The notes under the pieces were generated by a model. That model was given only the letters and a program-made list of their open reading frames with translations. It had not been told where the DNA came from and did no database searches. The position numbers and the translations under genes were made by a program. A stretch of DNA of 49,414 nt, from positions 1-49,414 of IMG/VR virus record IMGVR_UViG_3300008055_000177, one strand, 5' to 3'. This DNA is from a virus. Shown here piece by piece: positions 1 to 49,414 of this stretch; position 1 is the stretch's first letter; each line of letters starts with the position of its first letter.

Positions 1-402
1 CAAAAAACAAAAATTATTTTTAATGAAATCAATATTGACTGGTCGAAAGAGCTGTCATTGGTTGAAGGACCATTTGATTTAATGAAGTGCGATGAAAATT
101 CAACGTGCTTGCTGGGATCGCAGCTTTCTAGAGAGTCAAAGCTCTTCAGGCAAATAGTCAGATTTCAGACGCCTATTGTTCTTGCACTAGACCCAGATGC
201 AATTCAAAAGACACACAAGATAGCAGCGGAATTGTCATCTTTTGGTGTTAGCGTAAAATTGGCTGATATTCCGGAAGGCAAAGACGTGGGTGACATGACT
301 CACGAAGAGTTTACTGAAATCAGAAAGCATGCAAAAGAATGGAACTCTGATTTTAGGCTCTATACAATGATTGCATCAATTAAGAGTGGTTCACTAATTT
401 AA
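1..402 (+). CDS. DNA primase C-terminal part with TOPRIM domain (5' end cut off by window)
   Basis: The reading frame is open from base 1 and ends at 400-402, so this is the 3' end of a longer gene. About 22 residues in is VEGPFD, the TOPRIM glutamate motif, and about 40 residues later LALDPDA, the TOPRIM D-x-D metal-binding motif. The hydrophobic spacing fits DnaG-type or phage primase/primase-helicase TOPRIM domains, which make RNA primers at the fork. The window shows no zinc finger or helicase part. The apparent TTG start at 58 would begin inside the TOPRIM domain and is not the true start. The gene lies 12 bases ahead of the SbcCD-like gene in the same direction, as part of a replication/recombination block. 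Another TOPRIM protein such as a small topoisomerase-like or OLD-like protein is possible but less likely in this setting. Confidence 0.7.
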   Translation, partial: QKTKIIFNEINIDWSKELSLVEGPFDLMKCDENSTCLLGSQLSRESKLFRQIVRFQTPIVLALDPDAIQKTHKIAAELSSFGVSVKLADIPEGKDVGDMTHEEFTEIRKHAKEWNSDFRLYTMIASIKSGSLI

Positions 403-414
403 AAGGGAGATGAA

Positions 415-3400
415 ATGAGCTTTCGATGTTTGCATATGAGCGATATCCATTGGCGCGGCCTTACTAGACACGAAGAGTACAAGGACGCGTTTACTCGTCT
501 TATCGCCAAAGCCAAAGAACTTTCTCCTGACGTTATTTTTATTGGTGGCGACATTGTTCATTCTAAGACACAAGGCATTTCACCTGAGCTTATTGACTGT
601 CTTAACTGGTGGTTTTCTAGCATGGCTGAAGTGTGTCCTGTGCATGTCGTGCTCGGTAATCATGACGGTCTGCTGATGAACAAAGATCGCCAGGACGCAA
701 TTACACCTATCGTAAGGGCGCTCGGAAATCCTAACATTCATCTGTATAAGGACTCGGGTACTTATCCTACGGGCGTTAAGGGCTACAACTGGTGCGTCTT
801 CTCTTGCTTTGATGTAGAGGGGTGGTCGAACGTCAAGCCTGTCGATGGAGAAATCAATATTGCGACTTTCCACGGATCTGTGCGAGGCTCGCTCTCAGAT
901 CTAGATTGGGCCGTCGAAGATGAAGTTGATGTCGACTTCTTTAAGGCGTATGATTTCGCCATGCTCGGCGACATTCATAAATTTCAGTTCCTCAATGTTA
1001 AAAACACCATTGCATATCCCGGTTCTCTTATTCAGCAAAATTATGGCGAAGCTGCAACTAAAGGATTTCTTTTTTGGGACATTAGGAGCGCAAAAGACTT
1101 TGATGTCTCATTCCATGAGCTAACTAATGCTTGTCCATTTATAACAATTGACTGGTCCGGGGACACAGATGCAACGCTTGCGGAGTCTCGAAAGTTTCCG
1201 GACCGGGCCCGCTTTAGAATTCGAACTCTAGCTCCAATAACACAAGCAGAAATAAAGCTTCTTTATAATTCTCTCAAAGATCTTAAGAATGCAACCGAGA
1301 TTGTCTTTAAGAGTGAAATGCAAGTTGATGCGTCTGTATTTCAGACAGACAAGGGCGTACTGCGCGCTCAGGATTTGCGAGATGTCAATACGCAGATTAC
1401 GCTGATGCGTGACTTCTACAAAGAGGTCAAGATTAGTGACGAAGAGAGAAGTAGAATTGACACATTAGTCCAGAGATACACACAGCCAGCTTCAAAGTCG
1501 GATACGACCAGAAACATTAAGTGGTCTATCAAAAAGCTAGAATTTGACAATATGTTTGCATACGGCAAAGGAAATGTCATTAATTTTGATGATCTCAATG
1601 GCGTCACTGGACTTTTTGGTAGAAATAGAGCGGGAAAGTCATCGATTCCTGGCACTCTAATGTACACGCTCTTCAATACAACAGATCGTGGTCCGATGAG
1701 CAATCTACATGTCATCAATTCTCGAAAGGGACACTGTCAAACTAAGCTCACACTTAGCGCTGATGGAAAGAATTATGTTGTCGAGCGACAATCAGTCAAG
1801 AAAACCAATAAAGCTGGTGACGAGAGCGCACTGACTCACGTCAATCTTTATGAGGTCGACAATAGCGGCACTTGCATCAAAGATTTAAATGGTGAGCAGC
1901 GCCGAGAAACCGACACACTTTTGCGATCTATCGTCGGAACATCAGAAGACTTCTTGCTCACATCCTTGGCAGCCCAAGGAAGCATGAATAATTTTATTTC
2001 TAACAAGGCAACTCAAAGAAAAGCTATTTTGACAAAATTTCTCGATCTTGAGATTTTTGATGAAATGCATTCTCGTGCAAAAGAAGACTCTAGTGTCATT
2101 AAAGCAAAACTTTCTGATATTCCTGATCGTAATTGGGATGCCTTAATTGAGTCGTGCAAACAACGTCGAGATGAATATGAGGCACGGCGAGCGTCACTTG
2201 AGACAAAAATCGCATCACTTCGTAGTCATCTAGAAGAAATTAAAATACAGCATGCGACTAGCGATAATAAAAACGTTGTCACACAGACAGATCTTGAGAA
2301 TCAAGAGAAGCTAATTGAGGGACTTGTTCTTTCAATTGCAGGTCAAGAAAAGATGATCACCGAAACTCAAGATCAGATCAACAAGCTTAACGACAAAATC
2401 AATACGATCACAAACATGAAGAGTGAGTTTCCAATTAAAGACTTGCGTGATCGTCTTGCAGCTCAGCAAGATCTAGAGCGAACAATTGTTTCACTTAGTC
2501 ACTCTCACGAGAGCGAAAAGCAGAAGCTCAAGACAATTGAGAAGTCTATTAAGCTGCTAGATGAAGTTCCATGCGGAGATAATTTCCCAACATGCAAATT
2601 TATCAAAGACTCGCACAAAAACAAGAAGTCTTTGCCTGATCAGATTCGACATGTCGATGAAACGCTAGATAGGCTCAAGGCAGCTAAAAAGTCATTGACA
2701 GTTTTGCAGTCAGAAGATTTGGCTTCTCGCTTGGAGAAATATGATGAAATTCTCAAGAAAGAGACGGATATGCACATCAAGCTGGGCCGTCTCAATCTTG
2801 ACTTGCAGACATTTACCCAGCAAATTCGCTCTATGAATAATGTGCTTGAAGAGACTCAAAGAAAACTCTCAACTATGAGACTTAATGTTGCGACAGAAGA
2901 AGCAGCAGAGAAAATCTCTAATGTTCGTCGTGAAATCCAGCGTCTCACTGATGAAATGAACGCACACGATGCACAGAGGCTCAAGATCTCTGAGCAGATT
3001 GGTCAAAATGAATCAGATATTTTAAGGTATGAGGCAGAAAGAATTAAGTACAGTGATCTCATTGTGCAGTGGCGCGCATACGAACTTTTTATTGAGGCTG
3101 TTTCTCATCGTGGTATTCCGCTAAAGATCATGTCTGCTCAATTGCCTGTCATCAACATGGAGATTTCGAAGATCCTCCAGGGAGTTGTAGGTTTTACTGT
3201 TGAGTTAGAATCGATGCCGGGCACCAATGACATGGAAATTTATATCAATTACGGTGATTCTCGTCGCGTCATTGAATGCGGATCCGGCATGGAAAAAATG
3301 ATGGCTTCTTTAGCCATTCGGGTCGCACTTATTAGTATTTCTTCGCTTCCACGTGCTGATCTTTTGGTTATCGACGAGGGATTTGGTGCGCTAGATGAGA

Positions 3401-3564
3401 CAAATGTGGAGGCGTGCAATAGGCTTCTTGCTTCATTTAAGAAGTGGTTTCGTAACATTCTAGTGATTTCACACGTCGATGCTGTAAAAGATGCTGTAGA
3501 CAACGTTTTAGATATTACGCATCACAATATGGATTCTAAGATTGTCTATGAAAAGAGTGCTTAA
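415..3564 (+). CDS. Fused SbcD-SbcC (Mre11-Rad50; T4 gp47-gp46-like) recombination nuclease, single chain
   Basis: This 1049-residue protein joins two enzymes that are usually separate. Residues 1 to about 340 are a calcineurin-like Mre11/SbcD phosphoesterase with D10/H12 (SDIHW), D46 (GGD), N82-H83 (GNHD), H153 and D186/H188 (GDIH). From about residue 365 a Rad50/SbcC ATPase begins, with Walker A GRNRAGKSS at 402-410, long coiled coils, a hinge with C720 and C727, a signature-like GSGMEKM at 956-962 and Walker B LLVIDEG at 983-989. The family processes DNA ends; in T4 gp46/47 produce 3' single strands for UvsX-driven recombination and recombination-dependent replication. A good site (AGGGAGATGAA) precedes ATG 415. 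There is no stop or internal restart between the halves, so the fusion looks real in this sequence. The hinge cysteines are spaced C-x6-C rather than the usual C-x2-C zinc hook. Confidence 0.92.
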   Translation: MSFRCLHMSDIHWRGLTRHEEYKDAFTRLIAKAKELSPDVIFIGGDIVHSKTQGISPELIDCLNWWFSSMAEVCPVHVVLGNHDGLLMNKDRQDAITPIVRALGNPNIHLYKDSGTYPTGVKGYNWCVFSCFDVEGWSNVKPVDGEINIATFHGSVRGSLSDLDWAVEDEVDVDFFKAYDFAMLGDIHKFQFLNVKNTIAYPGSLIQQNYGEAATKGFLFWDIRSAKDFDVSFHELTNACPFITIDWSGDTDATLAESRKFPDRARFRIRTLAPITQAEIKLLYNSLKDLKNATEIVFKSEMQVDASVFQTDKGVLRAQDLRDVNTQITLMRDFYKEVKISDEERSRIDTLVQRYTQPASKSDTTRNIKWSIKKLEFDNMFAYGKGNVINFDDLNGVTGLFGRNRAGKSSIPGTLMYTLFNTTDRGPMSNLHVINSRKGHCQTKLTLSADGKNYVVERQSVKKTNKAGDESALTHVNLYEVDNSGTCIKDLNGEQRRETDTLLRSIVGTSEDFLLTSLAAQGSMNNFISNKATQRKAILTKFLDLEIFDEMHSRAKEDSSVIKAKLSDIPDRNWDALIESCKQRRDEYEARRASLETKIASLRSHLEEIKIQHATSDNKNVVTQTDLENQEKLIEGLVLSIAGQEKMITETQDQINKLNDKINTITNMKSEFPIKDLRDRLAAQQDLERTIVSLSHSHESEKQKLKTIEKSIKLLDEVPCGDNFPTCKFIKDSHKNKKSLPDQIRHVDETLDRLKAAKKSLTVLQSEDLASRLEKYDEILKKETDMHIKLGRLNLDLQTFTQQIRSMNNVLEETQRKLSTMRLNVATEEAAEKISNVRREIQRLTDEMNAHDAQRLKISEQIGQNESDILRYEAERIKYSDLIVQWRAYELFIEAVSHRGIPLKIMSAQLPVINMEISKILQGVVGFTVELESMPGTNDMEIYINYGDSRRVIECGSGMEKMMASLAIRVALISISSLPRADLLVIDEGFGALDETNVEACNRLLASFKKWFRNILVISHVDAVKDAVDNVLDITHHNMDSKIVYEKSA

Positions 3565-3587
3565 AGTCTTAAAGAGGAGTCTTAAAT

Positions 3588-3830
3588 TTGAATTTTGATG
3601 ATGTAATACCTTTAGATTGTCCTGTTTGCCTATTGTGCATTCGTGATGCTGATGATGCAAATTCTTATCGCCTTTTTTCATGCTGCGCTGACTGCAGAAT
3701 GCAGTGGGCGGAACCCAATTCTGATAAGTGGTCTAGCGGCTGGCGTCCTTCTGCAGAACAACTCAATTATTATCGACACAAACTTAGTCAACGTCCTACA
3801 TATTTAATGAGCAGTAATTTTAGGAGCTAA
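3588..3830 (+). CDS. Small cysteine-rich, probably zinc-binding protein, function unknown
   Basis: The 80-residue product starts at TTG 3588 behind AAAGAGGAG (3571-3579); no ATG sits near that site. Cysteines at about residues 11, 14 and 17 (CPVCLLC) and 32, 33 and 36 (CCADC) are spaced like a zinc-ribbon knuckle pair, so metal binding is likely. The C-terminal half has Trp and Tyr residues and no membrane segment. It sits between the SbcCD-like gene and the terminase block and ends two bases before the next ATG, so it is probably co-transcribed with both neighbours. No family was recognised. A small transcription or packaging accessory factor would be conceivable but is not shown. Confidence 0.6.
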   Translation: MNFDDVIPLDCPVCLLCIRDADDANSYRLFSCCADCRMQWAEPNSDKWSSGWRPSAEQLNYYRHKLSQRPTYLMSSNFRS

Positions 3831-3832
3831 AA

Positions 3833-4237
3833 ATGCAAAGCGATTTAGAGGTTTTAAGCACATTACTTAATACTACTTTCGGCAAATCTTCTTCAAATAG
3901 TGGAACTAGATCTATCACAGCATCTTTCGGAGGAATTGATGGATCAAACATATTACACCTTAGATTCCAGACAATTTTTCATTTTACTGCAGCCGATAGG
4001 CATCGCCAGCAACACACAATAAGAGAACAGACAAATAGAGCTACAGATGAGGCAGCTCAACTTGTCAATGAAAAAGTTAAGGCACTCAAGGCTCTTTTTA
4101 AAGAAGTTACAGGCAAAAATCTCAAAATCAAAGAGATTGAGTGCAGCGATAACGTTGAGTTTCTTCCAAGCACAATGCAGGCACAACGCAAAACAGCGTA
4201 TTACAGGAAAACATATAAATTCAGCATTCTAAGCTGA
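3833..4237 (+). CDS. Hypothetical protein upstream of large terminase
   Basis: The 134-residue product starts at ATG 3833 behind TAGGAG (3821-3826), two bases after the preceding stop. Residues about 60-105 are charged and probably helical; the rest has no membrane segment, signal or known motif that I can see. Its place directly before the large terminase gene raises the idea of a small terminase subunit. However, it lacks a visible helix-turn-helix and the coiled-coil oligomerisation pattern of gp16-like proteins, so I leave the function open. The 14-base gap to the terminase gene indicates a shared transcript. Confidence 0.6.
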   Translation: MQSDLEVLSTLLNTTFGKSSSNSGTRSITASFGGIDGSNILHLRFQTIFHFTAADRHRQQHTIREQTNRATDEAAQLVNEKVKALKALFKEVTGKNLKIKEIECSDNVEFLPSTMQAQRKTAYYRKTYKFSILS

Positions 4238-4251
4238 CATGTCTGTGTCAT

Positions 4252-5841
4252 ATGACTATCATCGCAAAGCATGCACAAGTTTCAGAAATAATACGCTGCG
4301 GCAAAGATCCGGCGTATTTTATGAACAAGTATCTGAAAATTCAGCATCCCACGAGAGGTCTCATACCTTTTAAGACGTACAAGTTTCAAGATGATTGTGT
4401 TCAGAGCTTTAATGACCATCGCTTCAATATTATTCTAAAGTCTAGACAGCTAGGACTCTCTACGCTTGTTGCAGCATATGCAGTCTGGATGGCAGTCTTC
4501 TTCAAAGAGAAAAATATCTTAGTTATTGCAACTAAACTTTCAGTTGCACAAAACTTTATCAAGAAGATTAAAGTAGGTGTTAGAAATATGCCTAAATGGC
4601 TGCTGTTACCTGAAGTTATTGGTGACAACAAGCAGGCGCTTGAATTTAGCAACGGTTCAAGTATTAAAGCAGTACCAACATCAGATGATGCAGGCCGCTC
4701 AGAAGCTCTTTCTCTTCTAATAATTGACGAAGCTGCATTCATTCGAAACTTCGATGAGATCTTTACAGGTCTATATCCCACACTTTCAACGGGTGGTCGT
4801 GCGATTATTCTATCGACTCCTAATGGTGTCGGAGGACAGTACCATGAGCTTTGGGTCAATGCTGTTTCAAAAAAGAATGAGTTCAATCCTGTTAAGCTTC
4901 CATGGGATGTGCATCCTGATCGTGACGATCTATGGTTTGAAAATGAATGCAAAAATCTCACCAAGAAACAAATCGCCCAGGAGCTTTTATGCGACTTTGC
5001 CGCATCAGGCGATACTGTCTTAAACATTAATGATATTGAGTGGCTTGGCGCAAATATCAAGCGACCTATTGAGAGATGGGGACCGGAGATGGATGCTTGG
5101 GTATGGAAATACTCGCTCGCATCACACCAATATATAATTTCTGCAGATGTCTCTCGTGGAGACGCAAATGACTGCAGCACATTCCACGTAATTGATACGG
5201 GAGAGTCTGAGGTTGTTTGTGAATTTAAAGGACGATCGCCCCCAGATCAATTTGCAGCAGTTCTTGCCGAAGCAGGAAAGCGTTACAATAACGCGATGAT
5301 TTGCCCTGAGAATAACACTTTTGGTTACGCAGTAATCATGAAGCTCAGAGAGTTAGGCTATAAGAACCTCTATTTCCGCAACGAGAAAGACAAATACAAC
5401 GCATTATACGGTGGAGAGGTTGAAATTTCAAAAATTGGATTTTCAACTCAGGCACAGTCTAGGAACCAGATTCTTACAAAACTTGAACAAGTAATTAGAA
5501 ACAGAGAGATCAAGACATATTCATCTAGACTTTACGATGAGGCGAAGACGTTTGTTTGGCATGGAAATAAGGCACAGGCACACAAAGGATTCAATGACGA
5601 TCTAATAATGTCGCTAGCGATTGGTGTCTGGATTTATGAGACATCTCCTGTCAATAGCAAAACATCATATGACATAAACAAAGCAATGTTGCAAGGTTTT
5701 GCTGTCAATATTAGCCAAGATCTTCCAAGAAATTCTTTTGCTGGCTCCAGGAGCAATCCTTTCACGCCTGTTAATGTTGAAAATATAACAGGCAAGAGTG
5801 ATAAAAAGTCGGAACTCAATGATTTTAAGTGGCTCCTTTGA
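4252..5841 (+). CDS. Large terminase subunit (T4 gp17-like ATPase/nuclease)
   Basis: The 529-residue packaging motor pumps DNA through the portal and cuts it. N-terminal ATPase: a Walker A variant KSRQLGLST at 63-71 (the T4 type with R and Q before the loop), Walker B LLIIDEAAF around D159-E160, and coupling motif LSTPNG at 187-192. C-terminal RNase H-like nuclease: acidic residues D299 (ISADVSRG), E353 (CPENN) and D449/D450 (GFNDDLI). Length and order match gp17 (610 residues), slightly shortened. ATG 4252 has no strong ribosome-binding site; the gene is probably read on the same transcript as its upstream neighbour. The portal gene follows, the usual pairing in tailed phages. Confidence 0.97.
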   Translation: MTIIAKHAQVSEIIRCGKDPAYFMNKYLKIQHPTRGLIPFKTYKFQDDCVQSFNDHRFNIILKSRQLGLSTLVAAYAVWMAVFFKEKNILVIATKLSVAQNFIKKIKVGVRNMPKWLLLPEVIGDNKQALEFSNGSSIKAVPTSDDAGRSEALSLLIIDEAAFIRNFDEIFTGLYPTLSTGGRAIILSTPNGVGGQYHELWVNAVSKKNEFNPVKLPWDVHPDRDDLWFENECKNLTKKQIAQELLCDFAASGDTVLNINDIEWLGANIKRPIERWGPEMDAWVWKYSLASHQYIISADVSRGDANDCSTFHVIDTGESEVVCEFKGRSPPDQFAAVLAEAGKRYNNAMICPENNTFGYAVIMKLRELGYKNLYFRNEKDKYNALYGGEVEISKIGFSTQAQSRNQILTKLEQVIRNREIKTYSSRLYDEAKTFVWHGNKAQAHKGFNDDLIMSLAIGVWIYETSPVNSKTSYDINKAMLQGFAVNISQDLPRNSFAGSRSNPFTPVNVENITGKSDKKSELNDFKWLL

Positions 5842-5855
5842 TGACTATTTAAAAT

Positions 5856-5884
5856 TTGATCATACGGTATATTATAGATACAAT
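5856..5884 (+). promoter_or_regulatory. Candidate sigma70-like promoter for the portal operon
   Basis: In the 67-base gap after the terminase gene, TTGATC (5856-5861) and TACAAT (5879-5884) are 17 bases apart, matching the bacterial consensus at 4/6 and 5/6 positions. The start would fall near 5891, leaving a short leader that keeps the AAGGTGG ribosome-binding site of the portal gene. It is a pattern match only; phage-specific promoters could differ. Confidence 0.3.
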
Positions 5885-5908
5885 AAGTGTCAAAGGTGGT
5901 GATGTCTC

Positions 5909-7945
5909 ATGAAAAAAGAGAGAAGCTTATTTACTCGTCTTACAAAGCTTTTTCGTTCTGGGCCAGTAATAAAACGAAAAATTAGAAATCCTGACAGTAA
6001 ATCGAATTATGCATCTTCACTTGAGATTTTCAAGAGATCACACAGTGATGTCTACAGCAGCACACTTTCTGCATATGGATCCTATGATCGCATGTCAAGA
6101 TACAGTGATTTCGCCGAGATGGAGGCGACACCTGAGATCTCTTCGGCTCTCGATATCTACGCAGAAGAATGCGCAGCTGCTGATGACAAGGGCAGAGTTT
6201 TACACATTTACTCAGACAATCGAAAGATCAAAGAGATTCTAGAGACTCTTTTTCACGACACACTAAACATTGAGTTTAACCTCTCGATGTGGGTTAGAAA
6301 TCTCTGCAAATATGGAGACTTTTTCCTTTTTAATGATGTCCACCCTGAGTTTGGTGTTACGAACGCATTTCCAATCCCTATCTCTGAAATGGAGCGCGAA
6401 GAAGGTTTTGACAAGGATGACCCTTCAGCAGTTAGATTTCGCTGGATTTCACAGGGCAATCAAGTTCTAGAAAACTGGCAGGTCACACACATGCGACTGC
6501 TAGGAAATGACGCATTTTTGCCTTATGGATCCTCGGTTCTAGAGGGCGCAAGAAGAATTTGGAGACAGCTAATTCTCATCGAGGACGCAATGCTTGTCTA
6601 TCGCGTTGTCAGGTCTCCTGATCGGCGTGTCTTCTATATTGATGTCGGCAACGTTCCGCCTGAAGAGGTTGGAAATTATTTAGAGCAGGCTAAGACAGCG
6701 CTTAAGCGCAATCAGCTCATCGATAGATCTTCTGGAAGAGTCGACTTAAGATACAATCCAATGAGCGTCGATGAAGACTACTACCTCCCTGTAAGAGGAA
6801 GTGAGTCTGGCACAAAAATTGATACTCTTGCGGGCGGAACTAATGCTGCTGCCATTGAAGACGTGCAGTATATCCAGAAGAAGCTTTTTTCTGCGCTTAA
6901 AATTCCAAAAGCATATCTTGGATACGATGAAGACATTGGTGCCAAAGCAACTCTAGCGCAAGAAGACATTAGATTTTCTAGAACAATTTCTAGAATTCAA
7001 AAGACGATCATCGCAGAGCTCAACAAGATCGCAATGATTCACCTCTATATTCACGGATTTGACAGCGATGACCTTATTGATTTTGAACTAAGACTTTCAA
7101 ATCCTTCATCAATTGCACAACAACAGAAGCTAGAATTAATTAAGATGCGTTTTGAAATCGCCAGCGGAGTTCCAGAGGGCCTGGTGAGCAAAACATTTAT
7201 TCGAAAGAACATTCTAGAAATGTCTGATGAGCAGATTGAACAGATTCGCAAAGAGAGAATCAAGGACACAGACGAGGAGAAGGGCGTTGAAGTTGGAAGT
7301 CAGCCAGGCCCGGCAGGTGAATCTCCTCCAGCGGGAGGAGGCAGCGGAGAGGCCTCACCTTTTGGTAGTGAAGAGCCGGCCGCTGGAGGAGAAGAGGGCG
7401 AAGCAGGAGATCTTTTCTCAGGAGCAGTCAAGTCAGGTGATCTATTGATGACGACAGGCCCCAAAAAACTCAGCATTGCCTCAGAGTCACCTGATGACCT
7501 TTTTGAAGATGATATGATCGATGAGGAGGAGGATGACCTCGATGAAGTCGATCTATCAGAATATGATGACAGGCCTCCTCTTACACCGACAAATGAAGTA
7601 GGTCGAGGAACCAAGGGTGGACGTGGTCGTAGAGGAAGGCCTAACAAGGGTCGCCGTGAAAGAATGGTTAATTTTGGAAAAATGCTCCGCAAAAACAATG
7701 AAGATGTTACGGGTCTCTCTGGAGTTACAAGTAGCACACTGGAATCTTTTGAGAGAAATCCATTCGATCAATTCTTAGAAAAAAGTGAATTTCAGCAGAC
7801 AAGAATGACAAGAGATGCAGAAACTTTACTACAGAAAATGAAAAATGGCTTACGTTTACAAAAGAAAGTCATACTTAGAGAAGGTAATGAGTCACATGAG
7901 AAACTTCGTCTAATTGATCTCATAGGTGCCGGAGATGATGAATAA
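5909..7945 (+). CDS. Portal protein (T4 gp20-like)
   Basis: The 678-residue protein should form the dodecameric ring at the capsid vertex through which DNA is packaged and ejected, and where prohead assembly starts. The N-terminal two thirds carry gp20-type sequence: SRYSDFAEMEATPEISSALDI near residue 65, KYGDFFLF near 135, and the clip/stem region with ALKIPKAYLGYDEDIGAKATLA around 330-350. The last third is unusual: a Gly/Pro/Glu-rich segment (about 460-515), then a strongly acidic stretch with DEEEDDLDEVDLSEYDD, then a basic Arg/Gly stretch (GRGRRGRPNKGRR). These make the protein longer than T4 gp20 (524 residues) and may be disordered or interact with core proteins or DNA. ATG 5909 follows AAAGGTGGTGATG. 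The 3' end overlaps the next gene. Confidence 0.95.
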   Translation: MKKERSLFTRLTKLFRSGPVIKRKIRNPDSKSNYASSLEIFKRSHSDVYSSTLSAYGSYDRMSRYSDFAEMEATPEISSALDIYAEECAAADDKGRVLHIYSDNRKIKEILETLFHDTLNIEFNLSMWVRNLCKYGDFFLFNDVHPEFGVTNAFPIPISEMEREEGFDKDDPSAVRFRWISQGNQVLENWQVTHMRLLGNDAFLPYGSSVLEGARRIWRQLILIEDAMLVYRVVRSPDRRVFYIDVGNVPPEEVGNYLEQAKTALKRNQLIDRSSGRVDLRYNPMSVDEDYYLPVRGSESGTKIDTLAGGTNAAAIEDVQYIQKKLFSALKIPKAYLGYDEDIGAKATLAQEDIRFSRTISRIQKTIIAELNKIAMIHLYIHGFDSDDLIDFELRLSNPSSIAQQQKLELIKMRFEIASGVPEGLVSKTFIRKNILEMSDEQIEQIRKERIKDTDEEKGVEVGSQPGPAGESPPAGGGSGEASPFGSEEPAAGGEEGEAGDLFSGAVKSGDLLMTTGPKKLSIASESPDDLFEDDMIDEEEDDLDEVDLSEYDDRPPLTPTNEVGRGTKGGRGRRGRPNKGRRERMVNFGKMLRKNNEDVTGLSGVTSSTLESFERNPFDQFLEKSEFQQTRMTRDAETLLQKMKNGLRLQKKVILREGNESHEKLRLIDLIGAGDDE

Positions 7946-8792
7946 AAAGACAACGCATAATAAGAAGCGAAATGTTGGCATTATTTACGAACAGCTAATG
8001 CGAAAGATTTCAGAGCACATTGTCGATGGTGACAATGATAGTGCAATCAAAGTTGTTAATATTGTCAAAAAACATTTCAAACCAGGCACTGAGCTCTACA
8101 AAGAATTTCGTCTTTTTAATGCACTAGTTAAAACACAAGTTTCTTCTAGTGAAATTGCAGCAAAAATTCTTGTAGAAGCACGAGAAGCAGCCAAAGATCA
8201 CAACAGCGTGAAATTGATGCAAGAAAAATCACGTCTCATCAAGGAAATTAATCATACAATTTCTAGCCATGATTTTTATACAACAAGAGTTCCGGAGTAC
8301 AGAACTTATGCGACGATCCAGACGCTGATGAATGACTGGCGTGACACAAAGACTCGTGATATTTCAAGAATTGCAATTTTTGAAGACAAGATTCACGGCT
8401 GGCTTTTAGAGCCTAAGAGTCATTTGGCAATTAATGAACTTAAGACAGAGAACGTTGACAATCTTGTTGTTAGCGTGATGAGAGATAAACTAAACAAGAA
8501 ATATGAGTCAATTTTGACTCCTAAGCAGATGGTTCTAGTCAAAGAGCATGCGCTTAGAGAGGCAAATGGTGAGTCCTTTACAAGCTATCTTGATAGTGTT
8601 ATCAAAGAGTCTTTAAAAAACATTAAAGACTACCGGAAGACATGCGGGAGTTCATATGTCGAATCTAAAATTCCAAATGTCGTAAATCTTATAGAGTCAC
8701 TAAATCCAGGCGATCACAGTGATCAAAATATTGCCAAATTTATGACTGTTCTTAAGCTTTGTGATGAAATCACAGGGGGCAAAGATGAGTAA
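7935..8792 (+). CDS. Conserved-looking head-region protein between portal and protease (possible prohead core protein)
   Basis: I place the start at ATG 7935, overlapping the last 11 bases of the portal gene, with AGGTG seven to eleven bases upstream; a GTG at 7926 is the longer option. The product of about 285 residues is basic at the N-terminus (KKTTHNKKRN), then mostly helical and charged, with no membrane segment or catalytic motif. In T4 the slot between portal and protease holds the small core proteins gp67 and gp68. This protein is much larger, so it is only a positional counterpart. It overlaps the protease gene by 8 bases, which points to translational coupling of portal, this protein and protease. 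A role in prohead initiation or core is inferred from position alone. Confidence 0.75.
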   Translation: MMNKKTTHNKKRNVGIIYEQLMRKISEHIVDGDNDSAIKVVNIVKKHFKPGTELYKEFRLFNALVKTQVSSSEIAAKILVEAREAAKDHNSVKLMQEKSRLIKEINHTISSHDFYTTRVPEYRTYATIQTLMNDWRDTKTRDISRIAIFEDKIHGWLLEPKSHLAINELKTENVDNLVVSVMRDKLNKKYESILTPKQMVLVKEHALREANGESFTSYLDSVIKESLKNIKDYRKTCGSSYVESKIPNVVNLIESLNPGDHSDQNIAKFMTVLKLCDEITGGKDE

Positions 8793-9390
8793 ACAACTTC
8801 TAACAGAATGGCAGAACTTTGAGTATTCAAAGGACATGATTGTCGAGTCTAGAGAAAAGAACAACGGCAAAATTATTCTCAAGGGAATACTCCAGAAGTC
8901 TGATACTCTAAACCAGAATGGTCGTATTTATCCTGAACATATTCTCTCGAGAGAAGTTAGAAACTACCAAAAGTTCATTAATGAAAATCGAGCATTAGGA
9001 GAGTGTGATCATCCAGAGAGCTCTGTTGTTGAGCTTAAGAATGTTTCCCACATTGTTAGATCTGCATATATGCAGGGTGGAACATGTTACGGAACCGTCG
9101 AACTTCTGGACACACCCTCAGGCAAAATTCTACAGAGCCTTGTTGAGACAGGAATTACACTTGGAATCTCTTCTAGAGGCGTCGGATCGACAAAGTCTGT
9201 AGGTGAACATCAAGTAGTGCAAGATGACTTCCAGCTAATTTGTTGGGACTTTGTCAGTGAGCCTTCAACTCCGGGAGCTTTTATGATGAAAGAGGGCAGA
9301 AGAATCTCAGAAAATGATCTTCGCCGTCACTTTACTAAGTCAGATAGAGTTGATAGAATTTTTAATGAAATTCTAGGCTGGAAGGAATAA
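8785..9390 (+). CDS. Prohead maturation serine protease (T4 gp21-like)
   Basis: Start chosen at ATG 8785, preceded by AGGGGGCAAAG; a longer GTG start at 8761 would run into the upstream gene. The 201-residue product fits the T4 gp21 / herpesvirus-assemblin-like protease fold: NGRIYP near 45-50, the catalytic histidine in GECDHPES (H76) and the serine in GISSRGVGS (S129 or S130). In T4 this enzyme sits in the prohead core and cuts scaffold, capsid and internal proteins after (L/I)-x-E, then itself. The N-terminus here (KQLLTEWQ) resembles that of T4 gp21 and contains L-T-E. Likely substrates in this window are the capsid protein and the four L-x-E-tagged proteins described in the findings. Confidence 0.93.
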   Translation: MSKQLLTEWQNFEYSKDMIVESREKNNGKIILKGILQKSDTLNQNGRIYPEHILSREVRNYQKFINENRALGECDHPESSVVELKNVSHIVRSAYMQGGTCYGTVELLDTPSGKILQSLVETGITLGISSRGVGSTKSVGEHQVVQDDFQLICWDFVSEPSTPGAFMMKEGRRISENDLRRHFTKSDRVDRIFNEILGWKE

Positions 9391-9391
9391 T

Positions 9392-9760
9392 ATGGCAAAT
9401 CAACACGTGTATTCGCATCATAACAATGCTGCAGAATACCAGACTTCATCGATACCTTTCGTAAAGACACTATCAATTGCCGACGGTGATCTTACAAGAG
9501 TGTCTTTCCCATTTATTACAAGATTCATTGTTATTAACACAGATCAGGATCTTAAGCTTCTTTTTAGTGCTACAGGAGAAGCTACTGATAATTATTTTGT
9601 CGTTGCAACAGGTACATCTCCTCGTCTAGAGATTAAGTGTCGTGAATTCTGGATTAAGAATGATTCTGGTGGCGCGGCAATTGCTAGCGTCTTGGCTGGA
9701 CTTACAAACATTCCTTACAGTCAGTTTCCTAATCTGGCTGGAATTCCTGGGATCGGGTGA
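9392..9760 (+). CDS. Small beta-rich virion protein, possibly capsid decoration or head fibre
   Basis: The 122-residue product starts at ATG 9392 behind GAAGGAATAAT, one base after the protease stop. It alternates hydrophobic and polar residues (FIVINTD, LKLLFSA, NYFVVATG, LEIKCREFWIKND) in the way of a small beta-sandwich, ends in a Gly/Pro-rich tail (NLAGIPGIG), and has no membrane segment or signal peptide. Its place among head genes and a general resemblance to small phage surface proteins suggest a virion role. No family was firmly recognised. Confidence 0.6.
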   Translation: MANQHVYSHHNNAAEYQTSSIPFVKTLSIADGDLTRVSFPFITRFIVINTDQDLKLLFSATGEATDNYFVVATGTSPRLEIKCREFWIKNDSGGAAIASVLAGLTNIPYSQFPNLAGIPGIG

Positions 9761-9769
9761 CAGGTAGTC

Positions 9770-10228
9770 ATGACAAGAAACGATCTTAAAAACATTGTAA
9801 AAGAATGTCTCGTTGAAATTCTTAGCGAGGGCATTGGTAATTCAAACAAAATTCAAGAGTCAAAAAAGGCTGCGACCGTGGCCCCTTCGAAGCCCCAAGA
9901 GAGAAGCTTGCAGGAAATGCTCAAGATGAAGCAGAATATTGCAAACAAGACACAGTACGGAAATCCAGCTGTTAAAAAGCCTGATCCTATGGCGGCAAAT
10001 AATTTAGTTAAATCTGTCACCAATGATGCTGTGATGGCTGCTCTTTTTGCAGACACGATAGAGACAACCCTGCAAGAGCAGGTTGAAAACGACAGAAGAC
10101 TTCTTCGTGGGCACTCTACAGATGATGATGCTTCTAGTGATTTGCCTGTCGGTGGCGGCGGATTTAGCGAAGAAATGTCAAGGCATTGGTCTGCATTGGC
10201 ATTTAATGAAGTAAAAAAGCAAAAATAA
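9770..10228 (+). CDS. Head-region protein with candidate capsid-targeting propeptide (L-S-E site)
   Basis: The 152-residue product begins MTRNDLKNIVKECLVEILSEG: a helix with alternating hydrophobic and charged residues ending in L18-S-E20, which matches the (L/I)-x-E rule of T4 gp21-type proteases. The pattern (L/V)-(K/R)-x-I-(I/V)-(K/R) recurs at the N-terminus of the products at 10287, 15898 and 16809. The rest is polar, lysine-rich in the middle and has a Gly stretch near the end (VGGGGFSE); no enzyme motif is seen. Removal of the first 20 residues would leave a protein of about 132 residues inside the mature head. Packaging is inferred, not shown. The start is ATG 9770, nine bases after the upstream stop, with CAGGTAG ahead as a weak site. 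Confidence 0.7.
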   Translation: MTRNDLKNIVKECLVEILSEGIGNSNKIQESKKAATVAPSKPQERSLQEMLKMKQNIANKTQYGNPAVKKPDPMAANNLVKSVTNDAVMAALFADTIETTLQEQVENDRRLLRGHSTDDDASSDLPVGGGGFSEEMSRHWSALAFNEVKKQK

Positions 10229-10242
10229 TATTAAGATATCGT

Positions 10243-10270
10243 TCGACATCCATAAGTAATTTTATATACT
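10243..10270 (+). promoter_or_regulatory. Candidate sigma70-like promoter upstream of small core-region gene
   Basis: TCGACA (10243-10248) and TATACT (10265-10270), 16 bases apart, each match the bacterial consensus at 5/6 positions in the 58-base gap before ATG 10287. The start would fall close to the TGGAG ribosome-binding site, leaving a very short leader, which weakens the call. Confidence 0.25.
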
Positions 10271-10286
10271 GTTTAGTGGAGAATTT

Positions 10287-10565
10287 ATGCCTAAGCTGTT
10301 AACACCTGATGTACTTCGTAGAATCATTCTTGAGGAAAAAGAGCGTCTTCTTAGAGAGAGCGACCCATTTATGGATGGAATCAGCGATGTCGAAAAGGTT
10401 GAGGCTGAAGAAGTTGAGCCTGAAGACTTGGCTGATACACTTGCCAAAGAGATTGATCACATTAAGGCACTCAAGATCAAAGAGTCTAAGCTTGTGAATG
10501 AAGTGAGAGCTGTAAGAGAGGCTCAAAATATTCTTCGCAAGAGAGTTTTAAAGAAACTCTCATAA
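10287..10565 (+). CDS. Small acidic helical protein, possible prohead core component, with L-R-E propeptide site
   Basis: The 92-residue product starts at ATG 10287 behind GTGGAG. Its N-terminus has VLRRIILEEKERLLRES, with L22-R-E24 as a candidate prohead-protease site and I14-L-E16 as another. The middle is acidic (KVEAEEVEPEDL) and the C-terminal half is a charged helix with heptad-like spacing (IDHIKALKIKESKL...VRAVREAQNIL). Small, charged, helical proteins in this position in T4 (gp67, gp68, internal proteins) are core components that the protease cuts to peptides. That role is inferred from position, composition and the propeptide-like start. Confidence 0.7.
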   Translation: MPKLLTPDVLRRIILEEKERLLRESDPFMDGISDVEKVEAEEVEPEDLADTLAKEIDHIKALKIKESKLVNEVRAVREAQNILRKRVLKKLS

Positions 10566-10586
10566 TAACAAAACAGGGAGACTAAT

Positions 10587-11063
10587 ATGCCTACGCATAG
10601 ACAAAATACAACAGAGGCCGTAGTAACAGAGAGAAGTCTTGGCAAGTCTGCTTCTAATGCTCTTAGGGCGGCATTTTCAAATTCCCCTCTTTATAATGGC
10701 GAATGGTCGGATGCAGCAGTTCATGCCTACTGGGTTGAGAACGTGCAGGAAAGGGCGATCAATGACGGAGGTCATACCTTTGGGCTGTTTGTTCAGAACT
10801 ACAAGGATGCACCAGATCCTGAAGATGTCAGGACCGGAGGTGGAGGACGTCCTGCAGGTCCTTTCGTTCCTACGACTGCCTCACCAGGTGTTGAAGGGTC
10901 AATTAACCCATATGACATCCCAGAAGTGCCTCCAACGCCTAGGACAAATATTTACGGCACCGGTCCTGGTATTTCTTTGACACCCAAAGATGCTTCAAAA
11001 AATATTTCGAAGGGTACACTTGGCTCGTACCTCATGGGCAAAAGCGGCGGCGTTCCCGAATAA
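10587..11063 (+). CDS. Hypothetical head-region protein with Pro/Gly-rich C-terminal half
   Basis: The 158-residue product starts at ATG 10587 behind AGGGAGACTAAT. The N-terminal half is compact with aromatic residues (WSDAAVHAYWVENVQERA); the C-terminal half is rich in Pro, Gly, Thr and Ser (RTGGGGRPAGPFVPTT and EVPPTPRTN) and probably disordered. There is no membrane segment, enzyme motif or cysteine. It lies in the run of small genes between protease and scaffold, so a virion or assembly role is likely, but I do not recognise the family. A stable hairpin begins 8 bases after its stop codon. Confidence 0.6.
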   Translation: MPTHRQNTTEAVVTERSLGKSASNALRAAFSNSPLYNGEWSDAAVHAYWVENVQERAINDGGHTFGLFVQNYKDAPDPEDVRTGGGGRPAGPFVPTTASPGVEGSINPYDIPEVPPTPRTNIYGTGPGISLTPKDASKNISKGTLGSYLMGKSGGVPE

Positions 11064-11067
11064 TTAA

Positions 11068-11712
11068 ATGAAGACGCACCTTGACATTGATCATACAATA
11101 CTTAAGGTGCGTCTTTTTGAAAAGCTCTCATCTTATGGCAATAGAGCAGGATCATCTCCTAGCTTTAAAGACACGCGTAGCGATTTAGGCTACGGTAGAA
11201 TAACCAATAAGTGGCACGATGAAAGACAGGGAAATGCTTTTTTTCCTTATCTAGACCCTGTCGAAGACAGTGAAGAGGTCAATGATCTAAGTGATGATGA
11301 ATTTGACCTTGTCGATCTTATTTCAAAGAAGACTCATGCAGATATTGCAGTCAATGATCCGTATGACGGCTACAAAACAAATCCTTTTACTTTTGTAGGA
11401 AGCAATTCGAAGCTCTCAATTATTGATGGAGTTTATTACCCAGACAAAGTGCTTAGCGAAATTGCTGCAATGAATTCATCTATTGTCCCTATGCCTGGCA
11501 CTTGGAGAAAAGCAGTGAAAAGTGGTGGGCAGGGTGCATCTATCTATCTCACTGTCGCACATCCAGTTAGAACAGGAATGCTTAGAGGCTGGTCCAGTGC
11601 TCCATACGAGAATGATAATATTTATGACAATGTGGAAGAAAATGATGTCGAGGAAGAAGACGAAGATTTTCTTTCTATTTGGGATATTATAAAAAAAAAT
11701 GCAGTTTTTTAA
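11068..11712 (+). CDS. Hypothetical acidic protein; start uncertain
   Basis: The open frame gives 214 residues from ATG 11068, but that ATG lies four bases after the upstream stop, has no clear ribosome-binding site, and the first 16 codons form a 12-bp hairpin ending in T's. GTG 11107 (codon 14, VRLFEKLSS) is an alternative. The body has an acidic patch (EDSEEVNDLSDDEFDLVDL), a central folded-looking part with YYPDKVL and TWRKAV, and a very acidic end (VEENDVEEEDEDF). No known domain was recognised. Acidic proteins next to the scaffold gene are often prohead core parts, but this is only contextual. Confidence 0.55.
   Translation: MKTHLDIDHTILKVRLFEKLSSYGNRAGSSPSFKDTRSDLGYGRITNKWHDERQGNAFFPYLDPVEDSEEVNDLSDDEFDLVDLISKKTHADIAVNDPYDGYKTNPFTFVGSNSKLSIIDGVYYPDKVLSEIAAMNSSIVPMPGTWRKAVKSGGQGASIYLTVAHPVRTGMLRGWSSAPYENDNIYDNVEENDVEEEDEDFLSIWDIIKKNAVF
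11071..11118 (+). terminator. Perfect 12-bp hairpin with short T-run at the start of the 11068 frame
   Basis: AAGACGCACCTT (11071-11082) and AAGGTGCGTCTT (11104-11115) are perfect inverted repeats around a 21-base loop, followed by three more T's. The position directly after the 10587 gene fits a partial terminator; the overlap with the next coding frame fits a translational hairpin equally well. The large loop and short T-run make strong termination unlikely. Confidence 0.4.
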
Positions 11713-11798
11713 TTTTTTTTGATCAAATCAAATAAATTGTTTTTCTTGTGATAATTAAACATATAGAATTTGTCATTAGACATTGATGAGTGGAGACT

Positions 11799-13427
11799 AT
11801 GAGTCAAAATCTTTATATAGAATCAATTGCAGAAGCGCGTCAACTTCGCGAAATTGCAGAGGCCAATGCTCGTAATAAAATTATCGATGCAATTACGCCC
11901 CAGATACGCAAGCTTATTGAAAAGACGTTGCTCAATGATGACAGCTCAGAAGATGAAACGCCTGAGAGTTCTGAACTCATTATGAAGTCAGATGATGACT
12001 CTGGTGATTTAGGTCTAGAGCCCAGTGAGCCAAATCCACGCACTACTGACATAGAAGACATGGAAGATTCAGAAGATGAGCCTGAATCTATGGGAGCTTC
12101 TGGTGCGGCACAAATTAATGTTGATGATGGACATATTACATTAAAGCTCGGCGATGTCGAGGTTGTCGTCAAAGACAATTCAGGTGATGAGATTCAAAAG
12201 CTAAAAACTTTTGAGGGTGTAGAAGATCGTGCGACTTCCGGCAGCAATTTAAAGTCAACTGCGCATCGCGCGAAGATCTTCGAGATGAAGTGCAAACTTT
12301 TTAATATCATGCTCGAGAAAGAAATTAGAAGAGGCTTGAGCGTAAGTGATAAAGAAAAGCTTGTACAAATATTAGAAACTTTGCAGAGACAGGCAGTAAA
12401 ACTTAAGAGCGATGCAATACTTACTGAAGGTGGCTCAAAAGTTATTAAAAATTTAGACAAATTAATTAAGGAGATGAAAATGTCAAGGAAGCGCATGAAT
12501 AACAATGTCTTTGATTTCCTGTTTGAGATGGATGCAAATACCGAAGAGGGCATGAACTATGCAGAGTCCGCCGTGAACGAGGCCGACGAGGTAGAAGATG
12601 AAGAGGATCCTGAGATGCCTGAAGATGAAGAGTCTGAAGATGAAGAGACTGAAGATGAAGAGTCTGCACTCGACCCAGAGACAATTGCTGACCGGCTCGA
12701 AGCTCTCATCGGAGACATTAGAGGCGAGAAGGGTGACGAGAATGCCGAGAAGGGTGACGATCTTAAGCTAGGAGAGGGCACCCTCTATGAGATCGATGAG
12801 GCCGTCCTTCGTCGTGAGCTCCGCCGCATGAAGCGTCTTTCAGAGGCTACAAGTGGAGTCGAGGATCCTGACCACACAGCACGCGCATTCGGTGGTGGTG
12901 ACGTTGAGGACGAGATGTTCATCGACGTCGACGAGGAGACACTCCTCAATGTTTTGGCCGATGAGCTCGGCCGTGTTAAGTTCAAGGGCGGTCGTATGCA
13001 CGAGTCTGCCCCCAGAAGAGCAGTCCCACCTCAGCGTAACAATGAGACTGCAGCTCTACGCTCTAAGTTGAGAGAGTACGAGACAATGACAGAGTCAATG
13101 AAGGCACAGCTTGTTGAGATGAATCTTTTTAATGCAAAGCTCCTCTACGCCAACAAGCTCATGCAGAACAAGAATCTAACACAGAAGCAGCAGCGGGCAA
13201 TTGTTGAGGCGCTAGATAATGCCAAGACGCTCCGTGAGGCAAAGCTTCTTTACAAGAGCCTGACTGAATCCCTCAGCAAGGGCAGCGCACGTTCGCTGCA
13301 AGAGGGAAGCACACGGACGCTCGGATCGGCTTCCAGATCAACCCAGTCGGCGCAGGTTCGCCCGACATCCAATGGAGTTGAGGTAGATCGATGGGCAGTT
13401 CTTGCAGGCATTGCAAGCAAGAAATAA
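11799..13427 (+). CDS. Prohead scaffold/core protein, long form (T4 gp22-like by position)
   Basis: Start chosen at ATG 11799 (GTGGAGACT just upstream; a GTG at 11790 is a second choice), giving 542 residues. The gene lies immediately before the capsid gene, the slot of scaffold gp22. The protein is highly charged and helical with long acidic runs (EDEESEDEETEDEES) and a C-terminal coiled-coil-like part (ETAALRSKLREYETMTESM) rich in Glu, Lys and Gln, as expected of a scaffold that is degraded by the protease. The N-terminal 227 residues use AT-rich codons, while the part beyond about base 12530 shifts to the GC-richer codons of the capsid gene. It is twice the length of T4 gp22 (269 residues). 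A strong internal start at 12480 may give a short form. Confidence 0.8.
   Translation: MSQNLYIESIAEARQLREIAEANARNKIIDAITPQIRKLIEKTLLNDDSSEDETPESSELIMKSDDDSGDLGLEPSEPNPRTTDIEDMEDSEDEPESMGASGAAQINVDDGHITLKLGDVEVVVKDNSGDEIQKLKTFEGVEDRATSGSNLKSTAHRAKIFEMKCKLFNIMLEKEIRRGLSVSDKEKLVQILETLQRQAVKLKSDAILTEGGSKVIKNLDKLIKEMKMSRKRMNNNVFDFLFEMDANTEEGMNYAESAVNEADEVEDEEDPEMPEDEESEDEETEDEESALDPETIADRLEALIGDIRGEKGDENAEKGDDLKLGEGTLYEIDEAVLRRELRRMKRLSEATSGVEDPDHTARAFGGGDVEDEMFIDVDEETLLNVLADELGRVKFKGGRMHESAPRRAVPPQRNNETAALRSKLREYETMTESMKAQLVEMNLFNAKLLYANKLMQNKNLTQKQQRAIVEALDNAKTLREAKLLYKSLTESLSKGSARSLQEGSTRTLGSASRSTQSAQVRPTSNGVEVDRWAVLAGIASKK
12480..13427 (+). CDS. Candidate nested in-frame scaffold short form
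   Basis: ATG 12480 lies in frame within the scaffold gene and follows TTAAGGAG (12467-12474) with a 5-base spacer, the best ribosome-binding site in this stretch. Initiation here would give 315 residues, close to the 269 of T4 gp22, starting MSRKRMNNNVFDFLFEMD. The downstream half also has the GC-richer codon use of the capsid gene. Nested scaffold genes sharing a C-terminus are known in other phages (the lambda C/Nu3 arrangement). Here it is an inference from the site and the length; both forms may be made. Confidence 0.5.
   Translation: MSRKRMNNNVFDFLFEMDANTEEGMNYAESAVNEADEVEDEEDPEMPEDEESEDEETEDEESALDPETIADRLEALIGDIRGEKGDENAEKGDDLKLGEGTLYEIDEAVLRRELRRMKRLSEATSGVEDPDHTARAFGGGDVEDEMFIDVDEETLLNVLADELGRVKFKGGRMHESAPRRAVPPQRNNETAALRSKLREYETMTESMKAQLVEMNLFNAKLLYANKLMQNKNLTQKQQRAIVEALDNAKTLREAKLLYKSLTESLSKGSARSLQEGSTRTLGSASRSTQSAQVRPTSNGVEVDRWAVLAGIASKK
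12621..12665 (+). repeat. 15-bp tandem repeat x3 in scaffold gene (EDEES/EDEET)
   Basis: GAAGATGAAGAGTCT occurs at 12621-12635 and 12651-12665, with GAAGATGAAGAGACT between. It encodes an acidic stretch of the scaffold. A second pair, GAGAAGGGTGACGA at 12726-12739 and 12747-12760, repeats at 21 bases. Such in-frame repeats can change copy number by slippage without breaking the frame. Confidence 0.85.
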
Positions 13428-13468
13428 AAATCGCTAAACCAAAACTACAAGGATTAAGGAGAAATTTT

Positions 13469-15358
13469 ATGAGTTCATTTTCGTTAAATCAGCTGTCAGA
13501 GGGTATCCGTGAGAGACACCTCGGCACACAGAACAAGCGCCTCACAGAGAAGTGGTCGCGCACAGGTCTTCTCCGTGGCCTCGACGGCGTCAGCCGTGAG
13601 AACATGGCCCGCCTCCTCGAGAACCAGGCAGCTCAGGTTCTTCGCGAGGCCTCAACCCTGGCAGGTGGCCCTCCGGGCGGTGGTGACATCCGCGGTTTCA
13701 CCAACGTTGCATTCCCCATCGTTCGTCGCGTTTTCGGTGGCCTCGTTGCCAACGAGCTCGTGTCGATCCAGCCAATGAGCCTTCCTTCGGGTCTGCTCTT
13801 CTACCTCGATTACACCTATGGCACAGCCGTAGGCGGCGGTGCAGTCGTCGACGGCGCCGGCCTCGAAGGTGGTCGTACATACGCTACAGGAAGCTCAATC
13901 TACAACAATCCTGTTGGCAAGGGTGTCCAGAGCGGATCACTTGCAACAGGTGGTCAGTACGATCTCATCGGTTCGGGCTACTCACGTGTTCACAGCGGCA
14001 CTGTGATTGACGCCATCGACGCGACTGCCAAGGCCTTTGTCTTCCGTGGAACAAGCACAATTGACCTCGGCCCCGGCGTTGCTCATGCAACTGGAACAGA
14101 CGGCAAGCTCTTGCAGTTCGACCCACAGGTCACAGACCTCATCGAGTCTTCGAATGGCAAGTTCTTCTTCCTGGCAGTTCCTTTCAATACAGGAAGCTTC
14201 CCTAAGGCCGACCCCACCATGGTCAAGGACTACTCGATAGTTTTCGCCGCAGCGAAGAACGCTGGAACAACCCTTGTAAGAATTCCTGAAGCAATTCAGC
14301 CAGGCAGCGTGCTCAATGTAAGAAGGCTGAACCAGCTTGTGACATTCAACGGCACTTCTGTTGCTCCGGCACCAATGGCGACACAGAGTACTTCAAACGC
14401 TCACGTGCTGTTCGTCCTCTCAGGAACAGCGATCAACGCCGCCGATCACGACAACTTCCGCGTTTCATACCCGGTTTCATCACAGCTTGACGTTGGTCAG
14501 GGTGACACGCTGGTTATTCCAAGCTTTGAGTCATCGACAGCAGCACGTCTTCTCGATGCCGAGTCGCCCACAATCCCAGAGATCGACATCAAGATCGAGT
14601 CGCTGGCAGTCACAGCTCAGACCCGCAAGCTCAAGGCTCGTTGGTCGCCCGAGCTCGCACAGGACCTGAACGCTTACCACAGCCTTGACGCTGAGGTCGA
14701 GCTAACTCAGATCCTGTCAGAGCAGATTGCTCTAGAGCTTGACAGAGAGGTTCTCAACGATCTTCTCACACAGGCAAACGGTGCAAACTACTACTGGTCG
14801 CGCGCTCCCGGTCGATTCGTCAACAAGAACACTGGCGATGAGGCAGTTCGCAGCTCGTCACTCCACCCAGGACCCGCCTTCACAGGCACCGTCCGCGAGT
14901 GGTATGAGACTCTCGTCGAGACAATCATCGACGTTGCCAACACAATCCACCGCAAGACACTTCGTGGTTCGGCGAACTTCATCGTCGTCGGCCCCGATGT
15001 TGCCACAATCCTCGAGAGCTCGGTTTTCTACAAGCCCAGTTACACAATCGACGGTGAAGGCCAGATCTCGTCACCCATGACTCTCGGCACCGAGAAGATT
15101 GGTACGGTTTCGAACCGCTTCACAGTCTACAAGGACCCCTACTTCCCCCGCAACAAGATCCTTGTTGGTTACAAGGGCGGTAGCTACCTCGAGACAGGCT
15201 ATGTCTACGCTCCTTACGTTCCTCTCATCGTCACTCCCACCATCTTCGCACCAGACGATTTCACACCCCGTAAGGGCGTGATGACACGTTACGGCAAGAA
15301 GATGGTCCGCAGCGACTTCTACGGCACCGTGACACTGCTGGACATGAACATTATCTAA
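13469..15358 (+). CDS. Major capsid protein precursor (T4 gp23-like)
   Basis: Start set at ATG 13469, behind TTAAGGAGAAATTTT; the longer frame from 13391 overlaps the scaffold gene and has no site. The 629-residue precursor has the gp23 layout: a helical N-terminal region (about 1-60) ending in VLRE-ASTLAGG, which fits the (L/I)-x-E cut (after E60) made by the prohead protease in T4 at FLTE-AEIGG; then FPIVRRVFGGLVANELVSIQPM, the HK97-type core; and a conserved LKARWSPELAQDL segment near 415. The mature chain would be about 569 residues, longer than T4's, with a Gly/Ala-rich insertion after about 115. Codons are GC-richer than in most neighbours, as expected of the most abundant protein. A strong terminator follows. 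Confidence 0.95.
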   Translation: MSSFSLNQLSEGIRERHLGTQNKRLTEKWSRTGLLRGLDGVSRENMARLLENQAAQVLREASTLAGGPPGGGDIRGFTNVAFPIVRRVFGGLVANELVSIQPMSLPSGLLFYLDYTYGTAVGGGAVVDGAGLEGGRTYATGSSIYNNPVGKGVQSGSLATGGQYDLIGSGYSRVHSGTVIDAIDATAKAFVFRGTSTIDLGPGVAHATGTDGKLLQFDPQVTDLIESSNGKFFFLAVPFNTGSFPKADPTMVKDYSIVFAAAKNAGTTLVRIPEAIQPGSVLNVRRLNQLVTFNGTSVAPAPMATQSTSNAHVLFVLSGTAINAADHDNFRVSYPVSSQLDVGQGDTLVIPSFESSTAARLLDAESPTIPEIDIKIESLAVTAQTRKLKARWSPELAQDLNAYHSLDAEVELTQILSEQIALELDREVLNDLLTQANGANYYWSRAPGRFVNKNTGDEAVRSSSLHPGPAFTGTVREWYETLVETIIDVANTIHRKTLRGSANFIVVGPDVATILESSVFYKPSYTIDGEGQISSPMTLGTEKIGTVSNRFTVYKDPYFPRNKILVGYKGGSYLETGYVYAPYVPLIVTPTIFAPDDFTPRKGVMTRYGKKMVRSDFYGTVTLLDMNII

Positions 15359-15385
15359 TATTAGATAGTTTTCTTGTTCTTAGGG

Positions 15386-15414
15386 GGCAGACACTTTGTG
15401 TCTGCCTTTTTTTT
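15386..15414 (+). terminator. Intrinsic terminator after the major capsid gene
   Basis: GGCAGACAC (15386-15394), loop TTT, GTGTCTGCC (15398-15406), then eight T's. The 9-bp GC-rich stem and long T-run make this a strong terminator for the capsid transcript. Confidence 0.93.
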
Positions 15415-15431
15415 AATTCTAGAAAGAACAA

Positions 15432-15767
15432 ATGACTCGAAGAAGCAGAAATCAACCAAAATTATCTAAAGATCGCTGTGAGATCTGTAACTACAATAGA
15501 TCTGCAGCGATTAATTTTCACCACATTATTCCTCGATGTGATCCGCGATGTACGAATGATAATCATAATCTGGCTGTTGTTTGTCACTCATGCCATGATT
15601 TAATTCACGCAGGTGAGATCACTATAATCGGAGTCTATTTCACAACTGCAGGTAGAAAACTAATGTGGTTTAAAGATGGTGAAGATCCACCCTTAGAAAA
15701 AGAATTCTGGAGAGTTAAAAATAATCCGCTAGTTTTAAGAAAAAATATAAATTTAGTTAAGCATTGA
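15432..15767 (+). CDS. HNH endonuclease (probable free-standing homing endonuclease)
   Basis: The 111-residue product has a compact HNH nuclease: CEICN near residues 17-21, HHIIP near 31-35, NHNLAVVCHSCHDLIH near 45-60, with the paired Cys-x2-Cys of the zinc-stabilised class. Enzymes of this type nick or cut DNA; in phages they are often homing endonucleases that move themselves between genes, or packaging helpers. The gene stands alone between two strong terminators directly behind the capsid gene, away from the terminase, which favours the homing reading. Its ribosome-binding site is weak (AGAAAG). Confidence 0.85.
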   Translation: MTRRSRNQPKLSKDRCEICNYNRSAAINFHHIIPRCDPRCTNDNHNLAVVCHSCHDLIHAGEITIIGVYFTTAGRKLMWFKDGEDPPLEKEFWRVKNNPLVLRKNINLVKH

Positions 15768-15800
15768 TATACTTAAAAATAGATCAATTAATATAACTTT

Positions 15801-15826
15801 GGGGCCCATGTGGGCCCCTTTTTTTT
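15801..15826 (+). terminator. Intrinsic terminator after the HNH gene
   Basis: GGGGCCC (15801-15807), loop ATGT, GGGCCCC (15812-15818), then eight T's. It is a very stable stem and closes the HNH cassette. Confidence 0.93.
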
Positions 15827-15897
15827 AACTTACAATTCGTGTGTGATATTTAATGCTTGAATAGTGCTAATATTGCTCATTAAGATAGAGGATTTAA

Positions 15898-16809
15898 ATG
15901 TCATTTCTTAGCGAATCAAAGGTTAGAAAAATCATTAGAGATATTATTCTTAATGAGATCGCTAGATCAGATGGCAGTCTTGCTGGATTTTTAAATGTCC
16001 TTAATTCATACAAGGATCATACGTGGATATTTTTTGACACAGAGACAACAGGATTAAAACCCTGGGCTCGAAATTCTGGCAAAGAAGGCGGCCCACAATT
16101 AACACAGATTGCAGCAATTGCTGTCAAACCTGATTGGAATCCAGACGGTAATGGCGCGAATATTCTTGGATCTTTTAATAAAAAAATTAGCTTTACTGAA
16201 TACACAAGACAGCTAATGGATCCTAGCTCTATAGAGCGTCAAGAGTGGAACACCCAAGACCAAAAGCGTGGAAAACATGCGCTCGGCGATCCTCGAAAAC
16301 TCTTGAGTTTGACATCATATGGCGTAAGTAGAGGTAAATTTGATCCGGAGCAAGATGTCATAAATGAGTTTTTAGGCTTTATTTCAGATTACTCAAATCC
16401 GCTGCTAGTTGCACAAAATGCAAGTTTTGACATGAGATTTCTAAATGTTAGAAGCGGTGGAAGAATGCCTAAACTTCCTGTGCTAGACACACTAACTCTA
16501 ATCCAGCAGTATCTTTTTCCAGTTTTGACAGCTGCTGCCTCTTCAAGCAACCCTGATCCTGAGGCTTTACGCCTAATTGGGCTGCTTAAGAATCGCGAAA
16601 GACTTTCAGCATCCTTGGGTAATCTTTCAAAAGCATTTGACATCGAAGCATCAGGTTGGCATGACGCCCTAGAAGATGTTAAAATGTTGATGTCTGTCTA
16701 CGTTAGAACGATAGAAATATTAGAAAATCAAATGTCAAGTGACATTGATGCCACCAAACAAATTGGTGCAGCTTTATCTGCAGCACATAAAAAAGAGAGG
16801 AGTCGATAA
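15898..16809 (+). CDS. DEDDh 3'-5' exonuclease (DnaQ-like) with candidate capsid-targeting propeptide
   Basis: The 303-residue protein has all DEDDh exonuclease motifs: Exo I FFDTETTG with D47 and E49, Exo II QNASFD with D178, and Exo III HDALED with H255 and D260 (H-x-A-x2-D, so DnaQ/RNase T/ExoX type rather than the DEDDy proofreading type of family A polymerases). It should remove nucleotides from 3' ends of DNA or RNA. The first 20 residues (SKVRKIIRDIILNE) form a charged amphipathic helix ending in L18-N-E20, like three other head-region proteins here, and precede a Ser/Gly linker before the nuclease begins near 42. An insertion of about 65 residues lies between Exo I and Exo II. ATG 15898 follows AGAGGATTTAA. 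Position among head genes plus the L-x-E helix suggests it is packed in the capsid and enters the host with the DNA. A trans proofreading role is the alternative. Confidence 0.88.
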   Translation: MSFLSESKVRKIIRDIILNEIARSDGSLAGFLNVLNSYKDHTWIFFDTETTGLKPWARNSGKEGGPQLTQIAAIAVKPDWNPDGNGANILGSFNKKISFTEYTRQLMDPSSIERQEWNTQDQKRGKHALGDPRKLLSLTSYGVSRGKFDPEQDVINEFLGFISDYSNPLLVAQNASFDMRFLNVRSGGRMPKLPVLDTLTLIQQYLFPVLTAAASSSNPDPEALRLIGLLKNRERLSASLGNLSKAFDIEASGWHDALEDVKMLMSVYVRTIEILENQMSSDIDATKQIGAALSAAHKKERSR

Positions 16810-17114
16810 TGAAAATTTCAGAAAGAGACCTTAGAAGAATTATCAAAGAGGAGCTTAATTATTTAAATGAAGATGGTAAATCTAGATTTGGCGCCTTGGG
16901 AGATGCTGTTACAGCTGCATTTGGAAAATTGCCTGGATTAGAAAAATTATTTAACAAAGCAGCAAATCCCACTCAAGTTGCAGCAGTACTTGATGCAGTG
17001 ATAAATCAGTTAATTGATAACTTTGAAGATACAACCAAAGCTGAAGACTTCATTAAGGCTGCTGTAAAAAAAGTAATTGACGCTCGAAAAGCAGAGTCCA
17101 TGAAAAAGAAATAA
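16809..17114 (+). CDS. Small head-region protein with candidate capsid-targeting propeptide (L-N-E site)
   Basis: ATG 16809 overlaps the exonuclease stop by one base (TAATG) and follows AGAGAGGAG, so the two are translationally coupled. The 101-residue product begins MKISERDLRRIIKEELNYLNED, the clearest example of the shared helix, with L19-N-E21 as the candidate cut. The remaining 80 residues are mostly helical (FGALGDAVTAAFGKLPGLEKLF, then AVINQLIDNF) with a basic C-terminus (KKVIDARKAESMKKK). No enzyme motif is visible. After cleavage it would be a small basic internal protein, comparable in kind to the T4 internal proteins. This role is inferred. Confidence 0.75.
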   Translation: MKISERDLRRIIKEELNYLNEDGKSRFGALGDAVTAAFGKLPGLEKLFNKAANPTQVAAVLDAVINQLIDNFEDTTKAEDFIKAAVKKVIDARKAESMKKK

Positions 17115-17286
17115 TGGCTATTTAAAACAATAGAATTAAATTCTAGACGTTCTTATTGCCATATGAGTAATCTAGTAGATCTTGGTGCAAGAGTGTCTCC
17201 TTGAGTCATCTGGGCTGCTCTGTGTTAACAACTAAACAGCATTTGAGATAATCGTAATATACAGAAATAAATTGTTGGGAGAAATT

Positions 17287-17658
17287 ATGGCAAAGATGTC
17301 TAATAAAAATTATTTTGGGCGTGCGAAGAGAGATGATCTAGAGGTGATACAGGAGCCTGTTGTTGATGTCAAAAACGTGGCAGATAGATCGGAAGTCTTG
17401 GCATTAGTTGATGTACCAGAAATCAAGGATGAAATTCCTGCTGTTAAAAATTCACCTGCACCAACTGCTTCTAGTCCAGATGAGACAGAACAACTTGTTA
17501 AGAGAGTCGGTGAGCTTGAGACTCGAGTTCTCTTGCTTGAGAACAAACTTAAGACACTGATCAATGTGATCACTAAAGAAATGTCTGCTGGTCTAAAGCA
17601 GGGACCTGAGGGTTTGGCCCGTGCGATCAAGAACTCAGGAGTTCTTGACAATATTTAA
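17287..17658 (+). CDS. Hypothetical coiled-coil protein
   Basis: Start set at ATG 17287, 5 bases after TTGGGAG; a TTG at 17272 lies upstream of that site. The 123-residue product has a variable, Pro/Asp/Val-rich N-terminal half (about 15-65) and a heptad-patterned segment (VKRVGELETRVLLLENKLKTLINVI) at about 75-100, consistent with a short parallel coiled coil that could make it a trimer or dimer. It lies in the accessory head block. A trimeric surface or fibre-base protein would be plausible, but nothing proves it. Confidence 0.6.
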   Translation: MAKMSNKNYFGRAKRDDLEVIQEPVVDVKNVADRSEVLALVDVPEIKDEIPAVKNSPAPTASSPDETEQLVKRVGELETRVLLLENKLKTLINVITKEMSAGLKQGPEGLARAIKNSGVLDNI

Positions 17659-17758
17659 AATTATCAACCTTGAAGTGCATACTTATTTGCAAGCCCAGCC
17701 TGTGTGAATATCTGATACCGACAGAAGGCTGGAAGCATTCGGTTCAAAGGAGATTCAC

Positions 17759-18166
17759 ATGCCAAAAGTAGTTTATACACCCGTAAAAGGACTAGTTCAG
17801 CAGTCAGGAACAAATGTTGGAGCCCCAATGATGGCTTTTATTCCCGATGTTGCACCAAATTCGATTGTAGATAGCGGTGAAATTTCTGTCTCTTCGTATT
17901 TCACGAGCATAAGTACAGCTGGCGGTCCAAAGGCATATACACTGGCTGCGGGTTCTGTTGCGGGACAGCTCAAGAAATTATTGATGGCTGTCGATGGTGG
18001 AGATGCCACACTTACAATTACAAATCCTGTGAGTACCGACACCGATCAAATTACATTTAATGACGTAGGTGATACAGTTGAGTTAATGTGGAATGGTTCT
18101 GCATGGAGAATTATTGCCTCATATAACGTTGCTGATGGTACTGCACCTGCTGTCGTAATCGGCTAA
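17759..18166 (+). CDS. Small beta-rich virion protein (head fibre or decoration type)
   Basis: The 135-residue product starts at ATG 17759 behind AAAGGAGATTCAC. It has the look of small beta-structured phage surface proteins: AAGSVAGQLKKLLMAVDGGDATLTI in the middle, then DQITFNDVGDTVELMWNGSAW near 100-120, a pattern I associate with structural proteins of many environmental phages. There is no signal peptide or membrane segment. It may decorate the capsid or form short head fibres. The exact role is inferred from composition and position. Confidence 0.65.
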   Translation: MPKVVYTPVKGLVQQSGTNVGAPMMAFIPDVAPNSIVDSGEISVSSYFTSISTAGGPKAYTLAAGSVAGQLKKLLMAVDGGDATLTITNPVSTDTDQITFNDVGDTVELMWNGSAWRIIASYNVADGTAPAVVIG

Positions 18167-18190
18167 TTATTACAATAAGGTTACACTAAT

Positions 18191-18508
18191 ATGACAAAAA
18201 TAAAAAAGAAAATATTTGAAAAAAATGCCTTAGAAGCACCTGTTGACTCACCCTTGAGTGACGCGCTAAGTGAGGATTTAAACAGTGAATTTAGTCAACT
18301 AGAAACAGAGCTTCCTGCTCCTTCAAGGGTTGCATCTGTCAGTGAAGACATAGATGTTAAAAAAGAGACGCTCAAAAAGAACTTGTCGATGTATAACGTT
18401 GGAGATCAATTCGATGATCAAGGGATAAAAGGGCGTGTTTTCTTTGTCTCTAGAAATTTAATTAAAATCGAAGTTCCAGGACAAGGACTCAAACTAATTC
18501 GTTTTTGA
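18191..18508 (+). CDS. Hypothetical small protein with C-terminal beta domain
   Basis: The 105-residue product starts at ATG 18191 behind ATAAGGTTACACTAAT. The N-terminus is basic (TKIKKKIFEKN), the middle acidic and Ser-rich, and the last 40 residues (YNVGDQFDDQGIKGRVFFVS, then NLIKIEVPGQG) look like a small barrel of SH3-like type. No family was recognised. It is the last gene before a terminator, so it probably closes the operon of 17287-18508. Confidence 0.55.
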   Translation: MTKIKKKIFEKNALEAPVDSPLSDALSEDLNSEFSQLETELPAPSRVASVSEDIDVKKETLKKNLSMYNVGDQFDDQGIKGRVFFVSRNLIKIEVPGQGLKLIRF

Positions 18509-18535
18509 TTTTAAGTCTAATTAGTGTGATCGTTT

Positions 18536-18562
18536 AACCCGACCTCGTTGTCGGGTTTTTTA
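18536..18562 (+). terminator. Intrinsic terminator after the 18191 gene
   Basis: AACCCGAC (18536-18543), loop CTCGTT, GTCGGGTT (18550-18557), then TTTTATTT following the stem. A GC-rich 6-bp core extended by two A-T pairs, with a T-rich tail. Confidence 0.85.
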
Positions 18563-18579
18563 TTTTGAGATATTTATGA

Positions 18580-19113
18580 ATGATGGCGACACAAAAAGAA
18601 AAGTTAGGGTCGTCTATTAGTCACAAGGCAGACGCAAAAGCAGTCAATCTATTGTTAACAAATAGCATGCTTGAGACTTCAATATCTGAACTTCCTTTTC
18701 ATGTTGAGACATGGATTGTCGATGCAGAATTCTGCATCGCAGGCATGACAGGAAGTCCATTTGAGAATAGTAGCGCAGATAGTCTTCTAGATGCATATAG
18801 CAGCAAAAGTGTCTGTGATCTTATGATTGACAGACACAATGACGCATTGTTGACCGGTAGCAGTGCATTCAGCACAGTAATAGGCAATAAGCAGAAATTT
18901 ATTTGTTTGACACGTATTTTTTATCTCGAAAAAATTGCTTACATTGTGGGTTATTCAATTGATTCTAGCGATTTACGTGATATTTATAATCAGTTGCTTA
19001 GTATTCGAGAAAAGACACATTCGCTACAGAGCAATGAAAAGATAAGAGTTACTGTTGATGCAATTTTGAATTCGAACATCTTTAAGATGTTCATTAAAAC
19101 TGCAGGAGGTTGA
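18580..19113 (+). CDS. Hypothetical protein, possible PAS-like sensor fold
   Basis: The 177-residue product starts at ATG 18580 (or 18583) only about 18 bases after the terminator, with just GAGA ahead as a weak site. A central stretch (about 45-135) reads WIVDAEFCIAGMTG, later SSKSVCDLM, and FICLTRIFYLEKIAYIVGYSID, an order of short strands and helices that resembles a PAS domain, but the match is by eye and weak. The C-terminal third is helical. It ends four bases before the next start and shares its ribosome-binding region, so it is coupled to the membrane-anchored protein downstream. Confidence 0.55.
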   Translation: MMATQKEKLGSSISHKADAKAVNLLLTNSMLETSISELPFHVETWIVDAEFCIAGMTGSPFENSSADSLLDAYSSKSVCDLMIDRHNDALLTGSSAFSTVIGNKQKFICLTRIFYLEKIAYIVGYSIDSSDLRDIYNQLLSIREKTHSLQSNEKIRVTVDAILNSNIFKMFIKTAGG

Positions 19114-19115
19114 GT

Positions 19116-19475
19116 ATGTCATCTGATGATCACCGTGATAGATCCGTAAATTCTGTTAACACTGACGGTTGGAATGAATACTCGAGGTTAGTTTTGAAAG
19201 AGCTAGAAACATTAGGGCACGGCATTGAGAGTCTTAGAAATGACTTGCAAGGTGTTCGAGGTGACATTTCAAAAATACAGGTTCGTCTAGACACTGTTGA
19301 TGAACTTAAGTCATGGAAGAAAAATATCGAAGAAGTTACATCTGTGACACAGCTAAAAGATCTTGTGAAGTCAGTTGAAGACCTAAAGTCTTTTAAGATA
19401 AAAGCTGTTACAATTTTTACAGTTGTACAATTTCTAATGGCCGGAAGTGGTTTACTGATAAAATTCATGGCTTAA
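19116..19475 (+). CDS. Coiled-coil protein with C-terminal membrane segment (XhlA/holin-like)
   Basis: Start set at ATG 19116, 5 bases after a perfect AGGAGGT (19104-19110). The 119-residue product is a helical, heptad-patterned chain (LGHGIESLRNDLQGVRGDISKI... LKDLVKSVEDLKSF) followed by one C-terminal hydrophobic segment of about 20 residues (TIFTVVQFLMAGSGLLIKF). That layout matches the small haemolysin-XhlA-like family, which anchors lysis complexes, and some phage tail or virion membrane proteins. No endolysin gene lies beside it, so a lysis role is only a possibility. Confidence 0.6.
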   Translation: MSSDDHRDRSVNSVNTDGWNEYSRLVLKELETLGHGIESLRNDLQGVRGDISKIQVRLDTVDELKSWKKNIEEVTSVTQLKDLVKSVEDLKSFKIKAVTIFTVVQFLMAGSGLLIKFMA

Positions 19476-19522
19476 TTGTGTTTTTAAAATCTAAGCTCCT
19501 ATTTAGGAAAAGGAGTTTTTAG

Positions 19523-20698
19523 ATGGCAAACTTTAACGATACACTAAATCCTACACCCTTTGGATTTTTTGATAGTGATTCAGATTTTCAAACTGAAGCT
19601 GACGCTATGGTCACATTCGTTAAGCGAAAATTAGGTGATGACATCCTAAGCGTTGAATTGACTAAAAAGCAAATTTGGGCATGCTTTGAAGAGGCGTTCT
19701 GTACATACGGCGCCATCATCAATCAATACCAGGCAAAGTCTCAGATGGCGAGTCTTATGGGATTTGCCACTGGAACTCTCACGGGAGCGGAACAGCGTCT
19801 CCCAAGAGAAAATTTTGAATTTGCTTTGAGACGAGCAGAGCCTTACTCTATGGAGGCAGGACTTGGCGGTGCTTATCGAACAATGAGCGGCTCGATATCA
19901 CTTGAAGCCGGAAAGCAAGATTATGACATCTATGAAGAGCTTAAAGATATGAATGGAGATTTAATCGTCTCTAGCTCTTTTAACTCGCCAACTAAAAAAT
20001 TAAAAATACAAGAAGTATTTCACTTTAATCCATCTGCTGCATATAGATTCTTTGATACAACATCGGCTGTTAACTACCTTAATAACGAGTTTAATTTTGA
20101 ATCATTTACGCCCGAGACTGTCTTTTATGTTTTGCCTGTCTTCGAAGATGTTCTTAGAGGCGGAATGTTAAGCATGTCACAGCGGGTTCGTCGATCAAAC
20201 TTCTCGTATAGGGTGACAGGCACAAAAATAAGAATATTCCCAACACCCATAGAAGCAAACACAACGCCAAGAAGGCTCTGGATTCGAGTCGCATTTGCCC
20301 CTGATCCCCTAGATCCTCCTTTTAAGGATGACTCTATTTACGGCGTCAGCAATCTTTCAAATGTGCCTTTTGGAAATCTTCTTTTCAATAGAATTAATTC
20401 TATTGGTAGACAATGGACACGTCAGTACACATTGGCACTTTGCAAAGAAGTGCTAGGATTAATTAGATCTAAGTTTGGAAATGTCCCAATCCCTGGCGGT
20501 GAAGTTCAGCTCAATGGATCTGACCTGCTGAGCCAGGGACGTGAAGAGCAGAAAGACCTGAAGACAGAGCTCAAAGAAATGCTAGAGTCGCTTACTTATG
20601 CCAAAATCTTGGAGACAGAAGTTTCTGCTGCGGACAACTTAAATAAGCTTCTTAGATATGTTCCGATTCCCAACGGTAAAGCAATCATAGTAGGGTGA
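19523..20698 (+). CDS. Neck protein (T4 gp13-like by position and type)
   Basis: The 391-residue product starts at ATG 19523 behind AAAAGGAG. The N-terminal part (DFQTEADAMVTFVKRKLGDDILSVELTKKQ... CFEEAF) is helical, as in head-completion adaptors, and is followed by beta-rich segments (SGSISLEAGKQDYDIYEEL, LWIRVAF). I associate this sequence type with the protein that precedes the gp14-like neck protein in T4-like marine phages. It would seal the portal after packaging and join the head to the tail. It is longer than T4 gp13 (309 residues). The gp14- and gp15-like genes follow within a few bases each, as in T4. Confidence 0.7.
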   Translation: MANFNDTLNPTPFGFFDSDSDFQTEADAMVTFVKRKLGDDILSVELTKKQIWACFEEAFCTYGAIINQYQAKSQMASLMGFATGTLTGAEQRLPRENFEFALRRAEPYSMEAGLGGAYRTMSGSISLEAGKQDYDIYEELKDMNGDLIVSSSFNSPTKKLKIQEVFHFNPSAAYRFFDTTSAVNYLNNEFNFESFTPETVFYVLPVFEDVLRGGMLSMSQRVRRSNFSYRVTGTKIRIFPTPIEANTTPRRLWIRVAFAPDPLDPPFKDDSIYGVSNLSNVPFGNLLFNRINSIGRQWTRQYTLALCKEVLGLIRSKFGNVPIPGGEVQLNGSDLLSQGREEQKDLKTELKEMLESLTYAKILETEVSAADNLNKLLRYVPIPNGKAIIVG

Positions 20699-20701
20699 AT
20701 C

Positions 20702-21349
20702 ATGGCAAGACTGTTTATCACTCCTAGAGAAATTGATTTTATCTCTGATATTACTAAGGAGCTCATCAAGGACGTCGCGGGTCAAAAAATATACTATTTT
20801 AGAATTCGGGAAGACCTTAGCGACGTTCACGATGTCTATGAAGAATCTAGAGATAAAGTTTTTGATCCACCTATTGAATTGGAATCACTTGTCGAGTGGA
20901 ATCCAAATGAAGTAAGAACGAATAGGTTTGGAAGCGAAGAGTATCTTTCAATTGTCGCACACATACATGTTAGAGATGTTATTGATAGGAATATTACAGT
21001 TAGAGAAGGTGACTACTTTAGTTACGATTCTGTCTATTATGAAATTACTTCTATCATAGTAGAAAAGCTTATTTTTGGCCAAGTAGAGCACATTTCAGGC
21101 TATAAAGTCACTGGAAAGCAAGTTAGAACAGGACAGATTAATGTTCGTCCTTCTGGTCCTCTCTCAGAAAATGTCGATGAGGCAGATGCAGTGCAGGAAG
21201 TCTTTGTACAGCAGAGAGGCAACGAGACAAATGAGCTGGGTGAGACAGGAGATAAGCGCGCGCTCATCGACCAAGGAAAACTTGACGCTGCAAAACCACA
21301 AAAAGTTGAAAAAGATGGAATTACATCGTCTTTTTATGGAGATGAGTAA
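20702..21349 (+). CDS. Neck protein (T4 gp14-like)
   Basis: The 215-residue product starts at ATG 20702, three bases after the upstream stop, with AGGGTGA ahead. It opens with ITPREIDFISDITKELIKDV, then YEESRDKVFDPPIELESLVEWNP, and has IHVRDVIDRNITVREGDYFSYD... YYEIT... FGQVEHISGYKVTGKQ, which parallels the gp14 stretch running from a parallel series of short strands (EGDLIYF ... FEINWVE ... YQLGQ) in T4. gp14 forms the neck with gp13 in the completed head. The C-terminal 50 residues are acidic and probably flexible. Confidence 0.75.
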   Translation: MARLFITPREIDFISDITKELIKDVAGQKIYYFRIREDLSDVHDVYEESRDKVFDPPIELESLVEWNPNEVRTNRFGSEEYLSIVAHIHVRDVIDRNITVREGDYFSYDSVYYEITSIIVEKLIFGQVEHISGYKVTGKQVRTGQINVRPSGPLSENVDEADAVQEVFVQQRGNETNELGETGDKRALIDQGKLDAAKPQKVEKDGITSSFYGDE

Positions 21350-21351
21350 TA

Positions 21352-22686
21352 ATGTCAATTAGACAGACACAATTTCCCCCGGGCGTCAAGAGAGAGCCTA
21401 CAGGATATGAAGGCCCAGATATACCCACGGACTTTGTGGTTCCTTCATGCACGCTGGAAGATGCAGATAGATCTGTATTCGATCTCTTTAATGAGCAATT
21501 GCCGCTGCAGTATGTTCTTAATGGAGAATCTAAGCGAATTCCAGTTATTTTTGCGACAGGTGAAAGATTTGCAGTTCTCAACAGGAAAGAACCGCTTAGA
21601 GACAAGAATAAAACGCTTATTTTGCCCCTAATTTCAATAATGAGGACAGGCTTAAATCAACATCCTGATAATGGTCACGGTCCTGGACAAATGCATCCCA
21701 GTAAGCTTAAGATAAGAATTTCTCCTGAGAGTGACACTTACAAACGTCTTTTGAACAAAATTGGTCTTCAAAATCAGGATAATATTGCAAGTACTTCTCA
21801 TCGAGAGGAAGAATCAGACGTTGGTGTACTCCCAGGGACAGTGGGTTCGCGTCGAAAACATGTTTCGCCGTCTCTTGAAGTACTAGAGGGAAAACTCTTA
21901 AAGCCTGATCTTGCAGATAACATCTACGAAATTATAACAATGCCTCCTGTCAAGTACTACCAGGCCACTTACAATATTACGATCTGGTCTCAGTTTACAA
22001 AGCAGATGAATGAAATTCTATCTGTCATTATGAGCACATATCAAAATAACTACGGCAGGACATTTCGTCTAGAGACTAAAAAAGGTTATTGGTTTGTAGG
22101 TTACGTCGGCAGTGATTTCTCTACAGGAGAAAATTTTGATGATTTTACAGACTCAGAGCGTATTGTCAAGCAATCATTTGATATTAAAGTAAATGCTTAT
22201 CTCATTATGCCTGATTATCCCGGTAGTCCCAATGGGCTTCGCAGAAGTATTTCTGCACCAAATATTGAGTTTAAAGCAGCTGGAATTACAGAGCAACTAG
22301 TTGAAAACTTAAATGCAAATGTTCCTAGTTCATCTCCTAGTGCTTATATTCTGGATGAAATGTCTACTAAGGGTGATGGTCTTCCCGGTCAGGCAATTGG
22401 TGTCAATAATTCCTCATCAAATCTGACTAGAATTGGCGAAAGTGAACCACATGGTAGCATCATTGCAGACGCCAACAACTCACGTGAAATTTCTGTAATC
22501 GGTGGACATTCTGGCGCTGAAAACGATATTATCTTTTACAAGTATGAGGTCGATCCTTTTACCGGCAAGAGGAAGAAAATAGCGGTTAGGGCACGAAAAA
22601 TTAGAACCGGGTTTGAAAATTCACAGAATCGGCAGGGAGAATCAGTTTATCGCGAAGGAATTATTATAGACTTGGGCGATGTTTAA
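21352..22686 (+). CDS. Tail terminator / sheath stabiliser (T4 gp15-like)
   Basis: The 444-residue product starts at ATG 21352, behind GGAGATGAGTAATA. gp15 caps the finished tail and binds the neck. The shared pattern is RIPVIFATGERFAVL near 62, PLRDKNKTLILPLISIMR near 80, YYQATYNITIWSQFTKQMNEIL near 203, and SFDIKVNAYLIMP near 280, each with a T4 gp15 counterpart of the same type. The C-terminal 150 residues (Ser/Asn-rich, then KYEVDPFTGKRKK) exceed T4 gp15 (272 residues). It is the third gene of a compact neck/tail-completion operon. Confidence 0.8.
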   Translation: MSIRQTQFPPGVKREPTGYEGPDIPTDFVVPSCTLEDADRSVFDLFNEQLPLQYVLNGESKRIPVIFATGERFAVLNRKEPLRDKNKTLILPLISIMRTGLNQHPDNGHGPGQMHPSKLKIRISPESDTYKRLLNKIGLQNQDNIASTSHREEESDVGVLPGTVGSRRKHVSPSLEVLEGKLLKPDLADNIYEIITMPPVKYYQATYNITIWSQFTKQMNEILSVIMSTYQNNYGRTFRLETKKGYWFVGYVGSDFSTGENFDDFTDSERIVKQSFDIKVNAYLIMPDYPGSPNGLRRSISAPNIEFKAAGITEQLVENLNANVPSSSPSAYILDEMSTKGDGLPGQAIGVNNSSSNLTRIGESEPHGSIIADANNSREISVIGGHSGAENDIIFYKYEVDPFTGKRKKIAVRARKIRTGFENSQNRQGESVYREGIIIDLGDV

Positions 22687-22707
22687 ATTCATTAATTCCT
22701 CAATCGC

Positions 22708-22715
22708 AATAAATA
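22708..22715 (+). promoter_or_regulatory. Candidate T4-late-type promoter element before first sheath gene
   Basis: AATAAATA matches 7 of 8 bases of the T4 late element TATAAATA and lies 75 bases before ATG 22791, in a 104-base gap. No -35 element is required for T4 late promoters. In AT-rich DNA such a match is weak evidence alone. Confidence 0.3.
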
Positions 22716-22790
22716 GAATTTTTCAATTTTACGCGATACTTATCTTAGTAAATCTACACTTAACATTTTGAGTCCAAGGAGATAATATCA

Positions 22791-25700
22791 ATGGCTGAGC
22801 AAACTTTCAGATCACCTGGATTTTTTGAACAGGAAGTTGATCTTTCAGCTAGAAGTGCTGTTGCTACAGGTACGCCTGGTGGCATTATTGGCACAGCAGA
22901 GAAAGGTCCTGCATTTGTGCCTGTGACGGTTGGTAATTTAATTGATTTTGAGAATAAATTCGGATCTCTCAGCATTGATAGATTTGGACCATATGCCGTT
23001 AGAGAGTTTCTTAAGAGCAAAAATGCCCTTACGTACGTGAGAGTGCTCGGAGCAGGATCAAATGAGACAGCTTCGCAGCGTCTCGAGACACAGCTAGGCG
23101 GCTTTACTAAGAACGCAGGTTTTAAACTAGAGGGTGCTGCTGTAAGCACACCTGAGTCTGCTGGGGTGGGAATTGGTAGCGTCGACATGGGCGCTGTTCA
23201 ATTTATCGTTGCAAGACATTCAGTCAATACCTTTGAGTCGGCAGGATTCCCAATATTCTCAGACAATGAATCATATGACTTATCTGGCGAAGAGAGAGTC
23301 AATCTTGTGAGAGCTGTTCTCTTTACAACAACAGGTTCTCATTTTGAGGTCATGAATTTTGATGAGACTTTTTCCAATTTTAGATCTGCTAGACACTCAT
23401 TTGGAAAAATTGACTCCAATAATAACTTTAGACTAGTACTTTCATCGACCGCTGGAGCAGCTTTCTCGAATGACGAGGGATCACCAGGTGTCAAGATCTT
23501 TACAGCATCTCTTGATCCTTCAAGCACATCTTATTTGAGCAAAGTTCTCAATACAGACCCAGATAGATTCCAGGAAGAGCAGCATCTTCTCTATCTAGAC
23601 TTTCCTGTAGAATCTGAGCTTGTTTCGATCGCACCCAACGACGGTGGCACAGGATTTGTAGGTGTTGTTTCAGGAACTGCATCAACAACAAACTCAGGAT
23701 ATCTTACAGGTGAGAGCTTAGGCAAACTTTTTGGTCGATTTGATTCGAGATTTACAACGCCTAAGACACCATCATTTATTTCTCAGCCATATGGCGCTGT
23801 CGAATATGATCTCTTTAGTTTTGAGACTATCAGTGATGGTGAGTGGGGTAACTCTCAATTCAAGATCTCAATTGCCAACATCAGAAAGTCAAATGATCCT
23901 CTCAATCCCTTTGGCACATTTGATGTTCAGCTTAGAAACTTTAATGACTCTGACTTAATGCCTGAGATCCTAGAGTACTATCCTGATTGTAATTTGAATC
24001 CAAGCAGCCCCAGCTACATTGCCAAGAAAATTGGTGACAAAAAGGTTTCTTACAACTTTGATGCAGTTGATGAGTCTGAGCGTCGTCTAGTTATTTCTGG
24101 AAAGTATGCAAATGTTTCGACTCGCATTCGCATTGTCATGAATGACAGCGTTGAGACAAGAAACGTTCCTAGCGATGCAGTTCCCTTTGGTTTTAGAGGC
24201 GTTCCTGCAATCAAGACGAACAATGCGCTTACAGATAGAGACGCATCGATCTATGATAGAAATGGAAGACTTCTAAGCACTGCCGACTCACTTCGCATGA
24301 GTGCATATATCGAGAATGATGATAATGAAGACTTGGATGGACTTCATGTTGAGCGCGCAATCGTTCCTCCACTTCCACTTCGCTTCAAGTGCACACGTGG
24401 CGCAGTTAGTGAATCACCTTCGTACACAGGACATGTGGGACGTAACGAGAGAGTCGATTCGAGATTCTACTGGGGTGTTAAGTTTGAGAAGCTTCCTTCA
24501 ACTAGCAGCCTAGGTAATGCAGTTCTTAATGCCAATGTCAGCTCTGAGCTCAATGCTCTTGTCAAGAGCTACACCAAGTTCCAGGGCATCGAGAAGCTAG
24601 ACACACTGGTCACAGGTTCTGCAAAAGATTATTTCAATAGCAACAAATTCACATTGGCAAGAGTTGCACTCTACAATGAGCTAGATGCTGGTCATATTAC
24701 AGACGTTACAGGAACTGCTAGAGACCATATGCTAGAAGCAGCATATATGAGAAACGTGCATCCCAATGGCACTGATTACACAGTTGCTGATGGAGCTCGC
24801 AATAGAATTACTATGGCGACGCTGGTTCATAGCACTTCGACGGTCTTCAATAGATTCCAAGAATTCAATAAGTTCACGACGATTTTCTACGGTGGATTTG
24901 ACGGATTGAATGTTCTCGATAGAGACAATAGATACATGACTGATAGAGCTGCATCTGCCGACGTAGGCGGTAAAGCAGATAGTTCTCTCGTTGGTGGTCT
25001 AGGACTTGTCGGTACAGACGACGGCTCAATGACAGGAATTGGTACAAAGAATAACATTGTTAGTTCATATAGAGCCGCTGTCGATATCATCACAGACCCA
25101 ATGTCTTCTAATATCAATATACTCGCAATCCCAGGAATGAGAGACTCGTTTATTTCTGATTACGCTGCATCAAAGACAAAAGACTTTGGTCTAGCAATCT
25201 ACCTCATGGATATTGCAAATTATGATGCAGACGGCAATCGTTTGTTTGATGACTCTGCTGCAAGAGTTGACGCCAGAGAGACATCCGAAAAGTTCGAGAC
25301 ACGAGTTATCGACAATAACTACGTTGCGACATACTTCCCAGACGTATACGTTAGAGAGCCATCCAGCCAAATCAATATAAAGGTGCCTCCATCGGTTCCT
25401 GCGATTGGTGCATTGGCCTACAATGATAGAGTCTCGTATCCGTGGTTTGCACCAGCTGGTTTTAATAGAGGCGCTCTTGATTCTGTTACAAATGTCGACA
25501 TAAGACTCAATACAGCGGATAGAGACGTTCTTTACGATGCTCGCATCAATCCTATCGCAACATTCCCAACTGGAGGCTTCGTGATCTTTGGACAGAAGAC
25601 GCTTCAAATGGCAAAGTCTGCGCTAGATAGAGTAAATGTAAGGCGCCTTCTGATCGAGGTTAAGAGAATTGTTGCATCTCAGGCTAATCGCTTGCTCTTC

Positions 25701-25940
25701 GAGCAGAACAACGCTGCGACACGTGCAAGATTTGTTAGCCAGGTTTCACCGCTTCTCACTCTTGTTCAGGCACAGGCCGGCATTGAGCAATTTAAGATTG
25801 TTTGCGATGCAACCAACAATACTCAGACAGATGTCGATACAAATCGAATGAACGGTAGAATCATTATCGTTCCAACAAGAGCAATTGAGTTTATTTCGAT
25901 CGACTTCGTTATCACAAATAGCGGTGTTATCTTCGAATAA
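22791..25940 (+). CDS. Tail sheath protein, copy 1 (T4 gp18-like)
   Basis: The 1049-residue product starts at ATG 22791 behind CCAAGGAGATAATATCA. It is a contractile-tail sheath: N-terminal SPGFFEQEVDLSARS and GGIIGTAEKGPAFVPVTV, which open sheath proteins of this type, and a C-terminal subtilisin-like/insertion-fold region with YPWFAPAGFNRGAL, FGQKTLQ, ALDRVNVRRLLIEVKR and VPTRAIEFISIDFVITNSG. These conserved ends form the helical handshake around the tube. The middle (about 330-620) is long and variable and should face outwards. It is larger than T4 gp18 (659 residues). The next gene encodes a second, divergent sheath protein. Confidence 0.95.
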   Translation: MAEQTFRSPGFFEQEVDLSARSAVATGTPGGIIGTAEKGPAFVPVTVGNLIDFENKFGSLSIDRFGPYAVREFLKSKNALTYVRVLGAGSNETASQRLETQLGGFTKNAGFKLEGAAVSTPESAGVGIGSVDMGAVQFIVARHSVNTFESAGFPIFSDNESYDLSGEERVNLVRAVLFTTTGSHFEVMNFDETFSNFRSARHSFGKIDSNNNFRLVLSSTAGAAFSNDEGSPGVKIFTASLDPSSTSYLSKVLNTDPDRFQEEQHLLYLDFPVESELVSIAPNDGGTGFVGVVSGTASTTNSGYLTGESLGKLFGRFDSRFTTPKTPSFISQPYGAVEYDLFSFETISDGEWGNSQFKISIANIRKSNDPLNPFGTFDVQLRNFNDSDLMPEILEYYPDCNLNPSSPSYIAKKIGDKKVSYNFDAVDESERRLVISGKYANVSTRIRIVMNDSVETRNVPSDAVPFGFRGVPAIKTNNALTDRDASIYDRNGRLLSTADSLRMSAYIENDDNEDLDGLHVERAIVPPLPLRFKCTRGAVSESPSYTGHVGRNERVDSRFYWGVKFEKLPSTSSLGNAVLNANVSSELNALVKSYTKFQGIEKLDTLVTGSAKDYFNSNKFTLARVALYNELDAGHITDVTGTARDHMLEAAYMRNVHPNGTDYTVADGARNRITMATLVHSTSTVFNRFQEFNKFTTIFYGGFDGLNVLDRDNRYMTDRAASADVGGKADSSLVGGLGLVGTDDGSMTGIGTKNNIVSSYRAAVDIITDPMSSNINILAIPGMRDSFISDYAASKTKDFGLAIYLMDIANYDADGNRLFDDSAARVDARETSEKFETRVIDNNYVATYFPDVYVREPSSQINIKVPPSVPAIGALAYNDRVSYPWFAPAGFNRGALDSVTNVDIRLNTADRDVLYDARINPIATFPTGGFVIFGQKTLQMAKSALDRVNVRRLLIEVKRIVASQANRLLFEQNNAATRARFVSQVSPLLTLVQAQAGIEQFKIVCDATNNTQTDVDTNRMNGRIIIVPTRAIEFISIDFVITNSGVIFE

Positions 25941-25948
25941 GACATATG

Positions 25949-25956
25949 TATAAATT
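25949..25956 (+). promoter_or_regulatory. Candidate T4-late-type promoter element before second sheath gene
   Basis: TATAAATT (7 of 8 bases of TATAAATA) lies 38 bases before ATG 25995, in the 54-base gap between the two sheath genes. Separate expression of the second sheath would be possible from here. Confidence 0.35.
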
Positions 25957-25994
25957 GATAAACTTTAAAGATTAATGTGATAGGAGTTTAAACG

Positions 25995-28900
25995 ATGGCA
26001 TCACCACTTAAGAGCCCTGGCGTGTCAACAAGAGAGATCGATGTCTCTGGGCCTACAGCTATTGCACCACAGGGAGTTCCTGCGGGAGTTATTGGAACTG
26101 CACAAAAAGGTCGTGCATTTGTTCCTATTACATTTGCAACATATCAGGATTTCGTAGCAGAATTTGGAAGTTCTGATGGCGAAAAATTTGGACCTCTCGC
26201 TGTCAATGAGTGGATGAAAAACGCTCGTGCGGGCTCATATGTTCGAGTTCTAGGAATTGGAGACGGTAAGCGCCGCCAAGAGGCAGGTGACAATGCCGGG
26301 CGCGTCAACAATGCAGGATTTGTTGTTGGTTCTAGCCTAGTACAGGACAATGGTTTTGTGGGCAGCAATCCTCATGCAAACTCTGATGTCATTGTTGAAA
26401 CTCTGATCACATCTCCTACGGTTGGCGGAGTTGATCTTGTAAAAAAACTGACATTCCTGGGAGTTCCTGCAGCTGGTACAGCTGTTACATTCAAAAAGAA
26501 GAATAACGCAACTTCAACATTAACATTCGTTGAAGGCCCTGCGGGTGCTGGAGAAATCAGTATTGATTCTTTGACTAGCGCAATTGATGCAGCAACTCAA
26601 CTCAAGAGCAAGATTGATGCAGACCTGGTTGGATTTTTTACAGCAGTTCGTGTTGATGCAGTTGTTACCATCACAGGTAGCTGCGATGTGGGCTTAACTC
26701 TACCAACGATCAGTGTCGCCGAACCTGCACCTGCGCCTGGAAGAACACATTTCCTTGCTTCCTTCATGCGCGCAACTTCGGCAGGAAGCGCAGAGATTTT
26801 AAATGACGCGCTAGGAAATGACACAATCACAACTGATCAGGGATTCCCAATCCTGAGAGGTGTTATTTTTGCTGCTTCTGGTGTCAATCTTTCACTTTCA
26901 ACAAATGCGCTAGAGAATAACACGCCAAATCCTTCGTTAAGAGCTTTTTTTGATTTTGGTGCGACAAGAGACGCCGGCGCATCTCACGGCTCTGTAAATA
27001 CAACAGATGGCAAGCAGACATTCATGATGATTCTTAACGGTCATAAGCCGAGCGATCTTCATAGCAATGTTATAACTGCGTCATTTGATCCTACAGCTGC
27101 TGATTACTTCCCAAATGTTTTCAACACAGATCCATACAAGATTGAAGAGGCCGGACACTTGCTCTATGCACACTATGATGTCTACCCTTCGATTGCAGTT
27201 CCTGGTGCAGCTTACGGAAGCGGTGAGAATTCAGCAACTCTAGATGAGGATATCTCTGCAGTCAACAATGTTGATCTTGTTACAGAGTTAACTTTCAACA
27301 GAATTCCTTCAGCAGGAACTACTGTTACTTTGACAGATAACGCCGGTAATGACGAAGTGATTACATTCGTTGCAGGAGCTGCCGTTGATAATCAGATCAC
27401 CCTTGTGGGTATTGCTGATGCTGCTGATGCTGCTGTTGCACTTAGAAACAAGATCAATACATTACTCGCACTAGATGATCTTTTCTCTGCAGGCGGCGCG
27501 GGAGTTGTTGTAACAGTAACAGGTCAATCTTCAACGGGTGGCGTATTGCCAGAAGTAGTGCTCGGCGGCGTCGCAGCTGCTAGTGCTGTTACACTAGCAG
27601 TAGATATATCACCCAGTGCAGGACAAGATCTAGAGGCGATTATAGATTTTAGCGGTGTTCCTGTTCATGGAACCAGCTTTAGCTTCGTCAACGGTGATAA
27701 TTCTACACAAACAATTACGTTTGTTGAGGGCGCCGCAGGACCAAATGAAATTGAAATTGGCGTTCTTGCAAATGCAGACGCCGCTGCGGCCGCGCTAAAC
27801 ACAGCGATTAATGCCTTGCTAGGAGGATTTTTCACATCTGTAATCGATGGCGGAGATGACAGCATCGTTCTAGTCACTGGCGACAATACACCCGCTGGCG
27901 GAACTGAACCGTCGATCACTCTCGTTGAGCCTGATTCAATTAGTGCAGAGGTCACTACTGAGCCTGTAGCTGGTGTCAACTTGTCGTCCGTAGTTACATT
28001 CGCATCAATTCCATACCCGGGAGATTCATTCACATTGACTCCTAAAGACGGCGGCGATCCTGTCGTAATTACATTTGTCAATGGTGGCGCTGGTGCAAAT
28101 GATATCGATATCAGCGGCATGGTAAGCACAGATGACGCAGCAAATGATCTTAGCGCTAAGATTAATAGTATACCTGCTCTAGACACATATTTTATTGCAG
28201 CCGCTGTCGGCAATGTCGTCACAATCACTGGTTACGTTGGATCTGATTCTGAGAGCTTCCCGACTGTTGTATTTACACCACTCGTAAATGATGCCGCTCT
28301 CCTCCTGCATGGAACTTCTGATTGGAATATGCCTGACGGTTTGCTGCCCAATTACGAGAATTTTGAAGAAAGATTCCAGACGGCAAGATCGCCATGGTTC
28401 ATTTCTCAGAAATTTGGTGGCAAAAATAAGAAGCTGTTTAAGGTTCACTCTCTCGATGACGGTGCATCAGGAAACCAACTTTTCAAGATAACAATTGAAA
28501 ATATTGCTGCTAGCAATAACCTCAATTACAAGTATGGAACTTTTGATCTCTTGGTTAGAAGCATTGATGACACAGACATTGATCCCGTTGTTCTGGAGTC
28601 ATTTAGAGGTTTAACTTTAGATCCTAGCTCTGAGCGCTTTGTGGCCAAGGTCATTGGTGATCGCCATGTATTCTACGATCTAGACCAGCTCACAGGCAGG
28701 CAGAAGCTTAGAATCGAAGGTTCTTACGCAAATGCGTCTAGATACATTCGTCTAGAAATGGATCCACAGGTCTCGAGACAGAGTGCAAATCCCGAATGCT
28801 TACCTATCGGCTTTGAAGGCTTTGCTCACACAAACACAGCAGGCAGAATTGAAGTAGATGAATCTTCTCTCTTGACAGGATATGTCGCAAATCTTTCTGG

Positions 28901-30422
28901 CCTCGGAACTGCTGACTTTGCTAAAGTCAAAGAGCCGCCTGTCCCCATGAGAGCTTCAATCGCTCAAGGCACAGGTTTGACAAAGAAGCTCAATAGCAAA
29001 CTAACATGGGGTGTGCAGTTTGAAGTTCAGAGCAATCCTAACAACCTGAACTCCAACGCTGTTATTAACAAGTCGATGGTTAGCTTTGCAAAGTTTTTCC
29101 CAAGCTTCCAGACAGGACTCAATTTCTCATCTGTAGACACTTCTGGTCTTCCAGATCTCGGCGATGGAATTGTTGTCGACGTGGATAGCTTCAACAAGAA
29201 CAAATTCTCTCTAGAGAATGTGCAGATTGTCACAGGCTCTACAAATAGACCTGCTCCGACACTCTGGGGTGCAGCTGTTTATAGAAGAGATGGAGTTCTT
29301 GCAGATGAACTAGTCGGCACAGACGGAACAGTTTATCCAAGCAATGTTACAAGATTCTTAGATCCTGCAAATGATCTAAAGGATCTGTCGACAAGGCAGT
29401 TCGCAAAATTCACTTGCATGGTGCAGGGCGGATTTGATGGCTACAACATCTTTGATAAGCAGAAGTCAAAGATGACCGACATCGCTGTGCGTCGTGAATT
29501 TGATGATGAGTTAAATCAGGGCGGCGTATATGGACCCACAATTGCAGCATTTAGAAAAGCAGTTGACGTTCTCTCTGAGAAGACAGACGTTGATATCCAG
29601 TTGCTTTCAATTCCTGGTATGCGTCACCCATCGATCACTGATTATGCAATAGATGCAGTTGAATCTAGATTTGATGCAATGTACATCATGGACATTGAGG
29701 AGAAGGACCAAGAAAATATTTTCATGACAGGCTCCAGCACTCAATTGCCTTCTGTGTCTTACACGGTTGACAACTTTAAGTCGCGTAATCTAGACACATC
29801 TTTCGCAGCTGCTTACTACCCAGACGTCACAGTTATTGACCCCAACACAAGAACGACAGTGCAAGTTCCCCCATCAGTGCCTGTCCTCGGAGCTTTCTCA
29901 CTCAACGATTCGATCGCCTATCCATGGTTTGCACCCGCTGGTTTCACAAGAGGTGCTTTGGCTAGCGTCATTGAAACACAGGTGAAGCTAAGCCGTCCAA
30001 ATATGGACACTCTCTATGATGCAAACATCAACCCTATCACCAGCTTTGCAGATTCAAATGGTGTCGTAGTCTTCGGACAGAAGACGCTGCAGACTGCACA
30101 GACTGCTCTCGATAGAGTAAATGTTAGAAGATTGCTGATTGAGATTAGACGTCGTGTTAGAAGAATTGCAAATACATTCATCTTCGAGCCCAACAGAGCC
30201 GAAACACTCGCGAGATTCTCGAGTCTCATTACGCCAGTACTCCAGCAAATCCAGGCTCAAAATGGTGTCGATCGCTTTAGAGTTCAAATTGATACAACAA
30301 CTACAACTCAAGCAGACGTTGAAAACAACACACTTCGAGGCAAGATTTACATCCAGCCAACAAGAGCAGTTGAATTCATTTCAATTGATTTCGTTGTAAC
30401 AAATCAGGGCGCACTCATCTGA
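25995..30422 (+). CDS. Tail sheath protein, copy 2, with four inserted beta-rich repeats
   Basis: The 1475-residue product starts at ATG 25995 behind ATAGGAGTTTAAACG. It shares the sheath N-terminus of copy 1 (SPGVSTREIDVSGP, IGTAQKGRAFVPITF) and the C-terminal core (YPWFAPAGFTRGAL, NVRRLLIEIRRRVRR, QPTRAVEFISIDFVVTNQG). The extra length comes from four related inserts of roughly 95-115 residues at about 131-243, 419-525, 533-647 and 650-765, each with LTFxxIPxxG, VTF/ITFVxGAAG, a DAAxALxxKIN helix and VVTITG. By family logic the inserts sit in the outward-facing sheath domains and would decorate the tail surface. It is more than twice the length of T4 gp18. A strong terminator follows, shared in position with the convergent gene's end. 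Confidence 0.94.
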   Translation: MASPLKSPGVSTREIDVSGPTAIAPQGVPAGVIGTAQKGRAFVPITFATYQDFVAEFGSSDGEKFGPLAVNEWMKNARAGSYVRVLGIGDGKRRQEAGDNAGRVNNAGFVVGSSLVQDNGFVGSNPHANSDVIVETLITSPTVGGVDLVKKLTFLGVPAAGTAVTFKKKNNATSTLTFVEGPAGAGEISIDSLTSAIDAATQLKSKIDADLVGFFTAVRVDAVVTITGSCDVGLTLPTISVAEPAPAPGRTHFLASFMRATSAGSAEILNDALGNDTITTDQGFPILRGVIFAASGVNLSLSTNALENNTPNPSLRAFFDFGATRDAGASHGSVNTTDGKQTFMMILNGHKPSDLHSNVITASFDPTAADYFPNVFNTDPYKIEEAGHLLYAHYDVYPSIAVPGAAYGSGENSATLDEDISAVNNVDLVTELTFNRIPSAGTTVTLTDNAGNDEVITFVAGAAVDNQITLVGIADAADAAVALRNKINTLLALDDLFSAGGAGVVVTVTGQSSTGGVLPEVVLGGVAAASAVTLAVDISPSAGQDLEAIIDFSGVPVHGTSFSFVNGDNSTQTITFVEGAAGPNEIEIGVLANADAAAAALNTAINALLGGFFTSVIDGGDDSIVLVTGDNTPAGGTEPSITLVEPDSISAEVTTEPVAGVNLSSVVTFASIPYPGDSFTLTPKDGGDPVVITFVNGGAGANDIDISGMVSTDDAANDLSAKINSIPALDTYFIAAAVGNVVTITGYVGSDSESFPTVVFTPLVNDAALLLHGTSDWNMPDGLLPNYENFEERFQTARSPWFISQKFGGKNKKLFKVHSLDDGASGNQLFKITIENIAASNNLNYKYGTFDLLVRSIDDTDIDPVVLESFRGLTLDPSSERFVAKVIGDRHVFYDLDQLTGRQKLRIEGSYANASRYIRLEMDPQVSRQSANPECLPIGFEGFAHTNTAGRIEVDESSLLTGYVANLSGLGTADFAKVKEPPVPMRASIAQGTGLTKKLNSKLTWGVQFEVQSNPNNLNSNAVINKSMVSFAKFFPSFQTGLNFSSVDTSGLPDLGDGIVVDVDSFNKNKFSLENVQIVTGSTNRPAPTLWGAAVYRRDGVLADELVGTDGTVYPSNVTRFLDPANDLKDLSTRQFAKFTCMVQGGFDGYNIFDKQKSKMTDIAVRREFDDELNQGGVYGPTIAAFRKAVDVLSEKTDVDIQLLSIPGMRHPSITDYAIDAVESRFDAMYIMDIEEKDQENIFMTGSSTQLPSVSYTVDNFKSRNLDTSFAAAYYPDVTVIDPNTRTTVQVPPSVPVLGAFSLNDSIAYPWFAPAGFTRGALASVIETQVKLSRPNMDTLYDANINPITSFADSNGVVVFGQKTLQTAQTALDRVNVRRLLIEIRRRVRRIANTFIFEPNRAETLARFSSLITPVLQQIQAQNGVDRFRVQIDTTTTTQADVENNTLRGKIYIQPTRAVEFISIDFVVTNQGALI
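26385..26723 (+). repeat. Insert repeat unit 1 of second sheath gene (protein-level repeat)
   Basis: Encodes residues about 131-243. Key pieces are LVKKLTFLGVPAAGTAV, LTFVEGPAG, the IDAATQLKSKID helix and VVTITG. It is separated from units 2-4 by about 175 residues of sheath sequence, so it entered or diverged at a different loop. Confidence 0.75.
27249..28289 (+). repeat. Three tandem insert repeat units (2-4) of second sheath gene
   Basis: Encode residues about 419-765. Unit 2 has ELTFNRIPSAGTTVTL, ITFVAGAA and ALRNKINTL; unit 3 IIDFSGVPVHGTSF, ITFVEGAAG and ALNTAINAL; unit 4 VVTFASIPYPGDSFTL, ITFVNGGAG and DLSAKINSI. Each closes with VVTVTG, IVLVTG or VVTITG. The units are diverged in DNA, so the duplications are old or selected for variation. 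Confidence 0.8.
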
Positions 30423-30446
30423 GTATTTAAGCTCTTGGTTTTATCG

Positions 30447-30471
30447 GGGCGCTCATTTGAGCGCCCTTTTT
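30447..30471 (+). terminator. Intrinsic terminator after the sheath genes, overlapping the end of the minus-strand gene
   Basis: GGGCGCTC (30447-30454), loop ATTT, GAGCGCCC (30459-30466), then five T's. The stem contains the TGA stop (30455-30453) of the convergent endonuclease gene. On the minus strand no T-run follows, so it acts mainly on the + strand. Confidence 0.92.
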
Positions 30472-31829
30472 ATTAGGACGCTGGCATCACATCCCCAAAT
30501 CTTCACAAGCACATCATCTAAATCTTGATGATCGTCATGACACATTTTGTGTCTCGGAAGCCTTTGATGACCGTCTGTCCACCAAAATCTGGGCTCTAGC
30601 ACATGATCTCTTATAAAGCCTGATTCTTCATAGATATGTCTAATTCCTAAGCGATCATCTACGACAGCGTAGATCTCGTTTTTGCAGATATTTTTGTCTA
30701 TAAAGTCTAGGAAGATCTCTAAGAGTATACTCGATTTTAATTCTGATATATTGCAAAATCTACACAGCTCAATCATCCCACTGTATTCCCGATGGCGGGG
30801 TTTGCGCAAAGAAGTAACTGCAATAATTTTATTATCTAGAAATATTCCGATATCATGTGTCGTATTTGTGTCACCCTCTAGATGATAAGTCTCTAGAAAA
30901 ATAGACTTTTGCTCCCTGTCTAACATCTTGAGCACAAGAGTCTCTGTGATGCTTAATTTTCTCTTATTCGTAATTGTGCCAATGTGATGCATGCATGCAT
31001 CTCGCTTGTCTCTCCACTCGTCTTCAAATAGATGAAGAAGATTAATATTTAGACTGTTGCAGTTTCTAGTTTTTTCTGCGTGATACAGTCTGTTCTTAAA
31101 CAGCTCAGAGTGGAAGTAGAGACCATTGTACTCTACAGCTGTCATAGATGACGGCATGTATATATCGATAACGTCAGGTGGAATGATATTATCACAGGAT
31201 ATGACGGTGTCAGGATCTAATGCTCTAACAGATCGATATAGCTCGATATGAGACTTTGCTCCCATGGGATCACATACATTACAAATGTTATTCAGCGCAT
31301 GCAATATGTTTTTCTGCTGAATATTTCCGCAGACTTTGCACTCAAGTGTTAAATGCATTAAGTCTAATGGGGTAGTTAAATTTTCAATGACCCTAAAATT
31401 CGGGGCGCAAAGCTCAACTTTTTCTTTTGCTTGTATGGCATTAATGCCTTGAATTCTTTGAAGACGAAGACATGTTTTCTTTGATTGTAGTGTTCTTCTT
31501 AGATTTAAAGACGCTCGCTCTAGAGAAGGAGAATCTTTGACTGTCTTACCTTTTGACCAGCCGCCTCTTTTTCTTTTTACTCTATTATCGACCACAGAGG
31601 TACTTTGTTTATTTCCATAGTTCGGTCGATTATGGCCTCTCACAAAAGGTCTGAAACCTTTGAACCATGATACAAACTTGGTTCTCTTATTGCACTTTCC
31701 ACATTTACAAACGGGCGCAATGCCATCGTGATACATCGCAATATAAGCAGCCTCAACACTCTCGAATCCATGCGTTGCAACATGTTCGGTCAAAGTATTA
31801 GTTTTTTTATTACACAAAGGACAAATCAT
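30453..31829 (-). CDS. Vsr-like (EDxHD / PD-(D/E)xK) free-standing homing endonuclease with zinc-finger N-terminus
   Basis: The 458-residue product is the only minus-strand gene. Its ATG (31829-31827) follows GAGGTCTGC. N-terminal knuckles CPLC, CKCGKC and later CKVC and CNVC suggest DNA-binding zinc ribbons, with a NUMOD-like GGWSKGKTVKDSPSLERA near 87-105. The catalytic part, DIYMPSSMTAVEYNGLYFH near residue 228, then HAEKTRNC and LLHLFEDEW, has the pattern of the very-short-patch-repair-like homing nucleases of phages (I-Bth0305I type). A C-terminal part of about 150 residues carries YEESGF. Such enzymes cut a target in a relative lacking the gene, so that repair copies the gene across. 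It sits between sheath and tube genes, opposite in direction, with its own late-type promoter. Confidence 0.82.
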   Translation of the reverse strand: MICPLCNKKTNTLTEHVATHGFESVEAAYIAMYHDGIAPVCKCGKCNKRTKFVSWFKGFRPFVRGHNRPNYGNKQSTSVVDNRVKRKRGGWSKGKTVKDSPSLERASLNLRRTLQSKKTCLRLQRIQGINAIQAKEKVELCAPNFRVIENLTTPLDLMHLTLECKVCGNIQQKNILHALNNICNVCDPMGAKSHIELYRSVRALDPDTVISCDNIIPPDVIDIYMPSSMTAVEYNGLYFHSELFKNRLYHAEKTRNCNSLNINLLHLFEDEWRDKRDACMHHIGTITNKRKLSITETLVLKMLDREQKSIFLETYHLEGDTNTTHDIGIFLDNKIIAVTSLRKPRHREYSGMIELCRFCNISELKSSILLEIFLDFIDKNICKNEIYAVVDDRLGIRHIYEESGFIRDHVLEPRFWWTDGHQRLPRHKMCHDDHQDLDDVLVKIWGCDASVLIKRALK

Positions 31830-31861
31830 GCAGACCTCACATCTAAATATGCTCCGTCACA

Positions 31862-31869
31862 TATTTATA
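31862..31869 (-). promoter_or_regulatory. Exact T4-late-type element TATAAATA for the minus-strand endonuclease
   Basis: Read on the minus strand, 31869-31862 is TATAAATA, the T4 late promoter consensus, 32 bases upstream of the ATG at 31829. The predicted start leaves a leader of about 25 bases that retains the GAGG ribosome-binding site. Confidence 0.5.
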
Positions 31870-31950
31870 ACATTAATGATTCTGAAGCGCTGCACTGTCA
31901 TATTTAAATTTATGATATCAGAGCGTCATTTGGCGCATTAGGAGAAGAAA

Positions 31951-32439
31951 ATGGCAGAGACACTTTCAGTTACAGACATGTTACCTAACAAGTTTGAACC
32001 AAAGAGGAAGTTTAGGTGGGTTTTTGCAATTGAGGGAATTGATGCATTCTTAATGAAAACAGCAAAGCGTCCATCATTTGAGACAGCTGAGCAAGAGATT
32101 CATTTTATTAATTCGATTCGTTATATTGCTGGAAAGACAAAGTTTTCAACGTTAGAGTGCACACTATACGATCCTATTGCCCCATCAGGCGCACAGCAGG
32201 TTATGGAATGGGTTCGAACTCACTACGAGTCTGTTTCGGGTAGATCAGGTTATGCAGACTTCTACAAGAGAGACTGCCAGCTTAAGCTTCTCGATCCTGT
32301 CGGAACTGTCGTTGAGCTTTGGGACATCAAGGGCGCATTTTTGACAAATGCCACATTTGGTGACCTGGACTACACCGGTGAGGATCCAACAGAAATTTCG
32401 ATCACAATAAGATTCGATAACTGCGTCCTGCAGTACTAA
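31951..32439 (+). CDS. Tail tube protein (T4 gp19-like)
   Basis: The 162-residue product is almost the same length as T4 gp19 (163). It begins with LPNKFEPKRKFRWVFAIEGIDAFLMKTAKRPSFE and has the tube-fold strands FSTLECTLYDPIAPSGAQQVMEWV and LLDPVGTVVELWDIKGAF, closing with TEISITIRFDNCVLQY, all as in gp19/tube proteins of contractile tails. It forms the inner tube polymerising on the baseplate. ATG 31951 follows TTAGGAGAAGAAA. Tube and sheath genes are separated here by the inserted endonuclease gene, whereas in T4 gp18 and gp19 are adjacent. Confidence 0.95.
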   Translation: MAETLSVTDMLPNKFEPKRKFRWVFAIEGIDAFLMKTAKRPSFETAEQEIHFINSIRYIAGKTKFSTLECTLYDPIAPSGAQQVMEWVRTHYESVSGRSGYADFYKRDCQLKLLDPVGTVVELWDIKGAFLTNATFGDLDYTGEDPTEISITIRFDNCVLQY

Positions 32440-32470
32440 TTTTCTAGAAGTATTTTACGACGCTATCAAA

Positions 32471-32514
32471 CCTCCATTATTATTAGATGTGCTAGCATTT
32501 ATTAATGATGGAGG
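32471..32514 (+). promoter_or_regulatory. Hairpin that would hide the ribosome-binding site of the gp26-like gene
   Basis: Bases 32471-32482 pair with 32503-32514 over 12 positions with one G-U pair, closing a 20-base loop. The 3' arm contains the GGAGG (32510-32514) that serves GTG 32520 and the ATGs at 32505/32508. There is no T-run, so this is more likely a translational control stem than a terminator. T4 uses similar stems to block late genes on early read-through transcripts. Confidence 0.55.
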
Positions 32515-32519
32515 TTAAT

Positions 32520-33374
32520 GTGTCTGAATCAACTAGAGAGAATCGAAACGAAGTATTTGGAGCGAATTCGCTCCAGGGCGCCGGACTGCCTACACGCAAC
32601 ATAATGAGAGACGACTTTGGAATGGAAATTCCGGTTGAGTCCGTACCGCTTCCCTCGGCAGGATTGGTTTACCCTGCAGATTCACCACTCTCGGGTCGTG
32701 AGACAGTAGACATTAGAGCAATGACAGCGAAGGAAGAGGATATTCTGACTTCTAGAGCACTCATCAAGAAGGGAACTGTCATCACAGAGCTTCTCAAGTC
32801 GTGTCTTGTCGATAAAAATATTGATCCAGACACGCTCATTTCAGGTGATAGAAATGCAATCATGACAGCTGTTAGAGTGACAGGTTATGGAGCAGACTAC
32901 ACAGTTGATGTCGATTGTCCCTCATGCTCTGAAAAGTCTAAGCAGAGCTTTAAGCTCACAGACTTGAACATCAAGCGACTTGAAATTAATCCCGTTGAGG
33001 TCGGCAAGAATCTCTTTGAGTTCAAGCTGCCCGTTTCAGGCAAGACTATTCGTTTTAAGTTTCTGACAGGCAAAGATGAGCAAGAGATCACTGTGACATC
33101 TGAGAGAAAGAAGAAGCAGGGTCAGCAGTCGGACAATTTGATTACGCAGAAGCTCATGTATTCTGTAGTGTCTGTTGAGGGCACTACCGACAAGGTAAAG
33201 GTACAGTCATTCATTCGCAATATGCCTGCACGTGATTCGCTGGCTTTGAGGAAGTTCATGGACGCCAGTGAGCCTGGAATTGATATGAAATCGTGGATCG
33301 AGTGCCCTAACTGTGATGAGTCATCAGAAGTGAGGCTGCCTCTAGGCGTAAGCTTTTTTTGGCCTGACAACTGA
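32520..33374 (+). CDS. T4 gp26-like baseplate / tail-assembly protein
   Basis: GTG 32520 is chosen because GGAGG lies 5 bases ahead; ATG 32505 in frame has no site. The product of about 284 residues matches the T4 gp26-type baseplate family: VPLPSAGLVYP near 40, VDIRAMTAKEEDILTSRALIKKG near 65, GDRNAIMTAVRVTGYGADY near 108, then CPSC and a second pair CPNC near the end, which probably bind a zinc ion together. The family acts in baseplate hub assembly; position just before the tape measure also matches tail-assembly chaperones. The last codons read across a run of seven T's (33354-33360), after which an open +1 frame continues for 88 codons. The stop is at 33372-33374. Confidence 0.85.
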   Translation: MSESTRENRNEVFGANSLQGAGLPTRNIMRDDFGMEIPVESVPLPSAGLVYPADSPLSGRETVDIRAMTAKEEDILTSRALIKKGTVITELLKSCLVDKNIDPDTLISGDRNAIMTAVRVTGYGADYTVDVDCPSCSEKSKQSFKLTDLNIKRLEINPVEVGKNLFEFKLPVSGKTIRFKFLTGKDEQEITVTSERKKKQGQQSDNLITQKLMYSVVSVEGTTDKVKVQSFIRNMPARDSLALRKFMDASEPGIDMKSWIECPNCDESSEVRLPLGVSFFWPDN

Positions 33375-33624
33375 AAATACTCAGGAGTATAAAGAGTCAT
33401 ACTTAGAACAAGTATTTCTTCTTATGTACTACATGGGTTTTAGCTATGTTGAAGCGCATAGTATTCCAATGTGGCAAAGAGTCTGGTTTATACAGCGGAT
33501 AAATCAAGAATTTAAGAAAAGTGAAGGAGCTTCTAGGGCGGCTCATCAAAACTCACCTGATTCTCGAGCCATGCTAAATAGAGCTCGAGCAGATGTACCA
33601 GCTAAGCTTCGAAGATTCACATAA
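33352..33624 (+). CDS. Open frame beyond the gp26-like gene, probably reached by frameshift at the T-run
   Basis: The frame is open from 33352 and overlaps the end of the gp26-like gene in the +1 frame. Between 33352 and ATG 33424 it has no ATG, GTG or TTG, yet those codons read as a good charged helix (GLTTENTQEYKESYLEQVF) leading straight into the rest (MYYMGFSYVEAHSIP, WQRVWFIQRINQEF). ATG 33424 has no ribosome-binding site. A +1 or -2 shift on TTTTTTT at 33354-33360 would join both as ...VSFF-GLTTEN. Independent translation from 33424 would give only 66 residues. In many tailed phages a chaperone pair just before the tape measure is made this way. No function beyond that setting is visible. 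Confidence 0.6.
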   Translation, partial: AFFGLTTENTQEYKESYLEQVFLLMYYMGFSYVEAHSIPMWQRVWFIQRINQEFKKSEGASRAAHQNSPDSRAMLNRARADVPAKLRRFT

Positions 33625-33661
33625 TTTTCTTCGTAATATTTAATAATACAAGGGGGATCTT

Positions 33662-33910
33662 ATGTCTAATTCAAGCGATTTTAAAACTATGGCAGCCAAA
33701 TATATCCTTGGAGAATATCGAACAATTGATATTAAAGGGCCAAAAGAGAAGGTTGGTTGCATAGCGGAAGTTCTAGAAGCTTCTAAAAAACTATATACAC
33801 TTTTAGAGAGTGAAGATGCTAATATTGCGGATGTTATTGTACTCGCTTCGCAAAAAAATCTAGCGGCACAAAAATACAAAAAATTGACTGGTGAAAACTG
33901 GTATTTTTGA
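33662..33910 (+). CDS. Small hypothetical protein before the tape measure gene
   Basis: The 82-residue product starts at ATG 33662 behind AAGGGGGATCTT, a strong site. It is charged and mostly helical (EKVGCIAEVLEASKKLYTLL, then VIVLASQKNLAAQKYKKL), with no membrane segment. Its place between the gp26-like pair and the tape measure points to tail assembly. No family was recognised. Confidence 0.65.
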   Translation: MSNSSDFKTMAAKYILGEYRTIDIKGPKEKVGCIAEVLEASKKLYTLLESEDANIADVIVLASQKNLAAQKYKKLTGENWYF

Positions 33911-33948
33911 CAAGTGTCTAATTAACTCTTAGAAGGATAGACACTTAG

Positions 33949-36900
33949 ATGGCAAATACACCTGATATCGGCGTTGGCAATCTAGATTTACACCAACAGC
34001 TCAACAATCTCCTTGTTGAGAGGAACAAGATATTAGAGCAGCAAAATGCTGTCTTGACGGCACACAATCAGCTAATTGCAGCAATGACGCAGAGACTAAA
34101 GGACCAGCAGGCTGCTGCTGGTGGAGCTGCAAAGGCGAATGCAGAACTAAACGCTAGTCTCGGCGTGTCAGCTAAGTCTGCAGAAGAGACAGCACAGAGC
34201 ATAGATGAGCTAGCAAAATCTCTAGATGAAGGCAGCAAAAGCAGTTTTTCATTTATGGGAGCTCTCAAGACTGTTGGCAGCACTCTAAGCGGTGTTGTTT
34301 CTGTTGCATTTGGCGCAGTAGAAGTAATCTCTAATCTTGCAAAATCCTTCTTTACTTATGGTCTTGCTATTGCATCGATACCTTTTGGAATTCTTAACGG
34401 CCTTATTGAGTGGGCAAATACTCTGCCGTCTGGAATTAATCCTATTCTTCTACAGATAGAAGAAATTAGAAAAGCTTTTGGTGATATTGCTCAAAATGAA
34501 GGCAAACTTCTTTACGGTTCTATAAGAGAAATCCGTGGAGAAATGCGCAATTTTGCCGGAACCGGCCTAAGTGTACGAAGGATGTTCGGTTATGGTCCTG
34601 AAGGTATTGCCAAAGCGATGCAAGAATTTCAAGCTATTGCTGAAGCCTTAGGCCCAAGCCTCAATAGACTCAAGGACGAAATCACTGGAAACATACCAGA
34701 GCTCTTAGCACTCACGAGAGGCTTTACGGGTAGCGCTGATGCGACTGCCGCAATGCTCAAGCATGCAAAGTCTTTGGGCAGAGATGGAACGAAGGAGATT
34801 ATTAGGGCAACATCAATTGCACAGAGAATGGGCAAACAGTATGGAATTAATGCCAAGGTAATTGGAAAAGCCGTCGGCGAGATGTCAAAAGACATCTCTA
34901 ACTTTGGATCACTCTCGATCGAGAGCATGACTGCTGCAGCTGTATATGCTTCTAAATTGGGACTTGAAATTCAAGACCTTGGAAATGTCATGAATAAATT
35001 CCTCAATTTTGAAGATGCAGCAAAAGGTGCTGCTGAGATGGCGCAGGCATTCGGCATGAATGTCGACACAATGCAGCTAATGAAGGGTGGACCTGAAGCA
35101 ATCGAAGAGATGCGAAGAGCATTTTTTGCTTCAGGTAGAACAATTGAGAGTCTGTCTAATGCAGAGAGAAAGCTATTCGAACAACAGACGTCTCTTACCG
35201 GCGCCTCTCTAGAGGCTGCATTCGCTGCAGAAACTCAAGGACTGTCATATAGTCAGATTGCAGATTCAGCAGAAGAAGCTGGAAGTATTCAAGAACAACA
35301 GCTAAAGGTCATGAAAGAGCTAGCCAAGAGCATCGATCGAGTCTTTGGAAGCGGAGGAGATCAATTTAAATCTTTCGGCGCTGCAATGTCGAAAGGATTT
35401 ATGGATGGAATGACACGAGCAAAACCCATGTATGAGCTTCTGCGCAACATTAGACGTGCTCTCATCTCCACGTACTGGGCATTTAGAGATATCGGAAGAA
35501 TTTTTGTGACGTCTTTCCCGGGACTCCAGAAGTTTTTGTCGTCTCTTGCCAAATTCTTCAGTCGAGACAACTTTGGTAAATTGTTAGGAAGTTTTAAAAA
35601 GGATTTCACCGCACTGATGTCTGACTTGTCAGATCCCAGCAAGAAAGACAGTGCGATTGCCAGATTCATGGACAACATAAAAAAGTCTTTCGGCAATTTC
35701 TTCTCTTCGAATAGCTCAATCTTGAAGGGCGTTGTTGACGGAGGAAAGACAGTACTCTTGACTGTCTGGAGTATTTTTAATCAAATATTGCTTGTAGGAC
35801 TTGAAACAATATCAAAAGGCCTTGAGACATTCTTGTCTTCTGATTTCTTGGACACTATCGGCGCCGGCGTCAATGGGGCTACATCTGAGCTTTTTGCAGT
35901 TTTTGGAAAACTGTGGCAACAGCTTGGACAAGCTTGGGATCGTATCTGGCCTGTTCTTAAACCTAGATTAATAAAGCTGGGGGTCTGGATAAAGGACACG
36001 TTTATAGAAATTTTAGAGTCAGTATTCGGTCTAGAAAAAGGTCAAATCGTAAAATCATTTGATTCTTTCATAGAATCATTTAAAGAAGCTGCTCCTTATA
36101 TTGCGGGCTTAATGCTGTTGCCTTTAGCTGGACCCCTTCTGTCTGCGATGGGTGGATTGCTGGGAGGAGTTTTTATGGCCGCCGGCAAATTAATTTCTAA
36201 TTTTGCCTTGGGTCCTCTAATGACAGGATTGGGATCGATTAGCGGAATGGTGAATGGATCTGCAGCTGCCGCCGGTGCAGCCGGAGGAGCCGCCGGCGCC
36301 GTTGCAGGACCTACCTTTTTTGCCATGCTAAAGTCGGCTTCAGCAGTTTTGGGCGTTGTTGCTGTATTGTTGCCGGCAATGGTGCTTTATATTCACATGA
36401 TCACACCTTTAATTCAGACGTTAGATTATTCTATGTTTCCCAAGCTGGGCCTTACGCTTCTCGCATTAGCAGGCATGGCTGTCACAGGTGCAATCATGAT
36501 TGCAACTTTGTCAATAGTCGACAAAATTCCTAAAGACTACAAGTCATTAATAATTGGAATAGGAGTAATAGGATTAGTAATTTTAGCACTTACAGGTGTC
36601 ACAGCCATAGCAGTGTCAGCATTAGAAGATTTCACACCCGATACTGTTGAAAAAATCTCAAAAGCACTTTTGAGCATGAGTCTAATGGCAGTTGGAATGA
36701 CGGTAGCAGCTCTTGCGATTGGTGCTATCATAATAGGAGGTTCTATTTTTGGAGGCTTAGCTATCGTGGCGGGTATTACAGCTATGGCCAGCGTTATCAT
36801 AGGCACAATTAAAGCTATGATGCCAGTAATTAAATTATTAATGACCGCAAATATACCGAATCCGGATTCATTCAAGGCAGTTGCAGACGTTCTGGTCGGT

Positions 36901-38655
36901 CTGATGTCGAGCATGGGAAATTTTGCTGGAGCGGTGTTAGATATTGTTTCTCTAGCACCTGATAGTGGTTGGCTGACTCCTTCTGAGCAGGATTCACGTG
37001 ATTTTGTAAACTCCCTCAATGCAATTAATAGACTAATTGGACAACTCATAGAACCGCTAGAAAAGACCAAAGAGATCATCAGCATGATCATGTCTACGCT
37101 TTTTGCCGGAGGAGTTAGCGAATCAAAGATCAAGGCCGCAACTGATTTTGTTTCATCAATATTGCCACCACTCTTTCAATTTATGGGATCTTCTACGGAA
37201 ATTTTTTCCAAGATAGCTAGCGTTGCTACAGATAAAGACGGCAAAATCGATGGAGAAAAACTCAAATTAGTCGTTGATGCATTTAGTAATGTAAGTAATG
37301 TTCTTTTTAGCACCGATTTGTCAGGAAAGATTCATGAAGCTGTCAACCAAATGCTAACAATGACCACGAGCCTTAAAGTTCCTGAAAACTTTGAAAATAA
37401 CTCGAAGCTAATTACCTCTTCAATTGGTTTCATTACAAGCTTTATTGAAATAGGTTCAAAAATCATAGGACTCATCGGTAAAGAAATACCAGTAGACGAT
37501 GTGGAGGAAGGTATTTCGACAGTTGGGCGCATGGACCTAGAAGGAATTTTCGGAGTACTTGACAGAATTGCGCGCAGCGTGCCTGAAAACATGTATTTTA
37601 TTGCTCAGGGCATCGAAGGATTGCTTTCTATTCCTGCGCTGTCATCTAGGGGAGTTGGAGGCAAATTAGACGCGCTTAAATCAATGTTTGAAGCAGCTAG
37701 TGGTTTTATAGAGATGATCAATGGGTTGGGCCCAATGACTGAAGCACAAGGCAAATTTTTCAAGTCTGTTGCTTTCTTTAGCAGTATTTTTTCTAATGGA
37801 AGCTCATCTGACAATATTAAGCGTGCCATAAGTGGGATCGCTTCAATTGCACTTGCTGGCCGGGAAGCTAAGGGTTTCAATAAGAGCGCAATTAATCTAT
37901 TGGAAGATGTTTTCGATGGTGCTGCAGATCTTATAAAAACAATCCAGGGAACAGATGCCGTCGACTCTGCGATGTTAACAACCAAGCTCACAGGAATCAG
38001 TTCGGCAGTTACAAATCCGTGGTTAATAGCTACTATTGGTGCAATCGGCAATATCGGGATAGTTGCTATGAAAGTAAAAGGATTTAATGTAGCAACAGCT
38101 CAATTATTAGCAAATACATTTTCAGGCGCTGCAGATTTGATAAAGACATTTGCCGGCAAAGAAAACGGTGTGGGTGCAGAAGATTTAACATCTGCTATCA
38201 CTACGGGCTTAGAAAACATGAACACAATGTTTGTTAATGATAAAATTGAACCCATCATCAAAAATCTAGGCAAAATTTCTAAGCTAGCGGTGGGCGTTAA
38301 TGTTGATGGTCTATCAAATTTAGCATCTGTTGCAGAAAAGACTGCGTATCTAGGGCAGTCAATCGGAGGATTTGTCTCTCACCTTCCAAAAGATGCGAAT
38401 GAGATGACGCAAATTGTTATCGCTTATGTCGAAGGATTTAACCAGCTTATAGGCATAGGAGAAGCTTTTGCATCCTCGAAGTCCTTCGAAGCTTTGATGA
38501 GCCTGTCGTCACAGCTTTCAGATGCAAAAACAGTCACAGTTGAAGCAAACGGTGTCACCTATACCTTTAATGTTAACGTCACGATTGACGCTGAAAAATT
38601 GGCGGAAAAAATTATTAAGACCGACCAGGTAAAGAATCAGATGGGCATTAAGTGA
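33949..38655 (+). CDS. Tail tape measure protein
   Basis: This 1568-residue protein is one of the longest in the window and sets tail length. Residues 1-90 are coiled-coil-like and Gln/Ala-rich (LNNLLVERNKILEQQNAVL). Hydrophobic, glycine-rich segments lie at about 110-160, 715-800 and 845-1000, as is usual for proteins that leave the tube and reach the host membrane. The remainder is helical with repeated patterns of about 100 residues in the last third (KGFNKSAINLLEDVFDGAADLI ... KGFNVATAQLLANTFSGAADLI). The short C-terminal strand motif (TVTVEANGVTYTFNVNVTID) may bind the initiator or tube end. T4 gp29 has 590 residues, so this tail should be about two and a half times as long if length scales. 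Confidence 0.93.
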   Translation: MANTPDIGVGNLDLHQQLNNLLVERNKILEQQNAVLTAHNQLIAAMTQRLKDQQAAAGGAAKANAELNASLGVSAKSAEETAQSIDELAKSLDEGSKSSFSFMGALKTVGSTLSGVVSVAFGAVEVISNLAKSFFTYGLAIASIPFGILNGLIEWANTLPSGINPILLQIEEIRKAFGDIAQNEGKLLYGSIREIRGEMRNFAGTGLSVRRMFGYGPEGIAKAMQEFQAIAEALGPSLNRLKDEITGNIPELLALTRGFTGSADATAAMLKHAKSLGRDGTKEIIRATSIAQRMGKQYGINAKVIGKAVGEMSKDISNFGSLSIESMTAAAVYASKLGLEIQDLGNVMNKFLNFEDAAKGAAEMAQAFGMNVDTMQLMKGGPEAIEEMRRAFFASGRTIESLSNAERKLFEQQTSLTGASLEAAFAAETQGLSYSQIADSAEEAGSIQEQQLKVMKELAKSIDRVFGSGGDQFKSFGAAMSKGFMDGMTRAKPMYELLRNIRRALISTYWAFRDIGRIFVTSFPGLQKFLSSLAKFFSRDNFGKLLGSFKKDFTALMSDLSDPSKKDSAIARFMDNIKKSFGNFFSSNSSILKGVVDGGKTVLLTVWSIFNQILLVGLETISKGLETFLSSDFLDTIGAGVNGATSELFAVFGKLWQQLGQAWDRIWPVLKPRLIKLGVWIKDTFIEILESVFGLEKGQIVKSFDSFIESFKEAAPYIAGLMLLPLAGPLLSAMGGLLGGVFMAAGKLISNFALGPLMTGLGSISGMVNGSAAAAGAAGGAAGAVAGPTFFAMLKSASAVLGVVAVLLPAMVLYIHMITPLIQTLDYSMFPKLGLTLLALAGMAVTGAIMIATLSIVDKIPKDYKSLIIGIGVIGLVILALTGVTAIAVSALEDFTPDTVEKISKALLSMSLMAVGMTVAALAIGAIIIGGSIFGGLAIVAGITAMASVIIGTIKAMMPVIKLLMTANIPNPDSFKAVADVLVGLMSSMGNFAGAVLDIVSLAPDSGWLTPSEQDSRDFVNSLNAINRLIGQLIEPLEKTKEIISMIMSTLFAGGVSESKIKAATDFVSSILPPLFQFMGSSTEIFSKIASVATDKDGKIDGEKLKLVVDAFSNVSNVLFSTDLSGKIHEAVNQMLTMTTSLKVPENFENNSKLITSSIGFITSFIEIGSKIIGLIGKEIPVDDVEEGISTVGRMDLEGIFGVLDRIARSVPENMYFIAQGIEGLLSIPALSSRGVGGKLDALKSMFEAASGFIEMINGLGPMTEAQGKFFKSVAFFSSIFSNGSSSDNIKRAISGIASIALAGREAKGFNKSAINLLEDVFDGAADLIKTIQGTDAVDSAMLTTKLTGISSAVTNPWLIATIGAIGNIGIVAMKVKGFNVATAQLLANTFSGAADLIKTFAGKENGVGAEDLTSAITTGLENMNTMFVNDKIEPIIKNLGKISKLAVGVNVDGLSNLASVAEKTAYLGQSIGGFVSHLPKDANEMTQIVIAYVEGFNQLIGIGEAFASSKSFEALMSLSSQLSDAKTVTVEANGVTYTFNVNVTIDAEKLAEKIIKTDQVKNQMGIK

Positions 38656-38683
38656 TAAGTTTAAACAGGAGATTTTATAGACT

Positions 38684-38884
38684 ATGAGAAAAAATTTATT
38701 TGATAAAGTCTTTGTTTCAATGACTCAACATTGGGATAAAAATCTTCGTGACAGCTGTATGAATGAATATGAGGAACTTAGCAGAGAATGTGAAAGTTTC
38801 GAGAACATATTTAAGAGTGTTATTGAAAACAAAGATTTGCAGCATCTAGTTCAAAACGAAATCAACAAAAGGCTAGACTCTTGA
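38684..38884 (+). CDS. Small helical hypothetical protein between tape measure and baseplate gene
   Basis: The 66-residue product starts at ATG 38684, with AACAGGAG 14-20 bases upstream as a distant site. It is charged and helical (VFVSMTQHWDKNLRDSCMNEYEELSRECESFENIF). Its stop overlaps the TTG start of the next gene by four bases (TTGA), so the two are translationally coupled. It may be a small baseplate or tape-measure partner; no family is recognised. Confidence 0.6.
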   Translation: MRKNLFDKVFVSMTQHWDKNLRDSCMNEYEELSRECESFENIFKSVIENKDLQHLVQNEINKRLDS

Positions 38885-41800
38885 CAAAGAAGACGCACGA
38901 TACAAAAGCAACGCTGTCAAACAACCTAGAGCCCGAACAGCTGTATCAGCCTGGTTTTTACAGCATGAGCAACAGGTCGGGAGCCCAAGAGACACCTCCT
39001 GCACCCGTTCGACCCGACAACAATGAAGATATCAGCAAGACGTCTCTAGACACGACTTCTGATTATGCTGGACGTCTAACTTCAGGAGACATAAGTCATC
39101 AAAGTCAGAGAGGAATTAGAAAAGGAAATGTTTTCACGCTAGATCCAGATCTTAATTACGCTCCTGAAGGTCTCAAAGAGCACACTACCAGCACTACAGG
39201 CAGATCTTCTCTGACTGATATTAAGAGAAAAGGTCAGACATTAGGAACTTTCCTGGATGCAGCGAAAGAGGCCAACAGCGAACAGGCTAATAGGTTTGAG
39301 ACAGCTAGCATGTCTCAGTATGGGTCAAATTCTAACGCAGGCAATCCATTTCTAGAAGACAATCCAGTTATTGATAAGACAAAATCTAAAGATGGTCATG
39401 TTCTATTGACAGGTATCAAAGAAGAGAAGAAAAACTCTAAAGTTGGAGATCCTGCAGTATTTACAGACCAAGAAACAAATAGATTGTCTGAAGTTCAAAA
39501 AAGAATTTCGGCAGTTCTCAGCAACAACAGATTCAATTCTTCTGATAGAACACCCTTCATGCGTAACAATGCAAGAGTTGCAGAGGGCGATCGTGGCGCC
39601 CGAATCGGTGCTACAAAACAGGGCGAGTTAGGAAAATATGTCAAGAATGCCGAGTTTATTTTAGAAGAAGATCTAAAAGATGTCGCAAAAGACCTGATGA
39701 CTCTTGCGACAGGACAAGGCGATTTTAAAGAGGCAGTAGACGAAAACGGTTCGATAAATATCAGCAAATTAGCGAATCTTACACGACTTACAGGTTGGTC
39801 GCCTGTCAATGCTGGAGATCTGAGGGCATCTAATACAGACACAGGAAGAAAAATTCTTTCTCCCTCCGCAGGAGTCAATACTAGTCTTTTGACAGGCGAA
39901 GGTGATGAGAATTCCGTCCCCTCTTATGGAGTCTTAAACAGCCCCTACGAACCATTTTCAGGACCACTGCCGATCAGCATGGTGGTTAATTCGCTGCTGG
40001 GTCTTACAAGTCTTGTTGCATTTTCAGCTGCAATCGTAGGGCTTGTAGGTTTAATTGGAAGACAGGCTAAGGGAACGGGCGCTGTTCCAATTGAAACACA
40101 TCCCATGGCTATGGCAAAAGGAAAACATGGAAAAAAAGAGTCAGAGAGCGAAATAGTTTTAAGAATTTTTAGAATTCCCGTGCTAGAACATGATTTTGAT
40201 CTCTGCTTGCTTTCAGGAATTTTGACATTCTATGGCTTTAAAGAACTTCCAACTCTTTTGGCGAAAGATCTAGACGTCGGAGATGCGCTAGAAGCTCTTT
40301 TTGTTCCTGAGGCTTCATTTAATTTGCTTAACAAATTTTCAAATCTAGCAAATTCAGCTGGATATTATTCTGTTATAACTAGAGCGGCAGCTAGAGATGT
40401 GAAACAGATCAAGGACGCAATTTCGGGATTTGACGGCGGCGTCGTAGGATCTGTTGTGCAGACGTTTAAAGTAATAGACTCTATTGTCGAGTCTACAACT
40501 TATAAATTCTTAATGACAATGGCAGCGCTCGGTGATAAGGTTCTTTCTGCTGCAACAGCACATCCAACACTCAGCTCAGGAGTCGATGTGGATACATTAC
40601 CTGAAGGTGCTCATAACAGACACAGGAAGAGCAGAATCACTAGTGAAGGCAAGCAAAGGACAATAGGATCTCAAAAAGCAGGTCGTCTAGCATGGAGACA
40701 TGCAGCTTCTCCTTCTAGATACATATTACCTACGTCTTTTAAGACTGCAATGTCTAATGTGGAAGTCACTACTGCAAATACTCTAGGCGCAGATATGACT
40801 ACAAAACTTCCACATCAAAGCATGTTTAGTGGGGAATCTTATCCCGATCAAGACATCTACGGTGAAAGTGATTTAGGAGACGGAAAAGGCAATTTGTTGA
40901 TGGGATTGAGTGGCGCACCAAATGTACCAGGTCGTCTACCCAAAGAGTACGCTCGCTGGATTGAAGATCAACTTGATGCCGAGTTCATGCCTTTTTATTT
41001 TCATGACATTCGAACAAATGAAATTATATCTTTTCACGCATTTTTATCGAATCTTTCAGACTCATATTCTGCAGATTACGCATCGACATCTGCATACGGA
41101 CGTGGTGATGATGTTAGAATTTACAATAAAACGACTAGAAACGTAGGCGTTAAATTTTCAATTGTTGCAACTGATGAAAAGGACATGGATGTTCTCTACT
41201 GGAATCTCAATAAATTAGTCTCGATGGTGTACCCACAGTGGTCTCGAGGAAGATCTGTAATTAATGGCTCTGGAATGAATGCAGAGAAATTTATACAACC
41301 ATTTTCTCAAATTCCAACTGCATCACCTCTAATCAGACTGAGATTGGGTGACGTTTTAACTTCAAATTATTCTAAGTTTGGACTCATGCGTCTTTTCGGC
41401 GTAGGAGAAGGAAGAGACGTCTTCACACTTAATCTAGAAACCTCAGAGACAGAAGCATCAGCTGCGCGCCGACAAGAATTAGATGAAATCAAAAAGAAGA
41501 TTTTAAAGGAAGCAGCGCTTCGAAGAACTGATCCTGGTGCATCTGATACTGTTCAAAAGTCACAATTAGAATCTTTCGGTTTAAGTATTCCAGAGATTGC
41601 AGCGATCGGTGTCGATGGCAGTGACTCACAGTTCGGTTACAGAAAGGGCGACAGAGTAATTATTAGCGCAACAGCTGGAGCCGGAAATTTAGGATATTGG
41701 GGAAGAAATTCTTCTGGTAAGCTGGCAATGCATATAAATGGATACTCTAAGAAAAGCCCTGCCCAATTTCTGCATGTCTATCCTCAAAACGTAGAAGTTG

Positions 41801-42582
41801 AGATTGTCGCAAGAATTCCTGATGCCGCAGATCCCGACAAGCCCCAGAATGAAAAGTACTTTGGCTTACATGTTGATGGAGTTTCTAGCTGGGGAGAAAT
41901 TGGAAGCGATGCACTTGATGCTGCAGAGAAAAATCTTGCTGAAAAGGCTCCAAGAGGTCAATTCTACATGCAGATGGCATATCTGGTCAAGGTCATTAGC
42001 GGATCTCCTGCCGATAAGTCACTAGGCCCGGACTGGCCCAGTGACATGAAGTATCATCGAGTTTTGCATGGCATGATTGTCGATCTAGCAGATTCTTTTT
42101 ATAGCAAAATGAAAAAAAAACTAGAACCAGAAACTGTTACTGTCACAAGCCCAGGTAAACTTGATGACTGGTTTAAGAGTGAAAATAACTTTATTGTTAG
42201 ATCATTTGAAAGTGCCATGGGCCGCGGTCTCGCCGGTTTTATAACAAACCTTAATATTGACTGGAACACTGCTGGCGCCACATGGGAATTAAAGCCAGGA
42301 GTCAGAGCTCCTAAGTACTTAGAAATTGATTTGCAATTTGCGCCAATTCATGATATTCCTCTGGGACTTGATCACGAGGGCATGATGAGATCTGTTCCAT
42401 ATAATGTGGGAAGTCACTCTAATGTCATCGGTCAAGACCCGCTAGATAGGAAAGTAAGTGAACGAGACCAGACGCAGGGAGAAACTTCAGGTGCATCCAA
42501 GCCCCGCGGTGATACTCCAGCAGACGCTGGACTCATAGATAAAGTCCAAAAACAAATAACTAAATTTGCGAGCATTGCCTAA
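38881..42582 (+). CDS. Large tail/baseplate structural protein with internal hydrophobic segment
   Basis: The 1233-residue product begins at TTG 38881 in a TTGA overlap with the upstream gene; no ATG lies nearby before codon 28. Residues 1-360 are polar, low-complexity and probably flexible. Residues about 365-393 (PISMVVNSLLGLTSLVAFSAAIVGLVGLIG) form a strong membrane-type segment, unusual for a baseplate protein. Later, SIVATDEKDMDVLYWNLNKLVSMVYPQWSRG and LIRLRLGDVLTSNYSKFGLM resemble a beta domain common in tail/baseplate proteins of myoviruses. It lies between tape measure and LysM-like protein, so it is most likely part of the baseplate or hub. The exact T4 counterpart is not clear. Confidence 0.75.
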   Translation: MTKKTHDTKATLSNNLEPEQLYQPGFYSMSNRSGAQETPPAPVRPDNNEDISKTSLDTTSDYAGRLTSGDISHQSQRGIRKGNVFTLDPDLNYAPEGLKEHTTSTTGRSSLTDIKRKGQTLGTFLDAAKEANSEQANRFETASMSQYGSNSNAGNPFLEDNPVIDKTKSKDGHVLLTGIKEEKKNSKVGDPAVFTDQETNRLSEVQKRISAVLSNNRFNSSDRTPFMRNNARVAEGDRGARIGATKQGELGKYVKNAEFILEEDLKDVAKDLMTLATGQGDFKEAVDENGSINISKLANLTRLTGWSPVNAGDLRASNTDTGRKILSPSAGVNTSLLTGEGDENSVPSYGVLNSPYEPFSGPLPISMVVNSLLGLTSLVAFSAAIVGLVGLIGRQAKGTGAVPIETHPMAMAKGKHGKKESESEIVLRIFRIPVLEHDFDLCLLSGILTFYGFKELPTLLAKDLDVGDALEALFVPEASFNLLNKFSNLANSAGYYSVITRAAARDVKQIKDAISGFDGGVVGSVVQTFKVIDSIVESTTYKFLMTMAALGDKVLSAATAHPTLSSGVDVDTLPEGAHNRHRKSRITSEGKQRTIGSQKAGRLAWRHAASPSRYILPTSFKTAMSNVEVTTANTLGADMTTKLPHQSMFSGESYPDQDIYGESDLGDGKGNLLMGLSGAPNVPGRLPKEYARWIEDQLDAEFMPFYFHDIRTNEIISFHAFLSNLSDSYSADYASTSAYGRGDDVRIYNKTTRNVGVKFSIVATDEKDMDVLYWNLNKLVSMVYPQWSRGRSVINGSGMNAEKFIQPFSQIPTASPLIRLRLGDVLTSNYSKFGLMRLFGVGEGRDVFTLNLETSETEASAARRQELDEIKKKILKEAALRRTDPGASDTVQKSQLESFGLSIPEIAAIGVDGSDSQFGYRKGDRVIISATAGAGNLGYWGRNSSGKLAMHINGYSKKSPAQFLHVYPQNVEVEIVARIPDAADPDKPQNEKYFGLHVDGVSSWGEIGSDALDAAEKNLAEKAPRGQFYMQMAYLVKVISGSPADKSLGPDWPSDMKYHRVLHGMIVDLADSFYSKMKKKLEPETVTVTSPGKLDDWFKSENNFIVRSFESAMGRGLAGFITNLNIDWNTAGATWELKPGVRAPKYLEIDLQFAPIHDIPLGLDHEGMMRSVPYNVGSHSNVIGQDPLDRKVSERDQTQGETSGASKPRGDTPADAGLIDKVQKQITKFASIA

Positions 42583-42613
42583 TTTAATTATTTAAGAAAG
42601 ATTCGGTGTCTAC

Positions 42614-42910
42614 ATGAGCGTTTCAAGATATAGAAGAATTTCTAGAATTAAAGGCGGCCTGCAGCTAGGCACATCCGATATTAATTTTTTAATATACAAA
42701 AACGTAATGAATGGAAATATTGAAACATTCGACTATGTCTTAAAAGAAGGCGAGAGATTAGATCAACTCGCAGGAAGGTACTTGGGAAATGGAGACATGT
42801 GGTGGGTGCTAGCTGCTTCTAGCGGAATCGGTTGGATGTTGCAGGCCACTCCTGGCACTAGAATTCGAATTCCCAACAATGTCAATCAAATAATGGCATA
42901 CGTGAGTTAA
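42614..42910 (+). CDS. LysM-like baseplate protein (gpX / gp53-like)
   Basis: The 98-residue product starts at ATG 42614 with weak GGTG ahead. Its core, ETFDYVLKEGERLDQLAGRYLGNGDMWWVLAASSGIG followed by ATPGTRIRIP, has the LysM-type order seen in P2 gpX and in the LysM part of T4 gp53 (GE-LD-A-RYxG-xxxWW-ILAxxx-P-IxIP). These bind the sheath start or baseplate wedge to the hub rather than peptidoglycan. It is two bases from the hub gene and probably co-translated with it. Confidence 0.8.
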   Translation: MSVSRYRRISRIKGGLQLGTSDINFLIYKNVMNGNIETFDYVLKEGERLDQLAGRYLGNGDMWWVLAASSGIGWMLQATPGTRIRIPNNVNQIMAYVS

Positions 42911-42911
42911 A

Positions 42912-45900
42912 ATGTCTAATATTACTGTAAAGCCTGGTCTGGATGAAATTGTTGGAGAATTAGGAAAGTATTTTGGAATAGTCTCTAAAAATGCTTTTTT
43001 AAATTACATCACACAAGATCAAACAACATCCGGCTTTGAGACGACATATAATTCAATCCCTACAACACTAGGTGATGTAATTCTCAGCATGCAAGAAGGT
43101 GGGAAATCGACGCACGACATCATCAGGCAGATTGCAGAAAAAATTAAACCGGCGAATGCAGATGATCCGATAATTAAGAAAATTTCCTCAACGATGAGGG
43201 TCACATATGAGCCTACAACTGACGCCAACAACTGCATTGCTGTCAATGGTCATACAGCCGGTGCAAAGACAAATGATCAAGGGTCAGAAACTTCAGGCGT
43301 ATTCTCTATAAAGAAAACGTTAGGTCTACCTGAAAATAGTGATATTAATCGAGTTCCAGAACAGCCCGATAAGGATACTGCACCAGCCCTATCTGTAATT
43401 CAGATGTTCCCATCAGGGCTCACTCCTGCAAATAGAGACACCGGTGCTATTTCGCTACTGTTAAACGCAATTCCAACGCTTGAAATCAGTAGAGCAGTTC
43501 CTTATATCGATATTGTTTCTATTTCTAGAACACCAGCATTAACACCTGATGACAATGATGCAGATTCAGGTCGAATTATGCAGATGTCTCTCGGACAATT
43601 TCTTCTTGGAAATGACACTGTAAAAGGGAAAAACGCAATTCTTGCAGGTGCTATCGATGCAGAAGTGCTTAAGGATCCACCTCCGCCGCTAGATGATGAT
43701 GACAAAAAGCAGACTGAAGTCATGAAATCTATTGGCACTGCGGGCATGGAGATGTTTACGAGTCCTCAGACTCTGGTCAATGCTGATGAAGTCTATAATG
43801 AATTTGATTCAGTGCAAGAGCTGTCGAGAAATGTTTTGACAGGAGATACAGACGCAACGACCCGACATCCAGGCGGCAAAAGAGCGACACCTGTTATTGA
43901 TAGGTTCAGGCCGTTTATGTCGCTAGTTGATTTTAAAGTCAATGTTACGCCAACAGTGGGTTTGATGTCTTACAAGTCGGCTGATCTCAATATTATTCTA
44001 CATGACAGATCTAGATTGGCAGAAATTGCGCCCTTCGTAAAGCCAGATAGCTTTAATAGAAATCATTTTTTGATTGAATACGGTTGGGCTCATCCCGAAA
44101 ACAAGGTGCACACTTTCCGTCCTCTAGGCAATTCTACCACGATGGAGCAACTAAAAAATGCTCCTGATGCCAACCTAATCGGACTATTCATCTCGCACAT
44201 GCGGTGTCGAGAAAAATACGGTGTTGTCAACTCCTCATTTTCTTTCGATGACGTAGGACAAGTTCAAATCAGTATTAAGCTGGCAATGCTTGGAGGAGAA
44301 GACGCCTATAATTCTAAGATCGGCCAGGGCGGTGAAATCGAAGAGCAGGTCAAGGCAGTTAGAAGAATTACAGAGGCAATCTCTGAAATCAAGAAAAAAA
44401 TAGATGCAACTGCGAAGTCAGAGGGATCTGAAGACGTGACAGGTGACGGCAATATTCTCAATGTAGCATCTTCAGCAGAATCGGCTGTAAATTTATCAGA
44501 AGAGTCACAGAAAAAGATTAAGCTCTTTCTTTCGAAGAATAGAGGTAAAAGTACCGTTCAAGAGATAGACCAACTAAAAAATTATTTTAGTGAACTTCTT
44601 GGGCCGAACGGTGATGGCAAGGGCGGCGTCATAGGCAGTCTCAACAAGAGTATTACAGACGAGATTAAGAGAAAAATGGACGTCATCAAGAACGGATATG
44701 ATCCGTGGATTCGCAAGATGAGCTTTGGTAGCAAGTCCATTACTGACGGCAATATTAAAAATTATGTTTCTCTGGCAAAAGTTTTTACAGTCTTCCTTGG
44801 AATGCCGCTGACTAGTACAAGAAAGTTTGATGATATCCAAATATTTTTCTATGCCTTCAACGACAAAGCATCTTTTGCAAGAGAGATGAATATTGCACAA
44901 TTTCCAATCGCAATTAACGATCTAGAGACAATGCTCAAGGAAGAGCTTAAGCTCGAGGCGAACATGCCGATTATAAAGTTCGTCAATTTTATCAACAAGG
45001 CTTTCGTCGGTGATCAAGGCGCAACAGCGTATGGAATGACAGGAATCTTTGGTGAAAGAGACAAAGAGAACAAGACGAAAAGAAAAATTGCAAAGCAGTT
45101 CGAAGAGGACGGCACGGCAATGTTTGGAGAGAAGCAGAAAATTCTAAAGTCTGCTTATGGCGAAGGCGAAGAGCTTAGCTTTAAAATTCCTACGCTCCAG
45201 ATAAAAGTCGAGACTGTCCCTGCAGCTAAGAAGACTGTCAGCTCAGACGGCGTTAATGAGCCTGGTGCTGACAAGACAATCTTGAGACTACAAATATTTG
45301 ACTCGCAGACAACATCCTTTGCATGCCTTTCAGCCCTACTCAACGCTGCGAAGAGAGACCAACTGGGAGTTATTACAAAGTCTGCCGGTAATGTCATCAA
45401 CAAGAACACAACAAGTCCAGACCATCAAGAACAATTTAACTTTCATCTGATGAATGCTATCAACTTTAATCTCCTCGAGCCAATCCCAATTAATGAAAAA
45501 GTCACGAAAGAGACGATTTCAATGCTTGGTGGAGATGGCAAGCGACATTTTAGAATCAAGGGCGGATTTCCTGCTCTCAAGAATTTCATCATGAGATCAA
45601 TGCCTTCGGCAAGATACGGTTCTCAAAACTCTGGCATCGTGAAGGCTACTGTGCAGAGCATGCAGAATCCTCTCTTGGCGACCATTAACATGCAGCGTCA
45701 AGGATTGCGTCCAGGAGACGAGCCCCAGTCAAAGAGAGACGCAGGTGTTCCAATGACGGTGCAACCCATAGAATGCAGCCTTGAGACGCTGGGTTGTCCT
45801 TTGTGGGAATTCGGTCAACAAATATTCTTGGATTTTGGCACAGGAACATCGATTGATAATATCTACCAGGTCACGGGAATTGACCACAATTTGAAATCAG

Positions 45901-46055
45901 GTGAGTTCAAGACAAATGTCAAAATGACACAGCTGACTGCCTGGGGCGTCTATGAATCAATGCTCGATAGCGTCATGAAGGCAACTGCTATCATTGCGGA
46001 CAAAACAAAAAACCCTGACAATTCGAATTCGGGCAGCACGAACCAGGCAAAATAA
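42912..46055 (+). CDS. Baseplate hub protein (gp27/gpD-like by type)
   Basis: The 1047-residue product starts at ATG 42912, one base after the upstream stop TAA, with GTGAG ahead. Around residues 320-400 are FRPFMSLVDFKVNVTP, YKSADLNIILHDRSRLAEIAP and HFLIEYGWAHPE, and at the end CPLWEFGQQIFLDFGTGTSIDNIYQVTGIDHNLKSGEFKTNVKM, patterns typical of hub proteins whose beta-barrels form the tube-like ring under the tube. The centre holds a long helical insertion (VKAVRRITEAISEIKKKID). T4 gp27 has 391 residues, so this protein carries much more, possibly fused wedge or spike-binding parts. No lysozyme motif was seen. Confidence 0.75.
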   Translation: MSNITVKPGLDEIVGELGKYFGIVSKNAFLNYITQDQTTSGFETTYNSIPTTLGDVILSMQEGGKSTHDIIRQIAEKIKPANADDPIIKKISSTMRVTYEPTTDANNCIAVNGHTAGAKTNDQGSETSGVFSIKKTLGLPENSDINRVPEQPDKDTAPALSVIQMFPSGLTPANRDTGAISLLLNAIPTLEISRAVPYIDIVSISRTPALTPDDNDADSGRIMQMSLGQFLLGNDTVKGKNAILAGAIDAEVLKDPPPPLDDDDKKQTEVMKSIGTAGMEMFTSPQTLVNADEVYNEFDSVQELSRNVLTGDTDATTRHPGGKRATPVIDRFRPFMSLVDFKVNVTPTVGLMSYKSADLNIILHDRSRLAEIAPFVKPDSFNRNHFLIEYGWAHPENKVHTFRPLGNSTTMEQLKNAPDANLIGLFISHMRCREKYGVVNSSFSFDDVGQVQISIKLAMLGGEDAYNSKIGQGGEIEEQVKAVRRITEAISEIKKKIDATAKSEGSEDVTGDGNILNVASSAESAVNLSEESQKKIKLFLSKNRGKSTVQEIDQLKNYFSELLGPNGDGKGGVIGSLNKSITDEIKRKMDVIKNGYDPWIRKMSFGSKSITDGNIKNYVSLAKVFTVFLGMPLTSTRKFDDIQIFFYAFNDKASFAREMNIAQFPIAINDLETMLKEELKLEANMPIIKFVNFINKAFVGDQGATAYGMTGIFGERDKENKTKRKIAKQFEEDGTAMFGEKQKILKSAYGEGEELSFKIPTLQIKVETVPAAKKTVSSDGVNEPGADKTILRLQIFDSQTTSFACLSALLNAAKRDQLGVITKSAGNVINKNTTSPDHQEQFNFHLMNAINFNLLEPIPINEKVTKETISMLGGDGKRHFRIKGGFPALKNFIMRSMPSARYGSQNSGIVKATVQSMQNPLLATINMQRQGLRPGDEPQSKRDAGVPMTVQPIECSLETLGCPLWEFGQQIFLDFGTGTSIDNIYQVTGIDHNLKSGEFKTNVKMTQLTAWGVYESMLDSVMKATAIIADKTKNPDNSNSGSTNQAK

Positions 46056-46087
46056 TTTTGTAAATTTCACGTCGGATCGACAATAAT

Positions 46088-47314
46088 ATGTCGATGACGA
46101 TTCTAATTCATAACTCTCTGGTCGGAACCAAAAATCACCTCAGGAATGACCCTGAGGGTTTTGCAATCACACACGAAATCTTGAGTGATGATTGGATTGT
46201 TGGTGATGAAGAGTCGATTAGGTCTGTTGATATTGTTTCACAGATATTCGACGAGCAGCTTCCAAGAATTAGTGATGCTTCGCACTTGGCAGCTTTTAAG
46301 TCGCTAAATCTAGATGAACAAATTGCAATTCCGTGGCACTTGGTCCTCTCAAAGGATGAATTCAAAAGTAGAATTAATAGAATTCTGACAACTTCTGCCG
46401 AGATTTTAGAAAAGCTCAGATCATCAAAGTATGATTCGATTTTCCTCCAGAATAGAAGTTTTTTAAATTCGCTATCTCGTCCTTCAATTAATCTTGAAAA
46501 ACTAGAGAATTACTTGCGGGATGCAAATGATAATCCCACAAGAACATCGACGCTCAAGACATTTCTACCTAATACAGATGGCTTTGCAGATAGTATCAAC
46601 TATGATCAAACTGCAACAGTTACAGGAAGGCTTACGGTAAAATCAGGACCCCGCGTTCTTACGCAACCAGCTGAGACACGCGACATTTTTAAGTCCAGAT
46701 ACACGAATGGTGTTGTGTATTCAGTTGACTTTGTTTCTCTAGAACCGAGAGTTATCAGGAAAATAATGTTTGGCGATGAGACGCCCACTGACATTTATCA
46801 GCATGTTCAGAATCTAATCGGCAATAGCACTTTGGCGCGCAACGAAATAAAGCGACTAATCATCTCTTGCATTTATGGTGCATCTAAGCAGAAACTAAAT
46901 TCGATGTCTAAGATTTCAAATCTTTCAAATGCAATGAATACTATTGATGATTATTTTGGCATTGAGGGACTAAATCAAAAACTTTCCCAGTGTCACGCTG
47001 AGCACGGACATATTGTCAATTACTTTGGACGTCCAATCTTTAATTCCAAAGAAGAGGGTCATTTGTGGCTTAGCCATTATGTGCAGTCAACAGCCGTTGA
47101 TGTTGCACTTGATGGTTTTTTTAATATGTCAAAAGATCTGCAGCGATTGGACAAAGAAATTGTTCCTTTCGCCGTCATCCATGATGCGGTTCTTTTTGAT
47201 GTGCCAAGCAAGTCGAATAATCTCTTTGTCGACTATACAAATGAACAAGTTGTGACAAGACTAGGTCAATTTCCAGTGTCTAGGACAGAAATTAGCAGGA
47301 GGGCAGATGTCTGA
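46088..47314 (+). CDS. Stand-alone family A DNA polymerase core (palm/fingers) without exonuclease domain
   Basis: The 408-residue product has the family A polymerase motifs in order: TGRL at 179-182, motif A YSVDFVSLEPR with D214 and E219 (E. coli D705/E710), motif B R251-x3-K255-x7-Y263-G264 (E. coli R754, K758, Y766), and motif C IHDAV with H365 and D366. The E. coli F762 position is I259, and the glutamate after the motif C aspartate is alanine. The N-terminal 170 residues show no DEDD exonuclease motifs and are too short for one plus a full thumb. So it makes DNA but does not proofread by itself, unless helped in trans. ATG 46088 has no clear site; ATG 46094 is an alternative. It overlaps the next gene by 8 bases. 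Confidence 0.85.
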   Translation: MSMTILIHNSLVGTKNHLRNDPEGFAITHEILSDDWIVGDEESIRSVDIVSQIFDEQLPRISDASHLAAFKSLNLDEQIAIPWHLVLSKDEFKSRINRILTTSAEILEKLRSSKYDSIFLQNRSFLNSLSRPSINLEKLENYLRDANDNPTRTSTLKTFLPNTDGFADSINYDQTATVTGRLTVKSGPRVLTQPAETRDIFKSRYTNGVVYSVDFVSLEPRVIRKIMFGDETPTDIYQHVQNLIGNSTLARNEIKRLIISCIYGASKQKLNSMSKISNLSNAMNTIDDYFGIEGLNQKLSQCHAEHGHIVNYFGRPIFNSKEEGHLWLSHYVQSTAVDVALDGFFNMSKDLQRLDKEIVPFAVIHDAVLFDVPSKSNNLFVDYTNEQVVTRLGQFPVSRTEISRRADV

Positions 47315-47882
47315 AGATTTAGAAGTAACGTGGTCGACTTACGAGAAGCTCTGCAGAAAGCTTGATGATCCTGGCGTCAATCGATTGCTCGATGAGCTCG
47401 GGGAGCGGCTAATCGTTTGTCCCTTTGCCATCAAGACGACACAGAAAGGCTGTGAGCCTGGTGGCCTTATTAACTACCATTTAGGTGTCACAGATGTCAT
47501 GCGAAAGGTATCTGCGGCAGTTGGTGACGGCTGCTCAACCAAGTCCATTTTGAAGGTAGGCCTTCTTCATGAGATCGGAAAAGTTGGCGACGAAGTCAAT
47601 AATCTTTTTCTCGACCAGGACTCATCTTGGCACAGAGAGAAGCTCGGGCAACTTTACAAGTACAATGAGCAAGTTCAGAAAATGCCAGTTGCGCAGAGGA
47701 CGCTTTACTTGCTCCAGCGATGCGGAGTCAATCTCACACTAGACGAGTGGATTGCGATCCAGGTGAGCCAGGGCTTGCATTGCGAAGAAAATAAATTCTA
47801 TATTGGGTCACTGCCGCCGCTAGCGGTTCTCTTAAATTCAGCAAGGAGTTTATTTCTGCCAAATAAGATCGAAGAAGCGTAA
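47307..47882 (+). CDS. HD-domain-like phosphohydrolase-type protein
   Basis: ATG 47307 overlaps the polymerase gene by 8 bases and follows AGCAGGAGGGCAG, a very strong site. The 191-residue product has the entrance motif PGGLINYHLGVTDVMRK (H58) and GLLHEIGKVG (H88-E89, where HD proteins usually have His-Asp), plus a later QGLHCEEN histidine. HD-family enzymes cleave phosphate esters, often nucleotides. The E in place of D weakens catalysis predictions. In an operon with polymerase and ssDNA-binding genes a nucleotide-pool role is plausible, but unproven. Confidence 0.65.
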   Translation: MSEDLEVTWSTYEKLCRKLDDPGVNRLLDELGERLIVCPFAIKTTQKGCEPGGLINYHLGVTDVMRKVSAAVGDGCSTKSILKVGLLHEIGKVGDEVNNLFLDQDSSWHREKLGQLYKYNEQVQKMPVAQRTLYLLQRCGVNLTLDEWIAIQVSQGLHCEENKFYIGSLPPLAVLLNSARSLFLPNKIEEA

Positions 47883-47893
47883 TATTTAGTTAT

Positions 47894-48127
47894 ATGCCTA
47901 ATCTCATTGATGAATTTTGTGACCACTTGGTCAAAGAGTCTAAAAAAGAACTTCTCGCTGATGACAGTCAGTGTGAAAATGAAACCAATGAGATGAGCAC
48001 AGTTGGTGGCGCTATGGGAGGAGCTCCTGCAATTGCGGGCTATACGCTTCCTCTCGGTGCTAGCAATGACAATTATACAAAAACTAGACGCAAAACTAAG
48101 CGAAAATCTAAACGCAAAAATGCTTGA
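47894..48127 (+). CDS. Small hypothetical protein with GYTLPLG motif and basic tail
   Basis: The 77-residue product starts at ATG 47894 with no clear ribosome-binding site. An N-terminal helix (NLIDEFCDHLVKESKKELLAD) is followed by a glycine-rich segment (GGAMGGAPAIAGYTLPLG) and a tail of Lys/Arg repeats (TRRKTKRKSKRKN). The tail could bind nucleic acid. I have an impression of GYTLPLG-like segments in small phage virion proteins, but cannot name a family. It lies between the HD-like and gp32-like genes. The repeats in its tail, and those in the downstream leader, make the local DNA A-rich. Confidence 0.5.
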   Translation: MPNLIDEFCDHLVKESKKELLADDSQCENETNEMSTVGGAMGGAPAIAGYTLPLGASNDNYTKTRRKTKRKSKRKNA

Positions 48128-48169
48128 ACAACAAGCAAAACCAAACTAAACTAACATTAGCCGCTCAAA

Positions 48170-48205
48170 GAAAACTAAGTTGAAAACTAAGGAGAAAACT
48201 TTATG
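48170..48205 (+). promoter_or_regulatory. Candidate autogenous translational operator of the gp32-like gene
   Basis: Three 12-base periods, each starting with GAAAACT (48170, 48182, 48194), run without gap into the ATG at 48203-48205; the ribosome-binding site AAGGAG (48189-48194) lies within them. Just upstream (about 48140-48154) ACTAAACTAAC-type sequence repeats too. The stretch is A-rich, has few G-C pairing options and looks unstructured, as the T4 gene 32 operator does where gp32 binds its own mRNA and shuts translation. Regulation is inferred. Confidence 0.55.
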
Positions 48206-49036
48206 CCTATTGATTTTGATGCAATTCGACGCAAACTGAATAAACTTTCTGGAAATACAACTTCTCGAAAAGATTCAATGTGGAAACCAGCTGATGATAG
48301 CGAGACAAATGTGCGTCTTCTATCATTTCCGAATAATGAGGGACAGCCCTTCAAGGAGCGTTGGTTCTACTACGGCATTGGTAATAGTCCAGGCCTTTTA
48401 GCTCCTCACCAGTTTGGCAAGCCTGATCCGGTTCAAGAGCTTATCAACAAGCTTCGTGAGGATGGAACAAAAGAGTCGCTAGAGCTTGCAAAGAAGCTGT
48501 ATCCTAAGATGCGTTGTTATGCGCCAGTTATCGTTCGAGGCGAAGAGGACAAGGGCGTAAGGCTTTGGGCCTTTAGCAAGACTGTTTACCAGTCTCTTCT
48601 CAATATCATGCTTGATGAAGACTACGGTGACATTACAGATGCACTAGAGGGTCGTGATATTCGTGTTGCAATTTCTAAGGTGCCAGGAAAGTCGTATTCT
48701 GACACAAAGGTGACACCGCGCGCAAAGATATCAAAGATCTCGGAGGATTCGAAGAAACTCCAAGAGTGGACATCTAGCATTCCTGATCTAGATGAGCTTT
48801 ATAGCTGCAAGTCATATGAGGAGCTCGAGAAGATTGTCAATGACTGGCTCAATGGTGACCAGACAGGCGATGAGACAGGAACACCTCGAGGATCTAGCCC
48901 TGCAGAAAGTGACACAGCAGACCAGGAGACGGATGATGCCCCAGCTCAGGCATCGCCTTCGCCCAAGAAGGCGGCTCCAGCATCTGGTAAGTACAAGAAT
49001 CTAGACGATGCATTTGCTGATCTAGAAGACCTCTGA
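48203..49036 (+). CDS. Single-stranded DNA-binding protein (T4 gp32-like)
   Basis: The 277-residue product matches the layout of gp32 (301 residues): a basic N-terminal region (DAIRRKLNKLSG) that allows cooperative binding, an OB-fold core (DSETNVRLLSFPNNEGQPFKERWFYYGI; KMRCYAPVIVRGEEDKGVRLWAFSKTVY) and an acidic C-terminal tail ending DDAFADLEDL that recruits replication partners. The Cys-His zinc site of T4 gp32 is not evident here; only single cysteines are seen. It coats ssDNA for replication and recombination with the polymerase and UvsX. ATG 48203 follows AAGGAG within a repeated leader, and a terminator follows the gene. Confidence 0.92.
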   Translation: MPIDFDAIRRKLNKLSGNTTSRKDSMWKPADDSETNVRLLSFPNNEGQPFKERWFYYGIGNSPGLLAPHQFGKPDPVQELINKLREDGTKESLELAKKLYPKMRCYAPVIVRGEEDKGVRLWAFSKTVYQSLLNIMLDEDYGDITDALEGRDIRVAISKVPGKSYSDTKVTPRAKISKISEDSKKLQEWTSSIPDLDELYSCKSYEELEKIVNDWLNGDQTGDETGTPRGSSPAESDTADQETDDAPAQASPSPKKAAPASGKYKNLDDAFADLEDL

Positions 49037-49052
49037 TTATTAATTGACAACA

Positions 49053-49079
49053 GGGGAGCCACATGAGCTCCCTTTTTTT
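49053..49079 (+). terminator. Intrinsic terminator after the gp32-like gene
   Basis: GGGAGC (49054-49059) and GCTCCC (49067-49072) with a 7-base loop, then seven T's. It ends the transcript of the ssDNA-binding gene before the recombinase gene. Confidence 0.88.
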
Positions 49080-49098
49080 ATGATTAGGAGTGCATTAA

Positions 49099-49414
49099 AT
49101 GGCAAGAAAGTCTAGTGCTGTCGAAAAGACAGACAAGCAAGACAAGTCAAATGAACAAGACTTTTCAATTGATCTAATTCGTGCGATCAATAAAGAGCAG
49201 GGAACACGCGTAGCATATAATCTAGCATGCGATGAGTCTCCCACGCACATCAAGCGCTGGATCAGCACGGGCTGTAAGCAGCTTGACTATATTGTGTCGA
49301 ACAGGCGTAATGGCGGCCTACCAGAAGGTCGTATCATTGAGATCTTTGGCCCACCGTCAATTGGTAAGTCTCATATTGCATTGCAGATTGCAAGATCAAC
49401 ACAGCAGATGGGTG
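49099..49414 (+). CDS. UvsX/RecA-like recombinase, N-terminal part (3' end cut off by window)
   Basis: ATG 49099 follows TTAGGAG; the frame is open to the window end, giving 105 residues. A Lys/Asp/Gln-rich N-terminus is followed by STGCKQLDYIVS, GGLPEGRIIEIFG and the Walker A GPPSIGKS at 84-91, the order of RecA/UvsX. The recombinase forms filaments on ssDNA and exchanges strands, feeding recombination-dependent replication together with the SbcCD-like and gp32-like proteins of this window. The rest of the gene lies outside. Confidence 0.88.
   Translation, partial: MARKSSAVEKTDKQDKSNEQDFSIDLIRAINKEQGTRVAYNLACDESPTHIKRWISTGCKQLDYIVSNRRNGGLPEGRIIEIFGPPSIGKSHIALQIARSTQQMG

Follow-up and report, generated by a model that had tools for sequence, protein, structure and literature searches.

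The window, a 49,414-nt viral stretch spanning positions 1 to 49,414 of IMG/VR record IMGVR_UViG_3300008055_000177, contains a head module on the plus strand (Table 1). The product of gene 8785 scores 84.9 bits against Peptidase_S77 (PF03420; curated cut-off 27), which bears out the protease gene that a sequence-only reading had placed in this block. Its own N-terminus has two conserved sites, LLTE8 (E in 91%) and MIVE21 (E in 78%). In the major capsid protein, L58 and E60 are invariant in 75 of 75 sequences and residue 59 is always R or K. This predicted L-[RK]-E cut site lies near the T4 maturation site and is the same motif that ends the tags described below. The protein encoded at 11799-13427 has no PHROG or Pfam match and contains 19 [LI]-x-E sites. 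Those that are at least 95% conserved in 54 relatives include IAE20, IVE469, LRE479 and LQE501, numbered from S11802. It is predicted to be a multi-cut core protein and is a possible receptor for the tag.

Table 1. Features of the head module and its tagged genes. A slash marks the end of a tag.
Feature	Coordinates	Strand	Basis or description
S77 prohead protease (T4 gp21 family), predicted processing enzyme	8785..9390	+	PF03420 6.8e-24, phrog_207 4e-49
Tag of gene 9770	9770..9829	+	residues 1-20, MTRNDLKNIVKECLVEILSE/G
Gene 9770	9770-10228	+	conserved head-module protein, a short way downstream of protease
Tag of gene 10287	10287..10358	+	residues 1-24, MPKLLTPDVLRRIILEEKERLLRE/S
Gene 10287	10287-10565	+	conserved head-module resident
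Scaffold/core protein, gp22 position	11799..13427	+	assigned by gene order
Major capsid protein (gp23 family)	13469..15358	+	PF07068 1.5e-75
Predicted capsid maturation cut	13640-13648	+	after L58-R59-E60
Tag of gene 15898	15898..15957	+	residues 1-20, MSFLSESKVRKIIRDIILNE/I
DEDDh 3'-5' exonuclease (DnaQ / RNase T / TREX-like), tagged, probable cargo	15898..16809	+	PF00929 3.5e-10
Tag of gene 16809	16809..16871	+	residues 1-21, MKISERDLRRIIKEELNYLNE/D
Gene 16809	16809-17114	+	small orphan protein, probable cargo

Four window proteins (9770, 10287, 15898 and 16809) begin with a shared helix, the tag, that terminates in L-x-E after 20, 24, 20 and 21 residues, respectively. Translation confirmed the coordinates and lengths that the sequence-only reading had given for this helix, and the accompanying claim that the remainders of the four proteins are unrelated was upheld by a best cross match of E = 2.4 with no credible mutual similarity. 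Homologs of gene 9770 occur in 33 distinct relatives. The 34-sequence family retains E20 in 94% and G21 in 88% of members, and a second conserved glutamate, E30 (94%), is located inside a variable linker. The AlphaFold2 model of 9770 has residues 3-23 as a helix (pLDDT ~94) followed by mostly low-confidence structure. Most of the 22 members of the 10287 family keep the pattern K-[LI]-T-x-x-x-L-[RK]-[RK]-[IL]-[IV]-x-[EQ]-E-[KR], and a terminal [LIVM]-x-E is present in about 12 of 21 compared with 3 of 21 in a control stretch. Both proteins resemble components of the core more than cargo, and 15898 and 16809 look like probable cargo. Whole-protein relatives of 16809 were found neither in viral contigs nor in 80 MCP relatives. 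The window neighbours 10587 and 11068 served as the negative control for tag conservation; they were rejected as tagged proteins because their N-terminal hydrophobic-x-E is not conserved, with the glutamate kept in only 7% and 4% of their families.

A tag HMM built from 43 tags, all of them from other phages, was run on the first 32 residues of the 42 window genes. Gene 16809 scored 30.0 bits against a maximum of 9.3 among 8,400 shuffles, and as a profile match this tag is certain on the HMM score alone. The scores were 6.0 bits for 10287 (chance expectation 0.02 per 42 genes), 5.6 bits for 15898 (0.04 expected by chance at ≥5) and 2.2 bits for 9770 (0.39 expected at ≥2). These three putative tags need family evidence, which exists for each. 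The low scores of three of the four window proteins, only 2-6 bits, are a caveat for the packaging-tag reading.

The tag terminus was analyzed in 160 independently collected tags by locating the motif within residues 16-30. An [LIVMF]-x-E was present in 128 of the 160, compared with 38 and 46 in downstream windows and 69 ± 5.5 (maximum 85) in shuffled tags. The position following the glutamate (P1') is enriched in A (2.2x), G (1.95x) and S (1.7x) and low in L, T, R, K and D. Tag length varies, with the glutamate at about 14, 22 or 27, and the end motif is retained. The proposed L-x-E ending is borne out by this collection but only partly by the 10287 family, where the strict motif is often absent. 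In about 20% of the independent tags, residues 16-30 contain no strict motif, and the periodicity of an amphipathic helix in which L, I, K and E abound can produce L-x-E.

The exonuclease encoded by 15898 meets the DEDDh criteria, with the D-x-E, D, H and D residues and an RNase H-like (DnaQ-like) fold. Catalytic residues D47, E49, D178, H255 and D260 are invariant in a nine-sequence alignment, and the best Foldseek match is the DnaQ domain 8h18 (1.0e-7). Residues 1-20 fall outside the confident fold (pLDDT ~44-51), and E20 is invariant across the nine sequences. Its orthologs, found at 12 viral loci and in two huge phages, have differing N-terminal tags that end in [LIV]-x-E, including MKITETQLRRIIAESLIAE/I, MKITRRQLRSLIKEEIVRE/S, MILRYEQLNE/N and the T4-like MKLKKYKQFIKE/S. 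The homologs bear either a window-type tag or a T4-like tag (MKLKKYKQFIKE/S or MKIKNYIQFIKE/S). This ortholog comparison is the decisive one: in evolution, the tag and T4-like tags have replaced each other on one and the same probable cargo, the exonuclease.

The tag is carried by a large group of uncultured T4-related phages, in which dozens of otherwise unrelated proteins are tagged. The four largest relatives have 31/341, 36/387, 25/344 and 14/298 tagged genes (about 5-9%), often in tandem arrays, compared with 22 of 3,061 spurious overlapping ORFs in the same genomes. The 97 tagged proteins of seven relatives form 79 unrelated body clusters, and 61 of the 97 merge into one cluster through the tag when compared at full length. 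The tag pattern was found in at least 120 IMG/VR stretches, and a codon-scrambled control pattern was found in none. Only eight stretches were returned from 85,000 bacterial and archaeal genomes; by this count the tag is practically phage-only and almost absent from prokaryotic genomes. The body clusters, the tag exchange on exonuclease orthologs and the phage-only distribution support the earlier idea of a portable tag. Its description as a feature of head-region proteins was too narrow: relatives also tag many accessory genes scattered well away from the head module, whose products may or may not be virion proteins.

Tagged proteins matched 17 PHROG families, none of which are core replication or virion structural families, whereas length-matched untagged proteins matched 63, including UvsX, sigma factor, head protease and baseplate. 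The recognizable tagged cargo consists of the exonuclease, kinase or Zeta-toxin-like ATPases, a GNAT acetyltransferase and an HD hydrolase. An ADP-ribosyltransferase reading of the tagged G002 paralogs (YRG...SWT...ExE, in parallel to T4 Alt) was unsupported by Pfam and PDB sequence searches and is a lead only. The same codon is used at identical tag residues with frequencies of 0.63, 0.65 and 0.55, compared with 0.41, 0.48 and 0.36 predicted from genome codon usage, and the tag DNA therefore probably spread in part by copying.

An S77 gene is present in 13 of 13 tagged contigs of at least 100 kb, and in 26 of 40 tagged contigs compared with 10 of 37 random contigs (p = 0.0013). Five of six random contigs of at least 100 kb also have S77, and co-occurrence in large contigs was rejected as strong evidence since random large contigs mostly carry the gene. 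In a 2-Mb MAG, every tag match among those listed falls on the single contig that holds an S77 gene.

The T4 capsid-targeting sequence (CTS) and its L/I-X-E cleavage rule are established (PMC9026906). A scan of T4 returned two proteins that start with MKTYQEFIAE/A, as do IPII and IPIII, from which gp21 removes the CTS. The tag resembles this CTS in being N-terminal on unrelated proteins, in its (L/I)-x-E end followed by a small residue, and in occurring in phage lineages that have an S77 protease (PMC9026906). The tag differs in sequence from MKTYQEFIAE and, as the sequence-only reading had proposed, is longer, usually 20-27 residues compared with the 10 needed in T4 IPIII. It is found on tens of proteins rather than a handful, and also on conserved head-module proteins. 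The tag profile has no match in T4, and the tag is therefore described as a functional counterpart of the T4 CTS and not a sequence homolog; it is best read as a longer equivalent with a distinct sequence. T4 Ip1-3 have only the packaging leader in common, and the tagged set resembles these injected T-even anti-restriction proteins in being unrelated, united by a leader alone and encoded at variable accessory loci (PMC12373910). Unlike Ip1-Ip3, the recognizable tagged cargo are not known GmrSD inhibitors. The head-protein propeptides of the giant phages phiKZ and SPN3US resemble the proposed tag system in that a prohead protease cuts after Glu within a short motif and in that internal proteins are many (PMC9026906). 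The phiKZ protease is related to gp21 but has diverged far from it (PMC9026906), and phiKZ has no match to the tag.

The shared helix is very probably a capsid-targeting propeptide, the counterpart of the T4 CTS, that is removed by the prohead protease. Comparison directly establishes the shared tag, its portability and terminal motif, the swap on one orthologous protein, the phage-only distribution and the association with S77 phages. The proposal of a cleavable propeptide is supported by the L-x-E termini, small P1' residues, tag swaps and S77 association, and the docking partner, cutting, packaging and injection are inferred. During prohead assembly, the helix would dock onto the scaffold/core; its inferred partners there are the protein in the gp22 position and two conserved proteins that are themselves tagged, 9770 and 10287. 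The S77 protease would then cut after the terminal (L/I/V/M)-x-E, in parallel to the predicted capsid-protein cut after L-[RK]-E. The tag would be lost, and the mature protein would remain in the head with the DNA until its delivery to the next cell. For none of the tagged phages was a virion proteome found, or any N-terminal sequencing.

The same helix could instead dock proteins to the scaffold or inner capsid without ever being removed; they would be packaged and stay anchored, and the L-x-E would belong to the helix and not be a cut site. The confidently predicted 9770 helix and the incomplete motif retention in the 10287 family are compatible with this idea, but the P1' bias to A/G/S, the retention of the terminal glutamate while exonuclease orthologs exchange tag sequences, the persistence of the motif at several tag lengths and its identity to the invariant capsid-protein site make it unlikely. 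The dispersed accessory genes tagged in relatives, remote from the head module and amounting to up to about 9% of genes, would also suit an address to a non-head structure in the infected cell, such as a replication compartment, membrane, nucleoid or ribosome. We consider this quite improbable: 9770 and 10287, the carriers with the strongest conservation, are encoded in the head module beside the protease, the exonuclease has a T4-CTS-like tag in other phages, the end motif fits the T4 prohead-protease rule and no core replication proteins were seen among tagged proteins.

The tandem arrays and same-codon excess could mean that tandem duplication and recombination copied 5' ends before new frames, making the helix a functionless by-product of gene birth. 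This explanation is hardly credible given that many contigs preserve both the amino-acid pattern and the end motif, that the end motif persists on orthologs bearing different tags and that the pattern is nearly absent from prokaryotic genomes. For the capsid-targeting propeptide, a tagged share of up to about 9% of genes is itself a caveat, as it implies a large packaging load. With moderate confidence, the propeptide can be extended to a clade-wide signal-sequence system in large uncultured T4-related phages, in which tens of different proteins, encoded by as much as about 9% of the genes, may be loaded into the head for delivery and lineage dialects may be swapped on the same cargo.

In T-even phages, injected anti-defence proteins came to light through their packaging leader. 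If the tag does the same job, sequence alone singles out hundreds of proteins of large uncultured phages, almost none with a known function, as candidates for delivery from the head. It would also suggest that capsid-targeting signals differ in dialect between lineages and are all read by a single protease family, so that cargo genes could move between phages by a change of tag only.

No prior description of the tag was found in the literature searched, which did not cover most subscription papers and preprints. Cultured phages were searched with the tag profile in place of tblastn of short tag peptides, which was insensitive and returned nothing useful. Most of the cultured T4-like phages tested gave no match to the profile, and none of the cultured phages searched had a convincing array; the weak matches came from immuto, phiM12 and Mel-JY01. 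Among cultured phages, Flavobacterium phage immuto comes nearest, with tag-like N-termini such as MKKSQLRQIIKE/A.

The window, an IMG/VR virus record of 49,414 bases, carries a T4-superfamily head-tail module, and the head part contains all four genes whose products begin with the tag, an N-terminal helix ending in L-x-E (9770, 10287, 15898 and 16809, named by start coordinate).

Genes of the head-tail module in the window
Feature	Start	Remark
Terminase	4252	
Portal	5909	
S77 prohead protease	8785	
Protein in the gp22 scaffold position	11799	
Major capsid protein (MCP)	13469	Followed by tail genes

Past the capsid gene, 15432-15767 encodes a small HNH-like cysteine/histidine-rich protein (CEICNY...HHIIPRC...CHSCHDLIH) with only one match among 80 relatives. 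The sole minus-strand gene of the 42 called in the window (30453-31829) lies inside the tail gene cluster, has a zinc-finger-like N-terminus (MICPLCNKK...) and is a possible mobile insertion.

The four N-termini are exactly as the sequence-only reading claimed, with 20, 24, 20 and 21 residues and L-x-E at each end, and the protein bodies are, as it also held, unrelated. In a non-circular chance test, an 18-position HMM trained on 43 tags from other phages and no window tags was used to score residues 1-32 of the 42 window genes against shuffles. Gene 16809 scored 30.0 bits compared to 9.3 for the top of 8,400 shuffles. Genes 10287, 15898 and 9770 ranked second, third and fifth among the 42 with 6.0, 5.6 and 2.2 bits, values that are each marginal alone, and these three tags therefore rest on family evidence.

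The 80 relatives were gathered via the MCP (62-71% identity except for one identical short record). Homologs of 9770 occur in 33 distinct relatives and keep E20 (94%), G21 (88%) and a second hydrophobic-x-E at E30 (94%) despite a variable-length linker between E20 and E30. AlphaFold2 predicts a confident helix at residues 3-23 of 9770 followed by mostly low-confidence sequence. Most of the 22 members of the 10287 family retain K-[LI]-T-x-x-x-L-[RK]-[RK]-[IL]-[IV]-x-[EQ]-E-[KR], a pattern similar to the tag MKITKRQLKRIIREEK, and the terminal motif is looser (12/21 versus 3/21 in a control stretch). The neighbors 10587 and 11068 have an N-terminal hydrophobic-x-E in the window that is not kept in their families, so keeping such a motif is not a general property. 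The 9770 and 10287 proteins are probably core components, with a role inferred to be like that of T4 gp67/gp68.

The end of the tag matches the specificity of T4 gp21, which cleaves after L/I-X-E (PMC9026906). In 160 tagged proteins collected with a pattern silent on residues beyond position 15, [LIVMF]-x-E fell within residues 16-30 in 128. Downstream windows had it in 38 and 46 cases, shuffles in 69 ± 5.5. The terminal E is most frequent at positions 21-22 and forms a minor peak at 27; A, G and S are over-represented directly after it. A strict set from the relatives (n = 47) has the motif in about residues 16-30 in 37 tags; I-[IL]-x-E or I-I-x-E stands at residue 14 in the remaining 10, mostly with A, S, V, T or Q next. 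The MCP of the window lineage has L58-[RK]-E60 in 75/75 sequences, near the T4 capsid cut position (65-residue propeptide), and the protease N-terminus has a conserved LLTE8 comparable to LIE-9 of gp21 (PMC9026906).

Gene 15898 encodes a DEDDh exonuclease with a DnaQ/RNase T/TREX-like fold and all catalytic residues present; residues 1-20 are predicted to lie outside the confident fold. Relatives found without the first 25 residues begin with (slash, predicted cut) MKITETQLRRIIAESLIAE/I, MKITRRQLRSLIKEEIVRE/S, MIITKRALRSLISDIVLRE/S, MILSRKNLRMLIHDVMLKE/S, MILRYEQLNE/N and MVSIKRFGQLNE/N. Those with MKLKKYKQFIKE/S and MKIKNYIQFIKE/S, which resemble T4 MKTYQEFIAE/A, have an extra domain between tag and exonuclease. 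E20 is invariant in a nine-sequence alignment, and the sequence upstream of it is not conserved. On these sequence comparisons, the long tag and the T4-type capsid-targeting sequence (CTS) are regarded as putatively equivalent in function, and the exchange of tags on the exonuclease as the strongest single evidence.

Seven long relatives were retrieved in pieces to survey the tag. A tag regex matched 31/341, 36/387, 25/344 and 14/298 genes in the four largest compared to 22/3,061 overlapping spurious ORFs from the same four, and tagged genes often form tandem arrays (e.g., ~18 genes within 42-60 kb of the relative G006). The tag is portable: grouped by body, 97 tagged proteins fall into 79 clusters, and at full length 61 of them merge into one cluster through the tag alone. 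A degenerate tag DNA pattern found at least 120 stretches in IMG/VR, where a codon-scrambled pattern found none. Searching 85,000 prokaryotic genomes yielded 8 stretches on five contigs, all in metagenome-assembled genomes; in one, all tag matches listed sit on the S77-bearing contig, and another has tags on three contigs, one with an S77 gene and an adjacent 9770-like match. Codon identity of the tags is above expectation, pointing to copying as one way in which tag DNA spreads.

S77 was present in 26/40 tagged contigs versus 10/37 random contigs (p = 0.0013). All 13 tagged contigs ≥100 kb have it, but so do 5/6 random contigs of that size, so co-occurrence on large contigs alone is weak evidence. 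The tag profile detected tags in only one of 34 random contigs, and that one has S77. In cultured phages, a profile of 18 rows, two from window tags, had no matches in T4, KVP40, S-PM2, P-SSM2, HTVC008M, XacN1, SCTP-2, phiKZ, G or SPO1. Flavobacterium phage immuto has a gene run upstream of the terminase (4289-12036) with tag-like N-termini (VGKVNKAYIENIIKEILSE/K, MKKSQLRQIIKE/A and MENFDLKKFLVE/N), which makes this cultured phage a candidate for virion proteomics. Microcystis phage Mel-JY01 has a ribosomal protein S21 gene annotated within its head module (17143-17370), between the prohead protease region and the capsid gene.

The tag is best read as a new dialect of capsid-targeting propeptide; its docking partner, cutting, packaging and injection are not shown. 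The T4 CTS and its use for recognizing injected proteins are already known (PMC9026906, PMC12373910). The new elements are the sequence and length of the tag, the tens of proteins that carry it in each genome, and the interchange between it and T4-like tags on a single cargo. No earlier description of the tag was found in the literature searched, which does not exclude a published account.

Tagged proteins matched 17 PHROG families (kinases, ATPase, hydrolase, acetyltransferase; mostly unknown), none of them core replication or virion structural, with one weak match to a terminase small subunit family. Untagged proteins of matched length hit 63 families, among them UvsX, sigma factor, thymidylate synthase, head protease and baseplate. 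Pfam added Zeta toxin-like, GNAT, HD and nucleotidyltransferase matches. The 15898 and 16809 proteins probably serve as cargo destined for the next cell, although neither packaging nor injection is shown. In the 257 kb phage G002, roughly ten tagged paralogs share a YRG...SWT...ExE pattern, and some of them are fusions with LPxGLxVxGxLxL repeats. The paralogs are a possible ADP-ribosyltransferase family, an identity that Pfam and PDB sequence searches did not confirm.

The huge phages LR745206 and LR756502 and their relatives have arrays of proteins starting MK[HY]LKxFNE/S or MKYLxxYKLFE/S, which are a second, short, T4-CTS-like tag dialect. LR745206 and LR756502 each have a weak, diverged S77-like match. 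A loose short-tag regex applied to 200 kb of LR745206 matched 28/261 genes compared to 4.3% internally, and about 15 of these are clear.
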